Made by a program: the position numbers and the translations under genes. A model generated the notes under the pieces. That model was not told the origin of the DNA and did not search any database. It was given only the letters and a program-made list of their open reading frames with translations. From contig JAHLKH010000074.1 of the NCBI GenBank assembly GCA_025526915.1, positions 1 to 64,000 of the forward strand: a DNA stretch of 64,000 nucleotides. Direction: 5' to 3'. How positions within the stretch are numbered: the stretch's first letter is position 1; each line of letters starts with the position of its first letter. The stretch comes from Entophlyctis helioformis (Eukaryota > Chytridiomycota > Chytridiomycetes > Chytridiales > Chytriomycetaceae). Positions 1 to 64,000 of this stretch are shown here, one piece after another.

Positions 1-1043
1 CTGTGGTTGTCGTCATCCGTGCCAGCGACATGCGCATGAGTCGACACGCGAGAAACGGTCGACACGACGGACATGGCATCATCATCGTCATGGTCGCCCT
101 CGTCTTCGTCATTGAAGCCATCGTCGCCCTCGTCCAGCTCGTCGTCATAGTACTCCGAGTCGGCGACAGAGTACATGGACTTGGCGTCTTCGTCTTGGTA
201 TGCCCCATTGCCGCCCACGCGCATCGCTGAGTGGCGGGATAGTGACCGGGCAAGACCCCCGCCGCCCATGTGCTGCGTCGTGGACGTGGACGCGCGTTGA
301 TGGCCGCTGTTGTTGTTGTTGTTGTTGTTGGTCGCGTTGTTGCTGTTGTGGGAGCGCGATGTTGGCCCGCGCTGCCTGCCGCCTTTGGCTTTTGCAAGAG
401 CCTGTAGCCATTCCTCGCGGTCTGTTTGCGTCTGGGCCGCCAGGTGGAACTGCAACGCAGCCAGCCCGCGCCGACGGCATGACAGAGTGAGTGGGCAGGC
501 AAGACAGCGAGCGGCTGTGCATTCGAGGCAGACCATGCCAGTAGCGTTGCTCACCTTGCGTTTGTTGGAGAACAGCACAAACGGAACGGTGCCCTTGCGA
601 AGGCCAGAGAACCCGCTTGCAGACGCGCCGGTCTTTGTGTTGACACCATCGCCAGTATCAACCCGCATGTCAGCCACAACAATCTCGTGTTTGGGCGGCT
701 TGGACAGGTCGCGGTCGTCGTAGATGCTCAGAACATATGCAGGCCCGGCCGTCGCTGAGGCTGGCGAGACCGACGCTTGCCGCGAGGTGCTTGTGTCCAG
801 ACTGAGTACGAGGTACTTTTGGCGCCAGTGCGCAAAGAGACCGGATCCGGCTTTCTTGAGCACCCAGCCTTGCTTGACGGGCTTGCTCGTTGTCAGCGAT
901 GCAATTTGGCCAGACGCATGGACCGAGGGTGCCAGGGCAGTCTTGGTCGGCAGTGATGCTGGCTGTTTCTGCTGCTGCTGCTGCTGCTGCTGTTGCTGCT
1001 GGGGCGAGCGCTGCAAGAAGCGAGAATACGGCAGACTGAGCAT
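1..1043 (-). CDS. PH-domain protein, partial at 3' end
   Basis: Two exons are visible: 1043-555 and 449 to beyond the left edge, with a 105-nt GT-AG intron (554-450) in phase 0. The ATG at 1043 is preceded by an in-frame TGA with no ATG between. After a glutamine run (about residues 14-25), a pleckstrin homology domain starts near residue 56 (KQGWVLKKAG, then HWRQKYLVLS) and is completed across the intron by its C-terminal helix (TDREEWLQALAKAK), which confirms the splice. Downstream come an asparagine run and a very acidic stretch rich in Asp/Glu and Tyr. PH domains bind phosphoinositides or proteins at membranes; no catalytic domain is visible before the sequence ends, so the role is unknown. 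Confidence 0.8.
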   Translation of the reverse strand, partial: MLSLPYSRFLQRSPQQQQQQQQQQQKQPASLPTKTALAPSVHASGQIASLTTSKPVKQGWVLKKAGSGLFAHWRQKYLVLSLDTSTSRQASVSPASATAGPAYVLSIYDDRDLSKPPKHEIVVADMRVDTGDGVNTKTGASASGFSGLRKGTVPFVLFSNKRKVSNATGMVCLECTAARCLACPLTLSCRRRGLAALQFHLAAQTQTDREEWLQALAKAKGGRQRGPTSRSHNSNNATNNNNNNNSGHQRASTSTTQHMGGGGLARSLSRHSAMRVGGNGAYQDEDAKSMYSVADSEYYDDELDEGDDGFNDEDEGDHDDDDAMSVVSTVSRVSTHAHVAGTDDDNH

Positions 1044-1592
1044 GATGGCGCTGCAGATTGGTCGCGTTGAGGCAACTCAGATTTCGCGAGATTCGGTGGT
1101 TGAACTTGAGACAGGGGACTTGCATGCAATGCGTTTATTGGGTCTTGCTGTATTACTTGTATAGAATGACGTGACGGGCCATGAACTTGTCCAACAGAGC
1201 TGCGTCGTCTTGCAGATCTGTGCGCGACGGCAGGCGTTTGATGGTCACCGGCGACACTGCAGACGGTGAGAGTGGAGCCTTTCTGGGGTGATCCATCGCA
1301 GACGCAGCATGGCAGCTGTTGCCGCCACTGGCTCGGTCGATCTCATGGCTACTGTTGGCGGATCTGTGAGCAGGGCTGTGTTGCTGTTGTCGCTCTTGCC
1401 GTGCTTGCCATGAGCGTCGTCGTTGCTGTATGGCTGCGTATCACTGCATACGGGCTGTGCGACATTGCAGCATGTATGGCAGTGTGCGACCTGTCAAGGC
1501 AGCGAGTGCACTGTGCACCAGCATCACCACCAGACACACGGAACGATGCTCGCTTGTCGCACATCTCGGCATCGCATCACAGATCAGCCGCA

Positions 1593-3113
1593 ATGAGCCA
1601 AGTGATGCCAGCGAGCGGCGATGCAGACGACGGGCGACTGGGCAACAGCAGCAGCGACACCATGGACAGTCAGACGCTGCACGACACTGTGGCTGCTGGT
1701 CGCACAGACTTTGTGCCTCGCTTCTCTGCTTTTGTGCGTCTCCTGCCACTGCACCTGCACGAACAGCCGCCTGTCGAGCAGCCGCAGCAACTGCCACAGC
1801 CGTGCCCTGTGACTGCCGCTGTCACAGCTGGCACGCCCAGCAGCCGCTACACCGAGGCTGCCCGGCTGCAGGCTGGACGGACCGTCAAGGCAACCGACTG
1901 GTGGACGCTGTATCCGCACGAGCTGCAAGCCAAGATCCTGCGGCACGCTGGCCCGCTCACGCAGCTGCTGTGCGGTCATCTCAATGTCGCCAAGATGGAC
2001 GACGATGCCAAGCGAGCGCTGTGGATCGATGGCTTCGAGCAGGACTGGTCGGGCGATCTGGCCCTGCTCCCGAACGCAGATCTGCTTGTCAAGGACTTTG
2101 TGCACGTCAGCAGTCGCAGCATGTACCATCGGCTGTGGGCACGCTTTCCCCTTTACGTCATGCCCGACAATCCATTCTACGACGCTTACATCGATATCCG
2201 CGATGGGATGTGCTCGATCCCCATGCGGCACATGTGGCTCGACTGCCTTCCGCCCCTGCCGCACGATTACCTCGCCAGGGTTGCCGTCGAAGGCGATCAC
2301 GCGGCGTTTCTCGAGTACATGCTCGACAAGAAGCTCGTCCCGCTGGAGATGGCCGACGATATTGACGACTATGGTTTATCAAGCCGTATCGATGCTGCGG
2401 CACAGTATGGGTCGCTCGGCGTCATCAAGCTGCTGTCGGCCAGAGGTGCAAGAGCGACATCCAAAGCCATGGACAGTGCAGCAGAGGGTGGCCATTTGGA
2501 CACAGTCAAGTGGCTGCACGAGCACCGTACGGAGGGGTGCACGGCCAAGGCGATGGACAATGCTGCTTTTGGTGGACATTTGCATGTCCTGCAGTGGCTG
2601 CAAGAGCACCGGACAGAGGGATGCACGACTTGGGCGATGAACTGGGCAGCCACGAACGGCCACCTCGATGCGGTCAAGTGGCTTCACGAACATCGGACGG
2701 AAGGATGCACGACTTGGGCTATGGATAAGGCAGCGGAAATGGGACATCTGGATGTCCTGAAGTTGCTGCACGAGCACCGGACGGAAGGATGCACGACGAA
2801 CGCCATTGACGCAGCAGCAGGAAATGGACAGCTGGATGTCGTGGAATGGCTGCATGAGCATCGAGCGGAAGGATGCACGACGAACGCCATTGATGCAGCA
2901 GCAGGAAATGGACATCTGCATGTCGTGCAATGGTTACTTGCCAACCGCACCGAGGGCTTCACACGCCACGCCATGGCAGCTGCTGCCGACGACAACATTG
3001 CGCGTCTTCTCGCCGGATCGCTGTCGGCCGAGCAGCGTGCTGCCATGACCATCTATACTGAACACGATGGCGAGCCGGACTTTGACGGTTATCTTGCCAG
3101 CATGTTCGCTTAG
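1593..3113 (+). CDS. Ankyrin-repeat protein, chytrid type
   Basis: Single exon of 506 aa from the ATG at 1593; the frame is open upstream to an ATG at 1266, which would add 109 Cys-rich residues including a short hydrophobic run, so the start is uncertain. A conserved N-terminal module (LYPHELQAKILRHAGPLTQL, then a Trp/Asp-rich stretch) resembles the F-box-like leader I recall in chytrid ankyrin families. From about residue 262 there are about eight degenerate ankyrin repeats of about 34 aa with the core WLHEHRTEGCTT.AMD.AA..GHLD. The repeats are also nearly identical as DNA. Likely a protein-binding scaffold; the partner is unknown. Confidence 0.85.
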   Translation: MSQVMPASGDADDGRLGNSSSDTMDSQTLHDTVAAGRTDFVPRFSAFVRLLPLHLHEQPPVEQPQQLPQPCPVTAAVTAGTPSSRYTEAARLQAGRTVKATDWWTLYPHELQAKILRHAGPLTQLLCGHLNVAKMDDDAKRALWIDGFEQDWSGDLALLPNADLLVKDFVHVSSRSMYHRLWARFPLYVMPDNPFYDAYIDIRDGMCSIPMRHMWLDCLPPLPHDYLARVAVEGDHAAFLEYMLDKKLVPLEMADDIDDYGLSSRIDAAAQYGSLGVIKLLSARGARATSKAMDSAAEGGHLDTVKWLHEHRTEGCTAKAMDNAAFGGHLHVLQWLQEHRTEGCTTWAMNWAATNGHLDAVKWLHEHRTEGCTTWAMDKAAEMGHLDVLKLLHEHRTEGCTTNAIDAAAGNGQLDVVEWLHEHRAEGCTTNAIDAAAGNGHLHVVQWLLANRTEGFTRHAMAAAADDNIARLLAGSLSAEQRAAMTIYTEHDGEPDFDGYLASMFA

Positions 3114-6100
3114 TCTGTTGAATGAACCATTTGGATTCTGTTTGCCTCTCGAAATGACCACCACATTCTCATGGCTCTCAAGGGTACCATCTGCTCTGCA
3201 GACTGTGCCTACTGGCACTTTCTCGCCGATCTTGGTAGTATTTGACATGGCCAGTGCCTGCATTGGATAGGTTCGGGCGACGATGGCATGTTCACGCAGT
3301 ACTCACAAAAGGCCACCACCACGGCCAGCACGGCCAGCACGATCACGGCGATCACAGCGATCGTGTTAGGCGGGCCAGGGCAAGACACGGATCTTGCGTG
3401 GATCCAATGTATTTAGCAGCAGGACGCCTTCTCCCGGACGTCTGCCAAGGCGTGCGTTGCATATTGCCGCGTCTGGTACAGTATAAACGTGTCGTCACGC
3501 TGCGAAGCGTACAAACGCGGCGGGTATGGCCGTTTAAACAAATGACGTTGCATCTAAACATGTTGTATCACGTCACATTACAACACATTCATTACATCAC
3601 ATCCCATTCGTTTCATCTCATCTCATCTCATACCGGCTGCTCTTTGCCCCTGGCGTTTGCTTTTGTCTCCACGTATGTCTCCACATGTGAGAGGCGTCTG
3701 AGATGCGTCTGTGAGGCGTCTGGCGCGTCGGAGAGCTGGCTGACAGGCCCTGCACGCTCTCTACTCGCTCGATGTGGGAAATGCAGAGACCACAAGTCTA
3801 GGTTGATGCCAGGCGACATACACGGTGGATAGGGCATCCCACTCTGAGCATCTGGGTCTGGGCCGTGCTGTTTGGCGGGTGCGCCGTTGACGGGCGTCTC
3901 GAGAGGTGTTTTCCAATTCCGTCGTCTTGCCAATATTCTGGCTCGCTGGATTGGCTGCTGCTGCTGCCGAGCCAAGAGTTGGGGCAGGCAGGCCGGGTCC
4001 ATGCTTTTGGAGCTGCTCACGGTCGCGCAGGCAGATATGCGTGCGACTGGCAGCGCATACTGGAGCAGCACCGCCGCAAGACGCTGCTGCTGCTACTGCT
4101 GCTGCTGCAGATGCAGGCCGTGAGAGCAGCCAAACAGCTCGACCAGAGAGCGCTGCTGAATGCGTTGGTGCGTGAGGGCGTGAATGCGTGAGTGCGTGAA
4201 TGCGCAAGGGCGTGAGGGCGTGAGAACAGTATTTTCAGAAGCAACGGCGGAGCTCTGCTTGGGCAGGAGCAGCGCAGGAGCAGCGCAGCATTGGTGGGGC
4301 GAGTCGGTACGCATGCAGCGGCCGTCTGTCGTGTCCATCTTGGCCACGGCCGTCAGGACAGAAGCGGCAGTCGGCCTGTGTAGACTGCGGCCCGTCCCGC
4401 TCGCCGTTGTTGCTCGTGTCGCTCGTGTCGCTCGTCGCTTGCTGGTGGATGCGCATCGGGCGTCGACGGCTTCTGGCGTATCTGTGGCATCTGTGGCGTC
4501 TCGACCCAGCGCCACGGCGAGTATTCTGCTCGTGCAGGTCGGCTCTCGAGGCAGTTGCTTCTCTGCCGTGGTGCTTATACGTCGGCTTCACTGCCTGTCA
4601 ACTGGCAGTTGCCAATATCCAAGCGCTTTCGCATGCCCGTCTCGCACAAGCCGCTGTGTCGAGAGCATCGGTGGGGCTGACTAAGCGACGCATGGATAGG
4701 CAGCAGGCGGAGTTGGCTGTCGTGCTGCTCATGGCCAACTCCGATTTGCTGCGTCAGGAGTTGTCGATTCCGGTGGCGTGGGTCTGGCGGCCGTGGAGGG
4801 CAGGGAGAGCAGGGCGTTGAGAGGCGCGTGGCCGTGGTGTGGCTGGACGTGACGTGACGTCCGCGCGTGGATTGCAGATGAAATGCTCGGCAATGGCAGG
4901 AGGCTCGCGTCAAATCGGCCCGCACTCCCACGCCTGCAAGCAACCATGCGCGTCGTGATCGGAGATTGTGGAGAGCAGCTGGTGGAAAGCAGCTGTTTGT
5001 GGGGGACGGTTGTGGCCGAATGCAGATCCCTGTCGTGGAAAAATTCGGCTGTTAGGATGACGACGCGGTGGAGAGAGGGCAGTGGGGAGAGAGCGCGATC
5101 GAGAGAGCGCGGTGGAAAGAGTGTGGTGAAGAGAGCTCAGTGGAAAGTGTGTGGTGAAGAGAACACGGTGGAAAGAGCACGGTGGAGAGATGCAGATCTG
5201 CAAACAATAGTCTCGCCACTGCGGTGATGCAAAGGAGCAGCCGGTCCTTATCCACGTCTGCTTTGCAAGCCCGCGTGGAACAAAAATGAATTGGGATGCA
5301 GATCGGCGGCTCTGGTCCGCATGGCTGCGTTCGTCTCGAGTACAGGCGAGTGAGCGTGCATGCAGAGACAGCGAGCCAGCAAAGCCGAAGCAATTGGGGA
5401 GATGCGGAGGAATCGGCATCGCCATGATGCGCAGACAGCAACTGGCCGTTCACCGATCCAGTCACTGTTTGAGCGTCATGGCGTTGCACGGCGAATTACT
5501 ATGGATAAATGTTGGATAGTACGGCGAACGCAGAGGGTGGAGAGAGTGGATAGAGTGGAGAGAATGGAGAGAATGACCGCAAGCCCTGCAGCTTTGCGTG
5601 CTGCTTCGCGAACTGCTTCGCGAACTGCTTCGGGTGCTGCTTCGCGTGCTGCTTTGTGTGGTGCTTTGTGTGCTGCTCGCGAACTGCTCGCGAACTGCTT
5701 CGCGAACGGCTGGTTGGGCGATTGGCCACTTTCTTGGCCTTTCCAGCTGATGTGGTCTCGCTTCAACAACCGCAGCAGCCTCGACCGCAAGACAGACTGG
5801 AGCGTCTCGCGCTCATCTGCCTGGGTGAAGCGACCCAGCGCGTTGGCAACTCGGCATCTGCATCGGCACAGGCGGCAATGGCCGTGTCGGGGTCGGCGTT
5901 AGCGGCGGGATGCTCTTTGGGACACTGCGGCCAACAGGAAGCAGCACTTACCGGCCGGCCGAGCAGAGACCAACGGTGGTAGCGTGGGTGGTATTGAATA
6001 CCGCGCAGCCGTGTCTGGTCTGTGAAGGTCTGGACTGGGGAGGTACCCGTCGACACGACCGTCGTGGGCACACAGCCGAGCAGACAGCCGTGGACCCGTC

Positions 6101-6900
6101 GGCGGGTTGGAGAGGCAGACCGACGGCCAGCCTGCCTGCAAGGGTCGGGCGCAGCCAGACATGATTCCTGCCCGGTGATTCGCCGCAATTGCGAGCGAGC
6201 GAGCGAGCGAGAACGACGACACTGCGGAGCTTGTCGCGCTGGCTGTGGGCGGTCGGTGCGAGTTGGGTCACGACCGAGATGCGGACAAAAGGCAATGGTG
6301 CATGGGCAGGTCAGCACTCGCTTGCAGGCATTGAGAGTCTCCTTACCCCCTGGTTCAAGCTCGCAACAGAGGCTGGCGGAACGGAGCAGCAACCTCCGCC
6401 GTTGGCTCGACCCACTTGGAGCGGCTGGCTGGCGGCTGGCGTCTGGCGTCTGGCGTCTGGCGTCTGGCGTCTCGCGTCTGGCGGCTGGAAGCTTGTTGGA
6501 CCGCTGCGAGTGCGTGAGAGAGAGACCGGAGCAGCCAGAGCAGCGGCCGGGGCGAGGGCCAGGGCGAAGGCACGACGAGGGTGTCTGAGTTGGTGGCGCT
6601 TGTGCCGCCAGATATTCTTGTCGTTGGAAAGAGTATTTTGGGTTGAACACGTTCAGCACGATCTGCACAACTCGAAAATGGTGGCGCCGGCACGAGGGAC
6701 ACACTTGGTTGCGTGATCGGTTGCTTGTGAGCAGAACAGGAAGCAGTTGGTTTATGGGTAGAGGCGGGAGGAAGCGAGTGGCAGGAATCTGGCATAGAAG
6801 AGGCAAGGCAGTATGAGTGTATGCATGTATGGGGGTGCGAGGGGCTGGAGTGGAATGCACAGAAAGGGACGCGGGGAGAGAGCGAGCATTCGCAGGCTTG
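3114..6900. other. 3.8-kb stretch without a supportable gene
   Basis: Open frames here are short, overlap on both strands and are low in complexity. Visible structure: trinucleotide CTG runs near 3955 and 4085, a GTGAGGGCGTGAATGC-like tandem near 4165-4225, a purine-rich tandem of GGTGGARAGAG units at about 5065-5190, a tandem of GCTTCGCGAACT-like units at about 5585-5710, and GGCGTCT units at about 6430-6480. A minus-strand CPSC motif near 6690 lies in an open frame but is not enough to call a gene. No tRNA or rRNA was recognised. Confidence 0.5.
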
Positions 6901-8503
6901 TCACTGCTGGCGCGCATCGCGCAGCGACATGAGCAGCAAGGCGTTGCCCACGTCCGCGTCTGTCCGTGCCAGGGGAGCAGACTCGGCGTGCAATGGCAGC
7001 GCGCTAGCCGAGGATGCGAGCGCGTCCACTGAGCTGTCCGGCTGACGGGGCGGCGATGGGCGTCTGCCTTTGGCGGCGGGCAGGAGCGGCGACACGGACG
7101 GCGACGGCGACAGGATGCTGGGGATCGCGGCAAGCGTCTTGCTGTGAGGCGGCAGCAGGCTGCACGCGGCCCACGGCAGATGCGGCATCAGGAGCGAGCT
7201 GGACCTGCTGCCGTTGGTCTGCGGTCTGGGGAGCAGCGCGTGCGCGTCTGGACGGTGGTCGGCCGGCTTGAGGAGCGGCTGCAGTGGCTGGTGTGACTGG
7301 TGTGGCTGCAGTGGCTGGTGTGGCTGTTGCAGTGGCTGGTATGACTGTAATGGCTGCGGCACTGGCGACAGAAGCCCCGGAGAGAGCATCGACGGCGGCG
7401 GCGCAGGCGTGTGGCTGTGGCGGCGCGGCCGCATCTGGTCCAGGCACAGCGGCGGCAGCATCGGCCTTGAATGCAGCGTCGGCACGCTGCCGCGGCGGCC
7501 GGCGCAGATGGGCGGCAGCTGGAAGACGCGGTCAGACGGCGCAGGCACGGGCGGCAGTGCGGGTGCTGCCCACTCGGCAGCCGGCGGCATCGGCATCGGC
7601 ATCGGCATCGGCACGGTGGGCGGCATCGGCACGGTGGGCGGCATCGGCATCGGCAGGCAGTCGGCGCTGGTGGCGCTGGTGGCGCGACTCGGCACAGGCG
7701 GCGAATCTGCGCGGCCGCCGTCTGCGGGCCCGAGCGTTGAGCCGTCGGCAGCGGGCGGGAACGGGGATGCAGAAGGTAGCGCAGACGGGAACACGGACGG
7801 GAGCACGGACGGGAATGCGGACTGGAGCGAGGCGCGCGAGTGCCTTGCGGATGCGCCTACAGAGGCCAGAGCGTGTCAGCGAGTGTCAGCGAGTGTCAGC
7901 GAGGGTTGTGTGATGCGATGCAGTACAGCGGGGCAGGCGTGTGCTTGAGCCCCTTCTACCACTTCCGCGACTTGCACCGTTTCGACGACTTCCGCGCATG
8001 CCAGGGGGCTGCGTTGTCAGGGCACGTGCATGAGTCGCAGATGACGCGACCAGACGCGTGGCACGCAACACGCCGCGCGCGCTGCGGCGCTGGGAACTCA
8101 AGCACTGGGCAGGGGAGGGGAAGGGGAAGGCGGCGATGGCAAGGTGGAGCAACACACAGACAGATAGGCAGAGCAGCAGATGGACAGACAGATAGAGCAA
8201 GACAGATAGAGCGACTAGGCAGACGGACAGACCTTGGACGTGCCGTGTGCGGCTGGCTGTGGCTGCTGCAGCGTCCAGAGGGCCGGGAAGGTGCTGCGGC
8301 GGCGGGCGTGACGGGCCACGCTCGGCTCTGCGCAGCGCGGATGTCAAACGGGCACGCAGCAACCGTGCTGCCTGGCGCGCCGTCTCTGCTGCCGGATGGG
8401 TCGGAGCTGCGGGCTGGTGGTGGTCTTGTTGGTGGTGGTCTTGTTGGTGGTGGTCTTGTTGGTCACGGTCGCGGTCGCGGTCTGCGCGAGTGGGCGGGAG
8501 CAT
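6901..8503 (-). CDS. Proline-rich low-complexity protein
   Basis: Two exons are inferred: 8503-8233 and 7856-6901, about 408 aa. The second exon is open upstream with no ATG before a stop, but has a good acceptor (CTCTGTAG) whose phase matches a GTCTGT donor after an ATG-initiated exon. The intron is full of CTGTCTGTC-type repeats, as in other introns here. Exon 1 has three DHHQQ repeats and a basic Arg-rich helix-like segment; exon 2 has PMPPTVPMPP repeats, a Gln/Pro-rich QPLQPHQ tract and Ser-Pro motifs, ending in NALLLMSLRDARQQ. No known domain was recognised. Many SP/TP sites would suit a phosphorylated regulator, but that is only a guess. Confidence 0.55.
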
Positions 8504-8732
8504 GCTGACAGGCGGGCGGGCGATGCGCGTGCAGGTGTCGGTGTCGGTTGGAGCAGCCGGGCAGTTGGACGTTTGCGGGGACGGGGCAGAGTGGGTCGCA
8601 GCGACGCACGTCGGGCACGTTTAGCGCGACGCACTCGGCCGCCTGCCGTCGGAGTCTGCCCGCCCGCCCGCCTGTCAGAATGCTCCAGATCCGTGATCGC
8701 CACGCTTTCCTCGCAACTCGGGTCGAGCCCAG
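8504..8732. promoter_or_regulatory. Divergent (bidirectional) promoter interval
   Basis: These 229 nt separate the start codons of the minus-strand proline-rich gene and the plus-strand histone deacetylase. The stretch is GC-rich with no clear TATA box. The two genes must share this control region unless one transcript starts inside the other gene. Confidence 0.45.
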
Positions 8733-11700
8733 ATGCAGGTCAGCGACGTGTCCGACGACGGCGACTACTTGGACGGCGACCACCTGGACGGCGGCGGCCT
8801 CTCGCTGCGGCTGTCCGACGTGGCCGCCACCACCAGAGCCCGTCGCTACAGAGCACCTGCCAAGGCCGCACGGCTGCCGGGCGGCAACGGCCTCTTACAT
8901 CTGTCGGACGACGAGCTGGAGGAAGAGATGATGCTGGAGCAGGGCAGCGCTCCTCCGTCTGCTGCCCAAGCCCGCGGTCGTGGCCGTGCTGGCCGTGGTG
9001 GTGGTGGTGGTGGTGCCCGTGGCCGCGGTGGTGGTGGCCGTGGTGGTCGTGCGAGCAGCGCTGTCTCTCGCATGCCGTCTGCGACGACGTTCAGCAACGC
9101 ATACGCAGACGCCGATGCCGATGCAGGCGGGCTTGAGCTGCCGGCTGTTGTCGTGGACACCAGCTACGTTCTGCCCAAGCCGCCGCTCACAAAGCGCACC
9201 ACCGGCCTGTACTACGACACCGAGATGCTGCGGCACGCCTTGCGCCGTGCCAAGCCAGCCGGCCGAGCCGCCGAGCTGCCGCCTGCTCTGTCGCGTTCGG
9301 ACATGCTCAACATGAACGACTCCGCACAGACCCACGCCGAGTTCGACGAGCAGCACTTTGAGCAGCCGGTCCGAGTGTCGGAGTCGTTTAGCGCCATCAA
9401 AGACGCTGGCCTCCTCGAGCATCTCTACCGGCTGCCCACACGCATGGCAGACGTGTCGGATCTCGGGCTGGTCCACTCGGACTCGCACCTGTCGAGCGTC
9501 GACGGCATTGCGACCATGACCAACGCCCAACTCGACCGCTTTGAAGAGGAGCTCAACGACACCTACCTGTGCAACGCCACACCGCATGCTGCCAAGATAT
9601 CCTGCGGCGGTGCGATTGCCGCCTGCGAGGCCGTTTGGGCCAACCAAGTCTCCAACGCCATCGCGCTCGTGCGGCCTCCTGGACACCATGCCGAGGAGGA
9701 TCTCGTCATGGGCTTCTGCATCTACAACAACGTCGCTGTAGCTGCACGGCGCATGCAGACCGTGTTTGGCGTGCAGCGCATCATGATTGTCGACTGGGAC
9801 ATCCACCACGGCAACGGCACGCAGAAACACTTTTACAACGACCCCAATGTGCTCTTTGTGTCGATCCACCGCTTCCAGGGCGGCGGCTTTTTCCCTCACC
9901 AGAGGGACGCCGGCGTCGACTTTACTGGCGGCCCGGATGCCAGAGGCCGGTGCGTGTGCCGACTGGATGCCGCTCTTTGAGACATGCGACTCACGCTGCC
10001 ATGTGCAATCACAGAAACATCAACATCCCTTGGGTGTCTCCCGGGATGTGCGACGCAGACTACATCCGCGCCTTTCAGGACATTGTCATGCCCGTCGGCT
10101 ACGAGTTCCAGCCCGATCTTGTGATTGTGTCGGCTGGCTTTGATGCCGCAGAGGGCGATCCCATTGGCGAGTGCCACATCACTCCAACCTGCTTTGCACA
10201 CATGACCCACATGCTCAAGTCGCTTGCAAATGGCCGCGTCGTCCTTGTTCTCGAGGTGAGTTGGATACGGACACGTCGCCCACCTTCCCGTCTCCCCCAC
10301 TCTCTGACTGACTCGGTTGCTGTGCGACAACCTGCAGGGTGGATACCACATTCCTGTCGTCAAGGCGTGCGTGACAGCGTGCACCAGCGTACTGCTTGGA
10401 ATGCCGCCCAACGCGATCGAGCTTGGCCGTCCTCAATTTTACGCACTCAGGACTATCCGCGATGTCAAGGAAGCCCACAGCAAATACTGGACATGCTTTT
10501 ATCAAGACGGCCAAGCCGAAGAGCCGCATGGCTCCACCGCAGCCAGGGATGCAGCCCAGCCTCCTAGTCTTCCAGCACTGCCGGCATTACCGATCCCACT
10601 CTTTGCCGGTTCCGAGACTGTGGCTTCAGCAGCAGCAGCAGCAGCAGCCCATGTGGCCAAGACAGACATGCAGCCCTTATCGCACGACTTTCCGGCTCTG
10701 TCTCGCCAACACGAGATGGCCAAGGGCCTCACGTCCATCCCAGCAGCACACGCACCTGCAGCTGCCTCGCAGTCGGTATCGGCATCAACCTCGTCTACAC
10801 AGCCCTCGCTCAAGTCGGCCTCTGCCAAGCATGCGTCACCCACAAAGTCTTCTGCACAGCCATCGCGCCAGCTACCTCGTGCATCATCGCTGTCGCCTTC
10901 AAAACGCAAGTCTGCTGCTGTCAGCGACAAGACGTGGGGCCAGGAAATCGGTCTGACCATGACGCCCTCTGGATACGATTCTGCCATTCATACCACGTAT
11001 GTTGGCGTGATGCGTCGCGGTTTTGTCTTGTGGCTCTAAGATTGCCGAGACTGACGGTCATGGCAGGTCAAACTTCAAGACGCATCCGGGGCTGTTGTTT
11101 ATTGTTGCATACACAACGTAAGGAGGCTGCTTGGCATGACACCAGACCGTGTTCATTGATCTGACTGGTGCGCTTTGTATGGCAGGCTTCGTCAACAGTA
11201 TGTTTGCACGAATGTAAAGTACTTTGCATGCCACCAGCATGGGAAGCTAACGAGGATTGGCAATCCTCTTTGTTTTTGGTCTAGGTACGGCAAGGCGGGT
11301 GTCACCGAAGCCGATGTATGTGCAAACCTGGCTGTATTGCGCTTGTGGACACTGTTTCTGACAGTGTGTGCAGATCGAGCCCCTTCGAAAGTTTGTGGGC
11401 ATGCTCGTCGACGATGGCTACGCTGTCATGGATATCCAGATGCCCTACACCCGAGGCGTTTCCAAGGAGAGCTATGTATGTTTGGTCTCGTGCGCCGGCT
11501 GCTGCTGTCTTGCCCTGCTGACACTGGATGTCCATCATTGTGTGTCCGTCCAAGATGCGCGACATCTATGTGGATACCGAGATCCGCAAAGCCATGGAGG
11601 AGCTGTAAGTTGCCATGCCAACCGCTGTGGTGTTGAAGGCGGTTTTGGCTGACAGCGCACATTCATGGCTGGCCAGGCCGTCCATCGCTGCCAAGGGCGT

Positions 11701-13681
11701 CGTGTTCATTGGCATTGATTTCCCCGCGACGGCGCTCATGGCATGCATCGATGCAAATGGTAACTCGTGCGCTGGATGCCCACGGTGCCGGCATGCACAC
11801 TGCTAAACAAACCTGCCTCTGGCTGCAGTGACTCTGCAAAAGAAGCTCGTACACGCCGTGTTGCTCGACTTTTATGTCAAGCAGTCAGTGTCTGCGTTAG
11901 ATTCACAACTCGGTCTTGCCAAGGTCTGCATGCCATGTCGCTCAAAGTGTACGGCCGTGCATCTTGCTGACCGGAATGCACACGCCAGAAATGTGACATT
12001 ATGGGCCCATCCATTTATGCCATCGGCAAGCCCGTTGTGGACTCTGCCGTCGGTAGCAGGAGAAGCAAGGACACGAGAGCCGAGCCCGAAATCCCGATAA
12101 TCTCTTGGGGTAAGCCGCGCGAGTCATGGTGTTGGACAGCACATTAGCGCAACGCTGACAGATTGGTTGTGCAGGCACAGAGTCCAACCTCACATGGAAA
12201 CAGTTTGGCAAAGTGTCGTCGGAAGTGATGCATCTCGTGCTTGACGGCCTGGAGCGCGCGTACTTGGAGCAGCTCAATCGGCCGGCAGCCAAGACTGTGC
12301 CGCCAGCCAAACGGGCATCGTTGACTGTGCTGCCCCCGCCGCCTGCCAAAGTGCCGCCTCCGGTACCAGCTGCTGCAGCCAGTGTCGCGCCGGGAGTCGC
12401 AAAGTTGGCTCCATCCGGCACGGCGTCGCGGCCTGTGATTGAAAAGCTTACGGCCGAGTCTCGTGCGCCAGCTGCAAAGGCATTGCCGCCGTCCACTGCG
12501 CCAGCGCCGCGCTCCAAGTCTGTCTCGTTCCAAATGTTCGACACTTCTCTCGCGCTTGATGGATCATCATCGCGCAGCAGCCAGCCGTCTGATCGCTCTT
12601 CGGTTCCGCCCAAGCGCGTTGGTGACAGTCTTCCCCAAGCCGAGACGGGGACGAAACGGGCACGCGACGATACGGCAGTGAGCCAAATGCTTGGTATGTC
12701 GTGCATATCCGAAGTATCCAGCCCGTCGAGTGCCCGATGCACGACAACTGACATGCTGGTGCAGCGGATCCATCGTTTGAGAACCTGTTTGTGAAAACGT
12801 CGTACCGTCGTTCAAGCCAAGTTCTGCCTACGCCCCAACCGAGTTTTGCAGACGGCAAGAGCAAGGACAAGTCGTCGCCGCCACCCGCTACGTCGGGCAC
12901 GCCAACTATCCCTGGCAAGCCTGCCGCTAAGCCAGCCAAGTCCTCGCCAACCCGACCAGGACGGCCCCTGAAGAACCTGATGCCGCGCGTGTCCGACTCG
13001 TCCGCGTACGTGTCGGCAGCCCGAAGCAGTGCCGACCTGAGCCATCTCTATGCCTCGCCAGCCATGTTCACCGGCAACCTGTTTGCGCCGAGCAGCAAGA
13101 GCCGCGGCGTCGAGATTGTCCTTGAGGAGAATGATGACGGCCCTGCGGCTGACCAAGAACAGCCTCCTCGTGATGACCACGATCGCGTTCAAGTCAATGT
13201 CGCCACGATTGAGGAGATTGCAAGCGGCGATGAGGACAGCACGCGCAATGATGTGCCTGCCATGCCGATCGTGTCCGAGTCTGCGCCAGCACCAGCACCG
13301 GCACCAGCACCTGCGCCAACCGAAGTCGACATTGTGTCTGCGTCTGCGTCTGCGCCAACCGAAGTCGACACTGCATCTCTGACGCCTGGTCAGCCTGCTC
13401 GTCAATCGCCGTTGTCTGGCCAGGCCGAGCCCATCAGCCTACTGTCGTCGCCGCTGATACCGCAAACGCCCGACGCGATGGCGGCTGCTTCTCCACCGGC
13501 AACCGATCCCATCCCCAGCACGGCACAACAGCCTGCCATTCCCTCTGCTCTTGCCGCCGAGCATTCCCATGCCACGAACATGGACATGAACGTGGACATG
13601 GAGTTGTTTGACGACTTGACCAACTCGCAGACGGAACTGCCCGACCTTGACATTTCGATGCTGGACACACCGGGCAGCTGA
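8733..13681 (+). CDS. HDA1: HDA1/Clr3-type class II histone deacetylase
   Basis: Removes acetyl groups from histone lysines in the nucleus. Thirteen exons fit by splice signal and phase: 8733-9949, 10015-10255, 10338-10996, 11067-11117, 11186-11197, 11285-11315, 11374-11475, 11555-11604, 11656-11759, 11829-11923, 11989-12109, 12175-12693, 12765-13681 (1372 aa). The catalytic domain has RPPGHHAEE (about residue 314), the zinc-ligand segment [10 protein letters not shown] (about 353), [10 protein letters not shown] (about 444) and LEGGY (about 486). Residues about 706-915 match the Arb2 domain that follows the catalytic domain in fungal HDA1/Clr3 ([18 protein letters not shown]). A Gly/Arg-rich N-terminal tract and a Pro/Ala/Ser-rich tail of about 450 residues with an APAPAP run are probably disordered. 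The N-terminus upstream of 8733 was not tested for further exons. Confidence 0.88.
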
Positions 13682-13836
13682 TGCGTGTCGACGGTGTGCG
13701 GCCGTCCATGCAGCCAGCCTCCACTCCACAAACACTCTACAACCACACCACAACGAGAGCAATAAATGTTTGGCGCGGCTCTGTACTGACAGGCATGCAT
13801 CCACACACACACATCCATACACATCCATACACATGT

Positions 13837-15896
13837 TTATATGTCCATGTCGAGCGTGTCGAGCGCGCGCTCAAGGAGCGCCATTTTCGAGTCGTAGACG
13901 GCCATTTTGGCTGCCCACTCGCTGCCGCTGCCGGTCAGCATGGTGCCGCCAGCATCCGTGACGCCGACCGTGCGGCCGATCCAGAAGCGCAGATCGTCGA
14001 TCAGAACAACGGTGTCGGTCTCTTGTCGCGCGCGGATGCTCTGCGCGCTCTCGGTGACGAGGTCCAGGAACTCGGGCGAGTCGACCATGTCGGTCGACAG
14101 GCAGCGGGCAAAGTACTGCGACACGTGGTTCTCGAGACGCGGGAGGTTGAGGGCCCATGCGGTGCGCATGAGGTCGTACGGGTCGAGGAGCGGCGGCGAT
14201 GGCGGCGACGGCAGAATGGCCGGTGTGGTTGTGATGTAGAGCACGACGGCGGTTTTGAGGCGGTCGAGGAGGAGGAGGTCGGCGGCGAGCAGCAGGTCGC
14301 GGGCAATCTCTGGCGTCACTGTCGAGGCGATATCGTCCTTGGGTGCACAGGGTCAGCAGGGATGCGCGCGCGTGTGTGTGGAGGGGAATGGCGAGGGCAT
14401 GGGGGCGGTGTGTATACTTTGTAGAGATACTCGAGAACGCATGCAAAGACGGGCGGCGACTCGATGGACCGCAGATGCAGCGACGGCAGGGACGACCACG
14501 CGTCCTGCCACGCAGTCACCGCGGCCGTGACAGGCGGCCGTGGTGGGCCGGGTGCCGCATGTGGCGTCTTGGAGTGTGCGGTTGCAGACGGGGACGTGGA
14601 TTGGGAAGAGGGCGAGGCAGCCAAGTCGGCAAAGCGGCCAGACATCATGACTGCAAAGTATTCGCTGCGCAGCAGAAACGCCTTGTGGCATGGAAAGACG
14701 ACCGTGTCGACGCAGATCAGAATGTCTGGCTGTGCGGCTGCCAGCAGCGTGTGCCGAGACAGCCGCCTTGACTCGGCGTCGGTGCTGGCCGATGGCTGCT
14801 GCTGCAAGTTGCTGTGATCCTGCGATGCCGGATCGGCTGGATGAGAAGGTTCAGCCGCCGTCGCGGCACTGCCATTGCTGCTGCTGCTGTTGGCTGCATC
14901 GCCGGATGGCAGCCCCAGTTCAAGCGACGCCGCAGCCAGCAGCGCGTCGACAAGCGCCAGCAGGTCGGTCTGGACGGGCTTGATGTCGCGCGTCATGACC
15001 GCCTTGCCGCCCTTGCCCTTACCGCCCATGGTGCCCTCTGCCTCGATCAGGCGGTCGATGGCATGCACAAGCGCACCGACGCGCCACAGGCTCGCCACAA
15101 AGCGCCAGTTGGCCCATTCGTCCGGCTGCACGCTGCGCGCCATCTGGCCCGTGTACAGGAACAGCAGCACGGCGTTCAGGATGTCGAGCGTGACGACCTT
15201 GTTCGAGACCTGCACCGTGTTCCGGCCGAACCACCGGCCCGCCAGCTGCTGGGCAAAGTACGGCGACCGCGCCGCCAGCACCGGCCGGTGGACCCACACG
15301 AGCACAAAGTCGGCGTTGTCGGGATCGAGCGTCGCATTCGGGTACCCGAGCACGGCGTCTCTCGCAGCTGTGCCTGCCGCCTGCGCCACGTCGACATCGC
15401 GCACGCTCGCCGGCCGCCGCAGCCGGAAGCTGAAGTCCGCGGCAGCGTCGGCCGGCGCGGCCCACAGCCGGTGCAAGAAGCCGCCAAACTCGGCACCCGG
15501 GTCGACGGCCTTGGAGAAGCGGTGGGCCCGCAGCAGCGAGCGGATCTCCTGCGTGAGGGCGCCGTAGAGACACCGCTCGCCCTCGAACGTGTGCGGGTCG
15601 CACACGGCGCCGGCCTCGGTGAGCAGGAAGCGCACCACGGCGACGTGGCCGCACAGCGCGGCGTAGAAAAGTGGGACCGAGTCCCAGGCGTCGCGGGTGT
15701 TGACCGGCACCAGGTCGGCCTGCGTCAGCGTGCGCACGCGCTCGAGGTCGCCGGTGCGGCAGGCGTCGCACAGAGCGCCAAACAGCGGGTGGTCGTTGCT
15801 GCTGGTGTTCGTGGTCGTGGCCGTGGTTGTGGCTACAGCTGTCGTTTCCATGGCCGACGCCATCGTTGCTGGCAAGCAAGCGGAGAAAGACCGCAA
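13837..15896 (-). CDS. Ankyrin/double-BTB protein, ABTB1 (BPOZ)-like
   Basis: Two exons, 15896-14418 and 14337-13837, phase 0, 659 aa; the 80-nt intron (GTATAC...AAG) joins EYLYK to DDIAS. N-terminal ankyrin repeats (SVPLFYAALCGHVAVVRFLL) are followed by the TFEGERCLYGALT signature typical of ABTB1. Then come two BTB/POZ domains: one around DFVLVWVHRPVLAARSPYF and LYTGQM, and one around DILICVDTVVFPCHKAFL that is split by the intron and by a Ser/Pro-rich insert. In animals ABTB1 is a cullin-3 adaptor binding elongation factor 1A; the same role here is inference. It is convergent with the deacetylase gene, 155 nt apart. Confidence 0.8.
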
Positions 15897-15993
15897 GAAA
15901 CGGCCTCGCCTCAGATCCGATAACTACCGCCAGTAGATCGCCACCAGATCGTGTCTTTCCACAAGGCTCCCTCCCAGCACGCGCGCACACACC

Positions 15994-16917
15994 ATGCTGC
16001 CTCTGACCATTACAGTTCTCGCTCTGGGCGGTGGCATCTACATGGCAGCAACCGTGTTCTTGCTCACGCTGATCCGCATGCCGTCCACGCCGTACTGCCG
16101 CTACCTGCGCGCCACAATCATCGTCATGTACCTAGTGACACCCATCCTTATTTCCGCCAACTTCTTGGCAGAGGCGCCGCCCTCGACATTTTACGCAATC
16201 GTCACAACGGCGTACCTTCTTGTGTACATCGAGTTTACGTTGTTTGGCCTTGCCCAGCTCGAGTTCCTGCGCACCATGGCGCCGTTTATATCCGCACGCC
16301 TCACACCACTCTGGATCGACCGTGCGCTTGCAGTCGTGGTTGCAATGGGTGTGGTCTGCATCGCGTTTGGATTCCGCCTCTTCACTCCGCCAACCTCGCC
16401 ATACTACAGGCTGGCGCGCATCATTACCAACATCTGGCCAGCACTCATTGGCGTGTCGGACGTGTTCCTGCAGGGCTTCAATCTCTACTACGTGCTGCTG
16501 CGTCTCAAGGGCGCCTCTCTGGGTTTCCGCGGCGTCTACGCCGTTCTCATCCTGGCCAATTTTCTGGTCATTGTCGCGGCCGTTCTGCTCGCGTTTCTGG
16601 CACCCGAGTCGGACCTCAACACGTGGCAGGTGTTCAAAAACGAGCTTACCTCGGTGCTCATGCTGGGCTCTATCGGATGCATGGAACTGCTGCGCAAGTC
16701 ACTCGCGCGACCGGCACGACGGTTGTCACAAAAGTCAGCGGCCAAGCCTGGGCCAAAGAAGCTCAAGCCGCCAGTGCAGCCGCGTCTGATGAATTCGGCC
16801 ATGCGCTCAGCAAACTCAAGTGCGATGATGGACGGTGGTGGCGGTGGCGGTGTGTGTGGCGAGTCGCCTACGCCAGCTGCATCCATGGTTCAGGAGTCTG
16901 CTGTGAATGCTCGATAG
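15994..16917 (+). CDS. Seven-helix membrane protein, paralog 1
   Basis: Intronless, 307 aa. Seven hydrophobic segments can be counted (starting near residues 1, 38, 70, 108, 145, 180 and 220), followed by a basic C-terminal tail and a Gly run. There is no NPxxY, DRY or lysine retinal site that I can recognise, so receptor function is not shown. It shares the landmarks QLEFLRT.APF, a central Trp-Pro helix and SIGCMEL.R with the next gene, so the two are tandem duplicates. Function unknown; a fungal 7TM receptor-like or lipid-sensing role is only a possibility. Confidence 0.75.
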   Translation: MLPLTITVLALGGGIYMAATVFLLTLIRMPSTPYCRYLRATIIVMYLVTPILISANFLAEAPPSTFYAIVTTAYLLVYIEFTLFGLAQLEFLRTMAPFISARLTPLWIDRALAVVVAMGVVCIAFGFRLFTPPTSPYYRLARIITNIWPALIGVSDVFLQGFNLYYVLLRLKGASLGFRGVYAVLILANFLVIVAAVLLAFLAPESDLNTWQVFKNELTSVLMLGSIGCMELLRKSLARPARRLSQKSAAKPGPKKLKPPVQPRLMNSAMRSANSSAMMDGGGGGGVCGESPTPAASMVQESAVNAR

Positions 16918-17345
16918 AAAATACAGCTCGTTTTCAACAAGACGTTGTTGCTTTTAGGCCAGATGCACTCTTGTATAGACGTTGTTGCGAGAGACTGCGT
17001 CCAGGGATGCGAGGCGACGAAACAGTCGGCTGCCGGTTTGTTGCGAAATCAAACCGTGTCCATTGTCGACGCGCTGCTCCGTTTGAGCCAAGTGAAGCCC
17101 TGCTCTGAACCAAACGGTTCGACCGAAATCCAGCTGCATCACGATTCGGTAGCAGTGTGACGAGAGGGAGCTCAGTGTGCGAGGCAAGCCTGTGCCATTG
17201 CGTTATATACGGGATATCCTTCCGTCGGCTGGAAGCACGAGCACGGCAGTCCCAGACACCATTCACAGCCGCCAGCGGCCCATCAGCGGTCCGCCAGCGC
17301 CGACAAGCCACTGATACCAAGCATAGTGCCAGCAGACCAGCAGAC
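16918..17345. promoter_or_regulatory. Intergenic region with TATA-like element
   Basis: The spacer between the tandem 7TM genes has no supported gene. A TTATATAC element at about 17213-17220 lies about 125 nt upstream of the second gene's ATG, a spacing comparable to the TATA boxes of other genes in this window. Confidence 0.35.
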
Positions 17346-18446
17346 ATGTCAACACGGCCGCTCTTCATTGCCAATATTGCCTTGGCCGTGTTTATTCTCG
17401 TGGTCTCGACCGTGAGTCTTATCGACCTCTTTGGCCTTCCAGCGTCGCGATACTCCACGTTCCTGCAAGTGACGTGCCTCACGGTTTACCCGGTCGTGGG
17501 CATTCTCTTGTCGAGCCTGTTCCGGCTATTGACGCCAGAGAACTTCGCCTTTGAGCCTCTCTCCATCATTCTCCGTATCCACATCCACGTCCAAGTCGCC
17601 TTCTTCGCCTTGTCGCAGCTCGAGTTCCTGCGCACCATTGCACCGTTTGTTTCCAGGCGCATCAGCAACGGGCTCGTGACCTGGGTGCAGGTTGGCGTCG
17701 TGAGTGTCGGCGTCGTGTCGGTCGTTGGCACTTTTCGGCAGTTCTTCCCTTTGCGGGCGCGGCTCGTGAGCTACTATATCAACAACGGCTGGCCGGGCGT
17801 GGTTGCCCTCGGCGATCTTGCACTGCGGCTGTTTCTGCTGCGGTACGTGCTGGTCGACCTGCGACACGCGCCGGCCGGGTTCAAGGTGGCATATATGTTT
17901 CTTATCCTGTGCAGCACCTTCATCGCTGTTGTTGCGAGTATTATTGGCTTTTACGCGCCGATGGTCATACTCGGGCCGTGGCACATCCACCAGTCTCTAC
18001 TGGTGTCCGTGTATATGCTGTGCTCGATTGGGTGCATGGAATTGATCCGGCGGACGCTGATGCTGCCGATCGACAAGTGGACGGGCCCAACCCCTGTCGC
18101 CGTGCAACGACTGCTGCAGCAAACCCAACCCATCGAAGGCGGCGATGTCCGTGTGCATCTGCTTTGTGAAAACGCGGATCGTCCTGACGGACGGCATAGA
18201 GATCCGATTGAACAGCAGCAGTGTCAGCCACTGACATTGCCGTTGCGAGCACCGAATGACACTCGGGGTGCTGGGCATTGGCTTGAATCCACGGTCCAGG
18301 AGCAGCGACACGAGCGCCAGCACGCCAATCGACCGGTTCATGGCGATGACGGTGATGGCAATGGCAATGACGGTGATGGCACTGCCCGGTCAGTGTCGGA
18401 GCGGCCGTCACTGCTGCTGTCTGATCCCTCGTCTGGCCGCGAATGA
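17346..18446 (+). CDS. Seven-helix membrane protein, paralog 2
   Basis: Intronless, 366 aa from the ATG at 17346; an upstream in-frame extension is possible but hydrophilic and untypical. Seven hydrophobic segments are visible and the landmarks QLEFLRTIAPF and SIGCMELIRR match paralog 1. The soluble tail is longer than in paralog 1 and contains an Asp/Gly-rich DGDGNGNDGDG tract. The helices are much better conserved between the paralogs than the tails, which suggests selection on the membrane part. Function unknown. Confidence 0.75.
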   Translation: MSTRPLFIANIALAVFILVVSTVSLIDLFGLPASRYSTFLQVTCLTVYPVVGILLSSLFRLLTPENFAFEPLSIILRIHIHVQVAFFALSQLEFLRTIAPFVSRRISNGLVTWVQVGVVSVGVVSVVGTFRQFFPLRARLVSYYINNGWPGVVALGDLALRLFLLRYVLVDLRHAPAGFKVAYMFLILCSTFIAVVASIIGFYAPMVILGPWHIHQSLLVSVYMLCSIGCMELIRRTLMLPIDKWTGPTPVAVQRLLQQTQPIEGGDVRVHLLCENADRPDGRHRDPIEQQQCQPLTLPLRAPNDTRGAGHWLESTVQEQRHERQHANRPVHGDDGDGNGNDGDGTARSVSERPSLLLSDPSSGRE

Positions 18447-18632
18447 ATGGAACCATATGCAGGCTTGCTGTTCTATGGTGGATCCCCACCGAGCACACCC
18501 AAGACCGGTGATTGTTTCCTTCTCGATGCTTCTCGATGGCTCCTGTCTGGCCGTTGGCTCAGATTCACTTTGGTGGGATTTACCGCGCAACTTTCCCGTC
18601 AATCCATCCTCCCACCCTCCAACACACCACCA

Positions 18633-22001
<3,369 letters not shown>

Positions 22002-22490
22002 ACGGTCCTCGCCACCTTTCTTTCTTGTGGACTCTCGTTTTAAAAACCAGGCGTTCTGGTGCTCTGCCTGCTTGCGATTTGGAGTGGTTATGGCTGCCAG
22101 CGTGATGATGGATGGGATGGAATGAACAGCACCAGCAGTTGCACCTTTTACAGGCCATGAACATATGCCGACAGCGTGCTGAGTGGGGATTTCACATGGA
22201 CAGGCATGCAGACATCCATCCGACGACTGTTGCTGCTGCTATTGCTCGTGCAAAGCGGATCATGCAGCCAGCCGACAATCAACCGGCAGCCAGCCGGCAG
22301 CCACACAGCGGCTGTTGCGTTGCGTGGCTGGTGGCCGCTCACGGCAGACGCTTGCTCGCATCCAACCAACCGGCTGCTGTGGCCAACCAACCAGCCAGCC
22401 AACCAGCCAACCAGCCGGCTGCTGTGGCCAATCGGCTGCGTGCGTGTCGGCAAAACGGATTTGGTGGCACAGACACTGCAGACACCGCGA

Positions 22491-22498
22491 TATAAAAG
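22491..22498 (+). promoter_or_regulatory. TATA box of beta-lactamase-fold gene copy 1
   Basis: TATAAAAG lies 101 nt upstream of the ATG and is kept at the same distance in all four copies. Further upstream are tandem CCAACCAACCAGC units that differ in number among copies. Confidence 0.6.
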
Positions 22499-22591
22499 CA
22501 GCTGCCCGGTTGCCTGCTCTGCTCCAAACCACCGCTCTCCACAGCCAACCACCTGCAATCCACACCAACAACCACAATCACACAGCCAGCA

Positions 22592-23398
22592 ATGACCATC
22601 ACGCTGCAGTCGTTCCCCGCCGGTCCCAACGGCTTCTTCCGCGCGCCGGTCCTCCTCACCGGCCCGACCGAGGCCGTGCTCATCGACGGCGGCTTCACGC
22701 TCAGCGACGGCAAGGCGGTCGCCGACGCCATCACGGCCAGCGGCAAGACGCTGACGACCATCTACATCAGCCAGAGCGACCCGGACTACTACTTCAGCCT
22801 GCTGCCCATCAAGACGCTGTTCCCCAACGCCAAGGTGCTTGCGGCGTCGGCCACCATCGCCGCCATCAACGCCAGCGTGCAGAAGAAGCTCGACGTGTGG
22901 GGTCCGCAGCTCAAGACCAACGGCCCGCAGACGCTCGCCGACGTTGTGATCCCGACGGCCTTTGACGGCACGTCGCTGACCGTCGACGGCGAGACCATCG
23001 ACATTGTCAGCGTGTCGATCCCCAACCGTCGCTACCTGTCTGTGCCGAGCCTCGGCGCCATCGTGGGCGGCGTGCTGGTGTTCTCTGGCGTGCATGTGTG
23101 GGTGGCCGACACCCCCACTCCCGAGCAGCGCGCCGTGTGGGTCGGCATCCTCGACGGTATCCTCGCACAGGGACCCAAGGTTGTTGTGCCGGGCCACATG
23201 AAGCCCGACGCGGCCGTCGGGGTGGATGCCGTGCGGTACACGCGCGATTACCTGGTTGCGTTCGAGGCGGAGCGCGCCAAGGCAGCCACCAGCGCCGAGC
23301 TCAACGCCGCCATGAGAGCGCTGTACCCGACTGCCGGCATGGAGGTTGCCCTCGACATTGGCGCCAAGGTCGTGCTCGGCGAGATGAAGTGGGGCTAA
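22592..23398 (+). CDS. Metallo-beta-lactamase-fold protein, copy 1
   Basis: Intronless, 268 aa, no signal peptide. The fold is suggested by an early LIDGG strand-turn (as in LIDTG), a central motif position and a late VVPGHM. Where active enzymes have HxHxDH, this protein reads SQSDPDYYF, keeping only the Asp, so classical zinc hydrolase chemistry is doubtful. I recall close bacterial proteins with the same SQSDPDYYF signature, so this is probably a family trait and horizontal origin is plausible (inference). Its high GC, strong codon bias and own TATA box suggest active expression. It differs from copies 2 and 4 at few residues, e.g. Thr for Asn near the C-terminus. Substrate unknown. Confidence 0.8.
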   Translation: MTITLQSFPAGPNGFFRAPVLLTGPTEAVLIDGGFTLSDGKAVADAITASGKTLTTIYISQSDPDYYFSLLPIKTLFPNAKVLAASATIAAINASVQKKLDVWGPQLKTNGPQTLADVVIPTAFDGTSLTVDGETIDIVSVSIPNRRYLSVPSLGAIVGGVLVFSGVHVWVADTPTPEQRAVWVGILDGILAQGPKVVVPGHMKPDAAVGVDAVRYTRDYLVAFEAERAKAATSAELNAAMRALYPTAGMEVALDIGAKVVLGEMKWG

Positions 23399-24340
23399 GC
23401 ATGCCGTCTGCCTGTCTGTCACTCTGTCTGTCTGTCTGCCAGTCTCGCCCATTACATCCGATCATGAGCATCCGTATATATCATTCCCCCCAATGAACCC
23501 ACCACACACAATGCAAGCTGCTCTGCTGCCTTGCTCTGTCGTCTGGCTGCTCTCCAGGCTGTTCTCCAGGCTGCTCTCCAGACTCCTGATGCACCAACCA
23601 CTCACTCGGATGGCACGGCACATGCACTCACAGCAACTGCCCAACCATCTGCTGCAATGCGGCCGATCGGATGCCGTCATTGGCACTCCTTGCAGCCAGC
23701 GCATGCACTTGCAGCCAATGCTTGGATCGCCTGCCTGCCTCACACACGTCTGCGACTCTCACGTCTGCGACTCGCACGCCTGCGACTGGCAGCACAGTCG
23801 ACGGATGTCAGACTGGCCGTCCAACCACAAGTGGCAATCTCACTCAAACTCCGACGATGAGTGGACTCACCAGCCAGCCAATCAATGCTTTTCTTGTTGT
23901 CTGTCCATGACCGACACTCTGCCAGACTCCGACTGGGATGGATGGTTGGCTGGCAGTGATTGCTGTGTGGTGATCACATCAACCATGCAAGTGCAGTGTT
24001 GGCTGCTGGCAAGCGTCGCAGTCGTCCTTGCATCCACTCTCAGCCCATCATCGCTGTTGTGGAGCCGTTTGAGCAGGCGATGCGTGACACTGAGACATGC
24101 ACGGCCATTGTCGCAGTCGATGCCACACTGCCTCGCTTGCAGTGTCTGCCCTGATAGTCCAAGAAGCCAGCCACTCCATCCACATCCAGCAACACACCCC
24201 ATCAAGCCAGCCAATGAGAATTCGGCGGAGTTGGGTCCAGATCCAGCAACACCAAAGTCGTCGCTGCAGCCAGACAAGCCAATGAGAATTCGGCAGACGC
24301 ACAGTCGTGATGTGAATATTCATTGGTCTGAAACGATCGC
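23399..24340 (+). repeat. Five-copy spacer repeat, copy 1
   Basis: About 0.9 kb of non-coding sequence, also found near 30926-31868, 35717-36680, 43959-44686 and 61421-62366. It begins with a CTGTCTGTC run next to the beta-lactamase-fold gene and ends with two GCCAATGAGAATTCGGC elements (CCAAT boxes) about 65 nt apart. Open frames in it do not carry the same protein from copy to copy. Confidence 0.8.
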
Positions 24341-24355
24341 CTCTCTCTCATCCCT

Positions 24356-25846
24356 CTATGCCTTGTCGGGATATGCCTGTCGACCAACAGTCAGCCAGCT
24401 TCCATGGCACTCATCACAGCAGATGCACACTCGTCTCACTCACCTCCTTGGAATACGCGACCAGATCCGTGAACGACGGTCCAAGGTTGACCGTCAACGA
24501 ATGGAACTCTTCGGGGGCCAGCTTGCTTCCCTTGTTGTAGATGACGTATCCATGGCGATCAAAGAACTCGAGCATGTCCGTCGGCTTGCGACCAACGCGG
24601 ATGATCCAGTTGGGTGCATACTCAAAGAACACCTGGTCAACGCCGTATGTGTCAAAGAGCGTCGTGGCACCTTCCAGCGCAAAGATCTCGTAGCCCTGTG
24701 CGATGTGAGGCGGGGATGCAGGAATGAACGGATGCATGGATGCCAGCATGTCAGTCGCCAGCCTGTTCACGCTCAAGCATCACTCATCGCTGCGTGCCTG
24801 GCAGTCCATCTTCATGTATGCGATCCGCTCCTTGACGACCGTGTCGATCGGCACAGTGTGGATCTCTTGTGCAAGGAACTTTTCGGGTCCGCCCTGGAAG
24901 ACCCCAACCGACATGATGTTGCCGGGCTGGCTGCCGTCGGCCCGTGCACCTTCGTTCTTGGGCAGGATGATGCTGTTGCCGTAGTTGCCAATCTCAGAGT
25001 AGATGGTGCTCGAGTCTTCAACCACGCCTGCTCCTGCCGGCACAAGGTACACCGACGACTCGCCCGACGTCTGGAACAGACCCTCGTCGATGTTGGCCTG
25101 GATGCTTGCTGCGAGCATCTTGTAGTTGGACGGGGCCGGCTCGAAGCTGTACACTCGGAATCCCATCGCAGCAAAGAAGAGCGTGCACGAGCCAATGTTG
25201 CCACCAATGTCGACCTGCGTTTCCATGTCAGTGTCAAGGATCAGCATCCAGGTTAGTGTCAAGGATCAGTGTCAAGGCCAGCGTCACATCCCATGCTGTG
25301 GATGCTTCGCTGCAACGTACCACAGTCTTGGACTTGCCAGGCGTGTTCTTGATCAGCTCGAGTGCCTCCTTCTGCTTGATGCAGTCCTTCCAGAACCCAA
25401 ACTCGCGAATCTCGGAGCTCACGACATCAAAGTTGTGGTGCAGATACATAAAGTACGATGGCTCGCTGCGTGTCTTGAACTTCTCGTACGTCGTGTCTGT
25501 GGTGCGTCCATGGCGGATGTGGCAGCAGCAGTCAGCTTGCTGTGCAGGATACACAGCTGCAGGACACACAGCTGCACGACACACGCACAACAGCAACACG
25601 CGAGCATGCTCACTCACTGTCATGCACGACTTCGTTGGACAGCTCGCGCAACAGCTTGGCGCGCCAAAAGTCGGGCGACTGGTATCCCGACGACACTGGC
25701 GTGACTGGACGGGCAATGAGCTTGTTGATGTGAGGGTGCCATGCCCAGATGGCCGAGAACAGGACTGCGCACGCGACGGCAACGAGCACGGCTGCGCGGC
25801 GGTTGATGGCAAAGCCAGCAGGAAGAAGCTTGCGTCCCTTTGACAT
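24356..25846 (-). CDS. FkbM-family methyltransferase, copy A
   Basis: SAM-dependent O-methyltransferase family. Five exons: 25846-25618, 25496-25321, 25214-24798, 24695-24444, 24376-24356; 364 aa. A single hydrophobic segment (about residues 18-37) after a basic N-terminus makes a type II membrane anchor. The SAM-binding core shows VDIGGNIGSC, then FEPAPSN, then GYEIFALEG. The donor after exon 3 is GC (CAG|GCACGC), forced by phase and by the family motif, and identical in copy B. The last exon codes only AYPDKA. TATA box 85 nt upstream. It is convergent with the beta-lactamase-fold gene and divergent from the GT31 gene. Acceptor substrate unknown; glycan O-methylation is inferred from the neighbours. 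Confidence 0.8.
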
Positions 25847-25929
25847 GACGGTGTGAGCAGAGTCACGGATGGATGGATGGATGGATGGATGAAGGCAAGG
25901 ACAGGCGCGACAAGATCATTCCATCTCGG

Positions 25930-25936
25930 TTTTATA
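25930..25936 (-). promoter_or_regulatory. TATA box of FkbM gene copy A
   Basis: TATAAAA on the minus strand lies about 85 nt upstream of the ATG; the same element and spacing occur in copy B. Confidence 0.55.
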
Positions 25937-26119
25937 TGGCACGTCGTGCCAAACTCCGCTGTTGGGCTGGTGGGCAGCCAGCAAAATCCCATCGCAACAA
26001 TGATCACTCATCGAAATGCAGTCCCGAGCGTCCTTCCAAGGCTTGTTTGCCCGCCTGTCTCGCCCACAATAAGAATCGCCAAACCCACGACCCCTGCGCA
26101 CTTTGCTGTTTCGACCACA

Positions 26120-27212
26120 ATGCTGTCTGCAAAGGCGCTGACGATACAAACACGGGTCGTGGCGCTGCTGGCTCTGCTGGTCGTCCTGCTGGTCGGCGGA
26201 TACTTGTGGCGAGATGAGACGCTGGAAGCGCCATACAGCGTGATAAGGAAGCTTGCCGGCGCACCCGCATCTGTGCCAACACGCATCTGTTGGCGTCCAC
26301 CTATCCCGACGCCGTCAACAAGTCAACTGCAAAGGCACTTTGGGACCACAGCCACGATCCAACAGCGTTCGAATGCCCGCGACACAAGCGGCTGCTCTTG
26401 GCCGTGCTGTCAACAGCATCCTCGCGGTCCGCTCTGCTTCGCCACTTCCTTCGCACATTCTACGGCTTCTCTCGCCCCGTCTCGACCGTTGATCTGCTGT
26501 TCATCATTGGCCGTCCCAAGGTTGACGAGAAGGACCCAGCCATCCAGCAGCGCCAGATCGCCAACCTGCGTCTCGAGCAGGCGATCCACAACGACATTGT
26601 CGTTCTGGACATGGACGAAAACATGAACGAAGGCAAGACGTACATGTCGTTCAAGACCGTCGCGACATGGCGTCGGCTGGCACTGGCCGCACATACGACT
26701 TTGTGGCCAAGTGCGACGACGACACGTTTGTGCACCTGCCACGGCTGTCCATCTACCTCGATCGTCTGAGCAGGAACACGACCGACGAGCATCCCAACAT
26801 GTACATTGGCCGGCAGCTGACCGACCAGTTCCCGCACCCGTTCCCCAATCCGGCCATGTCTGGCATGATGTACATCCTGTCGTGGGATCTCGTCGTCTGG
26901 CTGTCCACGTCGCCATTGCCGCGCGACGACATGTATGGCCACGAAGATCGCAAGATGGGAGACTGGCTCGCAGGCAGCGGCCGGCCGATCAAGTACATCA
27001 GCAACGACAACGACTGGTTCGAGCATCGCTGGTACGGACAAAACTGGGCCAAGGAGTACTCTGACAACTTCATCGCCGTGCACCGATGCAAGGACATTGA
27101 CTGGCACTGGGACGCCTTGAGCCATGCCTTTGGCAGCCTGCTTCCGCAGCGACCTCCACAAAACTACCGACTGGACTCTACTCCCGATTGCAACATTGTT
27201 TATCCTTCATAG
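26120..27212 (+). pseudogene. GT31 galactosyltransferase-like gene, frame broken
   Basis: Starts with a type II anchor (about residues 11-30, a Leu/Val run) at the ATG 26120. The GT31 pattern follows in a second frame (LLFIIGR, then NDIVVLDMDENMNEGKTYMS, then FKTVATW) and finishes in a third: YDFVAKCDDDTFVHLP with the DDD metal motif, and HEDRKMGDWL in the place of the family EDV motif. The first frame change (about 26240-26320) could be an intron with a weak GTGATA donor; the second, near 26670-26680, has no splice sites and looks like one missing base after ATGG. Either a recent pseudogene or an assembly error. Would transfer a hexose in the Golgi if intact. Confidence 0.7.
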
Positions 27213-27591
27213 CCAAAGCCAAATACACCTGCAAATGCCACATGGTGCTGTGTGTCTCCCCCATCCCGTTTATTCAGTGTCGGCAGTCATGATTATTATG
27301 TATGCTGTAAAACGCAGTCAGCCAGCCAAGAAATTCGCTCATTGGCCAGCATTGCGGAGTTGGATATTCGCATCGATGCGACAACAGCCGCTGCAACAAC
27401 AACCAAGCGTGCGCAGCCAAGCGGCGGCGCATCTCCGTTCAATCCAGCCGTCAAGTGTGGCAAGGCGGCTCGATGCCACAACACACGCTCCCTCCAACAA
27501 CAAATGCACTGCCCCTGCCTTAAATTCAACTCGAGGTGCCCAAGCAGCTTGCAACATTTGGGACCGCTCGCCGCATTCCACGCCGTCCATC
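27213..27591. other. Intergenic region, nothing recognised
   Basis: 379 nt between the GT31 gene and the METTL24-like gene. No conserved frame, repeat or clear TATA element is visible. Confidence 0.4.
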
Positions 27592-29014
27592 ATGAGCAAA
27601 GCCAACATGCGCATGACACTGTTGGTGTCGTTCCTCGCTGCCCTGATTGTCATCTTCACGCTGAACTCGAAGCGCGAGTACTCGGCTCTGGACGATGGCA
27701 AGCCGCTGTCCCAAAGCGCGTCCCAGTCGACGTTTCCGGGCTTCTCTCGCCCTGTGCCGGCTCTTGACCGCGAGGTGGCCGAGCTGTCGCAGTGCATTAT
27801 GAAGACAGCCGACTTTGACCGCAACGAGGTGTGCTGGTCCGACTTCAAGCACAAGCAGATGCTCAAGGTCCTTGACCAGCTGGACAGCGCACCTCGTGAG
27901 CATATCGAGCACTTTGCAAGCATGAACGTGTGTATGGCTCACGCAGCCTGCTCTGCCGACTGCATTGTGTGTTTGTGCGATGGCTGACACGGATCCGTGT
28001 TGCAAACAGTCTCACTCGGCACACGCGGCCATGATCCCGACTCATCAATGCGACATGCTCAAGATCCAGCGGTGAGCAGTTGCTGTCGATGCGCTGTCGA
28101 TGCGCTGCCCATCCGCTGTCCCATCCATGCATCCACTGTCCATCCACTGCACCGATGTATATCTGACCACTGCCTGCCATGCCAGGTTTGGCTCCACAAA
28201 CGAGATCGCGTATGCCAACAACCCGTCAGACAGACACCCCGACGGCCCCAAGTGGATGTGCCCCGAGTACCTGCAGACAAGCGAGAACGAGCAATGCACA
28301 ATCTTCTCCATTGGCAGCAACGGCGACTTTAACTTTGAGGAAGCCATGCACAAGTTTGTTGGCAACAAGTGCAAGGTATGATGCCGGTGGCAACCACACT
28401 TCATGAGTGTGCGTGTGTGTGTGTGAGTGCGGATCGACTGACTCGCCGCCTGCTGCATCCCAAGATCTACACGTTCGACTGCACTGGCAACTGGTCCAAC
28501 CCCACGACCGAGTTCCACCCGTGGTGTGTCTCCGACACCAACGACGTCGTGGACGGCCGCCAGTACAAGACTCTGACGACGATGATGAAGGACCTCGACG
28601 TCAAGAAGATCCACCTCTTCAAGGTCGACGTGGAAGGGTGAGACACCGCTGGCACTCTTGCTGCACACGGCTCGCTGCATACTTGAGCTGACGCACTGCG
28701 ACCCATCTCCTCTCATCCCGCCACATCCGATCCCATCTTACTCACTCACTCCATCATCCAGCTACGAGTTCAAGATGTTCAAGTCGCTCGAGAAGGAGCC
28801 ACTCGCGTCCCTCCCCAAGCAGATCCTGCTCGAGGTTCACTGGGGAACCAGATGGCCCGGCCAGCAGTCCTTTGACCAGGACAAGGAGACTTGGCTGCCG
28901 TATGCAACGTCTTTCTACCGCGGCATCGACAAGATGGGTTACAGGATCGCGCTTCGAGAACGCAACATTTACAACGACTGCTGTGCTGAATATGTCCTGG
29001 TTCGTGATATCTAA
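27592..29014 (+). CDS. METTL24-like (Methyltransf_22) methyltransferase
   Basis: Five exons: 27592-27927, 28010-28071, 28186-28375, 28465-28637, 28762-29014; 337 aa, all GT-AG with matching phase. N-terminal anchor at about residues 8-23, then a Ser-rich stem. The domain pattern FSIGSNGDFNFE, FDCTG, FKVDVEGYEF matches the METTL24-type branch of FkbM-like methyltransferases. A luminal type II topology is implied. It is not a close paralog of the FkbM gene at 24356-25846; the two share only the general fold and the GYE motif. Substrate unknown; its setting among Golgi glycosyltransferases suggests sugar O-methylation. Confidence 0.8.
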
Positions 29015-29274
29015 TGAAGTGACGTCTCTCGTCTCGTATGCCTTGCGTGCCATCGTCCTTCGATGACTTGTGTGTCTTGCCGTTCATCCCATACCGATGT
29101 TTGAACTGTGGTTGTCGCAATCTCGGCACGACGACGGCGGCTTGGATCGCTCGGGTCGTCTCTCTCCTGTCTCTCTCACTCTTTCTCCTTCCACCTTCCC
29201 TTCCTCCCTCTCCTTCTCCCCCCATTGCTGCACACATACACCAGATGCCATTCACAGGATGCTGCGTTCATTGA

Positions 29275-30411
29275 TCAGTCCAGCTCGCCTTCCACAAACC
29301 GAGCAACGCCGCGGGTGAAGCTTGTTTGGCGCTCGAGGATCTTTGCCACTGTCAAGTCCTTCAGGTACTCTTCCGCAATGTGGTGCCAGGCGTGCCACAG
29401 CAGCTGCTTGTACATTCGCCGGCCGTCGCCGTCCACAAACGACTCGCCGCCAAACACCCAGCTGGTGCTGTTGTGTGCCAGCTGGACGCCGTGTGGCTCC
29501 CATGTCGGGTAGAAGAAGCGGCTGTGATGCACAACGCGGATCCGCTCTGGGTCCTCGAGCCACATCTTCTTGGGCAGATGCACCGAGTGCTCGGCCCATT
29601 CGGTGGACTGGAAGTCGCGGTAGCTGTTGAGCCAGTCGGTCATGAACGAGTGGCCCGGCGTGGCAATGATCACCGCATTGCACAGTCCAAACGCTCCACC
29701 GAACCCCTCTTCGCCAAGTGTCAGGCCAGGTGTCTTGCTGTAGTACTCGGCCGGGAACGGGTGGAAGCTGATGACGTCCATGTCCATGTATATGCCGCCA
29801 TACTTGAGAATGGCTTGCATGCGCACCTGCGACGCAGACGAGTGCGTGTGAGCATCACGAACACATACACTCAGATAGCATGCGGCTACATGCATGGCTG
29901 TCGTCTTACGATATCGGCCATGTGGGCAGCCTCGACGAGCTTGTTGCCAAACACGCTCTCGACAGGCTGCACTTGAACGAGCGTGATGTACTTTTGCGAC
30001 CGATCCCACCACTTGCCCGTGGGCTTGTACACGTGGTAAAAGTAGATCGCCTCTGGTTTGTGGACCATAAAGGCAGACTTGCAGCACCGTGTCAGCAGCC
30101 AGCAGATTTAGAGTGCCACGCATGTCGTGAGTGTTGCCAGCAAAGCACCAACGCAAGCAGCACACCTTGATGGCAATGTAGTGCAGCAGCGTGAACTTTG
30201 GGTCTGGCTTCAGGCCATGGATGAAGTGGATGATGTTGGGCACGCCGTCGTCGTGGCTGGTGCTTATTGGCGGCAGCTGTGGCAGCATGGCGTCTTCCAT
30301 GACAACACTGCTCGCTTCGCGGACCTCTGTCCACAGTGATGCCACAAGCAGGATCATCACGAGGACGGTGCCAAACATGGCACGGTGCAGAAGCGATGGG
30401 AATTTGGACAT
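29275..30411 (-). CDS. GT32-type DXD glycosyltransferase 1
   Basis: Three exons: 30411-30166, 30077-29910, 29826-29275; 321 aa. Membrane anchor at about residues 10-26, then the family opening PNIIHFIHG, and the DXD motif in KYGGIYMDMDVISFHPF, typical of the Gly_transf_sug (GT32/A4GALT-like) group, which uses nucleotide sugars with Mn2+. FNG-type features are absent. The C-terminus ends in an Asp/Glu-rich tail. Its 5' side, about 0.5 kb upstream, meets a copy of the spacer repeat with CCAAT boxes. Confidence 0.8.
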   Translation of the reverse strand: MSKFPSLLHRAMFGTVLVMILLVASLWTEVREASSVVMEDAMLPQLPPISTSHDDGVPNIIHFIHGLKPDPKFTLLHYIAIKVCCLRWCFAGNTHDMRGTLNLLAADTVLQVCLYGPQTRGDLLLPRVQAHGQVVGSVAKVHHARSSAACRERVWQQARRGCPHGRYRKTTAMHVAACYLSVCVRDAHTHSSASQVRMQAILKYGGIYMDMDVISFHPFPAEYYSKTPGLTLGEEGFGGAFGLCNAVIIATPGHSFMTDWLNSYRDFQSTEWAEHSVHLPKKMWLEDPERIRVVHHSRFFYPTWEPHGVQLAHNSTSWVFGGESFVDGDGRRMYKQLLWHAWHHIAEEYLKDLTVAKILERQTSFTRGVARFVEGELD

Positions 30412-30925
30412 GGCTGTGAGTCGAGACCGGCGAAGGATGCGTCTGGGCTGTTGAGGGTGGCGACCGAGACGTTCAAGGAACGCACGGAAAGACGGGGTTG
30501 AGGAAGACGCGGAAGAAGTGATATTGAGACCAGAACGCGATATGGATGCGATGTGGCTGGGACGCTGTGCTCGAACGGACGGGTGATTGGACGCTGGATG
30601 CAGATGGGTCATACGAGTGTCGACGGAGGCTGAATGCAGAGGACAGCCAGCCAGCTGTGGATGGAGATGCGACTGTGGGTGACGATGAACGTGATTGGTG
30701 ATTGGCTGGATGGCGACGGGAGAGTGACGGTTGCAGACACTTGGCGGCACCAGGTGGGATCAAGTTGCAGTGTGGACTGCCACTTGCTGAGACACGAAAC
30801 ACAGTCAAGTGTCCAGACTCACTCGAGCCACGCCGATGCGAACATCTGGCCCGACTGAAACGAGTTTCAACGAGATGCTGGGGTTGCAGATGTGAACCGA
30901 CAACATCGACGGTCATGATCAGGCG
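30412..30925. other. Upstream region of GT32 gene 1
   Basis: 514 nt between the GT32 start codon and the spacer repeat. No gene supported. The far end shares GCGTCGTTGTGTTTGACAAG with the region upstream of the second GT32 gene (near 35717), so both GT32 genes have the repeat on their 5' side. Confidence 0.4.
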
Positions 30926-31868
30926 ATGCGTCGTTGTGTTTGACAAGCGGACAGACACGTTCAAGCTGGCACTGCCGAATTCTCATTGGCTTGTCTGGCT
31001 GCAGCGACGACTTTGGTGTTGCTGGATCTGGACCCAACTCCGCCGAATTCTCATTGGCTGGCTTGATGGAGAGTGTTGCTGGATGTGGCTGGAGTGGCTG
31101 GCTGCTTGGCCCATCAGGGCAGACACTGCAAGCGAGGCAGTGTGGCATCGACTGCGACAATGGCCGTGCATGTCTCAGTGTCACGCATCGCCTGCTCAAA
31201 CGGCTCCACATCAGCGATGATGGGCTGAGAGTGGATGCAAGGATGACTGCGACGCTTGCCAGCAGCCAACACTGCACTTGCATGGTTGATGTGATCACCA
31301 CACAACAATCAATGCCAGCCAACCATCCATCTCAGTCGGAGTTTGGCAGAGTGTCGGCCATGGACAGACACAAGAAAAGCATTGATTGGCTGGCTGGTGA
31401 GTCAACTCATCGTCGGAGTTTGAGTGAGATTGTCACTTGTGGTTGGACGGCCAGTCTGGCATCCATCGACTGTGCTGCCAGTCGCAGGCGTGCGAGTCGC
31501 AGACGTGTGTGTGTGTGTGTATGTGTGTGTGTAGCAGGCAGGCGATCCAAGCATTGGCTGCATGTGCATGCGCTGACTGCAAGGAGTGCCAATGACGACA
31601 TCCGATCAGTCGCAATGGAGCAGATTGTTGAGCAGTTGCTGTGAGTGCATGTGCCGTGCCATCCGAGTGACTGCTTGGTGCAGCAGCAGTCTGGAGAGCC
31701 GCCTGGAGAGCAGTCTGGAGAGCAGCCAGACAACAAAGAAAGGCAGCAGAGCAGCTTGCATTGTGTGTGATGGGTTCATTGGGGGATTGATATATACGGA
31801 TGCTCATGATCGGATGTGATGGGCGAGACAGAGTGACAGACTGACTGACGGACAGACAGACGGCATGC
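30926..31868 (-). repeat. Five-copy spacer repeat, copy 2
   Basis: Inverted relative to copy 1. Two ATTCTCATTGGCT elements lie at about 30979 and 31044. A (GT)n run sits near 31505-31530 where copy 1 has none, and the other end runs into the 3' side of the beta-lactamase-fold gene. Confidence 0.8.
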
Positions 31869-32675
31869 TTAGCCCCACTTCATCTCGCCGAGCACGACCT
31901 TGGCGCCAATGTCGAGGGCAACCTCCATGCCGGCATTCGGGTACAGCGCTCTCATGGCGGCGTTGAGCTCGGCGCTGGTGGCTGCCTTGGCGCGCTCCGC
32001 CTCGAACGCAACCAGGTAATCGCGCGTGTACCGCACGGCATCCACGCCGACGGCCGCGTCGGGCTTCATGTGGCCCGGCACAACGACCTTGGGTCCCTGT
32101 GCGAGGATACCGTCGAGGATGCCGATCCACACGGCGCGCTGCTCGGGAGTGGGAGTGTCGGCCACCCACACATGCACGCCAGAGAACACCAGCACGCCGC
32201 CCACGATGGCGCCGAGGCTCGGCACAGACAGGTAGCGACGGTTGGGGATCGACACGCTGACAATGTCGATGGTCTCGCCGTCGACGGTCAGCGACGTGCC
32301 GTCAAAGGCCGTCGGGATGACCACGTCGGCGAGCGTCTGCGGGCCGTTGGTCTTGAGCTGCGGACCCCACACGTCGAGCTTCTTCTGCACGCTGGCGTTG
32401 ATGGCGGCGATGGTGGCCGACGCCGCAAGCACCTTGGCGTTGGGGAACAGCGTCTTGATGGGCAGCAGGCTGAAGTAGTAGTCCGGGTCGCTCTGGCTGA
32501 TGTAGATGGTCGTCAGCGTCTTGCCGCTGGCCGTGATGGCGTCGGCGACCGCCTTGCCGTCGCTGAGCGTGAAGCCGCCGTCGATGAGCACGGCCTCGGT
32601 CGGGCCGGTGAGGAGGACCGGCGCGCGGAAGAAACCGTTGGGACCGGCGGGGAACGACTGCAGCGTGATGGTCAT
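31869..32675 (-). CDS. Metallo-beta-lactamase-fold protein, copy 2
   Basis: Intronless, 268 aa, intact. Carries the same SQSDPDYYF and VVPGHM segments as copy 1; differs by only a few residues (Ile for Val in AVWIGIL, Asn in YPNAG). The near-identity across high-GC coding sequence points to recent duplication or gene conversion. Expressed in the opposite direction to copies 1 and 4. Confidence 0.8.
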   Translation of the reverse strand: MTITLQSFPAGPNGFFRAPVLLTGPTEAVLIDGGFTLSDGKAVADAITASGKTLTTIYISQSDPDYYFSLLPIKTLFPNAKVLAASATIAAINASVQKKLDVWGPQLKTNGPQTLADVVIPTAFDGTSLTVDGETIDIVSVSIPNRRYLSVPSLGAIVGGVLVFSGVHVWVADTPTPEQRAVWIGILDGILAQGPKVVVPGHMKPDAAVGVDAVRYTRDYLVAFEAERAKAATSAELNAAMRALYPNAGMEVALDIGAKVVLGEMKWG

Positions 32676-32768
32676 TGCTGGTTGTGGGATTGTGGTTGTT
32701 GGTGTGGATTGCAGGTGGTTGGCTGTGGAGAGCGGTGGTTTGGAGCAGAGCAGGCAACCGGGCAGCCG

Positions 32769-32776
32769 CTTTTATA
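32769..32776 (-). promoter_or_regulatory. TATA box of beta-lactamase-fold copy 2
   Basis: TATAAAAG on the minus strand, the same distance from the ATG as in the other copies. Confidence 0.55.
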
Positions 32777-33055
32777 TCGCGGTGTCTGCAGTGTCTGTGC
32801 CACCAAATCCGTTTTGCCGACACGCACGCAGCCGATTGGCCACATCAGCCGGCTGGCTGGTTGGTTGGCTGGTTGGTTGGTTGGTTGGCCACAGCAGCCG
32901 GTTGGTTGGATGCGAGCAAGTGTCTGCCGTGAGCGGCCACCAGCCACGCAACGCAACAGCCGCTGTGTGGCTGCCGGCTGGCCACCAGCCGGTTGGCTGT
33001 CGGCAGGCTGCATGATCCGCATTGCACGAGCAGCAGCAGCAGTAGTCGTCGGATG

Positions 33056-33180
33056 GATGTCTGCATGCCTGTCCATGGATCAGCAAGCCACTTCCCGTCG
33101 ATCATCTCTGCCAACGGCTGCTTGATCATTGCCGCCTGTCCCAAGCTGCTCATCAAGGACGCTGATCTCCAAGTCCCATC
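33056..33180. repeat. Conserved outer segment of the beta-lactamase-fold unit
   Basis: About 100 nt around ATCATCTCTGCCAACGGCTG is shared with about 45860-45960 and, inverted, with about 60140-60240, but is absent beyond about 22180 in copy 1. It marks the outer limit of the duplicated unit. It is open on the plus strand in all three copies, but amino-acid changing differences make coding doubtful. Confidence 0.5.
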
Positions 33181-33260
33181 AGGTGTGCGCTGACGTACAA
33201 ACAGGTTCATTCTATCGTCGTTGCCCGACTGAACACCTCCCTCCATGGCGACTCTGGCGG

Positions 33261-34162
33261 CTACAGACCGACGACCTTGTTCTTTTCGTAGTCGAGCAGA
33301 AGGTTCTCAAAGCCAGAGTACTTGCCGACAGACGGGAAATGCACCAAGAGATCGCCAAGCTGCCAGATGCCGTCGGGTTTGCTGCTGCACACGCCGGGGT
33401 GGTATGCGTTGATGTCGCGCTGCGGCAGGGACTTGAAGTGGCTCATGGCGTCGGGCATGGCTTGCAGCACCTCGAGCATGGCTGCGTTCTCTTCCCAGTA
33501 CGTCGGTGTCGCAATGCGGACCATGTAGACTGCGTGCCGTGTGTCAGATCTCGCATGAGCAGAGAGCCATGCGGGCTGGTGTCATGCATACCTTCTTCGA
33601 AGAACTGCTGCGACCACTTGGACACGCGGACAAGGAAGCTGCCGGCATTGAGGATCACGTTACAGTCGGGCGACGCTATGAGATCAAAGCTGTCGTCGAG
33701 CAGGTCGGTCACTTTCTTGGAGTGGTTGGTGATCATCGTGTCCATGTCCAGCGACCAAATCCACTCGTGCCGCGCAGCCTTGATATGATTCGAGATGGCG
33801 CGGATCTTGGACCACACAGCAGGCCGCTTGTCGTCCAGCAGCTCTCGCTGGAAGTACAGGCCGTACCCGTGCTTGGCGGCATACTGCTGCTTGTTCTTGA
33901 TGCTGATGTCTTGCCACGTTGGGTATCCCGGCGGCGTGTTGAGCAGCACGATGCCCAGTCGGTTGCGGTTGAGCTGCTGCTCATAAGTCAGGCCGGTCTG
34001 GAACGAGTCGAGCGTGGTCCGCACGACGGCATGCAGCGACGGCAGCGACGCCATGTACATGGACAGACAGACAATCGCCGCAACGAGAGCGGCGCGAATG
34101 ATGGCTTGCGGCTTCTTCATCAGTCGCAGCTGGCCTGCCCATCCCGTTACTCGAATCATCAT
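33261..34162 (-). CDS. GT34-family glycosyltransferase (GMA12/MNN10 type)
   Basis: Two exons: 34162-33592 and 33529-33261; 279 aa, phase 1. Anchor at about residues 20-38. Family landmarks: GLYFQREL, VWSKIRAI, the DXD motif in WIWSLDMDTMITN, then DCNVILNAGSFLVR, WEENAAM and a late VHFPSVGK. GT34 enzymes are Golgi alpha-galactosyl or alpha-mannosyl transferases acting on N-glycans or polysaccharides; which sugar is used cannot be told here. All key motifs are present. Confidence 0.88.
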
Positions 34163-34464
34163 GATGGACTGTGTGTCTGGCGGTGCGGCTTTGTGGAAGT
34201 CGGTGCGGCTTTGTGGCAGTCGGTGAAGACGGCGACAACAGCCTCTTATCCGGTCTGTGTTTGTGTATCCTTGGCGGCCCGTTCGTGTTTTCGACGCGTG
34301 TTTGTTATGCTGGCATTTTGTGACATTGCGTGACACGCACGCATTTGTCGAGCTTGTTGTTGCACTGGACGCCAATAAAATCACCAGCCAGCCTGCCTGC
34401 AAGCTATTTTGTGCTTGCCTCCAACCAATTGGCAATCAATATCCTCGATACATCGACTGGTTTA
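34163..34464. other. Intergenic region, nothing recognised
   Basis: 302 nt between the start of the GT34 gene and the stop of the second GT32 gene, both on the minus strand. An AATAAAA near 34375 is on the plus strand and is not linked to a supported gene. Confidence 0.35.
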
Positions 34465-35639
34465 TTATACATCGCCCTCCTTCTTGTCTTCCTCCTTCTT
34501 GTCCTCCTTCTTGTCCTCCTTCTTGTCTTGCTCCTTTGGCGTCTCGTCCTTGTGCAGTCCCCGCTCGGTATGGATGTGCGGGTTGTCGTATCCCCACGAA
34601 TGCGTCCAGAACGTGATCGCAAGAGTGCGGTCGGGAGTAACACCCTCCTTCCACTCGGGCTTGCGTGGCTTGTCGTCCACAATCGTGGGCACACGGTCGA
34701 GCGGGAACAGGGGTGGCGAGCGAATGAACTTCTCCTTGCACTTTTGCTCGTTGAAGTCGTTGGACTGACCGGAGCAGATGCCGCCGTGAGTGGATCCGTT
34801 GTGCTTCCAGCTGTACGGGAAGATGATCTCGGGACCAAAGATGGTGATGGGACTCTGCTGGTCGAGCGGCAGTTGGCGGTAGGCAAGATAAGCGTTCTGG
34901 ATCATGACGGGGCCGGCGACCTCCTCGACCCACGACTCGAGGTGGAACTTGCTCAGCCGCGACTCGATGTGTTTCATGCAGAACAGCCAGAACGGATGCC
35001 GCGGACGAGAGGCCATCCACGCATTGGGGATCGAGTCGGAGAAGTGCAGGATGTCGTCAACAGCTCCCATCGATGCAAGGATGAGCTCGTGGCCATGGAG
35101 GTAGTCGTCCAGCGGCGTGATGGAGAGGACGTCGAGGTCCGAGTACACGCCGCCAAAGACGTACAGATACACCAGCCGAGACGCGTCGATGCGCATGATG
35201 TTCTTGGGCAGGGCGTCGTATGTGGGGAGGAACCACGGCACCTTCTTCTCCACAAGCAGCCTGTTGTCGCTGTCGGTCCATATCTTGTGCATCCACAGCG
35301 GATGGTTCTTGAGCCACGACGACGACCATGCCTCGAATTTCTGGCACGCCGGCCAACGCAACGCAGCGTTCATGGTGTGTGTTTGCTGTCAGCACTTGCG
35401 TGCCACCTTGGCAGCACGATAGCCGCACGACAGCAGCACGGCACACTCACCTTTGGAAGGACAGTGCTCTTCCAGCTCTGGTGGATGATGTGGGGGATTG
35501 AACGATCCACACTGCCAGCGTCCCTGTGAGACCGGTACCTTGCGCTGCTCAAGCTGATCAGCGAGCGAACCATGAAGATGAAGACTGCGGCGGCAGCGAA
35601 CAGGATGCCCAGCCTCGAGATCCGACGAAGGACCTTCAT
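34465..35639 (-). CDS. GT32-family glycosyltransferase 2 (OCH1/SUR1-like)
   Basis: Two exons: 35639-35451 and 35340-34465; 354 aa, phase 0, joining STVLPK to KFEAWSSSW. Anchor at about residues 10-26. PHIIHQSWK is the classic GT32 opening, and the DXD motif lies in GGVYSDLDVLSITPL; HPFWLF and the late FWTHSW also fit. GT32 members add mannose to N-glycans (OCH1) or to inositol phosphoceramide (SUR1/CSH1). The C-terminus is an unusual run of DKKE repeats, highly charged and probably not part of the fold. Confidence 0.88.
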
Positions 35640-35716
35640 TCCACACGTGGCGTTCGCGAGTTTCGTGGTAACAGGATAAAGTGAGTGCCTTGCGTTCTTA
35701 TGGTTGAATGCATGGA

Positions 35717-36680
35717 GCGTCGTTGTGTTTGACAAGCGGACAGACATCCTCACAGACACTGCTGAATTCTCATTGGCTTGTCTGGATGCAGCGACGACTC
35801 TGGTGTTGCTGGATCTGGACCCAACTCCGCCGAATTCTCATTGGCTAACTTGATGGAGAGTGTTGCTGGATGTGGCTGGAGTGGCTGGCTGCTTGGCCCA
35901 TCAGGGCAGACACTGCAAGCGAGGCAGTGTGGCATCGACTGCGACAATGGCCGTGCATGTCTCAGTGTCACGCATCGCCTGCTCAAACGGCTCCACATCA
36001 GCGATGATGGGCTGAGAGTGGATGCAAGGATGACTGCGACGCTTGCCAGCAGCCAACACTGCACTTGCATGGTTGATGTGATCACCACACAACAATCAAT
36101 GCCAGCCAACCATCCATCTCAGTCGGAGTTTGGCAGAGTGTCGGCCATGGACAGACACAAGAAAAGCATTGATTGGCTGGCTGGTGAGTCAACTCATCGT
36201 CGGAGTTTGAGTGAGATTGCCACTCGTGGTTGGACGGCCAGTCTGGCATCCATCGACTGTGCTGCCAGTCGCTGGCGTGCGAGTCGCAGACGTGTGTGTG
36301 TGTGTGTATGTGTGTGTGTAGCAGGCAGGCGATCCAAGCATTGGCTGCATGTGCATGCGCTGACTGCAAGGAGTGCCAATGACGGCATCCGATCAGTCGC
36401 AATGGAGCAGATTGTTGAGCAGTTGCTGTGAGTGCATGTGCCGTGCCATCCGAGTGGCTGGTTGGTGCAGCAGCAGTCTGGAGAGCCGCCTGGGGAGCAG
36501 CCTGGAGAGCAGCCAGACGACAGAGCAAGGCAGCAGAGCAGCTTGCATTGTGTGTGATGGGTTCATTGGGGGGGATTGATATATACGGATGCTCATGATC
36601 GGATGTGATGGGCGAGACAGCCAGACAGACAGACAGAGTGACAGACAGAGTGACAGACAGAGTGACAGACAGACAGGCTG
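35717..36680 (-). repeat. Five-copy spacer repeat, copy 3, without its beta-lactamase-fold gene
   Basis: Same orientation as copy 2. It ends in an expanded (GACAGACA) run at about 36612-36676 and then passes straight into unrelated sequence instead of the gene seen beside the other copies. The break is therefore in the microsatellite just 3' of the gene. Confidence 0.75.
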
Positions 36681-37950
36681 CTGCGGTCTTGCGGGACGTC
36701 GTGGCCAGGCTCTACGACCTCCAGCTGGAGCAGCAGCAGCTCGAGCAGACGATCGGCGACCTGCTTGTATCCATCGACCAGCTCGAAGCCACACTTCGAC
36801 GGCGCAAACTCACCCATCGTTTGTGCAACACCAGTCGCGGCTGCAGCACCAGCACCACCGACCTCGCCAACCGTTCCATCTGCACCGGCCCCAGCCATAT
36901 GCAGCCTCAACCGCTCTGCATGCAGCAGCTGCCTGACCAGCCCGTCCGCAGCCCCGGCCGCTCTGGCCCTGGCAGCACGCCTGGCCTGACGCCGCGGCAT
37001 CAGCAGCATCGTTCTCCCGTTCCGACCGCCACTGCTCTGGCCTCGCCTCAGCAGCACCGACCGACCCAGCAGCCTCTGGCACCGGCCAGCCCGGCCAGCA
37101 GGGTCGAGCACCCGTCCGTCCCGTCACCGTCTGTCCCGCTCTGCAGCCCAGTCGCCAGTCCTGCAGGCTCGCCCATCCAGCCGCCTGCAGCGCGCGCCGA
37201 TTGGCCAACGCGATCTGATTGGTCAACGCGTGCCAATCGGTCAGCAGCAGCTGATTGGTCGGCACCAACCGATTGGTCAGCCGCGTCTGATTAGTCGGCA
37301 TCAGCCGATCCATCGCCGATGCCAATCGATCTGCCATCTGCACCAGCAACAACAGCCGCTCTGCCCAGCCTCTCGACTGAGCAGCACCAAGCCGACATCG
37401 CCGCACCTGCCCTTGCCAAGAAGCTGCACTGCCTGTCGACACACTCGCCCTCGCACCCGTCTCAACTGTCTGCAACGCTCCATCTGCCTCACCCGTCTCC
37501 CGAGCCGCCAACTGAACCGACTGAGCTGCACCAACTGCAGCCAGAACAACAACCGCCGTCTGCTTACCCGTCTGATCTGCCCTTGCAGATGCTGCAGACC
37601 CAGCCGCGTCAGCAATCGCAGCCTCTCAACCGCTCAACCGACACTGCCTGCACTTGGCCGGCTACCAACTCAGCAGCGTCAACTACTGTCACCGCAACTG
37701 ATCGACGTGGGCCAGATACATGTCTATGCTCTGCCCACCACCTGTCTGGATCGCCATTGCATGGGATTGGCCTGTTGGCTCGCGCCATCCTGTCTGTTCT
37801 TCTGGATTCAGCTGCTCCAACGCGACCACCACCAGAGCCGCCAGATCCGCCAGATCTGCCTCCACAGTCGCATTGGATGCCTGCTGGTCTTTGTCACAGC
37901 AGCCACCTGGCTGCCATGTGAGAGAACAGAAGGGTGGTCTGATGGTTGAG
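36681..37950 (+). other. Coiled-coil plus Pro/Gln-rich open sequence
   Basis: The plus strand first encodes a Leu/Gln-rich heptad stretch (LYDLQLEQQQLEQTIGDLL, about 36712-36770) and then Pro/Gln/Ser-rich sequence in two overlapping frames (36605-37294 and 37230-37949). No start codon context, splice sites or known domain make a firm gene. It could be a remnant of a retroelement gag or of a regulatory protein. An array of ATTGG (inverted CCAAT) motifs occupies about 37198-37290. Confidence 0.35.
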
Positions 37951-37982
37951 CATGTCATGAAGAGCAAATGTTGTTCAAAGAG

Positions 37983-38108
37983 GAGATGTGAAAGCAGCAG
38001 ATCTGTGTCTGTACCATTGTGACAGTCCGTGCATGGGACTGTGTTCCCTGTGTGCATGCGCGGACTGTCATGATGGTACAGACACAGATCTGCTGCTTTC
38101 ACATCTCT
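37983..38108. repeat. Long near-perfect inverted repeat (hairpin)
   Basis: Arms of about 54 nt at about 37983-38035 and 38054-38108 pair almost fully (both contain GCAGCAGATCTGTGTCTGTA or its complement), leaving a loop of under 20 nt. A few mismatches lie near the ACCATTGTGAC part. It is not within a supported gene. Confidence 0.8.
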
Positions 38109-38341
38109 TCATTAAACCAAAATTGTTCATCAACATGCAGCAAGTCACGTGTCTGTTCACGTGACGCGTCTTCCATAAGAATTTGTTGAATTGAATATAC
38201 TGTCGGTCTACCAGAACTGCTTCGGCATTGTCAGTGGCATGCTTGCACATGTGCATCGTCTACTGGTGGTGCATGCAGGCCGCTGACTCGCTGGTACCGC
38301 ATGATATGCTGGCCACAAAGGCGTGACCATTCTTCTTAGAA

Positions 38342-39974
38342 ATGAGGCGTCTCCTGAGGCAGGCTGCATTGGTGCTGATGGCCAGCTTGGTAACGCTGGC
38401 CCTTCTGCTCGTGGCCACAGACAGCAACAACACTATCATCGAGGCAAGCAGTGGCATGCTGGACGACATCAGCAGCAGCTTTGTGCAGTCCAAGAGCAAC
38501 CTTCTGCCTGAAAACGAGACCAGCCGCTCGCCTGAACTCAAGGAGGCTCGAGCAGCCTACTCGCTCAAAACCGGCCGTCTGCCGCCACCAAACTACGACG
38601 GCTGGTACAGCCGTGCTGTTGCCAAACAGTGCTTCATCCATGAGTACGACCAGATATTCGACGACCTGGCACCTTTCTACCAGCTTGGGTCCGCCGAGTA
38701 TCGCAGACGCTTGGAGGTCATCAACGCTCGGCCGGATCACATGTTTACTGTCAACATTGTCAACGGCAAGACTCGTGCTGGCCAGTCTGGTGTTTTATGG
38801 AAGAAGATGATCGCCAAGGCAAGCCTGCTGGAAAGCCTGCTGGCATGCATGTCTGATCAGCAGTGCGGTGCAGTGTGGTCGGCTGACACTCGCTCTCTCT
38901 TGGCAATCGCAGGTTGTTGCCAACGTTCCAACGACCAAGGTGTTTCTAAACGGACTGGATGAGCCGCGGATCCTCTTCAACATGGATGCCAACACAAGCA
39001 TTCCTGCCGAGGCTGCTGTCACTCCAAAGGATGCCGACTGGCTCACACTGCCACGCGGCGAGCACCAAGCGTTTGTTGCAAAGCAATGCCTGGTGCACAA
39101 CCCAAAGAAGCCCAACGACACCTCAATGGCAAGCATGGCTTCCTGATCGAGCCAGACCTGTGGTCCTACTCTACGTAAGTCGCATGTGCAGTACGCCTTG
39201 GACCTGTCCTGACACGTTTCCTCGACAGACATCTGCTGCCTGTGCTCTCGCAGACGCGCATCACGCCATGCTTTGCCGACATCCTTGTCCCATCAACGTA
39301 CTACTACCCAGTGGGAGCACCCGACATATCCAAGTTGCCTTCCTGGACGGAGCGCCAGTCCAAACTGTATTGGCGCGGATCGACAACCGGCGGCCATGCC
39401 ACCAACGGCAACTGGCGCGAGTTTCACCGCCACCGCCTGATTATGATGACCAAAGACCAACCAGCGCTGTTCGATGTGGCATTCACCAAAATCACGCAGT
39501 GCGATCCAAAGGACTGTAAAGATATCGCCAAGGAGATACCGATATCCCCGCCATCGCCGTTCACGGATGTCTACAAGTACAAATACGTGCTTGACATTGT
39601 AAGAGGGCGGCTGCATGTTAATGCCTTCCTCTTCCACAGACTGACGTGGCTGTGGTGTTGCGGATGGGCAGGACGGCAACTCATTCAGCGGTCGCTATCT
39701 CAAGCTGCTGACGAGCGGCGCACTCGTGTTCAAGATGACCATCTTCAGCGAGTTCTTTGATCGGTGGCTTGTGCCGTACAAGCACTACATCCCAGTGCAG
39801 CCCGACCTGAGCGACCTCGAGGAGAAGGTGCTGTGGGCAAAGGAGAACGACGCTCTCGCGCAGCAGATTGCACGCGACGGCCGCGAGTTTGTGCTGCGGC
39901 ACATTAACGAGGAACAGACCGAGTGTTACCTGGAGCTGCTTCTGCTCGAGCTGGCTCGACTGGGCTCTGATTAG
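38342..39974 (+). CDS. GT90 (CAP10/rumi-like) glycosyltransferase, one frame break
   Basis: Four exons: 38342-38818, 38913-39174, 39229-39598, 39672-39974. Anchor at about residues 8-25. The family patterns are clear: RILFNMD, KLYWRGSTTGG, NWREFHRHRL, and DGNSFSGRYLKLLTSGALVFKM, the nucleotide-sugar site. Intron 1 has a GC donor (AAG|GCAAGC), fixed by phase and by the protein match. Within exon 2, near 39126, the frame must shift by one missing base between NDT and GKHGFLIEPD; no splice site is there. GT90 enzymes add xylose or glucose in the secretory pathway (e.g. cryptococcal capsule CAP10). Functional only if the break is an assembly error. Confidence 0.78.
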
Positions 39975-39984
39975 TCGCAAGACG

Positions 39985-40183
39985 TCAATCGAATAACATG
40001 TGATTGATATGATGAGATCCCATGTGCAGCTGCGAAAAAGAATCGCCTTGTGAGTGTGTACTCATTCATAGAAGAGCATCATCAGAGCAGGGCGGCATAC
40101 CTGGCAAGCCTGTAAGTGTGTAGACCACTGCATGGCTTGCCAGGCGGCGAGATGAGTGGCAATGATCGGCGCCACTCATTACA
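39985..40183 (-). repeat. Candidate 3' LTR start with polypurine tract
   Basis: On the minus strand, AAGGGGGGC at about 40184-40192 (a polypurine tract) is directly followed by TGTAATGAG, a typical Ty3/gypsy LTR start, 3' of the integrase/chromodomain. The end of the LTR is not clear because no second LTR is present for comparison; it may end at a CA near 40003. Confidence 0.4.
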
Positions 40184-43100
40184 GCCCCCCTTGACGAGAG
40201 ATCCCAGTGTCATGGTTCCTCAGCACAAGAGAGAGAGGCAGCATGAGCATTACCAAGCCGAACGCCTGCAATACGATTGCTACAACGCAGGGCAACAGAG
40301 GCGTTGCAATCCACTGGAACAGGCACCGGCGAGTCGGTTGAGGTGTGGGTGGTCGGGCATCCAATAAAGCAGCCAAGTCCTGGTCCAGCAGATCAGGTGC
40401 AGTCTCGCGCAGCTCAGCCTCTGAGCGGTACTCGTTGTGTGTGGTCCGTAACCGAGGTACGAGACCACAAAGGAGCGGTGGCCGTTGCGAGCGACCTTGT
40501 GTCCCACAATCGCGTCAATCTCCCATTCAGCTGCTGCAGGGTCATCAGCAAAGGCGACTGCAGGCGGCTGAACAGGCAGTGGCCGGCCAGGGAAAGCGGC
40601 TGCCGGATCGCGGTACGGCTTCAGCAGACGGACGTGGAACCACGGATGCAGACGCTGCATGGTCGGATGCAGAGCCAGCTTGCAGTTGAGACCATCCAGT
40701 GCGGCATTGACCTCTGTGATCGGGAATGGACCCAACCAGTTGGGCAGGAACGCATTGGGGCGATGCGTGTCGGTGGGCCACACAATGCTGGCGGCTTGCA
40801 GCATGACCATGTCGCCGACAGCGTAGGCGGGAGCATCTCGGCGGTGGCGATCGGCGTTGCGCTTCTGTCGTTCTTGAGCCTTGGTCAGGTTGGCTGTGGC
40901 ATCCACGCGAGCCTTGTCAATGGCAACGAGCAGGTCGCGGACAGCAGGCGGCGACGATGCTGCAGGTTCGTGTGGCAGCGTGCGAGGCTCGAGACCAAAG
41001 GCGAGGAAGTACGGAGCATAGCCGGTCGATGCACTTGGTGCAGAGTTGAGGGCGTGGACAGCCGCATCCAGCATGTGCTCCCAGTTGCTGCCGCGGTGGT
41101 TGGCGTACTTGGACAGCAGGTCCTTGAGCGTGCGGATGGTGCGTTCGGACTGGCCGTCGGTCTCCTGGTGGCGGGCCGTTGCCATGACCTGCTCAATGTC
41201 CAGCGCCGCACAGAGCGCCGTCCAGAAGGCAGACAGGAACCGAGCGTCGCGGTCCGACACGATGGACGACGGCAGGCCGTGGCCAGCAAGCACCATCGGT
41301 TGAGGAACAGCGCGGCAAGTCCTCGGCAGTCGCATCGCGTCGCGTCGGCACGCACTTGACAAGCTTTGTCAGGCGATCCACAACCACAAACAGAGCGTCG
41401 TTGCCCTCGTCCGGCATGGGCAGCAAGGCAATGTCGCAGGCCACAGACTGGAAGCGGTCGGCAGGGATGGGCAGCGGGTGCAGCAGACCGGCAGGAGCCT
41501 GTGTCGACGAGTTGAACCGCTGGCAGGCGTCGCACGAGCCCACAAAGCGGCCGACCGACGCAGCCATGTCCGGCCAGTAGTAGTGCGCACGCAGACGGCG
41601 AGCAGTGCGGCTTGTCCCTGGTGGCCAGCATGAGGCGGCTCGTGGGCCAAGGTGAGCAGGTCGGTGCGCACTTGACCCTCTGGGATCTACATGCGGCCCT
41701 CGTGGAACCACAGGCCGTCGACCAGCTCGAGCTTGGCGGCCAACTGACGCTCGTGTGCAGCAGCATCAGCAGGATCAGCCTTCCAGCGAGCGACGTTGAG
41801 CAGGAACGGGTCGGCAGCCAGCAGCGGACGGATGCGAGCAGCGATGCCAGAGGTGACCGTCGTCAGGCAGACACATCCACCTCGAGCGGCAGCGGGCACA
41901 GTGCGGAGCAACAGTCACATGGCGCGACAGCATGTCAGCCAGGTGGTTCTCACCGCCCTGGATGTACTGGACCCGCATCAAACTCCTGCAGCTCCATGAT
42001 CCAGCGAGCCTGGCGGTACGACAGCTTGGGCTGCGTCGAGATCCAGCGCAGCGATGCATGGTCGGTGTGGATGGTGAAGTGCACGCTGAGCAAGTAGTGC
42101 CGGTACTTGTCGCAGGTGTCCACGATCGCCAGCATCTCGCGCTCGTGGGTCGGGTAGTTGCGTTCCGCATCGTTGAGCTTGCGCGAGTAGAACGAGACCG
42201 GATGGATCTTGGCCGTGCCATCTGCCTCGACATGCTTCTGGCCAATCCAGCCACCAATGGCAAACTCGGATGCGTCCGTGTACACGTGCGTCTCCAGCGA
42301 CGGGTCAAAGTACTTGAGCACCGGAGCGTTCGTGATGGCGTCCAGAATAAAGTCCACAATGGCCCACTTGGCCTCGTCCATCACAAAGGGCACGTCCTTG
42401 CGCAGCATGTCCGTGAGCGGCACACAGATGTCGGCGTAGTCTTTGATGAAATCCTTGACCCACACGACTTGCCCAATGAAGCGCCGCAGATCGCCAACAG
42501 ACCCAATGATTGGCCGAGTCTTCAGTGCCAGCCGATGCTTGTCCTGGATTGAGTAGCCATCACCCAGCAACAGATGACTGCAGAACTCGAGCAGCGACGA
42601 GAAGAACTCGCACTTGGACATCTTCAGGCGGAGCGATTCGGCGCGCAGACGACGGAACACTTCCTCCAGGTGCAGCAGGTGGTCTGCATTGGTCTCCGAG
42701 TAGATCAGGATGTCGTCCATGTAGGCGACAACGCAGACGTCCAGCAGGTCGTGGAAGATGCGGTTCATCATGGCGTTGAAGGTGGCAGGAGCGTTGCAGA
42801 GCCCAAAAGGCATCACCTTGAACTCGTAGTGGCCGTAGCGAGTCACAAACGCCGTCTTGGGGATGTCGTCCTCATGGATGCGGATGTTGTAGTAGCCGTC
42901 ACGCAGATCGACCGACGACATGAACGGCTTGCCCGCGACGCGGTCAATGAGCGACTGGATACTGGGCATCGACGCGCGATCCTTGACCGTGATGTTGTTC
43001 AGCCCACGATAGTCGATGCACAGACGCAGACCGCCGTCCTTCTTCTTGGCGATCACGATACCCGCGGCAAATGGCGACACCGAGCCACGGATCATGTCGC

Positions 43101-43958
43101 GCGCAGCGAGGTCGTCCAGGAACGCCTTGACAGCATCCTGGTGCTCAGTCGGCAGCTCGCGCAGGGCGGCGCGGCGGCGGCTTGGAACCAGGCACCAGCT
43201 TGATACGATGATCCTCAGGCCGCGACGGCGGCAGGTTGCCCGGTTGGAAGAGGTCCTGGAACTGGATCAACAGCGGATGGACAACCTCCGGCTGCGTGTC
43301 CAGGCTCAGATGGTCGAGTGGATCCGCCTCGTCAATCGCCGCCATGGCCGCGTCGGTTGCCGTATCTTCGTCCCCGTAGCGGTCAGGGCCATGATCTCGA
43401 CATATGATGACTCGTCCGCATGGAAATCCTCGTAGCTGACGAACTCAATGCCGTGCTGCGCAGCAATGGCCTCAAGGGACATCGGAGCATGGTCGCAGGG
43501 TGGTTCTGGTGCTGGTTCGGGGTGTCGGGTCAAGTGTAGGTGCCGCTGAGGGGTGCAGATGCCATACAAAATCGCGCCCCATGGCCTTGTGGTGGAATGC
43601 AAACGAGCGGTCGGCCATATCGCCCTTGGTGATCACCACCTCAGCAAACCACGGCGTACCCAGGATCACATCGGTGCTGATGTCTGCGACAAAGAACTGC
43701 AGCTGCTGCGCGTATTCCCCAACCGCGAGCGCAATGGTCACCGCTTCCGCAACGCGATGGCACTCCTGGTTGGCATACTCGACCGTGAACGGCTCAATGG
43801 AGCAGGTCTGTGCACCAATCCGACGCGCGAAACTGCGCGACATCACCATACCAGATGCGCCAGTGTCCAGCAGGGCCACGCACGGGAACCCATCTGCTGT
43901 TGCCATGACGTGCGATCGGAAAAGCGAGCGGACTTGTGGCATGGGTTTAGACAAGCAT
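40003..43958 (-). mobile_element. Truncated Ty3/gypsy chromovirus
   Basis: Minus-strand pol in broken frames. In order: aspartic protease (LLDTGASGMVMS, about 43866), reverse transcriptase (CIDYRGLNN, FMSSVDLRDGYYNI, VVAYMDDILIYSE, about 43090-42500), RNase H (HVYTDASEFAIGG, SRKLNDAERNYPTHERE, about 42300-42050), zinc-binding HYYWPDM...CDACQRF (about 41585-41520), integrase core (SDRDARFLSAFW, TDGQSER), and a chromodomain-like end (EWEIDAIVGHKV, about 40525). Frames are interrupted near 43.35, 43.15, 41.96 and 41.3 kb. Gag and the 5' LTR are missing: the element is cut at about 43958 by the spacer repeat. Non-autonomous as it stands. Confidence 0.9.
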
Positions 43959-44686
43959 TGGCATCGACTGCGACAATGGCCGTACATGTCTCAGTGTCAC
44001 GCATCGCCTGCTCAGACGGCTCCACATCAGCGATGATGGGCCGAGAGTGGATGCAAGGACGACTGCGACGCTTGCCAGCAGCCAACACTGCACTTGCATG
44101 GTTGATGTGATCATCACACAACAATCACTGCCAGCGAACCATCCATCTCAGTCGGAGTCTGGCAGAGTGTCGGCCATGGACAGACAACAAGAAAAGCATT
44201 GATTGGCTGGCTGGTGAGTCAACTCATCGTCGGAGTTTGAGTGAGATTGCCACTCGTGGTTGGACGGCCAGTCTGGCATCCATCGACTGTGCTGCCAGTC
44301 GCAGGCGTGCGAGTCGCAGACGTGTGTGTGTGTGGTAGTGGTGTGAGCAGGCAGGCGATCCAAGCATTGGCTGCATGTGCATGCGCTGACTGCAAGGAGT
44401 GCCAATGACGGCATCCGATCAGTCGCAATGGAGCAGATTGTTGAGCAGTTGCTGTGAGTGCATGTGCAGTGCCATCCGAGTGACTGCTTGGTGCAGCAGC
44501 AGCATGGAGAGCAGTCTGGAGAGCAGCCTGGAGAGCAGCCAGACGACAGAGCAAGGTAGCAGAGCAGTTGCATTGCGTGCGATGGGTTCATTGGGGGGGA
44601 ATGATATGTACGGATGCTCATGAGCGGTTGTGATGGGCGAGACAGACAGAGTGACAGACTGACTGACGGACAGACAGACGGCATGC
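43959..44686 (-). repeat. Five-copy spacer repeat, copy 4, truncated
   Basis: Lacks the CCAAT-box end present in the other copies; it is joined to the chromovirus protease region at about 43958. The other end runs normally into the beta-lactamase-fold gene copy 3. Confidence 0.8.
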
Positions 44687-45492
44687 TTAGCCCCACTTCA
44701 TCTCGCCGAGCACGACCTTGGCGCCAATGTCGAGGGCAACCTCCATGCCGGCATTCGGGTACAGCGCTCTCATGGCGGCGTTGAGCTCGGCGCTGGTGGC
44801 TGCCTTGGCGCGCTCCGCCTCGAACGCAACCAGGTAATCGCGCGTGTACCGCACGGCATCCACGCCGACGGCCGCGTCGGGCTTCATGTGGCCCGGCACA
44901 ACGACCTTGGGTCCCTGTGCGAGGATACCGTCGAGGATGCCGACCCACACGGCGCGCTGCTCGGGAGTGGGGTGTCGGCCACCCACACATGCACGCCAGA
45001 GAACACCAGCACGCCGCCCACGATGGCGCCGAGGCTCGGCACAGACAGGTAGCGACGGTTGGGGATCGACACGCTGACAATGTCGATGGTCTCGCCGTCG
45101 ACGGTCAGCGACGTGCCGTCAAAGGCCGTCGGGATCACCACGTCGGCGAGCGTCTGCGGGCCGTTGGTCTTGAGCTGCGGACCCCACACGTCGAGCTTCT
45201 TCTGCACGCTGGCGTTGATGGCGGCGATGGTGGCCGACGCCGCAAGCACCTTGGCGTTGGGGAACAGCGTCTTGATGGGCAGCAGGCTGAAGTAGTAGTC
45301 CGGGTCGCTCTGGCTGATGTAGATGGTCGTGAGCGTCTTGCCACTGGCCGTGATGGCGTCGGCGACCGCCTTGCCGTCGCTGAGCGTGAAGCCGCCGTCG
45401 ATGAGCACGGCCTCGGTCGGGCCGGTGAGGAGGACCGGCGCGCGGAAGAAGCCGTTGGGACCGGCGGGGAACGACTGCAGCGTGATGGTCAT
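44687..45492 (-). pseudogene. Metallo-beta-lactamase-fold gene copy 3, frameshifted
   Basis: 806 nt against 807 in the intact copies. One base is missing at about 44968-44973 (GAGTGGGGTGTC where copy 2 has GAGTGGGAGTGTC), which shifts the frame after VWVADTP and removes the C-terminal third including VVPGHM. The rest of the gene is as well conserved as in intact copies, so the break is recent or an assembly error. Confidence 0.75.
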
Positions 45493-45589
45493 TGCTGGTT
45501 GTGGGATTGTGTGGTTGTTGGGTGGATTGCAGGTGGTGGTTGGCTGTGGAGAGCGGTGGTTTGGAGCAGAGCAGGCAACCGGGCAGCCG

Positions 45590-45597
45590 CTTTTATA
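45590..45597 (-). promoter_or_regulatory. TATA box of beta-lactamase-fold copy 3
   Basis: TATAAAAG on the minus strand, conserved in place although the gene is frameshifted. Confidence 0.5.
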
Positions 45598-45991
45598 TCG
45601 CGGTGTCTGCAGTGTCTGTGCCACCAAATCCGTTTTGCCGACACGCACGCAGCCGATTGGCCACAGCAGCCGGCTGGCTGGTGGCTGGCTGGTTGGTTGG
45701 TTGGTCACAGCAGCCGGTTGGTTGGATGCGAGCAAGTGTCTGCCGTGAGCGGCCACCAGCCACGCAACGCAACAGCCGCTGTGTGGCTGCCGGCTGGCTG
45801 CACGATCCGCAGCACGAGCAGCAGCAGCAGTCACCGGCTGGATGTCCGCATGCCTGTCCATGGATCAGCGAACCTCTTGCTGGCGATCATCTCTGCCAAC
45901 GGCTGCTTGACCATTGCCGCCTGTTCCAAGCTGCTCATCAAAGACGCTGATCTCCAAGACCCACCTGCCAGCTTGACAGACAGCCTGACAG

Positions 45992-46135
45992 ACCAGCTCG
46001 CGGAATCACGCCGCCCAGCACAAGCAGCTGCGTGGCGGTGTGCAGTTCATGGACGCCATCCCGCGTGCGGCGTCTGGCAAGATCCTGCGCCGTGTGCTCC
46101 GCGACAAACTTGCCACTGCCTCTGCCCAACAGTGA
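45992..46135 (+). pseudogene. C-terminal fragment of an AMP-binding (acyl-CoA synthetase) enzyme, left copy
   Basis: About 47 codons up to a TGA read HKQLRGGVQFMDAIPRAASGKILRRVLRD, the hallmark of the AMP-binding_C domain of 4-coumarate-CoA ligase/acyl-CoA synthetases; the Lys of SGKILRR is the catalytic lysine of the family. A CTGACAG just upstream could be the old splice acceptor. Nothing of the large N-terminal domain is present in the window, so this is a stranded last exon. The same fragment lies inverted at 59965-60108. Confidence 0.75.
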
Positions 46136-46331
46136 TGCTGATCGACGATGACCATGACAGCCAAGGCCACTGCTGTTCCCCATCACACCCGCAATGCCAA
46201 GCTTGGTTGTTTCGAGTGCCAGACCGTTTATTCTCATTGGCAATCGTTGCAATACACTAAATGTGGAAGGGGGGTGATGATAGTATGTAGAAGGTAACAG
46301 ACCGATCAAGCCAGGTAATATGCTCGATCGC

Positions 46332-48009
46332 TTAGTTGGCCTGCTTGGCAGCAAACTCAACGTCGGACTTCTTGGCACCGGTAGAGCCAAAGAGCTCGTC
46401 CATCTCCTCGAGCGACTTGCCCATGGTCTCGGGAACGAAGACGTAGACAAAGAGCGCCATGAGCATGCCGGTCGAGCCGAAGATGAGGTAGACGAGGAAG
46501 TCGACCTTGGCAATGATCTTGGGGGTGATCTTGGCAATGACGGCGTTCCACGACCAGTTGGAGATGGTCGACACACCGGTGCCCTTGGCGCGGACACGGA
46601 GCGGGAAGATCTCGGACTGGTACACCCACACAACGGGACCCCAGGTGGAGGCGAAGAAGAAGAAGAAGAAGTACACCGAGAAGATGGCGAGCCACGCGAG
46701 GGCGGGGGTGGTCTTGGACAGACCGACCCACAGGCACACCGAGAAGTGCGAGAGACCCATGCCGACACCACCAAAGAGCAGCAGCTTGCGACGGCCGATG
46801 CGCTCAATGAGGTACATGCCCGGGAACGTGGCGACAAAGTTGATAAAGTTGGACGCGAGCGGGAACGTGAGGCGGGCCTGGCGCTCGTCGATGCCCATGC
46901 GCTCGAACAGGTTGGACTGGTAGTACAGGATGACGTTGATACCGGTCCACTGCTGGAAGAACTGGAGCATGATGCCGAGGAACACGCGGTTGATGATGCC
47001 GGGACGCATGAGCTCGGGCCACGAGGCGGTGCCGACCTGGCGCTCGAGCTCGACGGCAGACTTGATCTCGCGGTACTCCTCCTGCACGGCCGCAGACGCA
47101 ACGTCGAGCGAGCGCAGCTTGGCAAGGACGGCAATGGCCTCGGTGTCGCGGTCGCGGTTGGCGAGCCAGCGGGGCGAGTAAGGCATGAAGACCATGATGA
47201 TCATGAGGATGACACCGGGGATCATCTGCACACCGAGGGCCGCACGCCACTCAATGTCGCCCTTGCCCTCGGCGGTCAGGATGATGATCGAGTTGATGAC
47301 CGAGGCGACAAAGATGCCGATGGTGATCATGAGCTGGTAGACCGTGATGAGGCGGCCACGGATGGCAGTCGGCGCAGTCTCGGAGATGTACAGCGGCACG
47401 GACATGGACATGATGCCGACACCAAAGCCGGCAACCAGGCGGCCGGCGTACAGGAACGGGACGTTGGTGGCAATGCACTGGAAGACGGAGCCGAGCGTGA
47501 AGAAGAAGCCACCAACGAGAATCGACCACTTGCGGCCAAGACCGTCGGCCATCATCGACGCGAGGAGAGCACCGAGAGCGCAGCCAATGAGGAAGGTGAA
47601 CGTGATCCAGCCGGTGACGTCCTCGGCGTAGCCCGTGCAGGCGGCGGGGTAGTTGTCGGGCGTGCACTCGGCCCAGGCGCCCTTGTCGTTGAGGAACTTG
47701 TAGCCAAAGTAGCTGGCGAACGACGTCATGGACAGAACCTGACTGTTGGTGGTGGCAGGTTGCGTGGAGGCGAGAGGACGGACAGATCGTGTGCACAGCG
47801 AGTGGGCACAGCGAGTGGGCAGGCAGTGTCAGTGACTGGCAATGGCAGACAGTCGCTGAATCACGCAGGCGGCACAGCGAATGGCAGAGCGAGTGGCAGC
47901 GTTCAAGAGCATGACGTGCGTACCCAATGACACCGATCTCGTAACCAAAGAGCAGACCGCCGACACCGGCGGCGAAAGCAACGACGAAACTGTACGTGTT
48001 GGTCGCCAT
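46332..48009 (-). CDS. MFS sugar transporter, left-arm copy
   Basis: Two exons: 48009-47924 and 47742-46332; 498 aa, typical of the hexose transporter family, with about 12 hydrophobic segments. Landmarks: GYEIGVIG in helix 1, RLVAGFGVGIMSMSVPLYISE, SPRWLANR, QQWTGINVILYY, RIGRRKLLL and PETMGKSLEEMDELF near the C-terminus. Plasma-membrane proton-coupled hexose uptake is the family role. The 181-nt intron starts GTACGC and ends CAACAG. The protein appears identical to the right-arm copy, so duplication is very recent or arms are homogenised. Confidence 0.95.
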
Positions 48010-48072
48010 TGAGCTGGTTGTTGAGCTGCTGTGACTGACTGGAGAGCACGACAGGGCGGGATGCCGGGCTGG

Positions 48073-48079
48073 CTTTATA
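48073..48079 (-). promoter_or_regulatory. TATA box of transporter, left copy
   Basis: TATAAAG on the minus strand about 64 nt upstream of the ATG; mirrored in the right arm. Confidence 0.6.
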
Positions 48080-49253
48080 TGCCGGCGACTCTTGCAGGAG
48101 AGGCGTCGGCTGGCTGCGCGAGAGTGACTGACGCAGCGGAACGGGCGGGCAGGCGTGACACTGGCTGGCGGACGCATTTCCCGCCCGCTGACAATGCTGT
48201 TTGCTCTGCCGCTCGCTCCTGTGGCAGGCGCATCGGCGTGCCATCGGCGTGCCATCGGCTGCTCGTGGCTGTCGTTTGCATGTCATCTGCAACGCGTTCT
48301 GTGCACATTTGTGCGAGGCTGGCGGGAAATGCGTCCGCCCAAACGTGGTCAGCCGACGCATGTGACATCTGGCTGGCCTTTCAACTGGCCGGCTGTCTGG
48401 CTGGCTGGCTGCAAGGGCCGGCAGTGTTGCATCACTGCCTGTCACAGATCCGACGCTGTGCAGGCTGGTGCTGCTCTGCTGCGAGTGTGCAGCCAGCCAG
48501 CCAGCCAGCAGCAGCCAGCCAGCCAGCAGCCAGTCGGAGTCGGGAGGGCTGGCTGGCACGCAGACCGACTGCGAGCGGCTCGACTGGCTGCACTTGGACG
48601 CGCAGCTGTGTGCCAGCAGCGGATCCCAGTGCACAGGCAGTCTCTGTGGCGGCTGATCGCTGCTCGTGTCGCCTCGGCACATCGGCATCCATCGCCCACT
48701 GCGCCACACTGCCGCCCACTGGCTGGCCTGGCTGGACTGGCTGGATTGCAGTGCCGCCTGCAGGTGAGAGCGTATGCCAGCAGATGGCGTGTGCCACAGC
48801 CCATCGATGCCGTCGGTCTGGCAGCGTGGACAGGCGCACGTTCTGTCCGCCGCTGCTGCTCCCTCGTGACGTGTGCCACACCGGCAGCTGCCATCTCCGC
48901 CCATCCTGAAAGGCTCGCTCGTCGGATCTGCGTCTCATCGTCGCCCGCCTCGCTGGCCCTGCTGGTCTCGTGATGCTCCCTTCCGGGTCGACCCCTCGTG
49001 CCATCGATGGCGGCCAGATCCGTCAACGATCCATGCAGTGGCACGTTTGTCTTGGCCAGCTGCCCCTTCTCCTTCTCCTTCACCACCACCGATCGAGCAG
49101 CAGCTTCACAGCGACGAGCGGCTTTCATTGTGCACGCAGCATCATGCAAGGCACCTGCAGCCGGCCAGATCAGTGTCGAGTTGCTGCTGCTGCTGCACTC
49201 ACAACAGCAGCTCTGCTTCGTCGATGTGTCCTTGGCTTCAAGAGGACGCAGTG
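48080..49253. other. Transporter upstream region, non-coding
   Basis: About 1.2 kb without a supported gene, mirrored at about 56871-58020. It holds GCCAGCCAGC runs, several copies of CATCGGCGTGC-like sequence, and GC-rich blocks that are open in many frames. A CTCCTTCTC run near 49070 is shared by both arms. Confidence 0.5.
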
Positions 49254-49321
49254 TGAGCGTCGAAATGGATGCAATCGCAAGCCCTTTGAGCACGCTTGCA
49301 TCGACGGTGCAGCCAGACCTG
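49254..49321 (-). pseudogene. GPCR exon remnant at left-arm inner edge
   Basis: On the minus strand this codes SGCTVDASVLKGLAIASIS, nearly the same as SFGCNVDAGVIKGLAITSIA in the intact GPCR-like gene at 55046-56565 (end of its exon 1). Only this exon end survives. Confidence 0.7.
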
Positions 49322-49357
49322 CTCGCCCCACTTTGCCCGCCAAGCCCAATCGCAACC

Positions 49358-52300
49358 ATGAACGACGAGATCGAGGCAGCGCTGGATGCGGCGATGGCCA
49401 GCGTGCTCAAGGAGCCGCACTCGCAGACGTACTTTGAGGAGTTTGAGCACTTCCAGGCCGAGGTGCAGCAGTTCTGGGCGGCCGCCGACGACCTGGGCGA
49501 CCGCCTGTGGTGGACGGACAAGCCCAGCTACGGCATGCGGCTCGAGCGGCTGCTTCAGACGGTGCGGTCAAGTGCCTGCGTGTGCGCCGTCTGCTGCACA
49601 TCGCTGGGCCTGTGGTGCTGACGCGGGGCTTGTCCGTCGGCACACGCCTGCTGCAGGTCGACAAGTACCAGGAGCAGCCGCAGCTGCTGGACCCGCACCT
49701 CGAGGCCATGACGGCGCCCATCGTGCCCCGTCTGCTCGCGGGCATCAAGGCGTTTCCGTCCATGTCCGAACAGGAGCAGCGCGCACACCTCGAGCAGACG
49801 TCGCCGTTCTACGCCATCCTGTACCGCCTGTGCAAGACCAGGGGCTACAAGGTCATTGTCGCTACCTGACGCACGAGGTGGCCGACCTGGAGCCCTGCCT
49901 CGACTTTCTCGTTGCGTCCAACGACGCCAGCACGGCCCGCCACTGGCAGACGCGCTACGTGACGCTGCTGTGGGCGTCGCTCGTGTCGATGGTGCCGTTC
50001 GATCTGGCCCGCGTCGACAGCGGCCGGCCGGGCGACGAGCCGCTCGTCGAGCGCATGCTGGCATCGGCAAGATGTTCCTGAGCTCCGCGGGCAAGGAGTA
50101 CGAGGGCTCTGCCGTGCTGCTCATGCGTCTGCTGACTCGGTGCGTGCCACCTCGTCGGCATGCTGAGCCCACATGCAGATCTGCCTGTGCACTGACACCG
50201 GCCCGCCCTTGCCTTCCTTCGGTCTGCTCGCAGCAAGGACACGGCACAAACGCATCTCATTCCGTTCATCAACTGGGCGTTCTCAAACTTTGACCAGACA
50301 GACGACATCTTCAAGGTACTGGGCGGAGCTTGGCACGCACAGGCACGCCTCAGTCCTGCTTGCTCACCAGCCTTGTGCTCGTTGCTGTCCATCCGCACTT
50401 GCCTGCCCTTTGAATCCCCCAGATCCGCGGTCTGCTTGCAGTCCTGTGCGCGTTGTACAAGTACGGCCCCCGAGGACTGCTGCTGCCGACCGTGCACCAC
50501 GTCCGCACATGCTGCACCCTCATCGCCGACCCCAAGATCAACAAGAACGCGCTGCTTCGCAAACAGGTTGTCAAGCTAGCCCAGCGCATCGCTCTGTGCT
50601 CCCTCAAGCCGCGTGTTGCCGTGTGGCGATACCAGCGTGGATCGCGATCGCTCGCAGAGAACTTGGGCAGTGTCCCGAGCCGGACGTTGGCCACTTCCAG
50701 TACCGTGTCTGCACCTGCTCCGTTTGCTGGCGTTGGTGCTGGCGGGCTTGTGGCCGCTGCCCCTGACGCCAAGTCATCCGGCGGCACGGGGATTGCTGAT
50801 CTGCAGACACTCAATGACGACGAAGACGATGTGCCTGAGGAGATGGAAGACATTATCGGCATTCTCCTTGAAGGCCTCCGCGACACTGTACGTAAAGCCC
50901 GTGGTTGCCACGCACTACATGTAGTTGCTTCACTGCGTATCTGACACGAGCTGGATGTGTGGGTGGCTACAGGACACGATCGTGCGCTGGACGTCTGCAA
51001 AGGGGGTGGGCCGCATCGCCAACCGACTCAACTACGAGCTCGCCGACGAGATTGTTGGCTCTGTCATTGACATGCTCGCCGAAGATGTGGTTTTGGACGA
51101 GACTGCGGGTGCCTCTGGGCCGCTCTCTGCAAGCATTGCTGGCACGTCGGACGCCACGTGGCACGGTGCCCTTCTTGCTCTCGCCGAGCTCACCCGTCGC
51201 GGTCTGCTGCTTGCACCTCGGCTGGCGCAGTGCATGCCCTGGGTGTTGCGTGTAAGCACCAGCCTCGACCCATCGTCTCATGGATGGCAAGCACGTATTC
51301 TGACCACTTTGTGTCATGCTCTTTGATGTCAGGGTCTCTCGTTTGATCAGCGAAAGGGCTCGCACTCGATTGGAGCACCCGTGCGCGACGCTGCCTGCTA
51401 CGTCTGCTGGTCGTTTGCGCGTGCGTATTCAGCCCAAGATCTCATGCCGTACATCGCAGATCTGTCCAGCCGTCTCGTCGTGTCCAGCGTGACGGACCGT
51501 GAGGTCAACATTCGCCGTGCGAGTGCTGCCGCCTTCCAAGAGAACGTCGGCCGCCATGTGAGCATCCAAATGACTTTCCAAGCCTATCCACACTCATGGC
51601 TGCCATGCTCACTGCTTGCAATGCAGGGTCTGTTTCCGCATGGCATCCCCATCATTGGCATTGCTGATTACTTTACAATCGGCAACCGCAACAACACGTT
51701 TATGGAGATTGCACCGGCTGTTGCCAAGTAAGTTGCATGCTGCTGAATGCCTCGACTAGTCTTGGAGCTGACGTCTTGTATCACCAAGGTTTCCCGAGTA
51801 TGCGCGTCCCATCATGGACCACATCGCCACGTTCTGCTTGCCGCACTGGGACAAGAACATGCGCGCGCTGGCTGCCAAGTCTCTTGGAGTGCTGGCCACT
51901 ATCCACCCTGCGTACATACGCAGCACAGTGCTCCCAAAGACCGTTGCATGGATCAAGTCGGACGAGCTCGAGATCCGCCACGGGTCGCTCATGGCGACTG
52001 CCGAGATTATCCGTGGTCTAGCTGAGTCGTCTGGCTCCACGTGGGGCGACAAAGATCTTGCCAATATCGTTGTGGTAAGCCTCGTGGACGGTCAGCACAC
52101 GATGGACGGTTAGCTGACGGCAACCATGCGATGCTATGCAGCCGGCCGTGATGTCGATTGCGTCCTTTTTCCCGACACACACAGAAACGTTCGGCTCTGA
52201 CTTGACACGCGCTGGCGCGTCGCTTCTTGCAGGTGCACTGGCAGAGTCGGGTGCCTTTGGCGCTTTCCTCGCATCTCCTGCCACCGCGGCATCCGTCTCG

Positions 52301-53912
52301 TCGCAGCTCCTGAACGACTGGTGGCGGCTCCTGGACACCTCGCTCGAGCGGTCAGAGGAACACGTCCAGCTTGAGTCCGCACTGGCTGTCAGCCGCATGT
52401 GCTCGGTCGGCACCGGCCTGAGCCCCGAGCGTCTTCAAAGCTATCTGGCGGGTCTTGTGCATACGGCAGACAAGCACCGCCGTCGCGGTGTTGCTCTGGC
52501 ACTCGGATACATGCAACTATCGACGCTTGCTCCGTCCATTGAGCCTGCCATTTCTGCTCTCTGTCTTGCATCCCGTGTCCACAAGGACGCTGTCTACAAC
52601 GATGCCGAGTCACGTCGCAATGCCGTGCAAGCGCTCACCCGGATTGTGCAGACGCTGGGTGATGCTCTCCTTGACGCCGATGTCGTCCCGCCCGAGTGCG
52701 TCGCCCGCATCATTGCCACGCTCCTTGTAGGCATGGAAGACTACTCCACCGACTCGCGCGGCGATGTGGGATCGTGGGTCCGTGATGCATCCATACACGG
52801 CATCGAGGCACTCTTGAACGCCGTGTCAGCCCTCGAGCAGCACCTCCCGCCATCGGCCGACCTGGCTTCATCTGCCATCACGGGCGAGACGCGCCGTGCC
52901 ATGATTGGCGCCATCTGTATGCAGAGCGTGGAGAAGATTGACCGTATTCGCGAGACGGCCGGCACGGCGCTCGCCAGGCTCGTCTGGTCGCCCGACCACC
53001 TGCAGTTCCCGAGCAAGACAGAGCTGCAGACGCTCATCGCCCGCGACCATGAAGTCAACTGGCTCAACCCGCGCGAAGTCTATCCGCATATGGCGAGACT
53101 GCTCCAACTCCCAGCATACCGACTCGAGGTTCTCACTGGGTTTGTTGTTTCGGTCGGCGGCCTGACTGAGAGCCTTGTGCGGCACTCGTCGGCTGGGCTT
53201 GTTGACTTTCTCGGCACGCTGCCGGCCACCAGCGACCAAAGCCAGGGCCATGCACTCACTGTCAGCGACGTCCTTGACACGGTTGCGGAACTGTTCCGGC
53301 TGTACCAGCGCGACGATCGGGTTTCTATCCCTCTCCTTGAGCTTCTTGACCTCTTACTCTCGACGGGCGTTGTTGGACCGGCCGTCACTGCATCGCGACA
53401 CCTGGTTGCGCTGTTTGGGTTCGCCAAAGCCGAAGTGCTCAAGTCGCGCCATGTCAAGAAACTTGCTGTGGCCATCAAAGTGTAAGCCGTCGCAACAAGT
53501 GGCTGCTACGCATAAGGCATTGCGCTGACGCGATGGATTGGCGGGCATGCACAGATTTACTGGGTTCGCTGGGTTCGTTGGCCACCACGAGGCGGCGGGT
53601 GTGCAAAGGAGCGCGCTCAAGCAGCTGGTTCTGTACCTCGCGCATCCGTACCCAACAGTGCGTTGCGTTGCATGCCATGTTCTTGCAGATGGGCAGTGAC
53701 TGATGGGTACCGCGTGATATCATGGTTGGCAGGTCCGCCGCTCCGTGTCAGAATCTCTGTATCTGCTGCTGACAACGGCTCTGCTGCATCTGGATGGCGA
53801 GACGTCTGCCACCGTCGAAGACCTACTGCTTACAACCGACTGGGACGCAACGCCTGTTGCTGAGCTCAAGACAATTCGCGCTACGATCGAGGCTGGCTTG
53901 CTTTCTGCTTGA
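49358..53912 (+). CDS. TBCD: Tubulin-folding cofactor D (TBCD/CIN1), two frame breaks
   Basis: HEAT-repeat chaperone that assembles alpha/beta-tubulin with cofactors C and E. Eleven exons: 49358-49561, 49657-50139, 50234-50315, 50420-50887, 50973-51251, 51333-51557, 51627-51727, 51789-52074, 52142-53481, 53555-53657, 53733-53912 (about 1250 aa). Family landmarks: DKYQEQPQLLDPHLE, GYKVIV/RYLTHEVADLEP, GKMFLSSAGKE, DTIVRWTSAKGVGRIANRL, VRDAACYVCWSFAR, and a C-terminal LYLAHPYPTVRRSVSESLY. In exon 2 the frame breaks twice (about 49859 and about 50062), each fixed by one extra base; all exons downstream are clean. That pattern suits assembly error in an otherwise functional gene. Its promoter lies inside the left repeat arm. 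Confidence 0.88.
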
Positions 53913-54270
53913 TGCTCGACACGATCCAACGACGGGAGTGATGTCCAGCAGTCGCAATCACCAAGAGACGATCGCGCGCTATTGATGATGCCAAGATGAT
54001 GAACTGATCGCCTGATACGAAAGGGTGGTGTGAGATCGATGTTGGGAACGAGAAGGGGAACGGAATGAAAAGCACCAGCTTGTTTCCTGATGGTATCAAA
54101 GTCAGCTGGCGGCCTTGACTGCCGCCAACGAGTCTACCTCTCTCTCTCTCTCTCTCTCTTCTCGACTTCAGACTGCCGCCAATGAACCTATGTTGCTGCT
54201 CGCATTTCACTAGCCGCTCGAGCTCGGATCCAAGTGCTGGCTTTTAATGCCCGTGAGCTCTGAACACTGC
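53913..54270. other. Intergenic region with (CT)n run
   Basis: No gene recognised. A CTCTCT microsatellite of about 28 nt starts near 54132, flanked by two copies of GACTGCCGCCAA (near 54118 and 54171). Confidence 0.45.
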
Positions 54271-54279
54271 TCACAAGTT

Positions 54280-54900
54280 CCAGATCATCGACCGCCGCCT
54301 TGACGCCGCCGTGTCAAGCAGACGTGCATTGCTTCCACAGCTCATGACGAACGCGGCAGCCGTCGAACCGTTGACGATCGCTCCGTCGCCTCCTGTCGCT
54401 GCACACGGCCACAGCCGCATGGAGTCAATCGGTCCAGCTGGCCGCCGGCTCTCTCGCTGCGGAAGCGATGCCTCGTGCGACGCCAACAAACGCGGTGGCA
54501 TCATCACCATCAGCCACAGCAACCTGCCGTCCCGCTCAGGACGCAATTCCAATGCATCAGCTGCCCCGATGCTGCGCATGAAGCAGGCCATCATCCGTCG
54601 TGCCGTCTTCATCTGCACGCTGTGCCAGTCAGCCACGCATTCGTTGGTGTCGCCTCTCTTGGCAACCCTTGTCTTGTGGACAGCAAGCAGCGTCTCGTCT
54701 GTCAATCCACTCACCCTCTTCATCGTCGACTGCAACTACCGCGAGTGCCTGCTGGACATGGCGTGTTCAAGTGGATCCGGCCGTCGATGCTCTCAAGCCC
54801 TTGTGGATCAAAGCTCGCTGCCAGCATTGCCCAACCAGCCTCACGGCGCAACTCTGAGCCACCAATACGACCCGTGTCCCCAACCGTGGCTGCGGTGTCT
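54280..54900 (+). pseudogene. GPCR-like pseudogene, C-terminal half
   Basis: Encodes LRMKQAIIRRAVFICTLCQ and VNPLTLFIVDCNYRECLLDM, aligned with LRMKVAIIRRTIAIT and VNPITFFIVDVRYKASLADM of the intact gene just downstream. About 14 residues of helix 6 are deleted, and helices 1-5 are missing. There is no start codon with a membrane segment. Confidence 0.75.
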
Positions 54901-55045
54901 GTGGCTGCAAGCATGGACGACTTGATGCCATGGACTTTTAAGCTCTGGGTTCCATAGCCTTTTATACCTTTTGCGCCATTCCAATCACCCTTTCTGCAGA
55001 CAAGCAATCCATCTGCTGCAAGCTGCTGGCCGACCATCATCGGCC

Positions 55046-56565
55046 ATGACGGCCGATGGCGCGTTTGACAAGGCACTTCTGGTCGTCTGCATCTGTGGTG
55101 TCGTCCTCAACCTGCTGCTCATTGCCAGCATCGCCGGCTCGCAGCGTCTCCGGCCGCAGCCAGAAACCATCCTCAACGCATCCCTCGCATGGAACGATCT
55201 CGTCTTTGCCCTGACAGTGGCTGCAAAGCATGCCATGATCCTCGCTCTTGGACGCGAGAACACGTTTCTGAGCAGCAGCTTTGGATGCAACGTTGATGCT
55301 GGCGTCATCAAAGGTCTTGCCATCACGTCCATCGCCACGCTCACGTAAGTCGCTGTCTGTTTGTGTCTTTCCATGGCGGTTCTGTGGCTGCTGCGGCGGC
55401 GTCGACTGTCAGCTTGCCAGAATCAACGACGGCACCGTCTGCCAATCAGCCACCATCCAACAGCGGCGTCGGTCTGGATTCGCTCAGCTGGACTGACACG
55501 CGATCTCGTGGAATCTTTGTGCCGCGTCGCTGGCCGTTCTGCAGGTCGATTGCCATCTACCACTTCCTGCTCATCGTGCCAGACACAAAGCGGCCGCCAT
55601 CCATGCGGTCCATGTACATATGGGCAGCCAGCCTGTGGGTCTTTGGCGGCACGTGGTCTTGCCTGCCCATTCTCGCTGGCTCAGGCTACGTGATCCAGCC
55701 ATCCAAGCTGTTCTGCTCCATCGACTACAGGTCGGCTGAAGTCAGTGTCCTCGTCGAGACAACGCTCGACGTGATCCTGTTCGCGGGATGCCTGATCGTC
55801 ATTGCCGTCTGCTACGGCCTCATCCTGCTCAAGTTCGTGCGCATCAGCAACCGGATTGATGCTGCCTTCCAACGCATCAGTCGGCAGCTCGAGACAGCCG
55901 GGCTCGCTCTGAGCAGAGACTGCATAGTGTCGCCTGTTGCGAGACCACTCATGGCGAATGCTGCCGATGCTGCCGACCACCACCGCCTGCCGATCACCAT
56001 GACATCTCAACCACCGTCCCTTGTGCTCGTCCAGCTGCCGCCATCTGCACAAACCGTCATGCCACATGCAACCAACACCAAGACAGCCGCGTCTGGCGTC
56101 CGCACTGCTGGAGTCTGGCCGGCACAGTCCAGACACAACAGGAAAGCAAGCAACTCGGCCCTACTGCGCATGAAAGTGGCCATCATCCGTCGCACCATCG
56201 CGATCACAGCCGCCTTCAGTGTCTGCTGGATACCCTTCCTCATCTGCACGCTCTACCAAACATTCACGCACTCGTTCGTGTCTGCCACCACGGACTCGCT
56301 CGTGATCCTCATGGCAGGCTCGGCCGTCGTGGTTAACCCCATCACCTTCTTCATCGTCGATGTGCGTTACAAGGCGTCGCTGGCCGACATGGTGAGGTCG
56401 ACGTGCAGAGGGCGGCTGGCAGGACAGTCGCTCTCGTCGCTCGATCCCTCCAGATCTTCAAGGCAGTCCTTGAGTGTTGCTGATCAGTACTCGTCTGACA
56501 CTGACGGCGACGACTACAGCGCATTCGCTGCGGACATGGCGCTTGGTGCCTCACACGTGCAATGA
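55046..56565 (+). CDS. Seven-helix receptor (rhodopsin-like GPCR)
   Basis: Two exons: 55046-55344 and 55545-56565; 439 aa, with GTAAGT donor and CTGCAG acceptor. Helices 1-3 lie in exon 1 (up to GVIKGLAITSIATLT), then SIAIYHFLLIVPD at the position of the class A DRY region (Asp/Arg not kept), helices 4-5, a long third intracellular loop rich in Ala/Thr/Pro, a basic LRMKVAIIRR, helix 6 with CWIPF (like CWxP) and helix 7 with NPITFFIVD (like NPxxY). A Ser-rich tail could be phosphorylated. It is the only intact member of a local family. Ligand unknown. Confidence 0.78.
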
Positions 56566-56639
56566 AGGTGGATGGGGCATTGCATCCAGATCGTGTCTGC
56601 AGCCAAGGATCTGGGCTCTCTGCGCTTAGAACCAGCCTG

Positions 56640-56870
56640 GAAATACCCGCCGACACTTTTGAGCATCCGCTACTGTGGGTCTCGGTCGCTAGTGTGGTGT
56701 TCAACTCGCTGTTGATAGCGAGCAGCTCTCGCATGCGCCGATGCGGTGTTTGCGATGCCATGAACACACGCTCTTGGCGAGCAGGTCTGGCTGCGACGTC
56801 GATGCAGGCGTGCTCAAAGGGCTTGCGATTGCATCCATTTCCACGCTCATACTGCGTCCTTGAAGCCAAG
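56640..56870 (+). pseudogene. GPCR remnant at right-arm inner edge
   Basis: Helix 1 (HPLLWVSVASVVFNSLLIAS) is followed, after loss of helix 2 and in another frame, by SGCDVDAGVLKGLAIASIS, both clear relatives of exon 1 of the intact gene. The second part lies inside the right arm and mirrors 49254-49321. Hence the arm was created from within a GPCR paralog. Confidence 0.7.
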
Positions 56871-57566
56871 GATACTGCGACGAAGCAGTGCTGCTGTTGT
56901 GAGTGCAGCAGCAGCAGCAACTCGACACTGATCTGGCCGGCTGCAGGTGCCTTGCATGGTGCTGCCTGCTCAGTGAAAGCCGCTCGTCGCTGTGAAGCTG
57001 CTGCTCGATCGGTGGTGGTGAAGGAGAAGGAGAAGGGGCAGCTGGCCAAGACAAACGTGCCACTGCATGGATCGTTGACGGATCTGGCCGCCATCGATGG
57101 CACGAGGGGAGTCGACCCGGAAGGGAGCATCACGAGACCAGCAGGGCCAGCGAGGCGGGCGACGATGAGACGCAGATCCGACGAGCGAGCCTTTCAGGAT
57201 GGGCGGAGATGGCAGCTGCGGTGTGGCACACGTCACGAGGGAGCAGCAGCGGCGGACAGAACGTGCGCCTGTCCACGCTGCCAGACCGACGGCATCGATG
57301 GGCTGTGGCACACGCCATCTGCTGGCATACGCTCTCACCTGCAGGCGGCACTGCAATCCAGCCAGTCCAGCCAGGCCAGCCAGTGGGCGGCAGTGTGGCG
57401 CAGTGGGCGATGGATGCCGATGTGCCGAGGCGACACGAGCAGCGATCAGCCGCCACAGAGACTGCCTGTGCACTGGGATCCGCTGCTGGCACACAGCTGC
57501 GCGTCCAAGTGCAGCCAGTCGAGCCGCTCGCAGTCGGTCTGCGTGCCAGCCAGCCCTCCCGACTCC

Positions 57567-57607
<41 letters not shown>

Positions 57608-58020
57608 CACACTCGCAGCAGAGCAGCACCAGCCTGCACAGCGTCGGATCTGTGACAGGCAGTGATGCAACACTGCCGGCACCTTGCAGCCAGCCAGCAG
57701 CCAGCCAGCCGGCCAGTTGAAGGCCAGCCAGATGTCACATGCGTCGGCTGACCACGTTTGGGCGGACGCATTTCCCGCCAGCCTCGCACAAATGTGCACA
57801 GAACGCGTTGCAGATGACATGCAAACGGCAGCCACGAGCAGCCGATGGCACGCCGATGGCACGCCGATGCGCCTGCAACAGGAGCGAGCGGCAGAGCAAA
57901 CAGCATTGTCAGCGGGCGGGAAATGCGTCCGCCAGCCAGTGTCACGCCTGCCCGCCCGTTCCGCTGCGTCAGTCACTCTCGCGCAGCCAGCCGACGCCTC
58001 TCCTGCAAGAGTCGCCGGCA
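56871..58020. other. Transporter upstream region, non-coding (right copy)
   Basis: Mirror of 48080-49253. Differs mainly in the number of GGCTGGCTGG units (near 57580) and a few bases. No gene supported; long open frames arise from the base composition. Confidence 0.5.
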
Positions 58021-58027
58021 TATAAAG
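58021..58027 (+). promoter_or_regulatory. TATA box of transporter, right copy
   Basis: TATAAAG 64 nt upstream of the ATG, mirrored in the left arm. Confidence 0.6.
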
Positions 58028-58090
58028 CCAGCCCGGCATCCCGCCCTGTCGTGCTCTCCAGTCAGTCACAGCAGCTCAACAACCAGCTCA

Positions 58091-59768
58091 ATGGCGACCA
58101 ACACGTACAGTTTCGTCGTTGCTTTCGCCGCCGGTGTCGGCGGTCTCCTCTTTGGTTACGAGATCGGTGTCATTGGGTACGCACGCCATGCTCTTGAACG
58201 CTGCCACTCGCTCTGCCATTCGCTGTGCCGCCTGCGTGATTCAGCGACTGTCTGCCATTGCCAGTCACTGACACTGCCTGCCCACTCGCTGTGCCCACTC
58301 GCTGTGCACACGATCTGTCCGTCCTCTCGCCTCCACGCAACCTGCCACCACCAACAGTCAGGTTCTGTCCATGACGTCGTTCGCCAGCTACTTTGGCTAC
58401 AAGTTCCTCAACGACAAGGGCGCTTGGGCCGAGTGCACGCCCGACAACTACCCCGCCGCCTGCACGGGCTACGCCGAGGACGTCACCGGCTGGATCACGT
58501 TCACCTTCCTCATTGGCTGCGCTCTCGGTGCTCTCCTCGCGTCGATGATGGCCGACGGTCTTGGCCGCAAGTGGTCGATTCTCGTTGGTGGCTTCTTCTT
58601 CACGCTCGGCTCCGTCTTCCAGTGCATTGCCACCAACGTCCCGTTCCTGTACGCCGGCCGCCTGGTTGCCGGCTTTGGTGTCGGCATCATGTCCATGTCC
58701 GTGCCGCTGTACATCTCCGAGACTGCGCCGACTGCCATCCGTGGCCGCCTCATCACGGTCTACCAGCTCATGATCACCATCGGCATCTTTGTCGCCTCGG
58801 TCATCAACTCGATCATCATCCTGACCGCCGAGGGCAAGGGCGACATTGAGTGGCGTGCGGCCCTCGGTGTGCAGATGATCCCCGGTGTCATCCTCATGAT
58901 CATCATGGTCTTCATGCCTTACTCGCCCCGCTGGCTCGCCAACCGCGACCGCGACACCGAGGCCATTGCCGTCCTTGCCAAGCTGCGCTCGCTCGACGTT
59001 GCGTCTGCGGCCGTGCAGGAGGAGTACCGCGAGATCAAGTCTGCCGTCGAGCTCGAGCGCCAGGTCGGCACCGCCTCGTGGCCCGAGCTCATGCGTCCCG
59101 GCATCATCAACCGCGTGTTCCTCGGCATCATGCTCCAGTTCTTCCAGCAGTGGACCGGTATCAACGTCATCCTGTACTACCAGTCCAACCTGTTCGAGCG
59201 CATGGGCATCGACGAGCGCCAGGCCCGCCTCACGTTCCCGCTCGCGTCCAACTTTATCAACTTTGTCGCCACGTTCCCGGGCATGTACCTCATTGAGCGC
59301 ATCGGCCGTCGCAAGCTGCTGCTCTTTGGTGGTGTCGGCATGGGTCTCTCGCACTTCTCGGTGTGCCTGTGGGTCGGTCTGTCCAAGACCACCCCCGCCC
59401 TCGCGTGGCTCGCCATCTTCTCGGTGTACTTCTTCTTCTTCTTCTTCGCCTCCACCTGGGGTCCCGTTGTGTGGGTGTACCAGTCCGAGATCTTCCCGCT
59501 CCGTGTCCGCGCCAAGGGCACCGGTGTGTCGACCATCTCCAACTGGTCGTGGAACGCCGTCATTGCCAAGATCACCCCCAAGATCATTGCCAAGGTCGAC
59601 TTCCTCGTCTACCTCATCTTCGGCTCGACCGGCATGCTCATGGCGCTCTTTGTCTACGTCTTCGTTCCCGAGACCATGGGCAAGTCGCTCGAGGAGATGG
59701 ACGAGCTCTTTGGCTCTACCGGTGCCAAGAAGTCCGACGTTGAGTTTGCTGCCAAGCAGGCCAACTAA
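58091..59768 (+). CDS. MFS sugar transporter, right-arm copy
   Basis: Two exons, 58091-58176 and 58358-59768, 498 aa, with exactly the exon and intron lengths of the left-arm gene. The predicted protein appears identical, and only scattered base differences are seen in the intron and flanks. Both copies keep their TATA box, so gene dosage for sugar uptake is probably doubled. Confidence 0.95.
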
Positions 59769-59964
59769 GCGATCGAGCATATTACCTGGCTTGATCGGTC
59801 TGTTACCTTCTACATACTATCATCACCCCCCTTCCACATTTAGTGTATTGCAACGATTGCCAATGAGAATAAACGGTCTGGCACTCGAAACAACCAAGCT
59901 TGGCATTGCGGGTGTGATGGGGAACAGCAGTGGCCTTGGCTGTCATGGTCATCGTCGATCAGCA

Positions 59965-60108
59965 TCACTGTTGGGCAGAGGCAGTGGCAAGTTTGTCGCG
60001 GAGCACACGGCGCAGGATCTTGCCAGACGCCGCACGCGGGATGGCGTCGATGAACTGCACACCGCCACGCAGCTGCTTGTGCTGGGCGGCGTGATTCCGC
60101 GAGCTGGT
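59965..60108 (-). pseudogene. C-terminal fragment of an AMP-binding enzyme, right copy
   Basis: Minus-strand counterpart of the left fragment with HKQLRGGVQFIDAIPRAASG and the catalytic-lysine motif SGKILRR. One visible difference is Ile for Met in VQFIDAIP; Ile is the more usual residue there. Same stop codon. No upstream domain is present. Confidence 0.75.
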
Positions 60109-60512
60109 CTGCAGGCTTGTCTGTCAGCTGGCATGTGGGACTTGGAGATCAGCGTCGGTGATGAGCAGCTTGGGACAGTCGACGATGATCAAGCAGCCGT
60201 TGGCAGAGATGATCGCCAGCAAGAGGTTCGCTGATCCATGGACAGGCATGCGGACATCCAGCCGGTGACTGCTGCTGCAACTGCTCGTGCAATGCGGATC
60301 ATGCAGCCAGCCGGCAGCCACACAGCGGCTGTTGCGTTGCGTGGCTGGTGGCCGCTCACGGCAGACACTTGCTCGCATCCAACCAACCGGCTGCTGTGGA
60401 CCAACCAACCAACCAACCAGCCAGCCAGCCAACCAGCCGGCTGCTGTGGCCAATCGGCTGCGTGCGTGTCGGCAAAACGGATTTGGTGGCACAGACACTG
60501 CAGACACCGCGA

Positions 60513-60520
60513 TATAAAAG
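60513..60520 (+). promoter_or_regulatory. TATA box of beta-lactamase-fold copy 4
   Basis: TATAAAAG 101 nt upstream of the ATG as in copy 1. Confidence 0.6.
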
Positions 60521-60613
60521 CGGCTGCCCGGTTGCCTGCTCTGCTCCAAACCACCGCTCTCCACAGCCAACCACCTGCAATCCACACCAACAACCACAAT
60601 CCCACAACCAGCA

Positions 60614-61420
60614 ATGACCATCACGCTGCAGTCGTTCCCCGCCGGTCCCAACGGCTTCTTCCGCGCGCCGGTCCTCCTCACCGGCCCGACCGAGGCCGTG
60701 CTCATCGACGGCGGCTTCACGCTCAGCGACGGCAAGGCGGTCGCCGACGCCATCACGGCCAGTGGCAAGACGCTCACGACCATCTACATCAGCCAGAGCG
60801 ACCCGGACTACTACTTCAGCCTGCTGCCCATCAAGACGCTGTTCCCCAACGCCAAGGTGCTTGCGGCGTCGGCCACCATCGCCGCCATCAACGCCAGCGT
60901 GCAGAAGAAGCTCGACGTGTGGGGTCCGCAGCTCAAGACCAACGGCCCGCAGACGCTCGCCGACGTGGTGATCCCGACGGCCTTTGACGGCACGTCGCTG
61001 ACCGTCGACGGCGAGACCATCGACATTGTCAGCGTGTCGATCCCCAACCGTCGCTACCTGTCTGTGCCGAGCCTCGGCGCCATCGTGGGCGGCGTGCTGG
61101 TGTTCTCTGGCGTGCATGTGTGGGTGGCCGACACTCCCACTCCCGAGCAGCGCGCCGTGTGGGTCGGCATCCTCGACGGTATCCTCGCACAGGGACCCAA
61201 GGTCGTTGTGCCGGGCCACATGAAGCCCGACGCGGCCGTCGGGGTGGATGCCGTGCGGTACACGCGCGATTACCTGGTTGCGTTCGAGGCGGAGCGCGCC
61301 AAGGCAGCCACCAGCGCCGAGCTCAACGCCGCCATGAGAGCGCTGTACCCGAATGCCGGCATGGAGGTTGCCCTCGACATTGGCGCCAAGGTCGTGCTCG
61401 GCGAGATGAAGTGGGGCTAA
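60614..61420 (+). CDS. Metallo-beta-lactamase-fold protein, copy 4
   Basis: Intronless, 268 aa, intact, with SQSDPDYYF in place of HxHxDH and with VVPGHM. Nearly identical to copy 2. As partner of the frameshifted copy 3 in the inverted repeat, it supplies the undamaged version of the same segment. Confidence 0.8.
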   Translation: MTITLQSFPAGPNGFFRAPVLLTGPTEAVLIDGGFTLSDGKAVADAITASGKTLTTIYISQSDPDYYFSLLPIKTLFPNAKVLAASATIAAINASVQKKLDVWGPQLKTNGPQTLADVVIPTAFDGTSLTVDGETIDIVSVSIPNRRYLSVPSLGAIVGGVLVFSGVHVWVADTPTPEQRAVWVGILDGILAQGPKVVVPGHMKPDAAVGVDAVRYTRDYLVAFEAERAKAATSAELNAAMRALYPNAGMEVALDIGAKVVLGEMKWG

Positions 61421-62366
61421 GCATGCCGTCTGTCTGTCCGTCAGTCAGTCTGTCACTCTGTCTGTCTCGCCCATCACAACCGCTCATGAGCATCCGTACA
61501 TATCATTCCCCCCCAATGAACCCATCGCACGCAATGCAAACTGCTCTGCTACCTTGCTCTGTCGTCTGGCTGCTCTCCAGGCTGTTCTCCAGGCTGCTCT
61601 CCAGACTCCTGATGCACCAACCAGCCACTCGGATGGCACTGCACATGCACTCACAGCAACTGCTCAACAATCTGCTCCATTGCGACTGATCGGATGCCGT
61701 CATTGGCAGTCCTTGCAGCCACCGCATGCACTTGCAGCCCATTCACATGCAGCCAATGCTCGGATCGCCTGCCTGCCACACACACACACGTCTGCGACTC
61801 GCACGCCAGCGACTGGCAGCACAGTCGATGGATGCCAGACTGGCCGTCCAACCACGAGTGGCAATCTCACTCAAACTCCGACGATGAGTTGACTCACCAG
61901 CCAGCCAATCAATGCTTTTCTTGTGTCTGTCCATGGCCGACACTCTGCCAAACTCCGACTGAGATGGATGGTTCGCTGGCATGGATTGCTGTGTGGTGAT
62001 CACATCAACCATGCAAGTGCAGTGTTGGCTGCTGGCAAGCGTCGCAGTCGTCCTTGCATCCACTCTCGGCCCATCATCGCTGTTGTGGAGCCGTTTGAGC
62101 AGGCGATGCGTGACACTGAGACATGCACGGACATTGTCGCAGTCGATGCCACACTGCCTCGCTTGCAGTGTCTGCCCTGATGGTCCGTGCAGCCAGCCAC
62201 TCCATCCACATCCAGCAACACACCCCATCAAGTCAGCCAATGAGAATTCGGCGGAGTTGGGTCCAGATCCAGCAACACCAAAGTCGTCGCTGCAGCCAGA
62301 CAAGCCAATGAGAATTCGGCAGACGCACAGTCGTGATGTGAATATTCATTGGTCTGTAACGATCGC
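61421..62366 (+). repeat. Five-copy spacer repeat, copy 5
   Basis: Same orientation as copy 1 and with both GCCAATGAGAATTCGGC elements, near 62236 and 62304. A short extra CATGCAGCC-like insertion lies near 61735-61750. Confidence 0.8.
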
Positions 62367-62381
62367 CTCTCTCTCATCCCT

Positions 62382-63890
62382 CTATGCCTTGTCGGGATAT
62401 GCCTGTCGACCAACAGTCAGCCAGCTTCCATGGCACTCATCACAGCAGATGCAAACACTCGTCTCGCTCACCTCCTTGGAATACGCGACCAGATCCGTGA
62501 ACGACGGTCCAAGGTTGACCGTCAACGAATGGAACTCTTCGGGGGCCAGCTTGCTTCCCTTGTTGTAGATGACGTATCCATGGCGATCAAAGAACTCGAG
62601 CATGTCCGTCGGCTTGCGACCAACGCGGATGATCCAGTTGGGTGCATACTCAAAGAACACCTGGTCGACGCCGTATGTGTCAAAGAGCGTCGTGGCACCT
62701 TCCAGCGCAAAGATCTCATAGCCCTGTGCGGTGTGAGGCGGGGATGCAGGAATGAACGGATGCATGGATGCAGGGATGCAACATGCAGCATGTCAGTCGC
62801 CAGCCTGTTCACGCTCAAGCAATCACTCATCGCTGCGTGCCTGGCAGTCCATCTTCATGTATGCGATCCGCTCCTTGACGACCGTGTCGATCGGCACAGT
62901 GTGGATCTCTTGTGCAAGGAACTTTTCGGGTCCGCCCTGGAAGACCCCAACCGACATGATGTTGCCGGGCTGGCTGCCGTCGGCCCGTGCACCTTCGTTC
63001 TTGGGCAGGATGATGCTGTTGCCGTAGTTGCCAATCTCAGAGTAGATGGTGCTCGAGTCTTCAACCACGCCTGCTCCCGCCGGAACAAGGTACACCGACG
63101 ACTCGCCCGACGTCTGGAACAGGCCCTCGTCGATGTTGGCCTGGATGCTTGCTGCGAGCATCTTGTAGTTGGACGGGGCCGGCTCGAAGCTGTACACTCG
63201 GAATCCCATCGCAGCAAAGAAGAGCGTGCACGAGCCGATGTTGCCACCAATGTCGACCTTCGCATCCAGGTCAGCCATCCAGGATCAGCATCAGGATCAG
63301 TGTCAAGGATCAGCACCAAGGCCAGCGTCACATCCCATGCTGTGGATGCTTCGCTGCAACGTACCACAGTCTTGGACTTGCCAGGCGTGTTCTTGATCAG
63401 CTCGAGTGCCTCCTTCTGCTTGATGCAGTCCTTCCAGAACCCAAACTCGCGAATCTCGGAGCTCACGACATCAAAGTTGTGGTGCAGATACATAAAGTAC
63501 GATGGCTCGCTGCGTGTCTTGAACTTCTCGTACGTCGTGTCTGTGGTGTGTCCATGGCGGATGTGGCAGCAGCAGTCAGCTTGCTGTGCAGGATACACAG
63601 CTGCAGGACACACAGCTGCACGACACACGCACAACAGCAACACGCGAGCATGCTCACTCACTGTCATGCACGACTTCGTTGGACAGCTCGCGCAACAGCT
63701 TGGCGCGCCAAAAGTCGGGCGACTGGTATCCCGACGACACTGGCGTGACTGGACGGGCAATGAGCTTGTTGATGTGAGGGTGCCATGCCCAGATGGCCGA
63801 GAACAGGACTGCGCACGCGACGGCAACGAGCACGGCTGCGCGGCGGTTGATGGCAAAGCCAGCAGGAAGAAGCTTGCGTCCCTTTGACAT
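62382..63890 (-). CDS. FkbM-family methyltransferase, copy B
   Basis: Five exons: 63890-63662, 63540-63365, 63257-62841, 62723-62472, 62402-62382; 364 aa with the same exon lengths as copy A. The protein keeps VDIGGNIGSC, FEPAPSN and GYEIFALEG. The GC donor after exon 3 is retained, and the fourth donor is GTGAGC instead of GTGAGT. Introns differ more than exons: intron 2 has a different number of TGATCCTTGACACTG-like units. Exons under constraint with drifting introns suggest that both copies are functional. Confidence 0.8.
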
Positions 63891-63978
63891 GACGGTGTGA
63901 GACAGAGTCACGGATGGATGGATGGATAGATAGATAGATGAAGGCAAGGACAGGCGCGACAAGATCATTCCATCTCGG

Positions 63979-63985
63979 TTTTATA
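63979..63985 (-). promoter_or_regulatory. TATA box of FkbM gene copy B
   Basis: TATAAAA on the minus strand at the copy A spacing (about 89 nt before the ATG). Confidence 0.5.
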
Positions 63986-64000
63986 TGGCACGACAAGTGC

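Follow-up and report, generated by a model that had tools for sequence, protein, structure and literature searches.

In Entophlyctis helioformis, seven genes on contig C74 (24356..39974) are best read as a glycan-assembly locus whose products act jointly in glycan synthesis, a reading to which we assign a probability of about one half. The genes were modelled by hand within the window, which is the whole stretch of 64,000 nucleotides analysed from base 1 of the contig. They encode an FkbM-family methyltransferase, a METTL24-like methyltransferase (PF13383) and glycosyltransferases of the GT31, GT32 (two genes), GT34 and GT90 types. It is plausible, as a hypothesis, that all seven enzymes build a single methylated sugar chain.

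Gene content of the cluster

A preliminary description had delimited the cluster by its first and last letters; in our spliced models these coincide exactly with the stops of FkbM (24356) and GT90 (39974). Its family assignments are borne out as well, with matches above the Pfam cut-offs for all seven genes. The GT31-type gene (26120..27212, + strand) has one exon and an N-terminal anchor and is frame-broken by single-base differences in the window copy. A second copy further along the contig (C74:64172-65266, in the direct orientation of the repeated unit described below) is an open frame, and its protein matches PF01762 above the curated cut-off (1.7e-9, 38.2 bits). The two GT32-type genes lie on the minus strand, carry an N-terminal anchor and match PF04488 above the curated cut-off: GT32a (29275..30411) has three exons, 321 aa and the DxD motif GGIYMDMD (1.4e-8, 35.8 bits), and GT32b (34465..35639) has two exons, 354 aa and the motif YSDLD (2.2e-15, 57.6 bits). 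The GT32a model is identical to the public annotated 321-aa protein BC831DRAFT_512775 of the same contig, and the charged C-terminal tail of GT32b differs in length between the two copies. The anchored GT34-type gene (33261..34162, − strand) has two exons, 279 aa and the DxD motif SLDMD, and matches PF05637 above the curated cut-off (2.6e-26, 93.3 bits). The GT90 (CAP10-like) gene (38342..39974, + strand) has four exons, a GC-AG first intron and an N-terminal anchor; its reading frame is broken in both the window copy and copy 2, in a different way in each. Its last exon, exon 4, alone exceeds the curated cut-off of PF05686 (7.1e-21, 75 bits); exon 3 by itself falls below the Pfam cut-off, whose GT90 model finds nothing in exon 1. 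The frame breaks of GT31 and GT90 may reflect sequence error or decay.

The FkbM gene (24356..25846, − strand) encodes 364 aa in five exons (25846-25618, 25496-25321, 25214-24798, 24695-24444 and 24376-24356) with one GC-AG intron. Like other members of the FkbM family, the spliced protein exceeds the curated cut-off of PF05050 (5e-14, 53.2 bits versus 22.7), but it differs in carrying an N-terminal anchor; its only named relatives outside Entophlyctis, in a search of limited sensitivity, are from Cladochytrium (Cladochytrium replicatum). A shorter annotated FkbM protein reaches 34.7 bits, below the NCBIfam fkbM_fam cut-off of 37.7. The METTL24-like gene (Methyltransf_22; 27592..29014, + strand) encodes an anchored 337-aa protein in five exons that matches PF13383 (2.9e-24, 86.5 bits versus a cut-off of 22.4). 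In a search of equally limited sensitivity, its relatives are found in Batrachochytrium (328 aa, 54-55% identity), Polyrhizophydium, Blyttiomyces and Zopfochytrium.

N-terminal membrane anchors, reported earlier for nearly all of these proteins, are evident from hydropathy in all seven. A 19-residue window with a mean hydropathy of 1.99 to 2.52 starts within the first 20 residues of each, GT31 being taken from the copy-2 protein and GT90 from exon 1. The anchors are single, in type II style, since no later window exceeds 1.37 in the measured stretches (which leave aside GT90 exon 2).

The grouping of the genes

Fungal glycosyltransferase genes had been described as usually scattered, and this agrees with the E. 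helioformis genome, where the cluster families otherwise occur at no fewer than 15 loci on 12 contigs, no contig carrying two of them. The cluster is therefore not a chance grouping. When 22 genes (the 7 of the cluster and 15 elsewhere) were placed at random, 30 of 20,000 trials put three or more within 15.6 kb and none put four or more there, against seven observed; with 150 genes, four or more fell that close together in 50 of 5,000 trials and five or more in none. These figures are to be read with the families having been picked after the cluster had been seen and with family tallies that are lower bounds. The FkbM tally is such a lower bound, because the Pfam search missed both copies on C74; the second C113 copy came from another search, and the GT31 search missed the frame-broken copy-1 gene. 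The grouping is non-random.

Dispersed paralogues include FkbM on C113 (84-87% nucleotide identity) and GT90 on C164 (about 90%). Another copy of the cluster was sought around the first of the two C113 FkbM loci, C164 (GT90), C69 and C179 (GT34), and C41 and C192 (GT32), in flanks on both sides of roughly 10 kb or up to the end of the contig, and none of the other six genes was found; the first 10 kb of C40 likewise held no match to cluster genes. For the METTL24-like paralogue on C281, 3.5 kb was examined; coverage of the GT31 contigs C238, C38, C174 and C335 and of the other FkbM locus on C113 was confined to the search loci.

A repeated unit and its origin

The cluster lies in a unit of about 22 kb (22286..44736, + strand) that recurs 38 kb downstream in direct orientation (C74:60303-81251); the start of this second copy falls within the window (60303..64000, + strand) and the remainder extends beyond it. 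The copies are 97.0, 97.1, 98.2 and 93.7% identical over four pieces, and the 1,681 bases of copy 1 between 36515 and 38197 correspond to 95 in copy 2. For five genes both members of the pair are intact, with 22 silent versus 8 amino-acid changes, and these five genes are under amino-acid constraint between the copies (one-sided binomial, 3e-9). Among them, FkbM is intact in copy 2 (62382-63890, − strand), with 6 silent and no amino-acid changes.

The second copy may have arisen by tandem duplication, or it could be the other haplotype joined on by the assembler, leaving one cluster per chromosome. The latter comes into question because two further contigs, C285 and C305, look like second-haplotype contigs, each breaking off no more than 2 kb from the repeat region. 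Over bases 1 to 24281 of C74, C285 runs colinear at 96-98% identity (as sampled over 6.2 of 24.2 kb, at the two ends), and it stops 75 bases short of the FkbM stop. C305 starts at the equivalent of C74:83012, 1.8 kb past copy 2, with 97% identity over its first 1.9 kb. The identity between the two unit copies (94-98%) is, moreover, of the same size as that of C285 and C305 to C74. However, the neighbours of the two copies differ: before copy 2 stand a sugar transporter and a hydrolase gene of its own, a copy of the MBL-fold gene described below. A join would also need to account for 14-15 kb of spacer. The copy-2 hydrolase gene is 96.9% identical to that of C285, whose nearest match is instead the copy at 22 kb (97.3%), a small margin. 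We consider a joined haplotype possible but somewhat doubtful. A subtelomeric position of the locus was set aside, with no run of three TTAGGG or CCCTAA on contig C74.

A bacterial-looking hydrolase gene within the cluster

The cluster members had been described as having no unrelated housekeeping gene between them, but an unrelated MBL-fold hydrolase gene lies in their midst (31869..32675, − strand; 268 aa, no intron). This bacterial-looking gene sits inside a repeat of about 2.2 kb (30972-33178), and the cluster also contains a fragment of the hydrolase repeat at 35759-36649. A second intact copy marks the left edge of the repeated unit (22592..23398, + strand), a frame-broken copy lies at 44690..45492 (− strand), and another stands at the start of the second unit copy (60614-61420, + strand); in total, eight copies or fragments were counted on C74. 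In the genome, the gene was found only at the cluster locus, several times and once inside the cluster, and on its allelic contig.

The protein resembles bacterial Vmh-like MBL-fold hydrolases, those of alphaproteobacteria included; the matches listed (80 of 287 relatives) are 63-70% identical to it along almost the full length, and 12 of 12 aligned relatives keep a QSDPDYYF motif. Its presence on a fungal contig and its several copies set it apart from these, and it is named only Vmh-like because its 255.4 bits fall below the Vmh equivalog cut-off (NF040580, 430). It also scores below the cut-off of the metallo-beta-lactamase superfamily (PF00753, 18 bits versus 22.7), and no solved structure was related by sequence at E 0.01. 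One could picture a dedicated, duplicated cluster for one O-methylated Golgi glycan, its six families scattered elsewhere, to which a horizontally acquired bacterial hydrolase gene was added, amplified between the glycosyltransferase genes and trimming or de-esterifying the same glycan; this full combination strikes us as improbable.

Joint or separate function

In the glycan-assembly reading, the seven enzymes, with their single type II style anchors, would reside in the Golgi, where GT34, the two GT32 enzymes, GT31 and GT90 would add hexoses successively to a secreted or cell-surface glycan, presumably on a common substrate and in a set order, and the FkbM and METTL24-like enzymes would cap it by O-methylation of a sugar acceptor from S-adenosylmethionine. 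Of the glycan cluster first proposed for this DNA, the non-random set of different anchored glycosyltransferases with two methyltransferases stands, as does the constraint on five of the genes; a common product, joint expression of the genes and a methylated sugar are putative. Several observations weigh against joint function. GT31 and GT90 have broken frames in the window copy, and GT90 has one in copy 2 as well. Relatives differ among the three of seven proteins searched (FkbM, METTL24-like and GT32a; limited sensitivity), which argues mildly against a conserved gene set. Among the 28 proteins found for GT32a, again with limited sensitivity, there was no named fungal relative except itself, and the one other named relative was an Ignavibacteria MAG. 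Relatives of GT32a also occur in the viral collection, at 29 loci with 25-46% identity in the best segments; a viral origin was set aside, the gene here having introns. Shared upstream words were no commoner than, or barely above, shuffles: the low-complexity word CAGCCAGC occurs in 4 of 6 upstream regions versus at most 3 in 200 crude shuffles.

A repeat- and retroelement-rich region can also gather genes without joint function, and a duplication hotspot may have collected copies of dispersed glycosyltransferase genes, each enzyme serving its own pathway. Such a hotspot would be marked by the hydrolase repeats, the inverted sugar-transporter repeats and a retroelement; a 5.4 kb repeat in inverted orientation and a piece of the spacer that C55 also carries fit it, as do the FkbM and GT90 paralogues, the differing relatives and the two broken frames. 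Yet six different families within 15.6 kb go far beyond random placement, the repeats consist of sequence other than the glycosyltransferases, and two of the families were found together on no other contig. We judge such gathering unlikely.

The two methyltransferases could instead act on lipid, peptide or carboxyl groups, any glycan then not being O-methylated. A structure was predicted for P0007, the METTL24-like paralogue on C281, rather than for the cluster protein, and shows a class I methyltransferase fold. It matches many class I methyltransferases about equally well, among them FkbM (2py6), the sugar O-methyltransferase MycE and RNA 2'-O-methyltransferases. Foldseek's own ranking, which also counts against the glycan-assembly reading, puts other methyltransferases first (Plu4895, FtsJ), with FkbM absent from the best 50. 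By sequence, neither the METTL24-like nor the FkbM protein had a solved relative at E 0.01, and no paper was found on the substrate of the METTL24/PF13383 family, as judged by title and abstract start. Against a non-sugar target, both enzymes are anchored like the neighbouring glycosyltransferases, and most FkbM-type enzymes O-methylate sugars or natural products. From the enzyme family we infer that the methyl groups would go onto sugars, and we hold a non-sugar target to be quite unlikely.

Known systems and implications

The locus shows one general mark of fungal polysaccharide clusters, several adjacent carbohydrate-synthesis genes beyond chance; no publication on it appeared among the literature matches listed, judged by title and abstract start. 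The galactosaminogalactan (GAG) cluster of Aspergillus and other Pezizomycotina is reported to comprise five co-regulated genes, for an epimerase, a glycosyltransferase, a deacetylase, a hydrolase and a spherulin-4-like protein (PMC4817252). Like it, the locus has adjacent fungal genes that are proposed here to make and chemically modify a surface polysaccharide. Unlike in the GAG cluster, all seven enzymes are anchored, come from six other families and include methyltransferases; by their Pfam families, none is an epimerase, a deacetylase, a hydrolase or a spherulin-4-like protein, and co-regulation and synteny would be predictions for this locus.

In Entophlyctis, an early-branching fungus, the locus is a predicted glycan gene cluster present in two near-identical copies or haplotypes. 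Several invertebrates and fungi are reported to carry O-methylated sugars, which defence lectins target; to our knowledge, the eukaryotic enzymes that add methyl groups to sugars are largely unassigned. The two anchored methyltransferases beside anchored glycosyltransferases are testable candidates for sugar O-methylation, and the METTL24-like candidate family is also present in Batrachochytrium.

Organization of the cluster

The seven cluster genes of the chytrid Entophlyctis helioformis (FkbM, GT31, METTL24-like, GT32a, GT32b, GT34, and GT90) were modelled by reading splice sites by hand on the window sequence, which spans bases 1 to 64,000 of the 118,486-bp contig C74 (assembly of 29.57 Mb in 482 contigs). 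The outer ends of the spliced models match exactly the bounds, 24356 to 39974, that the preliminary description had claimed for a cluster of anchored glycosyltransferases and methyltransferases. Its family assignments also stand: FkbM, GT31, GT34, GT90, Methyltransf_22 (METTL24 family), and both GT32 proteins all score above the curated Pfam cut-off, with the GT31 call made on the protein of a second copy of the locus and the GT90 call on the fourth exon alone. The claimed N-terminal anchors agree with hydropathy, as a strongly hydrophobic window begins within the first 20 residues in 7/7 proteins. The GT32a model is 100% identical over 321 aa to annotated BC831DRAFT_512775, whereas the annotated FkbM and METTL24-like proteins have 213 and 268 aa versus 364 and 337 aa in the hand models. 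Two introns are of the GC-AG type, and 273 bp separates the divergently transcribed FkbM and GT31. Five of the seven genes are intact in the window copy; GT31 is frame-broken there, and each copy of GT90 carries a frame break of its own. Elsewhere in the window, adjoining frames at 15994-16917 and 17346-18446 encode similar multi-pass membrane proteins, as judged by eye.

On the other contigs of this assembly, searches located GT34 at two loci, GT32 at two, GT90 at one, Methyltransf_22 at one, FkbM at three, and GT31 at six, in total at least 15 loci on 12 contigs, none of which carries two families together. With 22 genes placed at random, four or more fell within 15.6 kb in 0 of 20,000 trials; with 150 genes, this occurred in 50 of 5,000 trials, and five or more in none of 5,000. 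Despite families picked after the cluster was known and tallies that are lower bounds, the grouping exceeds chance by a wide margin. The sole same-family pair, GT32a and GT32b, is similar over just 26 residues (38%), and the cluster is thus not one amplified gene. Outside the window, two FkbM paralogues (84 to 86% to the cluster gene) that share one orientation and are separated by about 50 kb lie at C113:13501-14995 and C113:63070-64605, and GT31 match pairs of nearly equal spacing and scores at C174:22271-24431 and C335:13175-15324 look like two haplotypes of one locus.

Second copy and constraint

Self-comparison of the whole of C74 revealed that the unit at 22286-44736 (copy 1) recurs in direct orientation at 60303-81251 (copy 2). 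The alignment falls into four pieces of 12.3, 2.0, 5.3, and 1.3 kb, with identities of 97.0, 97.1, 98.2, and 93.7%, respectively. The interval between 36515 and 38197 comprises 1,681 bases in copy 1 and corresponds to 95 in copy 2; this extra stretch (36516-38196) includes low-complexity frames as well as a near-palindrome, seen by eye, around 38000-38100. Directly after GT90, at 40280-43987, lie retroelement-like frames that resemble a reverse transcriptase, a protease, and an integrase (judged by eye without a family call); they are shared by both copies of the unit.

Divergence between the aligned copies is 0.49% in exons (37/7,482), 3.8% in introns (52/1,353), 1.75% in intergenic DNA (37/2,114), and 2.1% in the retroelement part (74/3,519). 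The five intact gene pairs differ by 22 silent and 8 amino-acid changes; their pN/pS of 0.10, far from neutrality (3e-9), indicates constraint on these proteins as a group.

Two contigs look like second-haplotype pieces that end on either side of the repeated region. C285 (24,182 bp) aligns with C74 from base 1 (96.4 and 97.9% in the first 3 kb) and at 21111 to 24281 (96.4%), where it terminates 75 bases short of the FkbM stop; C305 starts at C74:83012, 1.8 kb past copy 2 (97.1% over 1.9 kb, then 87.6% over 1.0 kb). Because this allelic difference is as large as that between the copies, copy 2 may be the other haplotype joined into C74, not a duplication; however, its neighbours differ, namely, a sugar transporter and its own copy of a repeat carrying an MBL-fold hydrolase gene, and the C285 repeat is nearer, by a small margin, to the copy at 22 kb (97.3%) than to that at 60 kb (96.9%). 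The inter-copy spacer matches C55 in part, in inverted order (C55:87073-93053, 96 to 97%).

A hydrolase inside the cluster

The intronless gene at 31869-32675, inside the cluster, encodes a Vmh-like MBL-fold hydrolase of 268 aa. In the genome search (E 0.001), its eight matches were confined to C74, with four open copies and one frame-broken, and C285, with one copy in two match pieces in different frames. Of 20 hits to the 2.2-kb repeat in which the gene lies, nine are full or partial copies (C74 carries eight and C285 one) and 11 are short. Pairwise, the open copies differ by 5 to 7 silent and 0 to 2 amino-acid changes. Among the best 80 of 287 relatives, bacterial proteins show 63 to 70% identity over almost the full length; the motif QSDPDYYF occurs in 12/12 aligned relatives, and the score on the Vmh model is 255 bits, below the 430 cut-off. 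The hydrolase is likely of bacterial origin; among fungi, the search for it covered the Entophlyctis genome. A 5.4-kb inverted repeat (43959-49327 and 56776-62151, 97.9% identity) contains the gene for a 465-aa MFS sugar transporter (46332-47729 and 58371-59768) adjoining a hydrolase copy, and more sugar-transporter DNA is found on C55, on C6, and at the start of C391.

Proposed function of the locus

Among known systems, the locus comes nearest to the exopolysaccharide gene clusters of fungi, with the galactosaminogalactan cluster as their model. The latter comprises five co-regulated genes, and its gene families differ from those of the Entophlyctis cluster (PMC4817252). Identity with it was rejected, as the Entophlyctis genes are of other families. 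Upstream of the cluster genes, no shared word clearly exceeded shuffles.

By family, GT34, GT32, GT31, and GT90 enzymes are Golgi transferases of hexoses or related sugars, and FkbM enzymes are mostly O-methyltransferases. Since the enzymes are alike in anchor and their genes lie side by side, the simplest reading is that all seven would build and cap one glycan class, and we put the probability that they work jointly on a glycan at about 0.5. A fuller picture, in which a bacterial hydrolase has also been recruited to this joint work, may apply, and we consider it rather unlikely.
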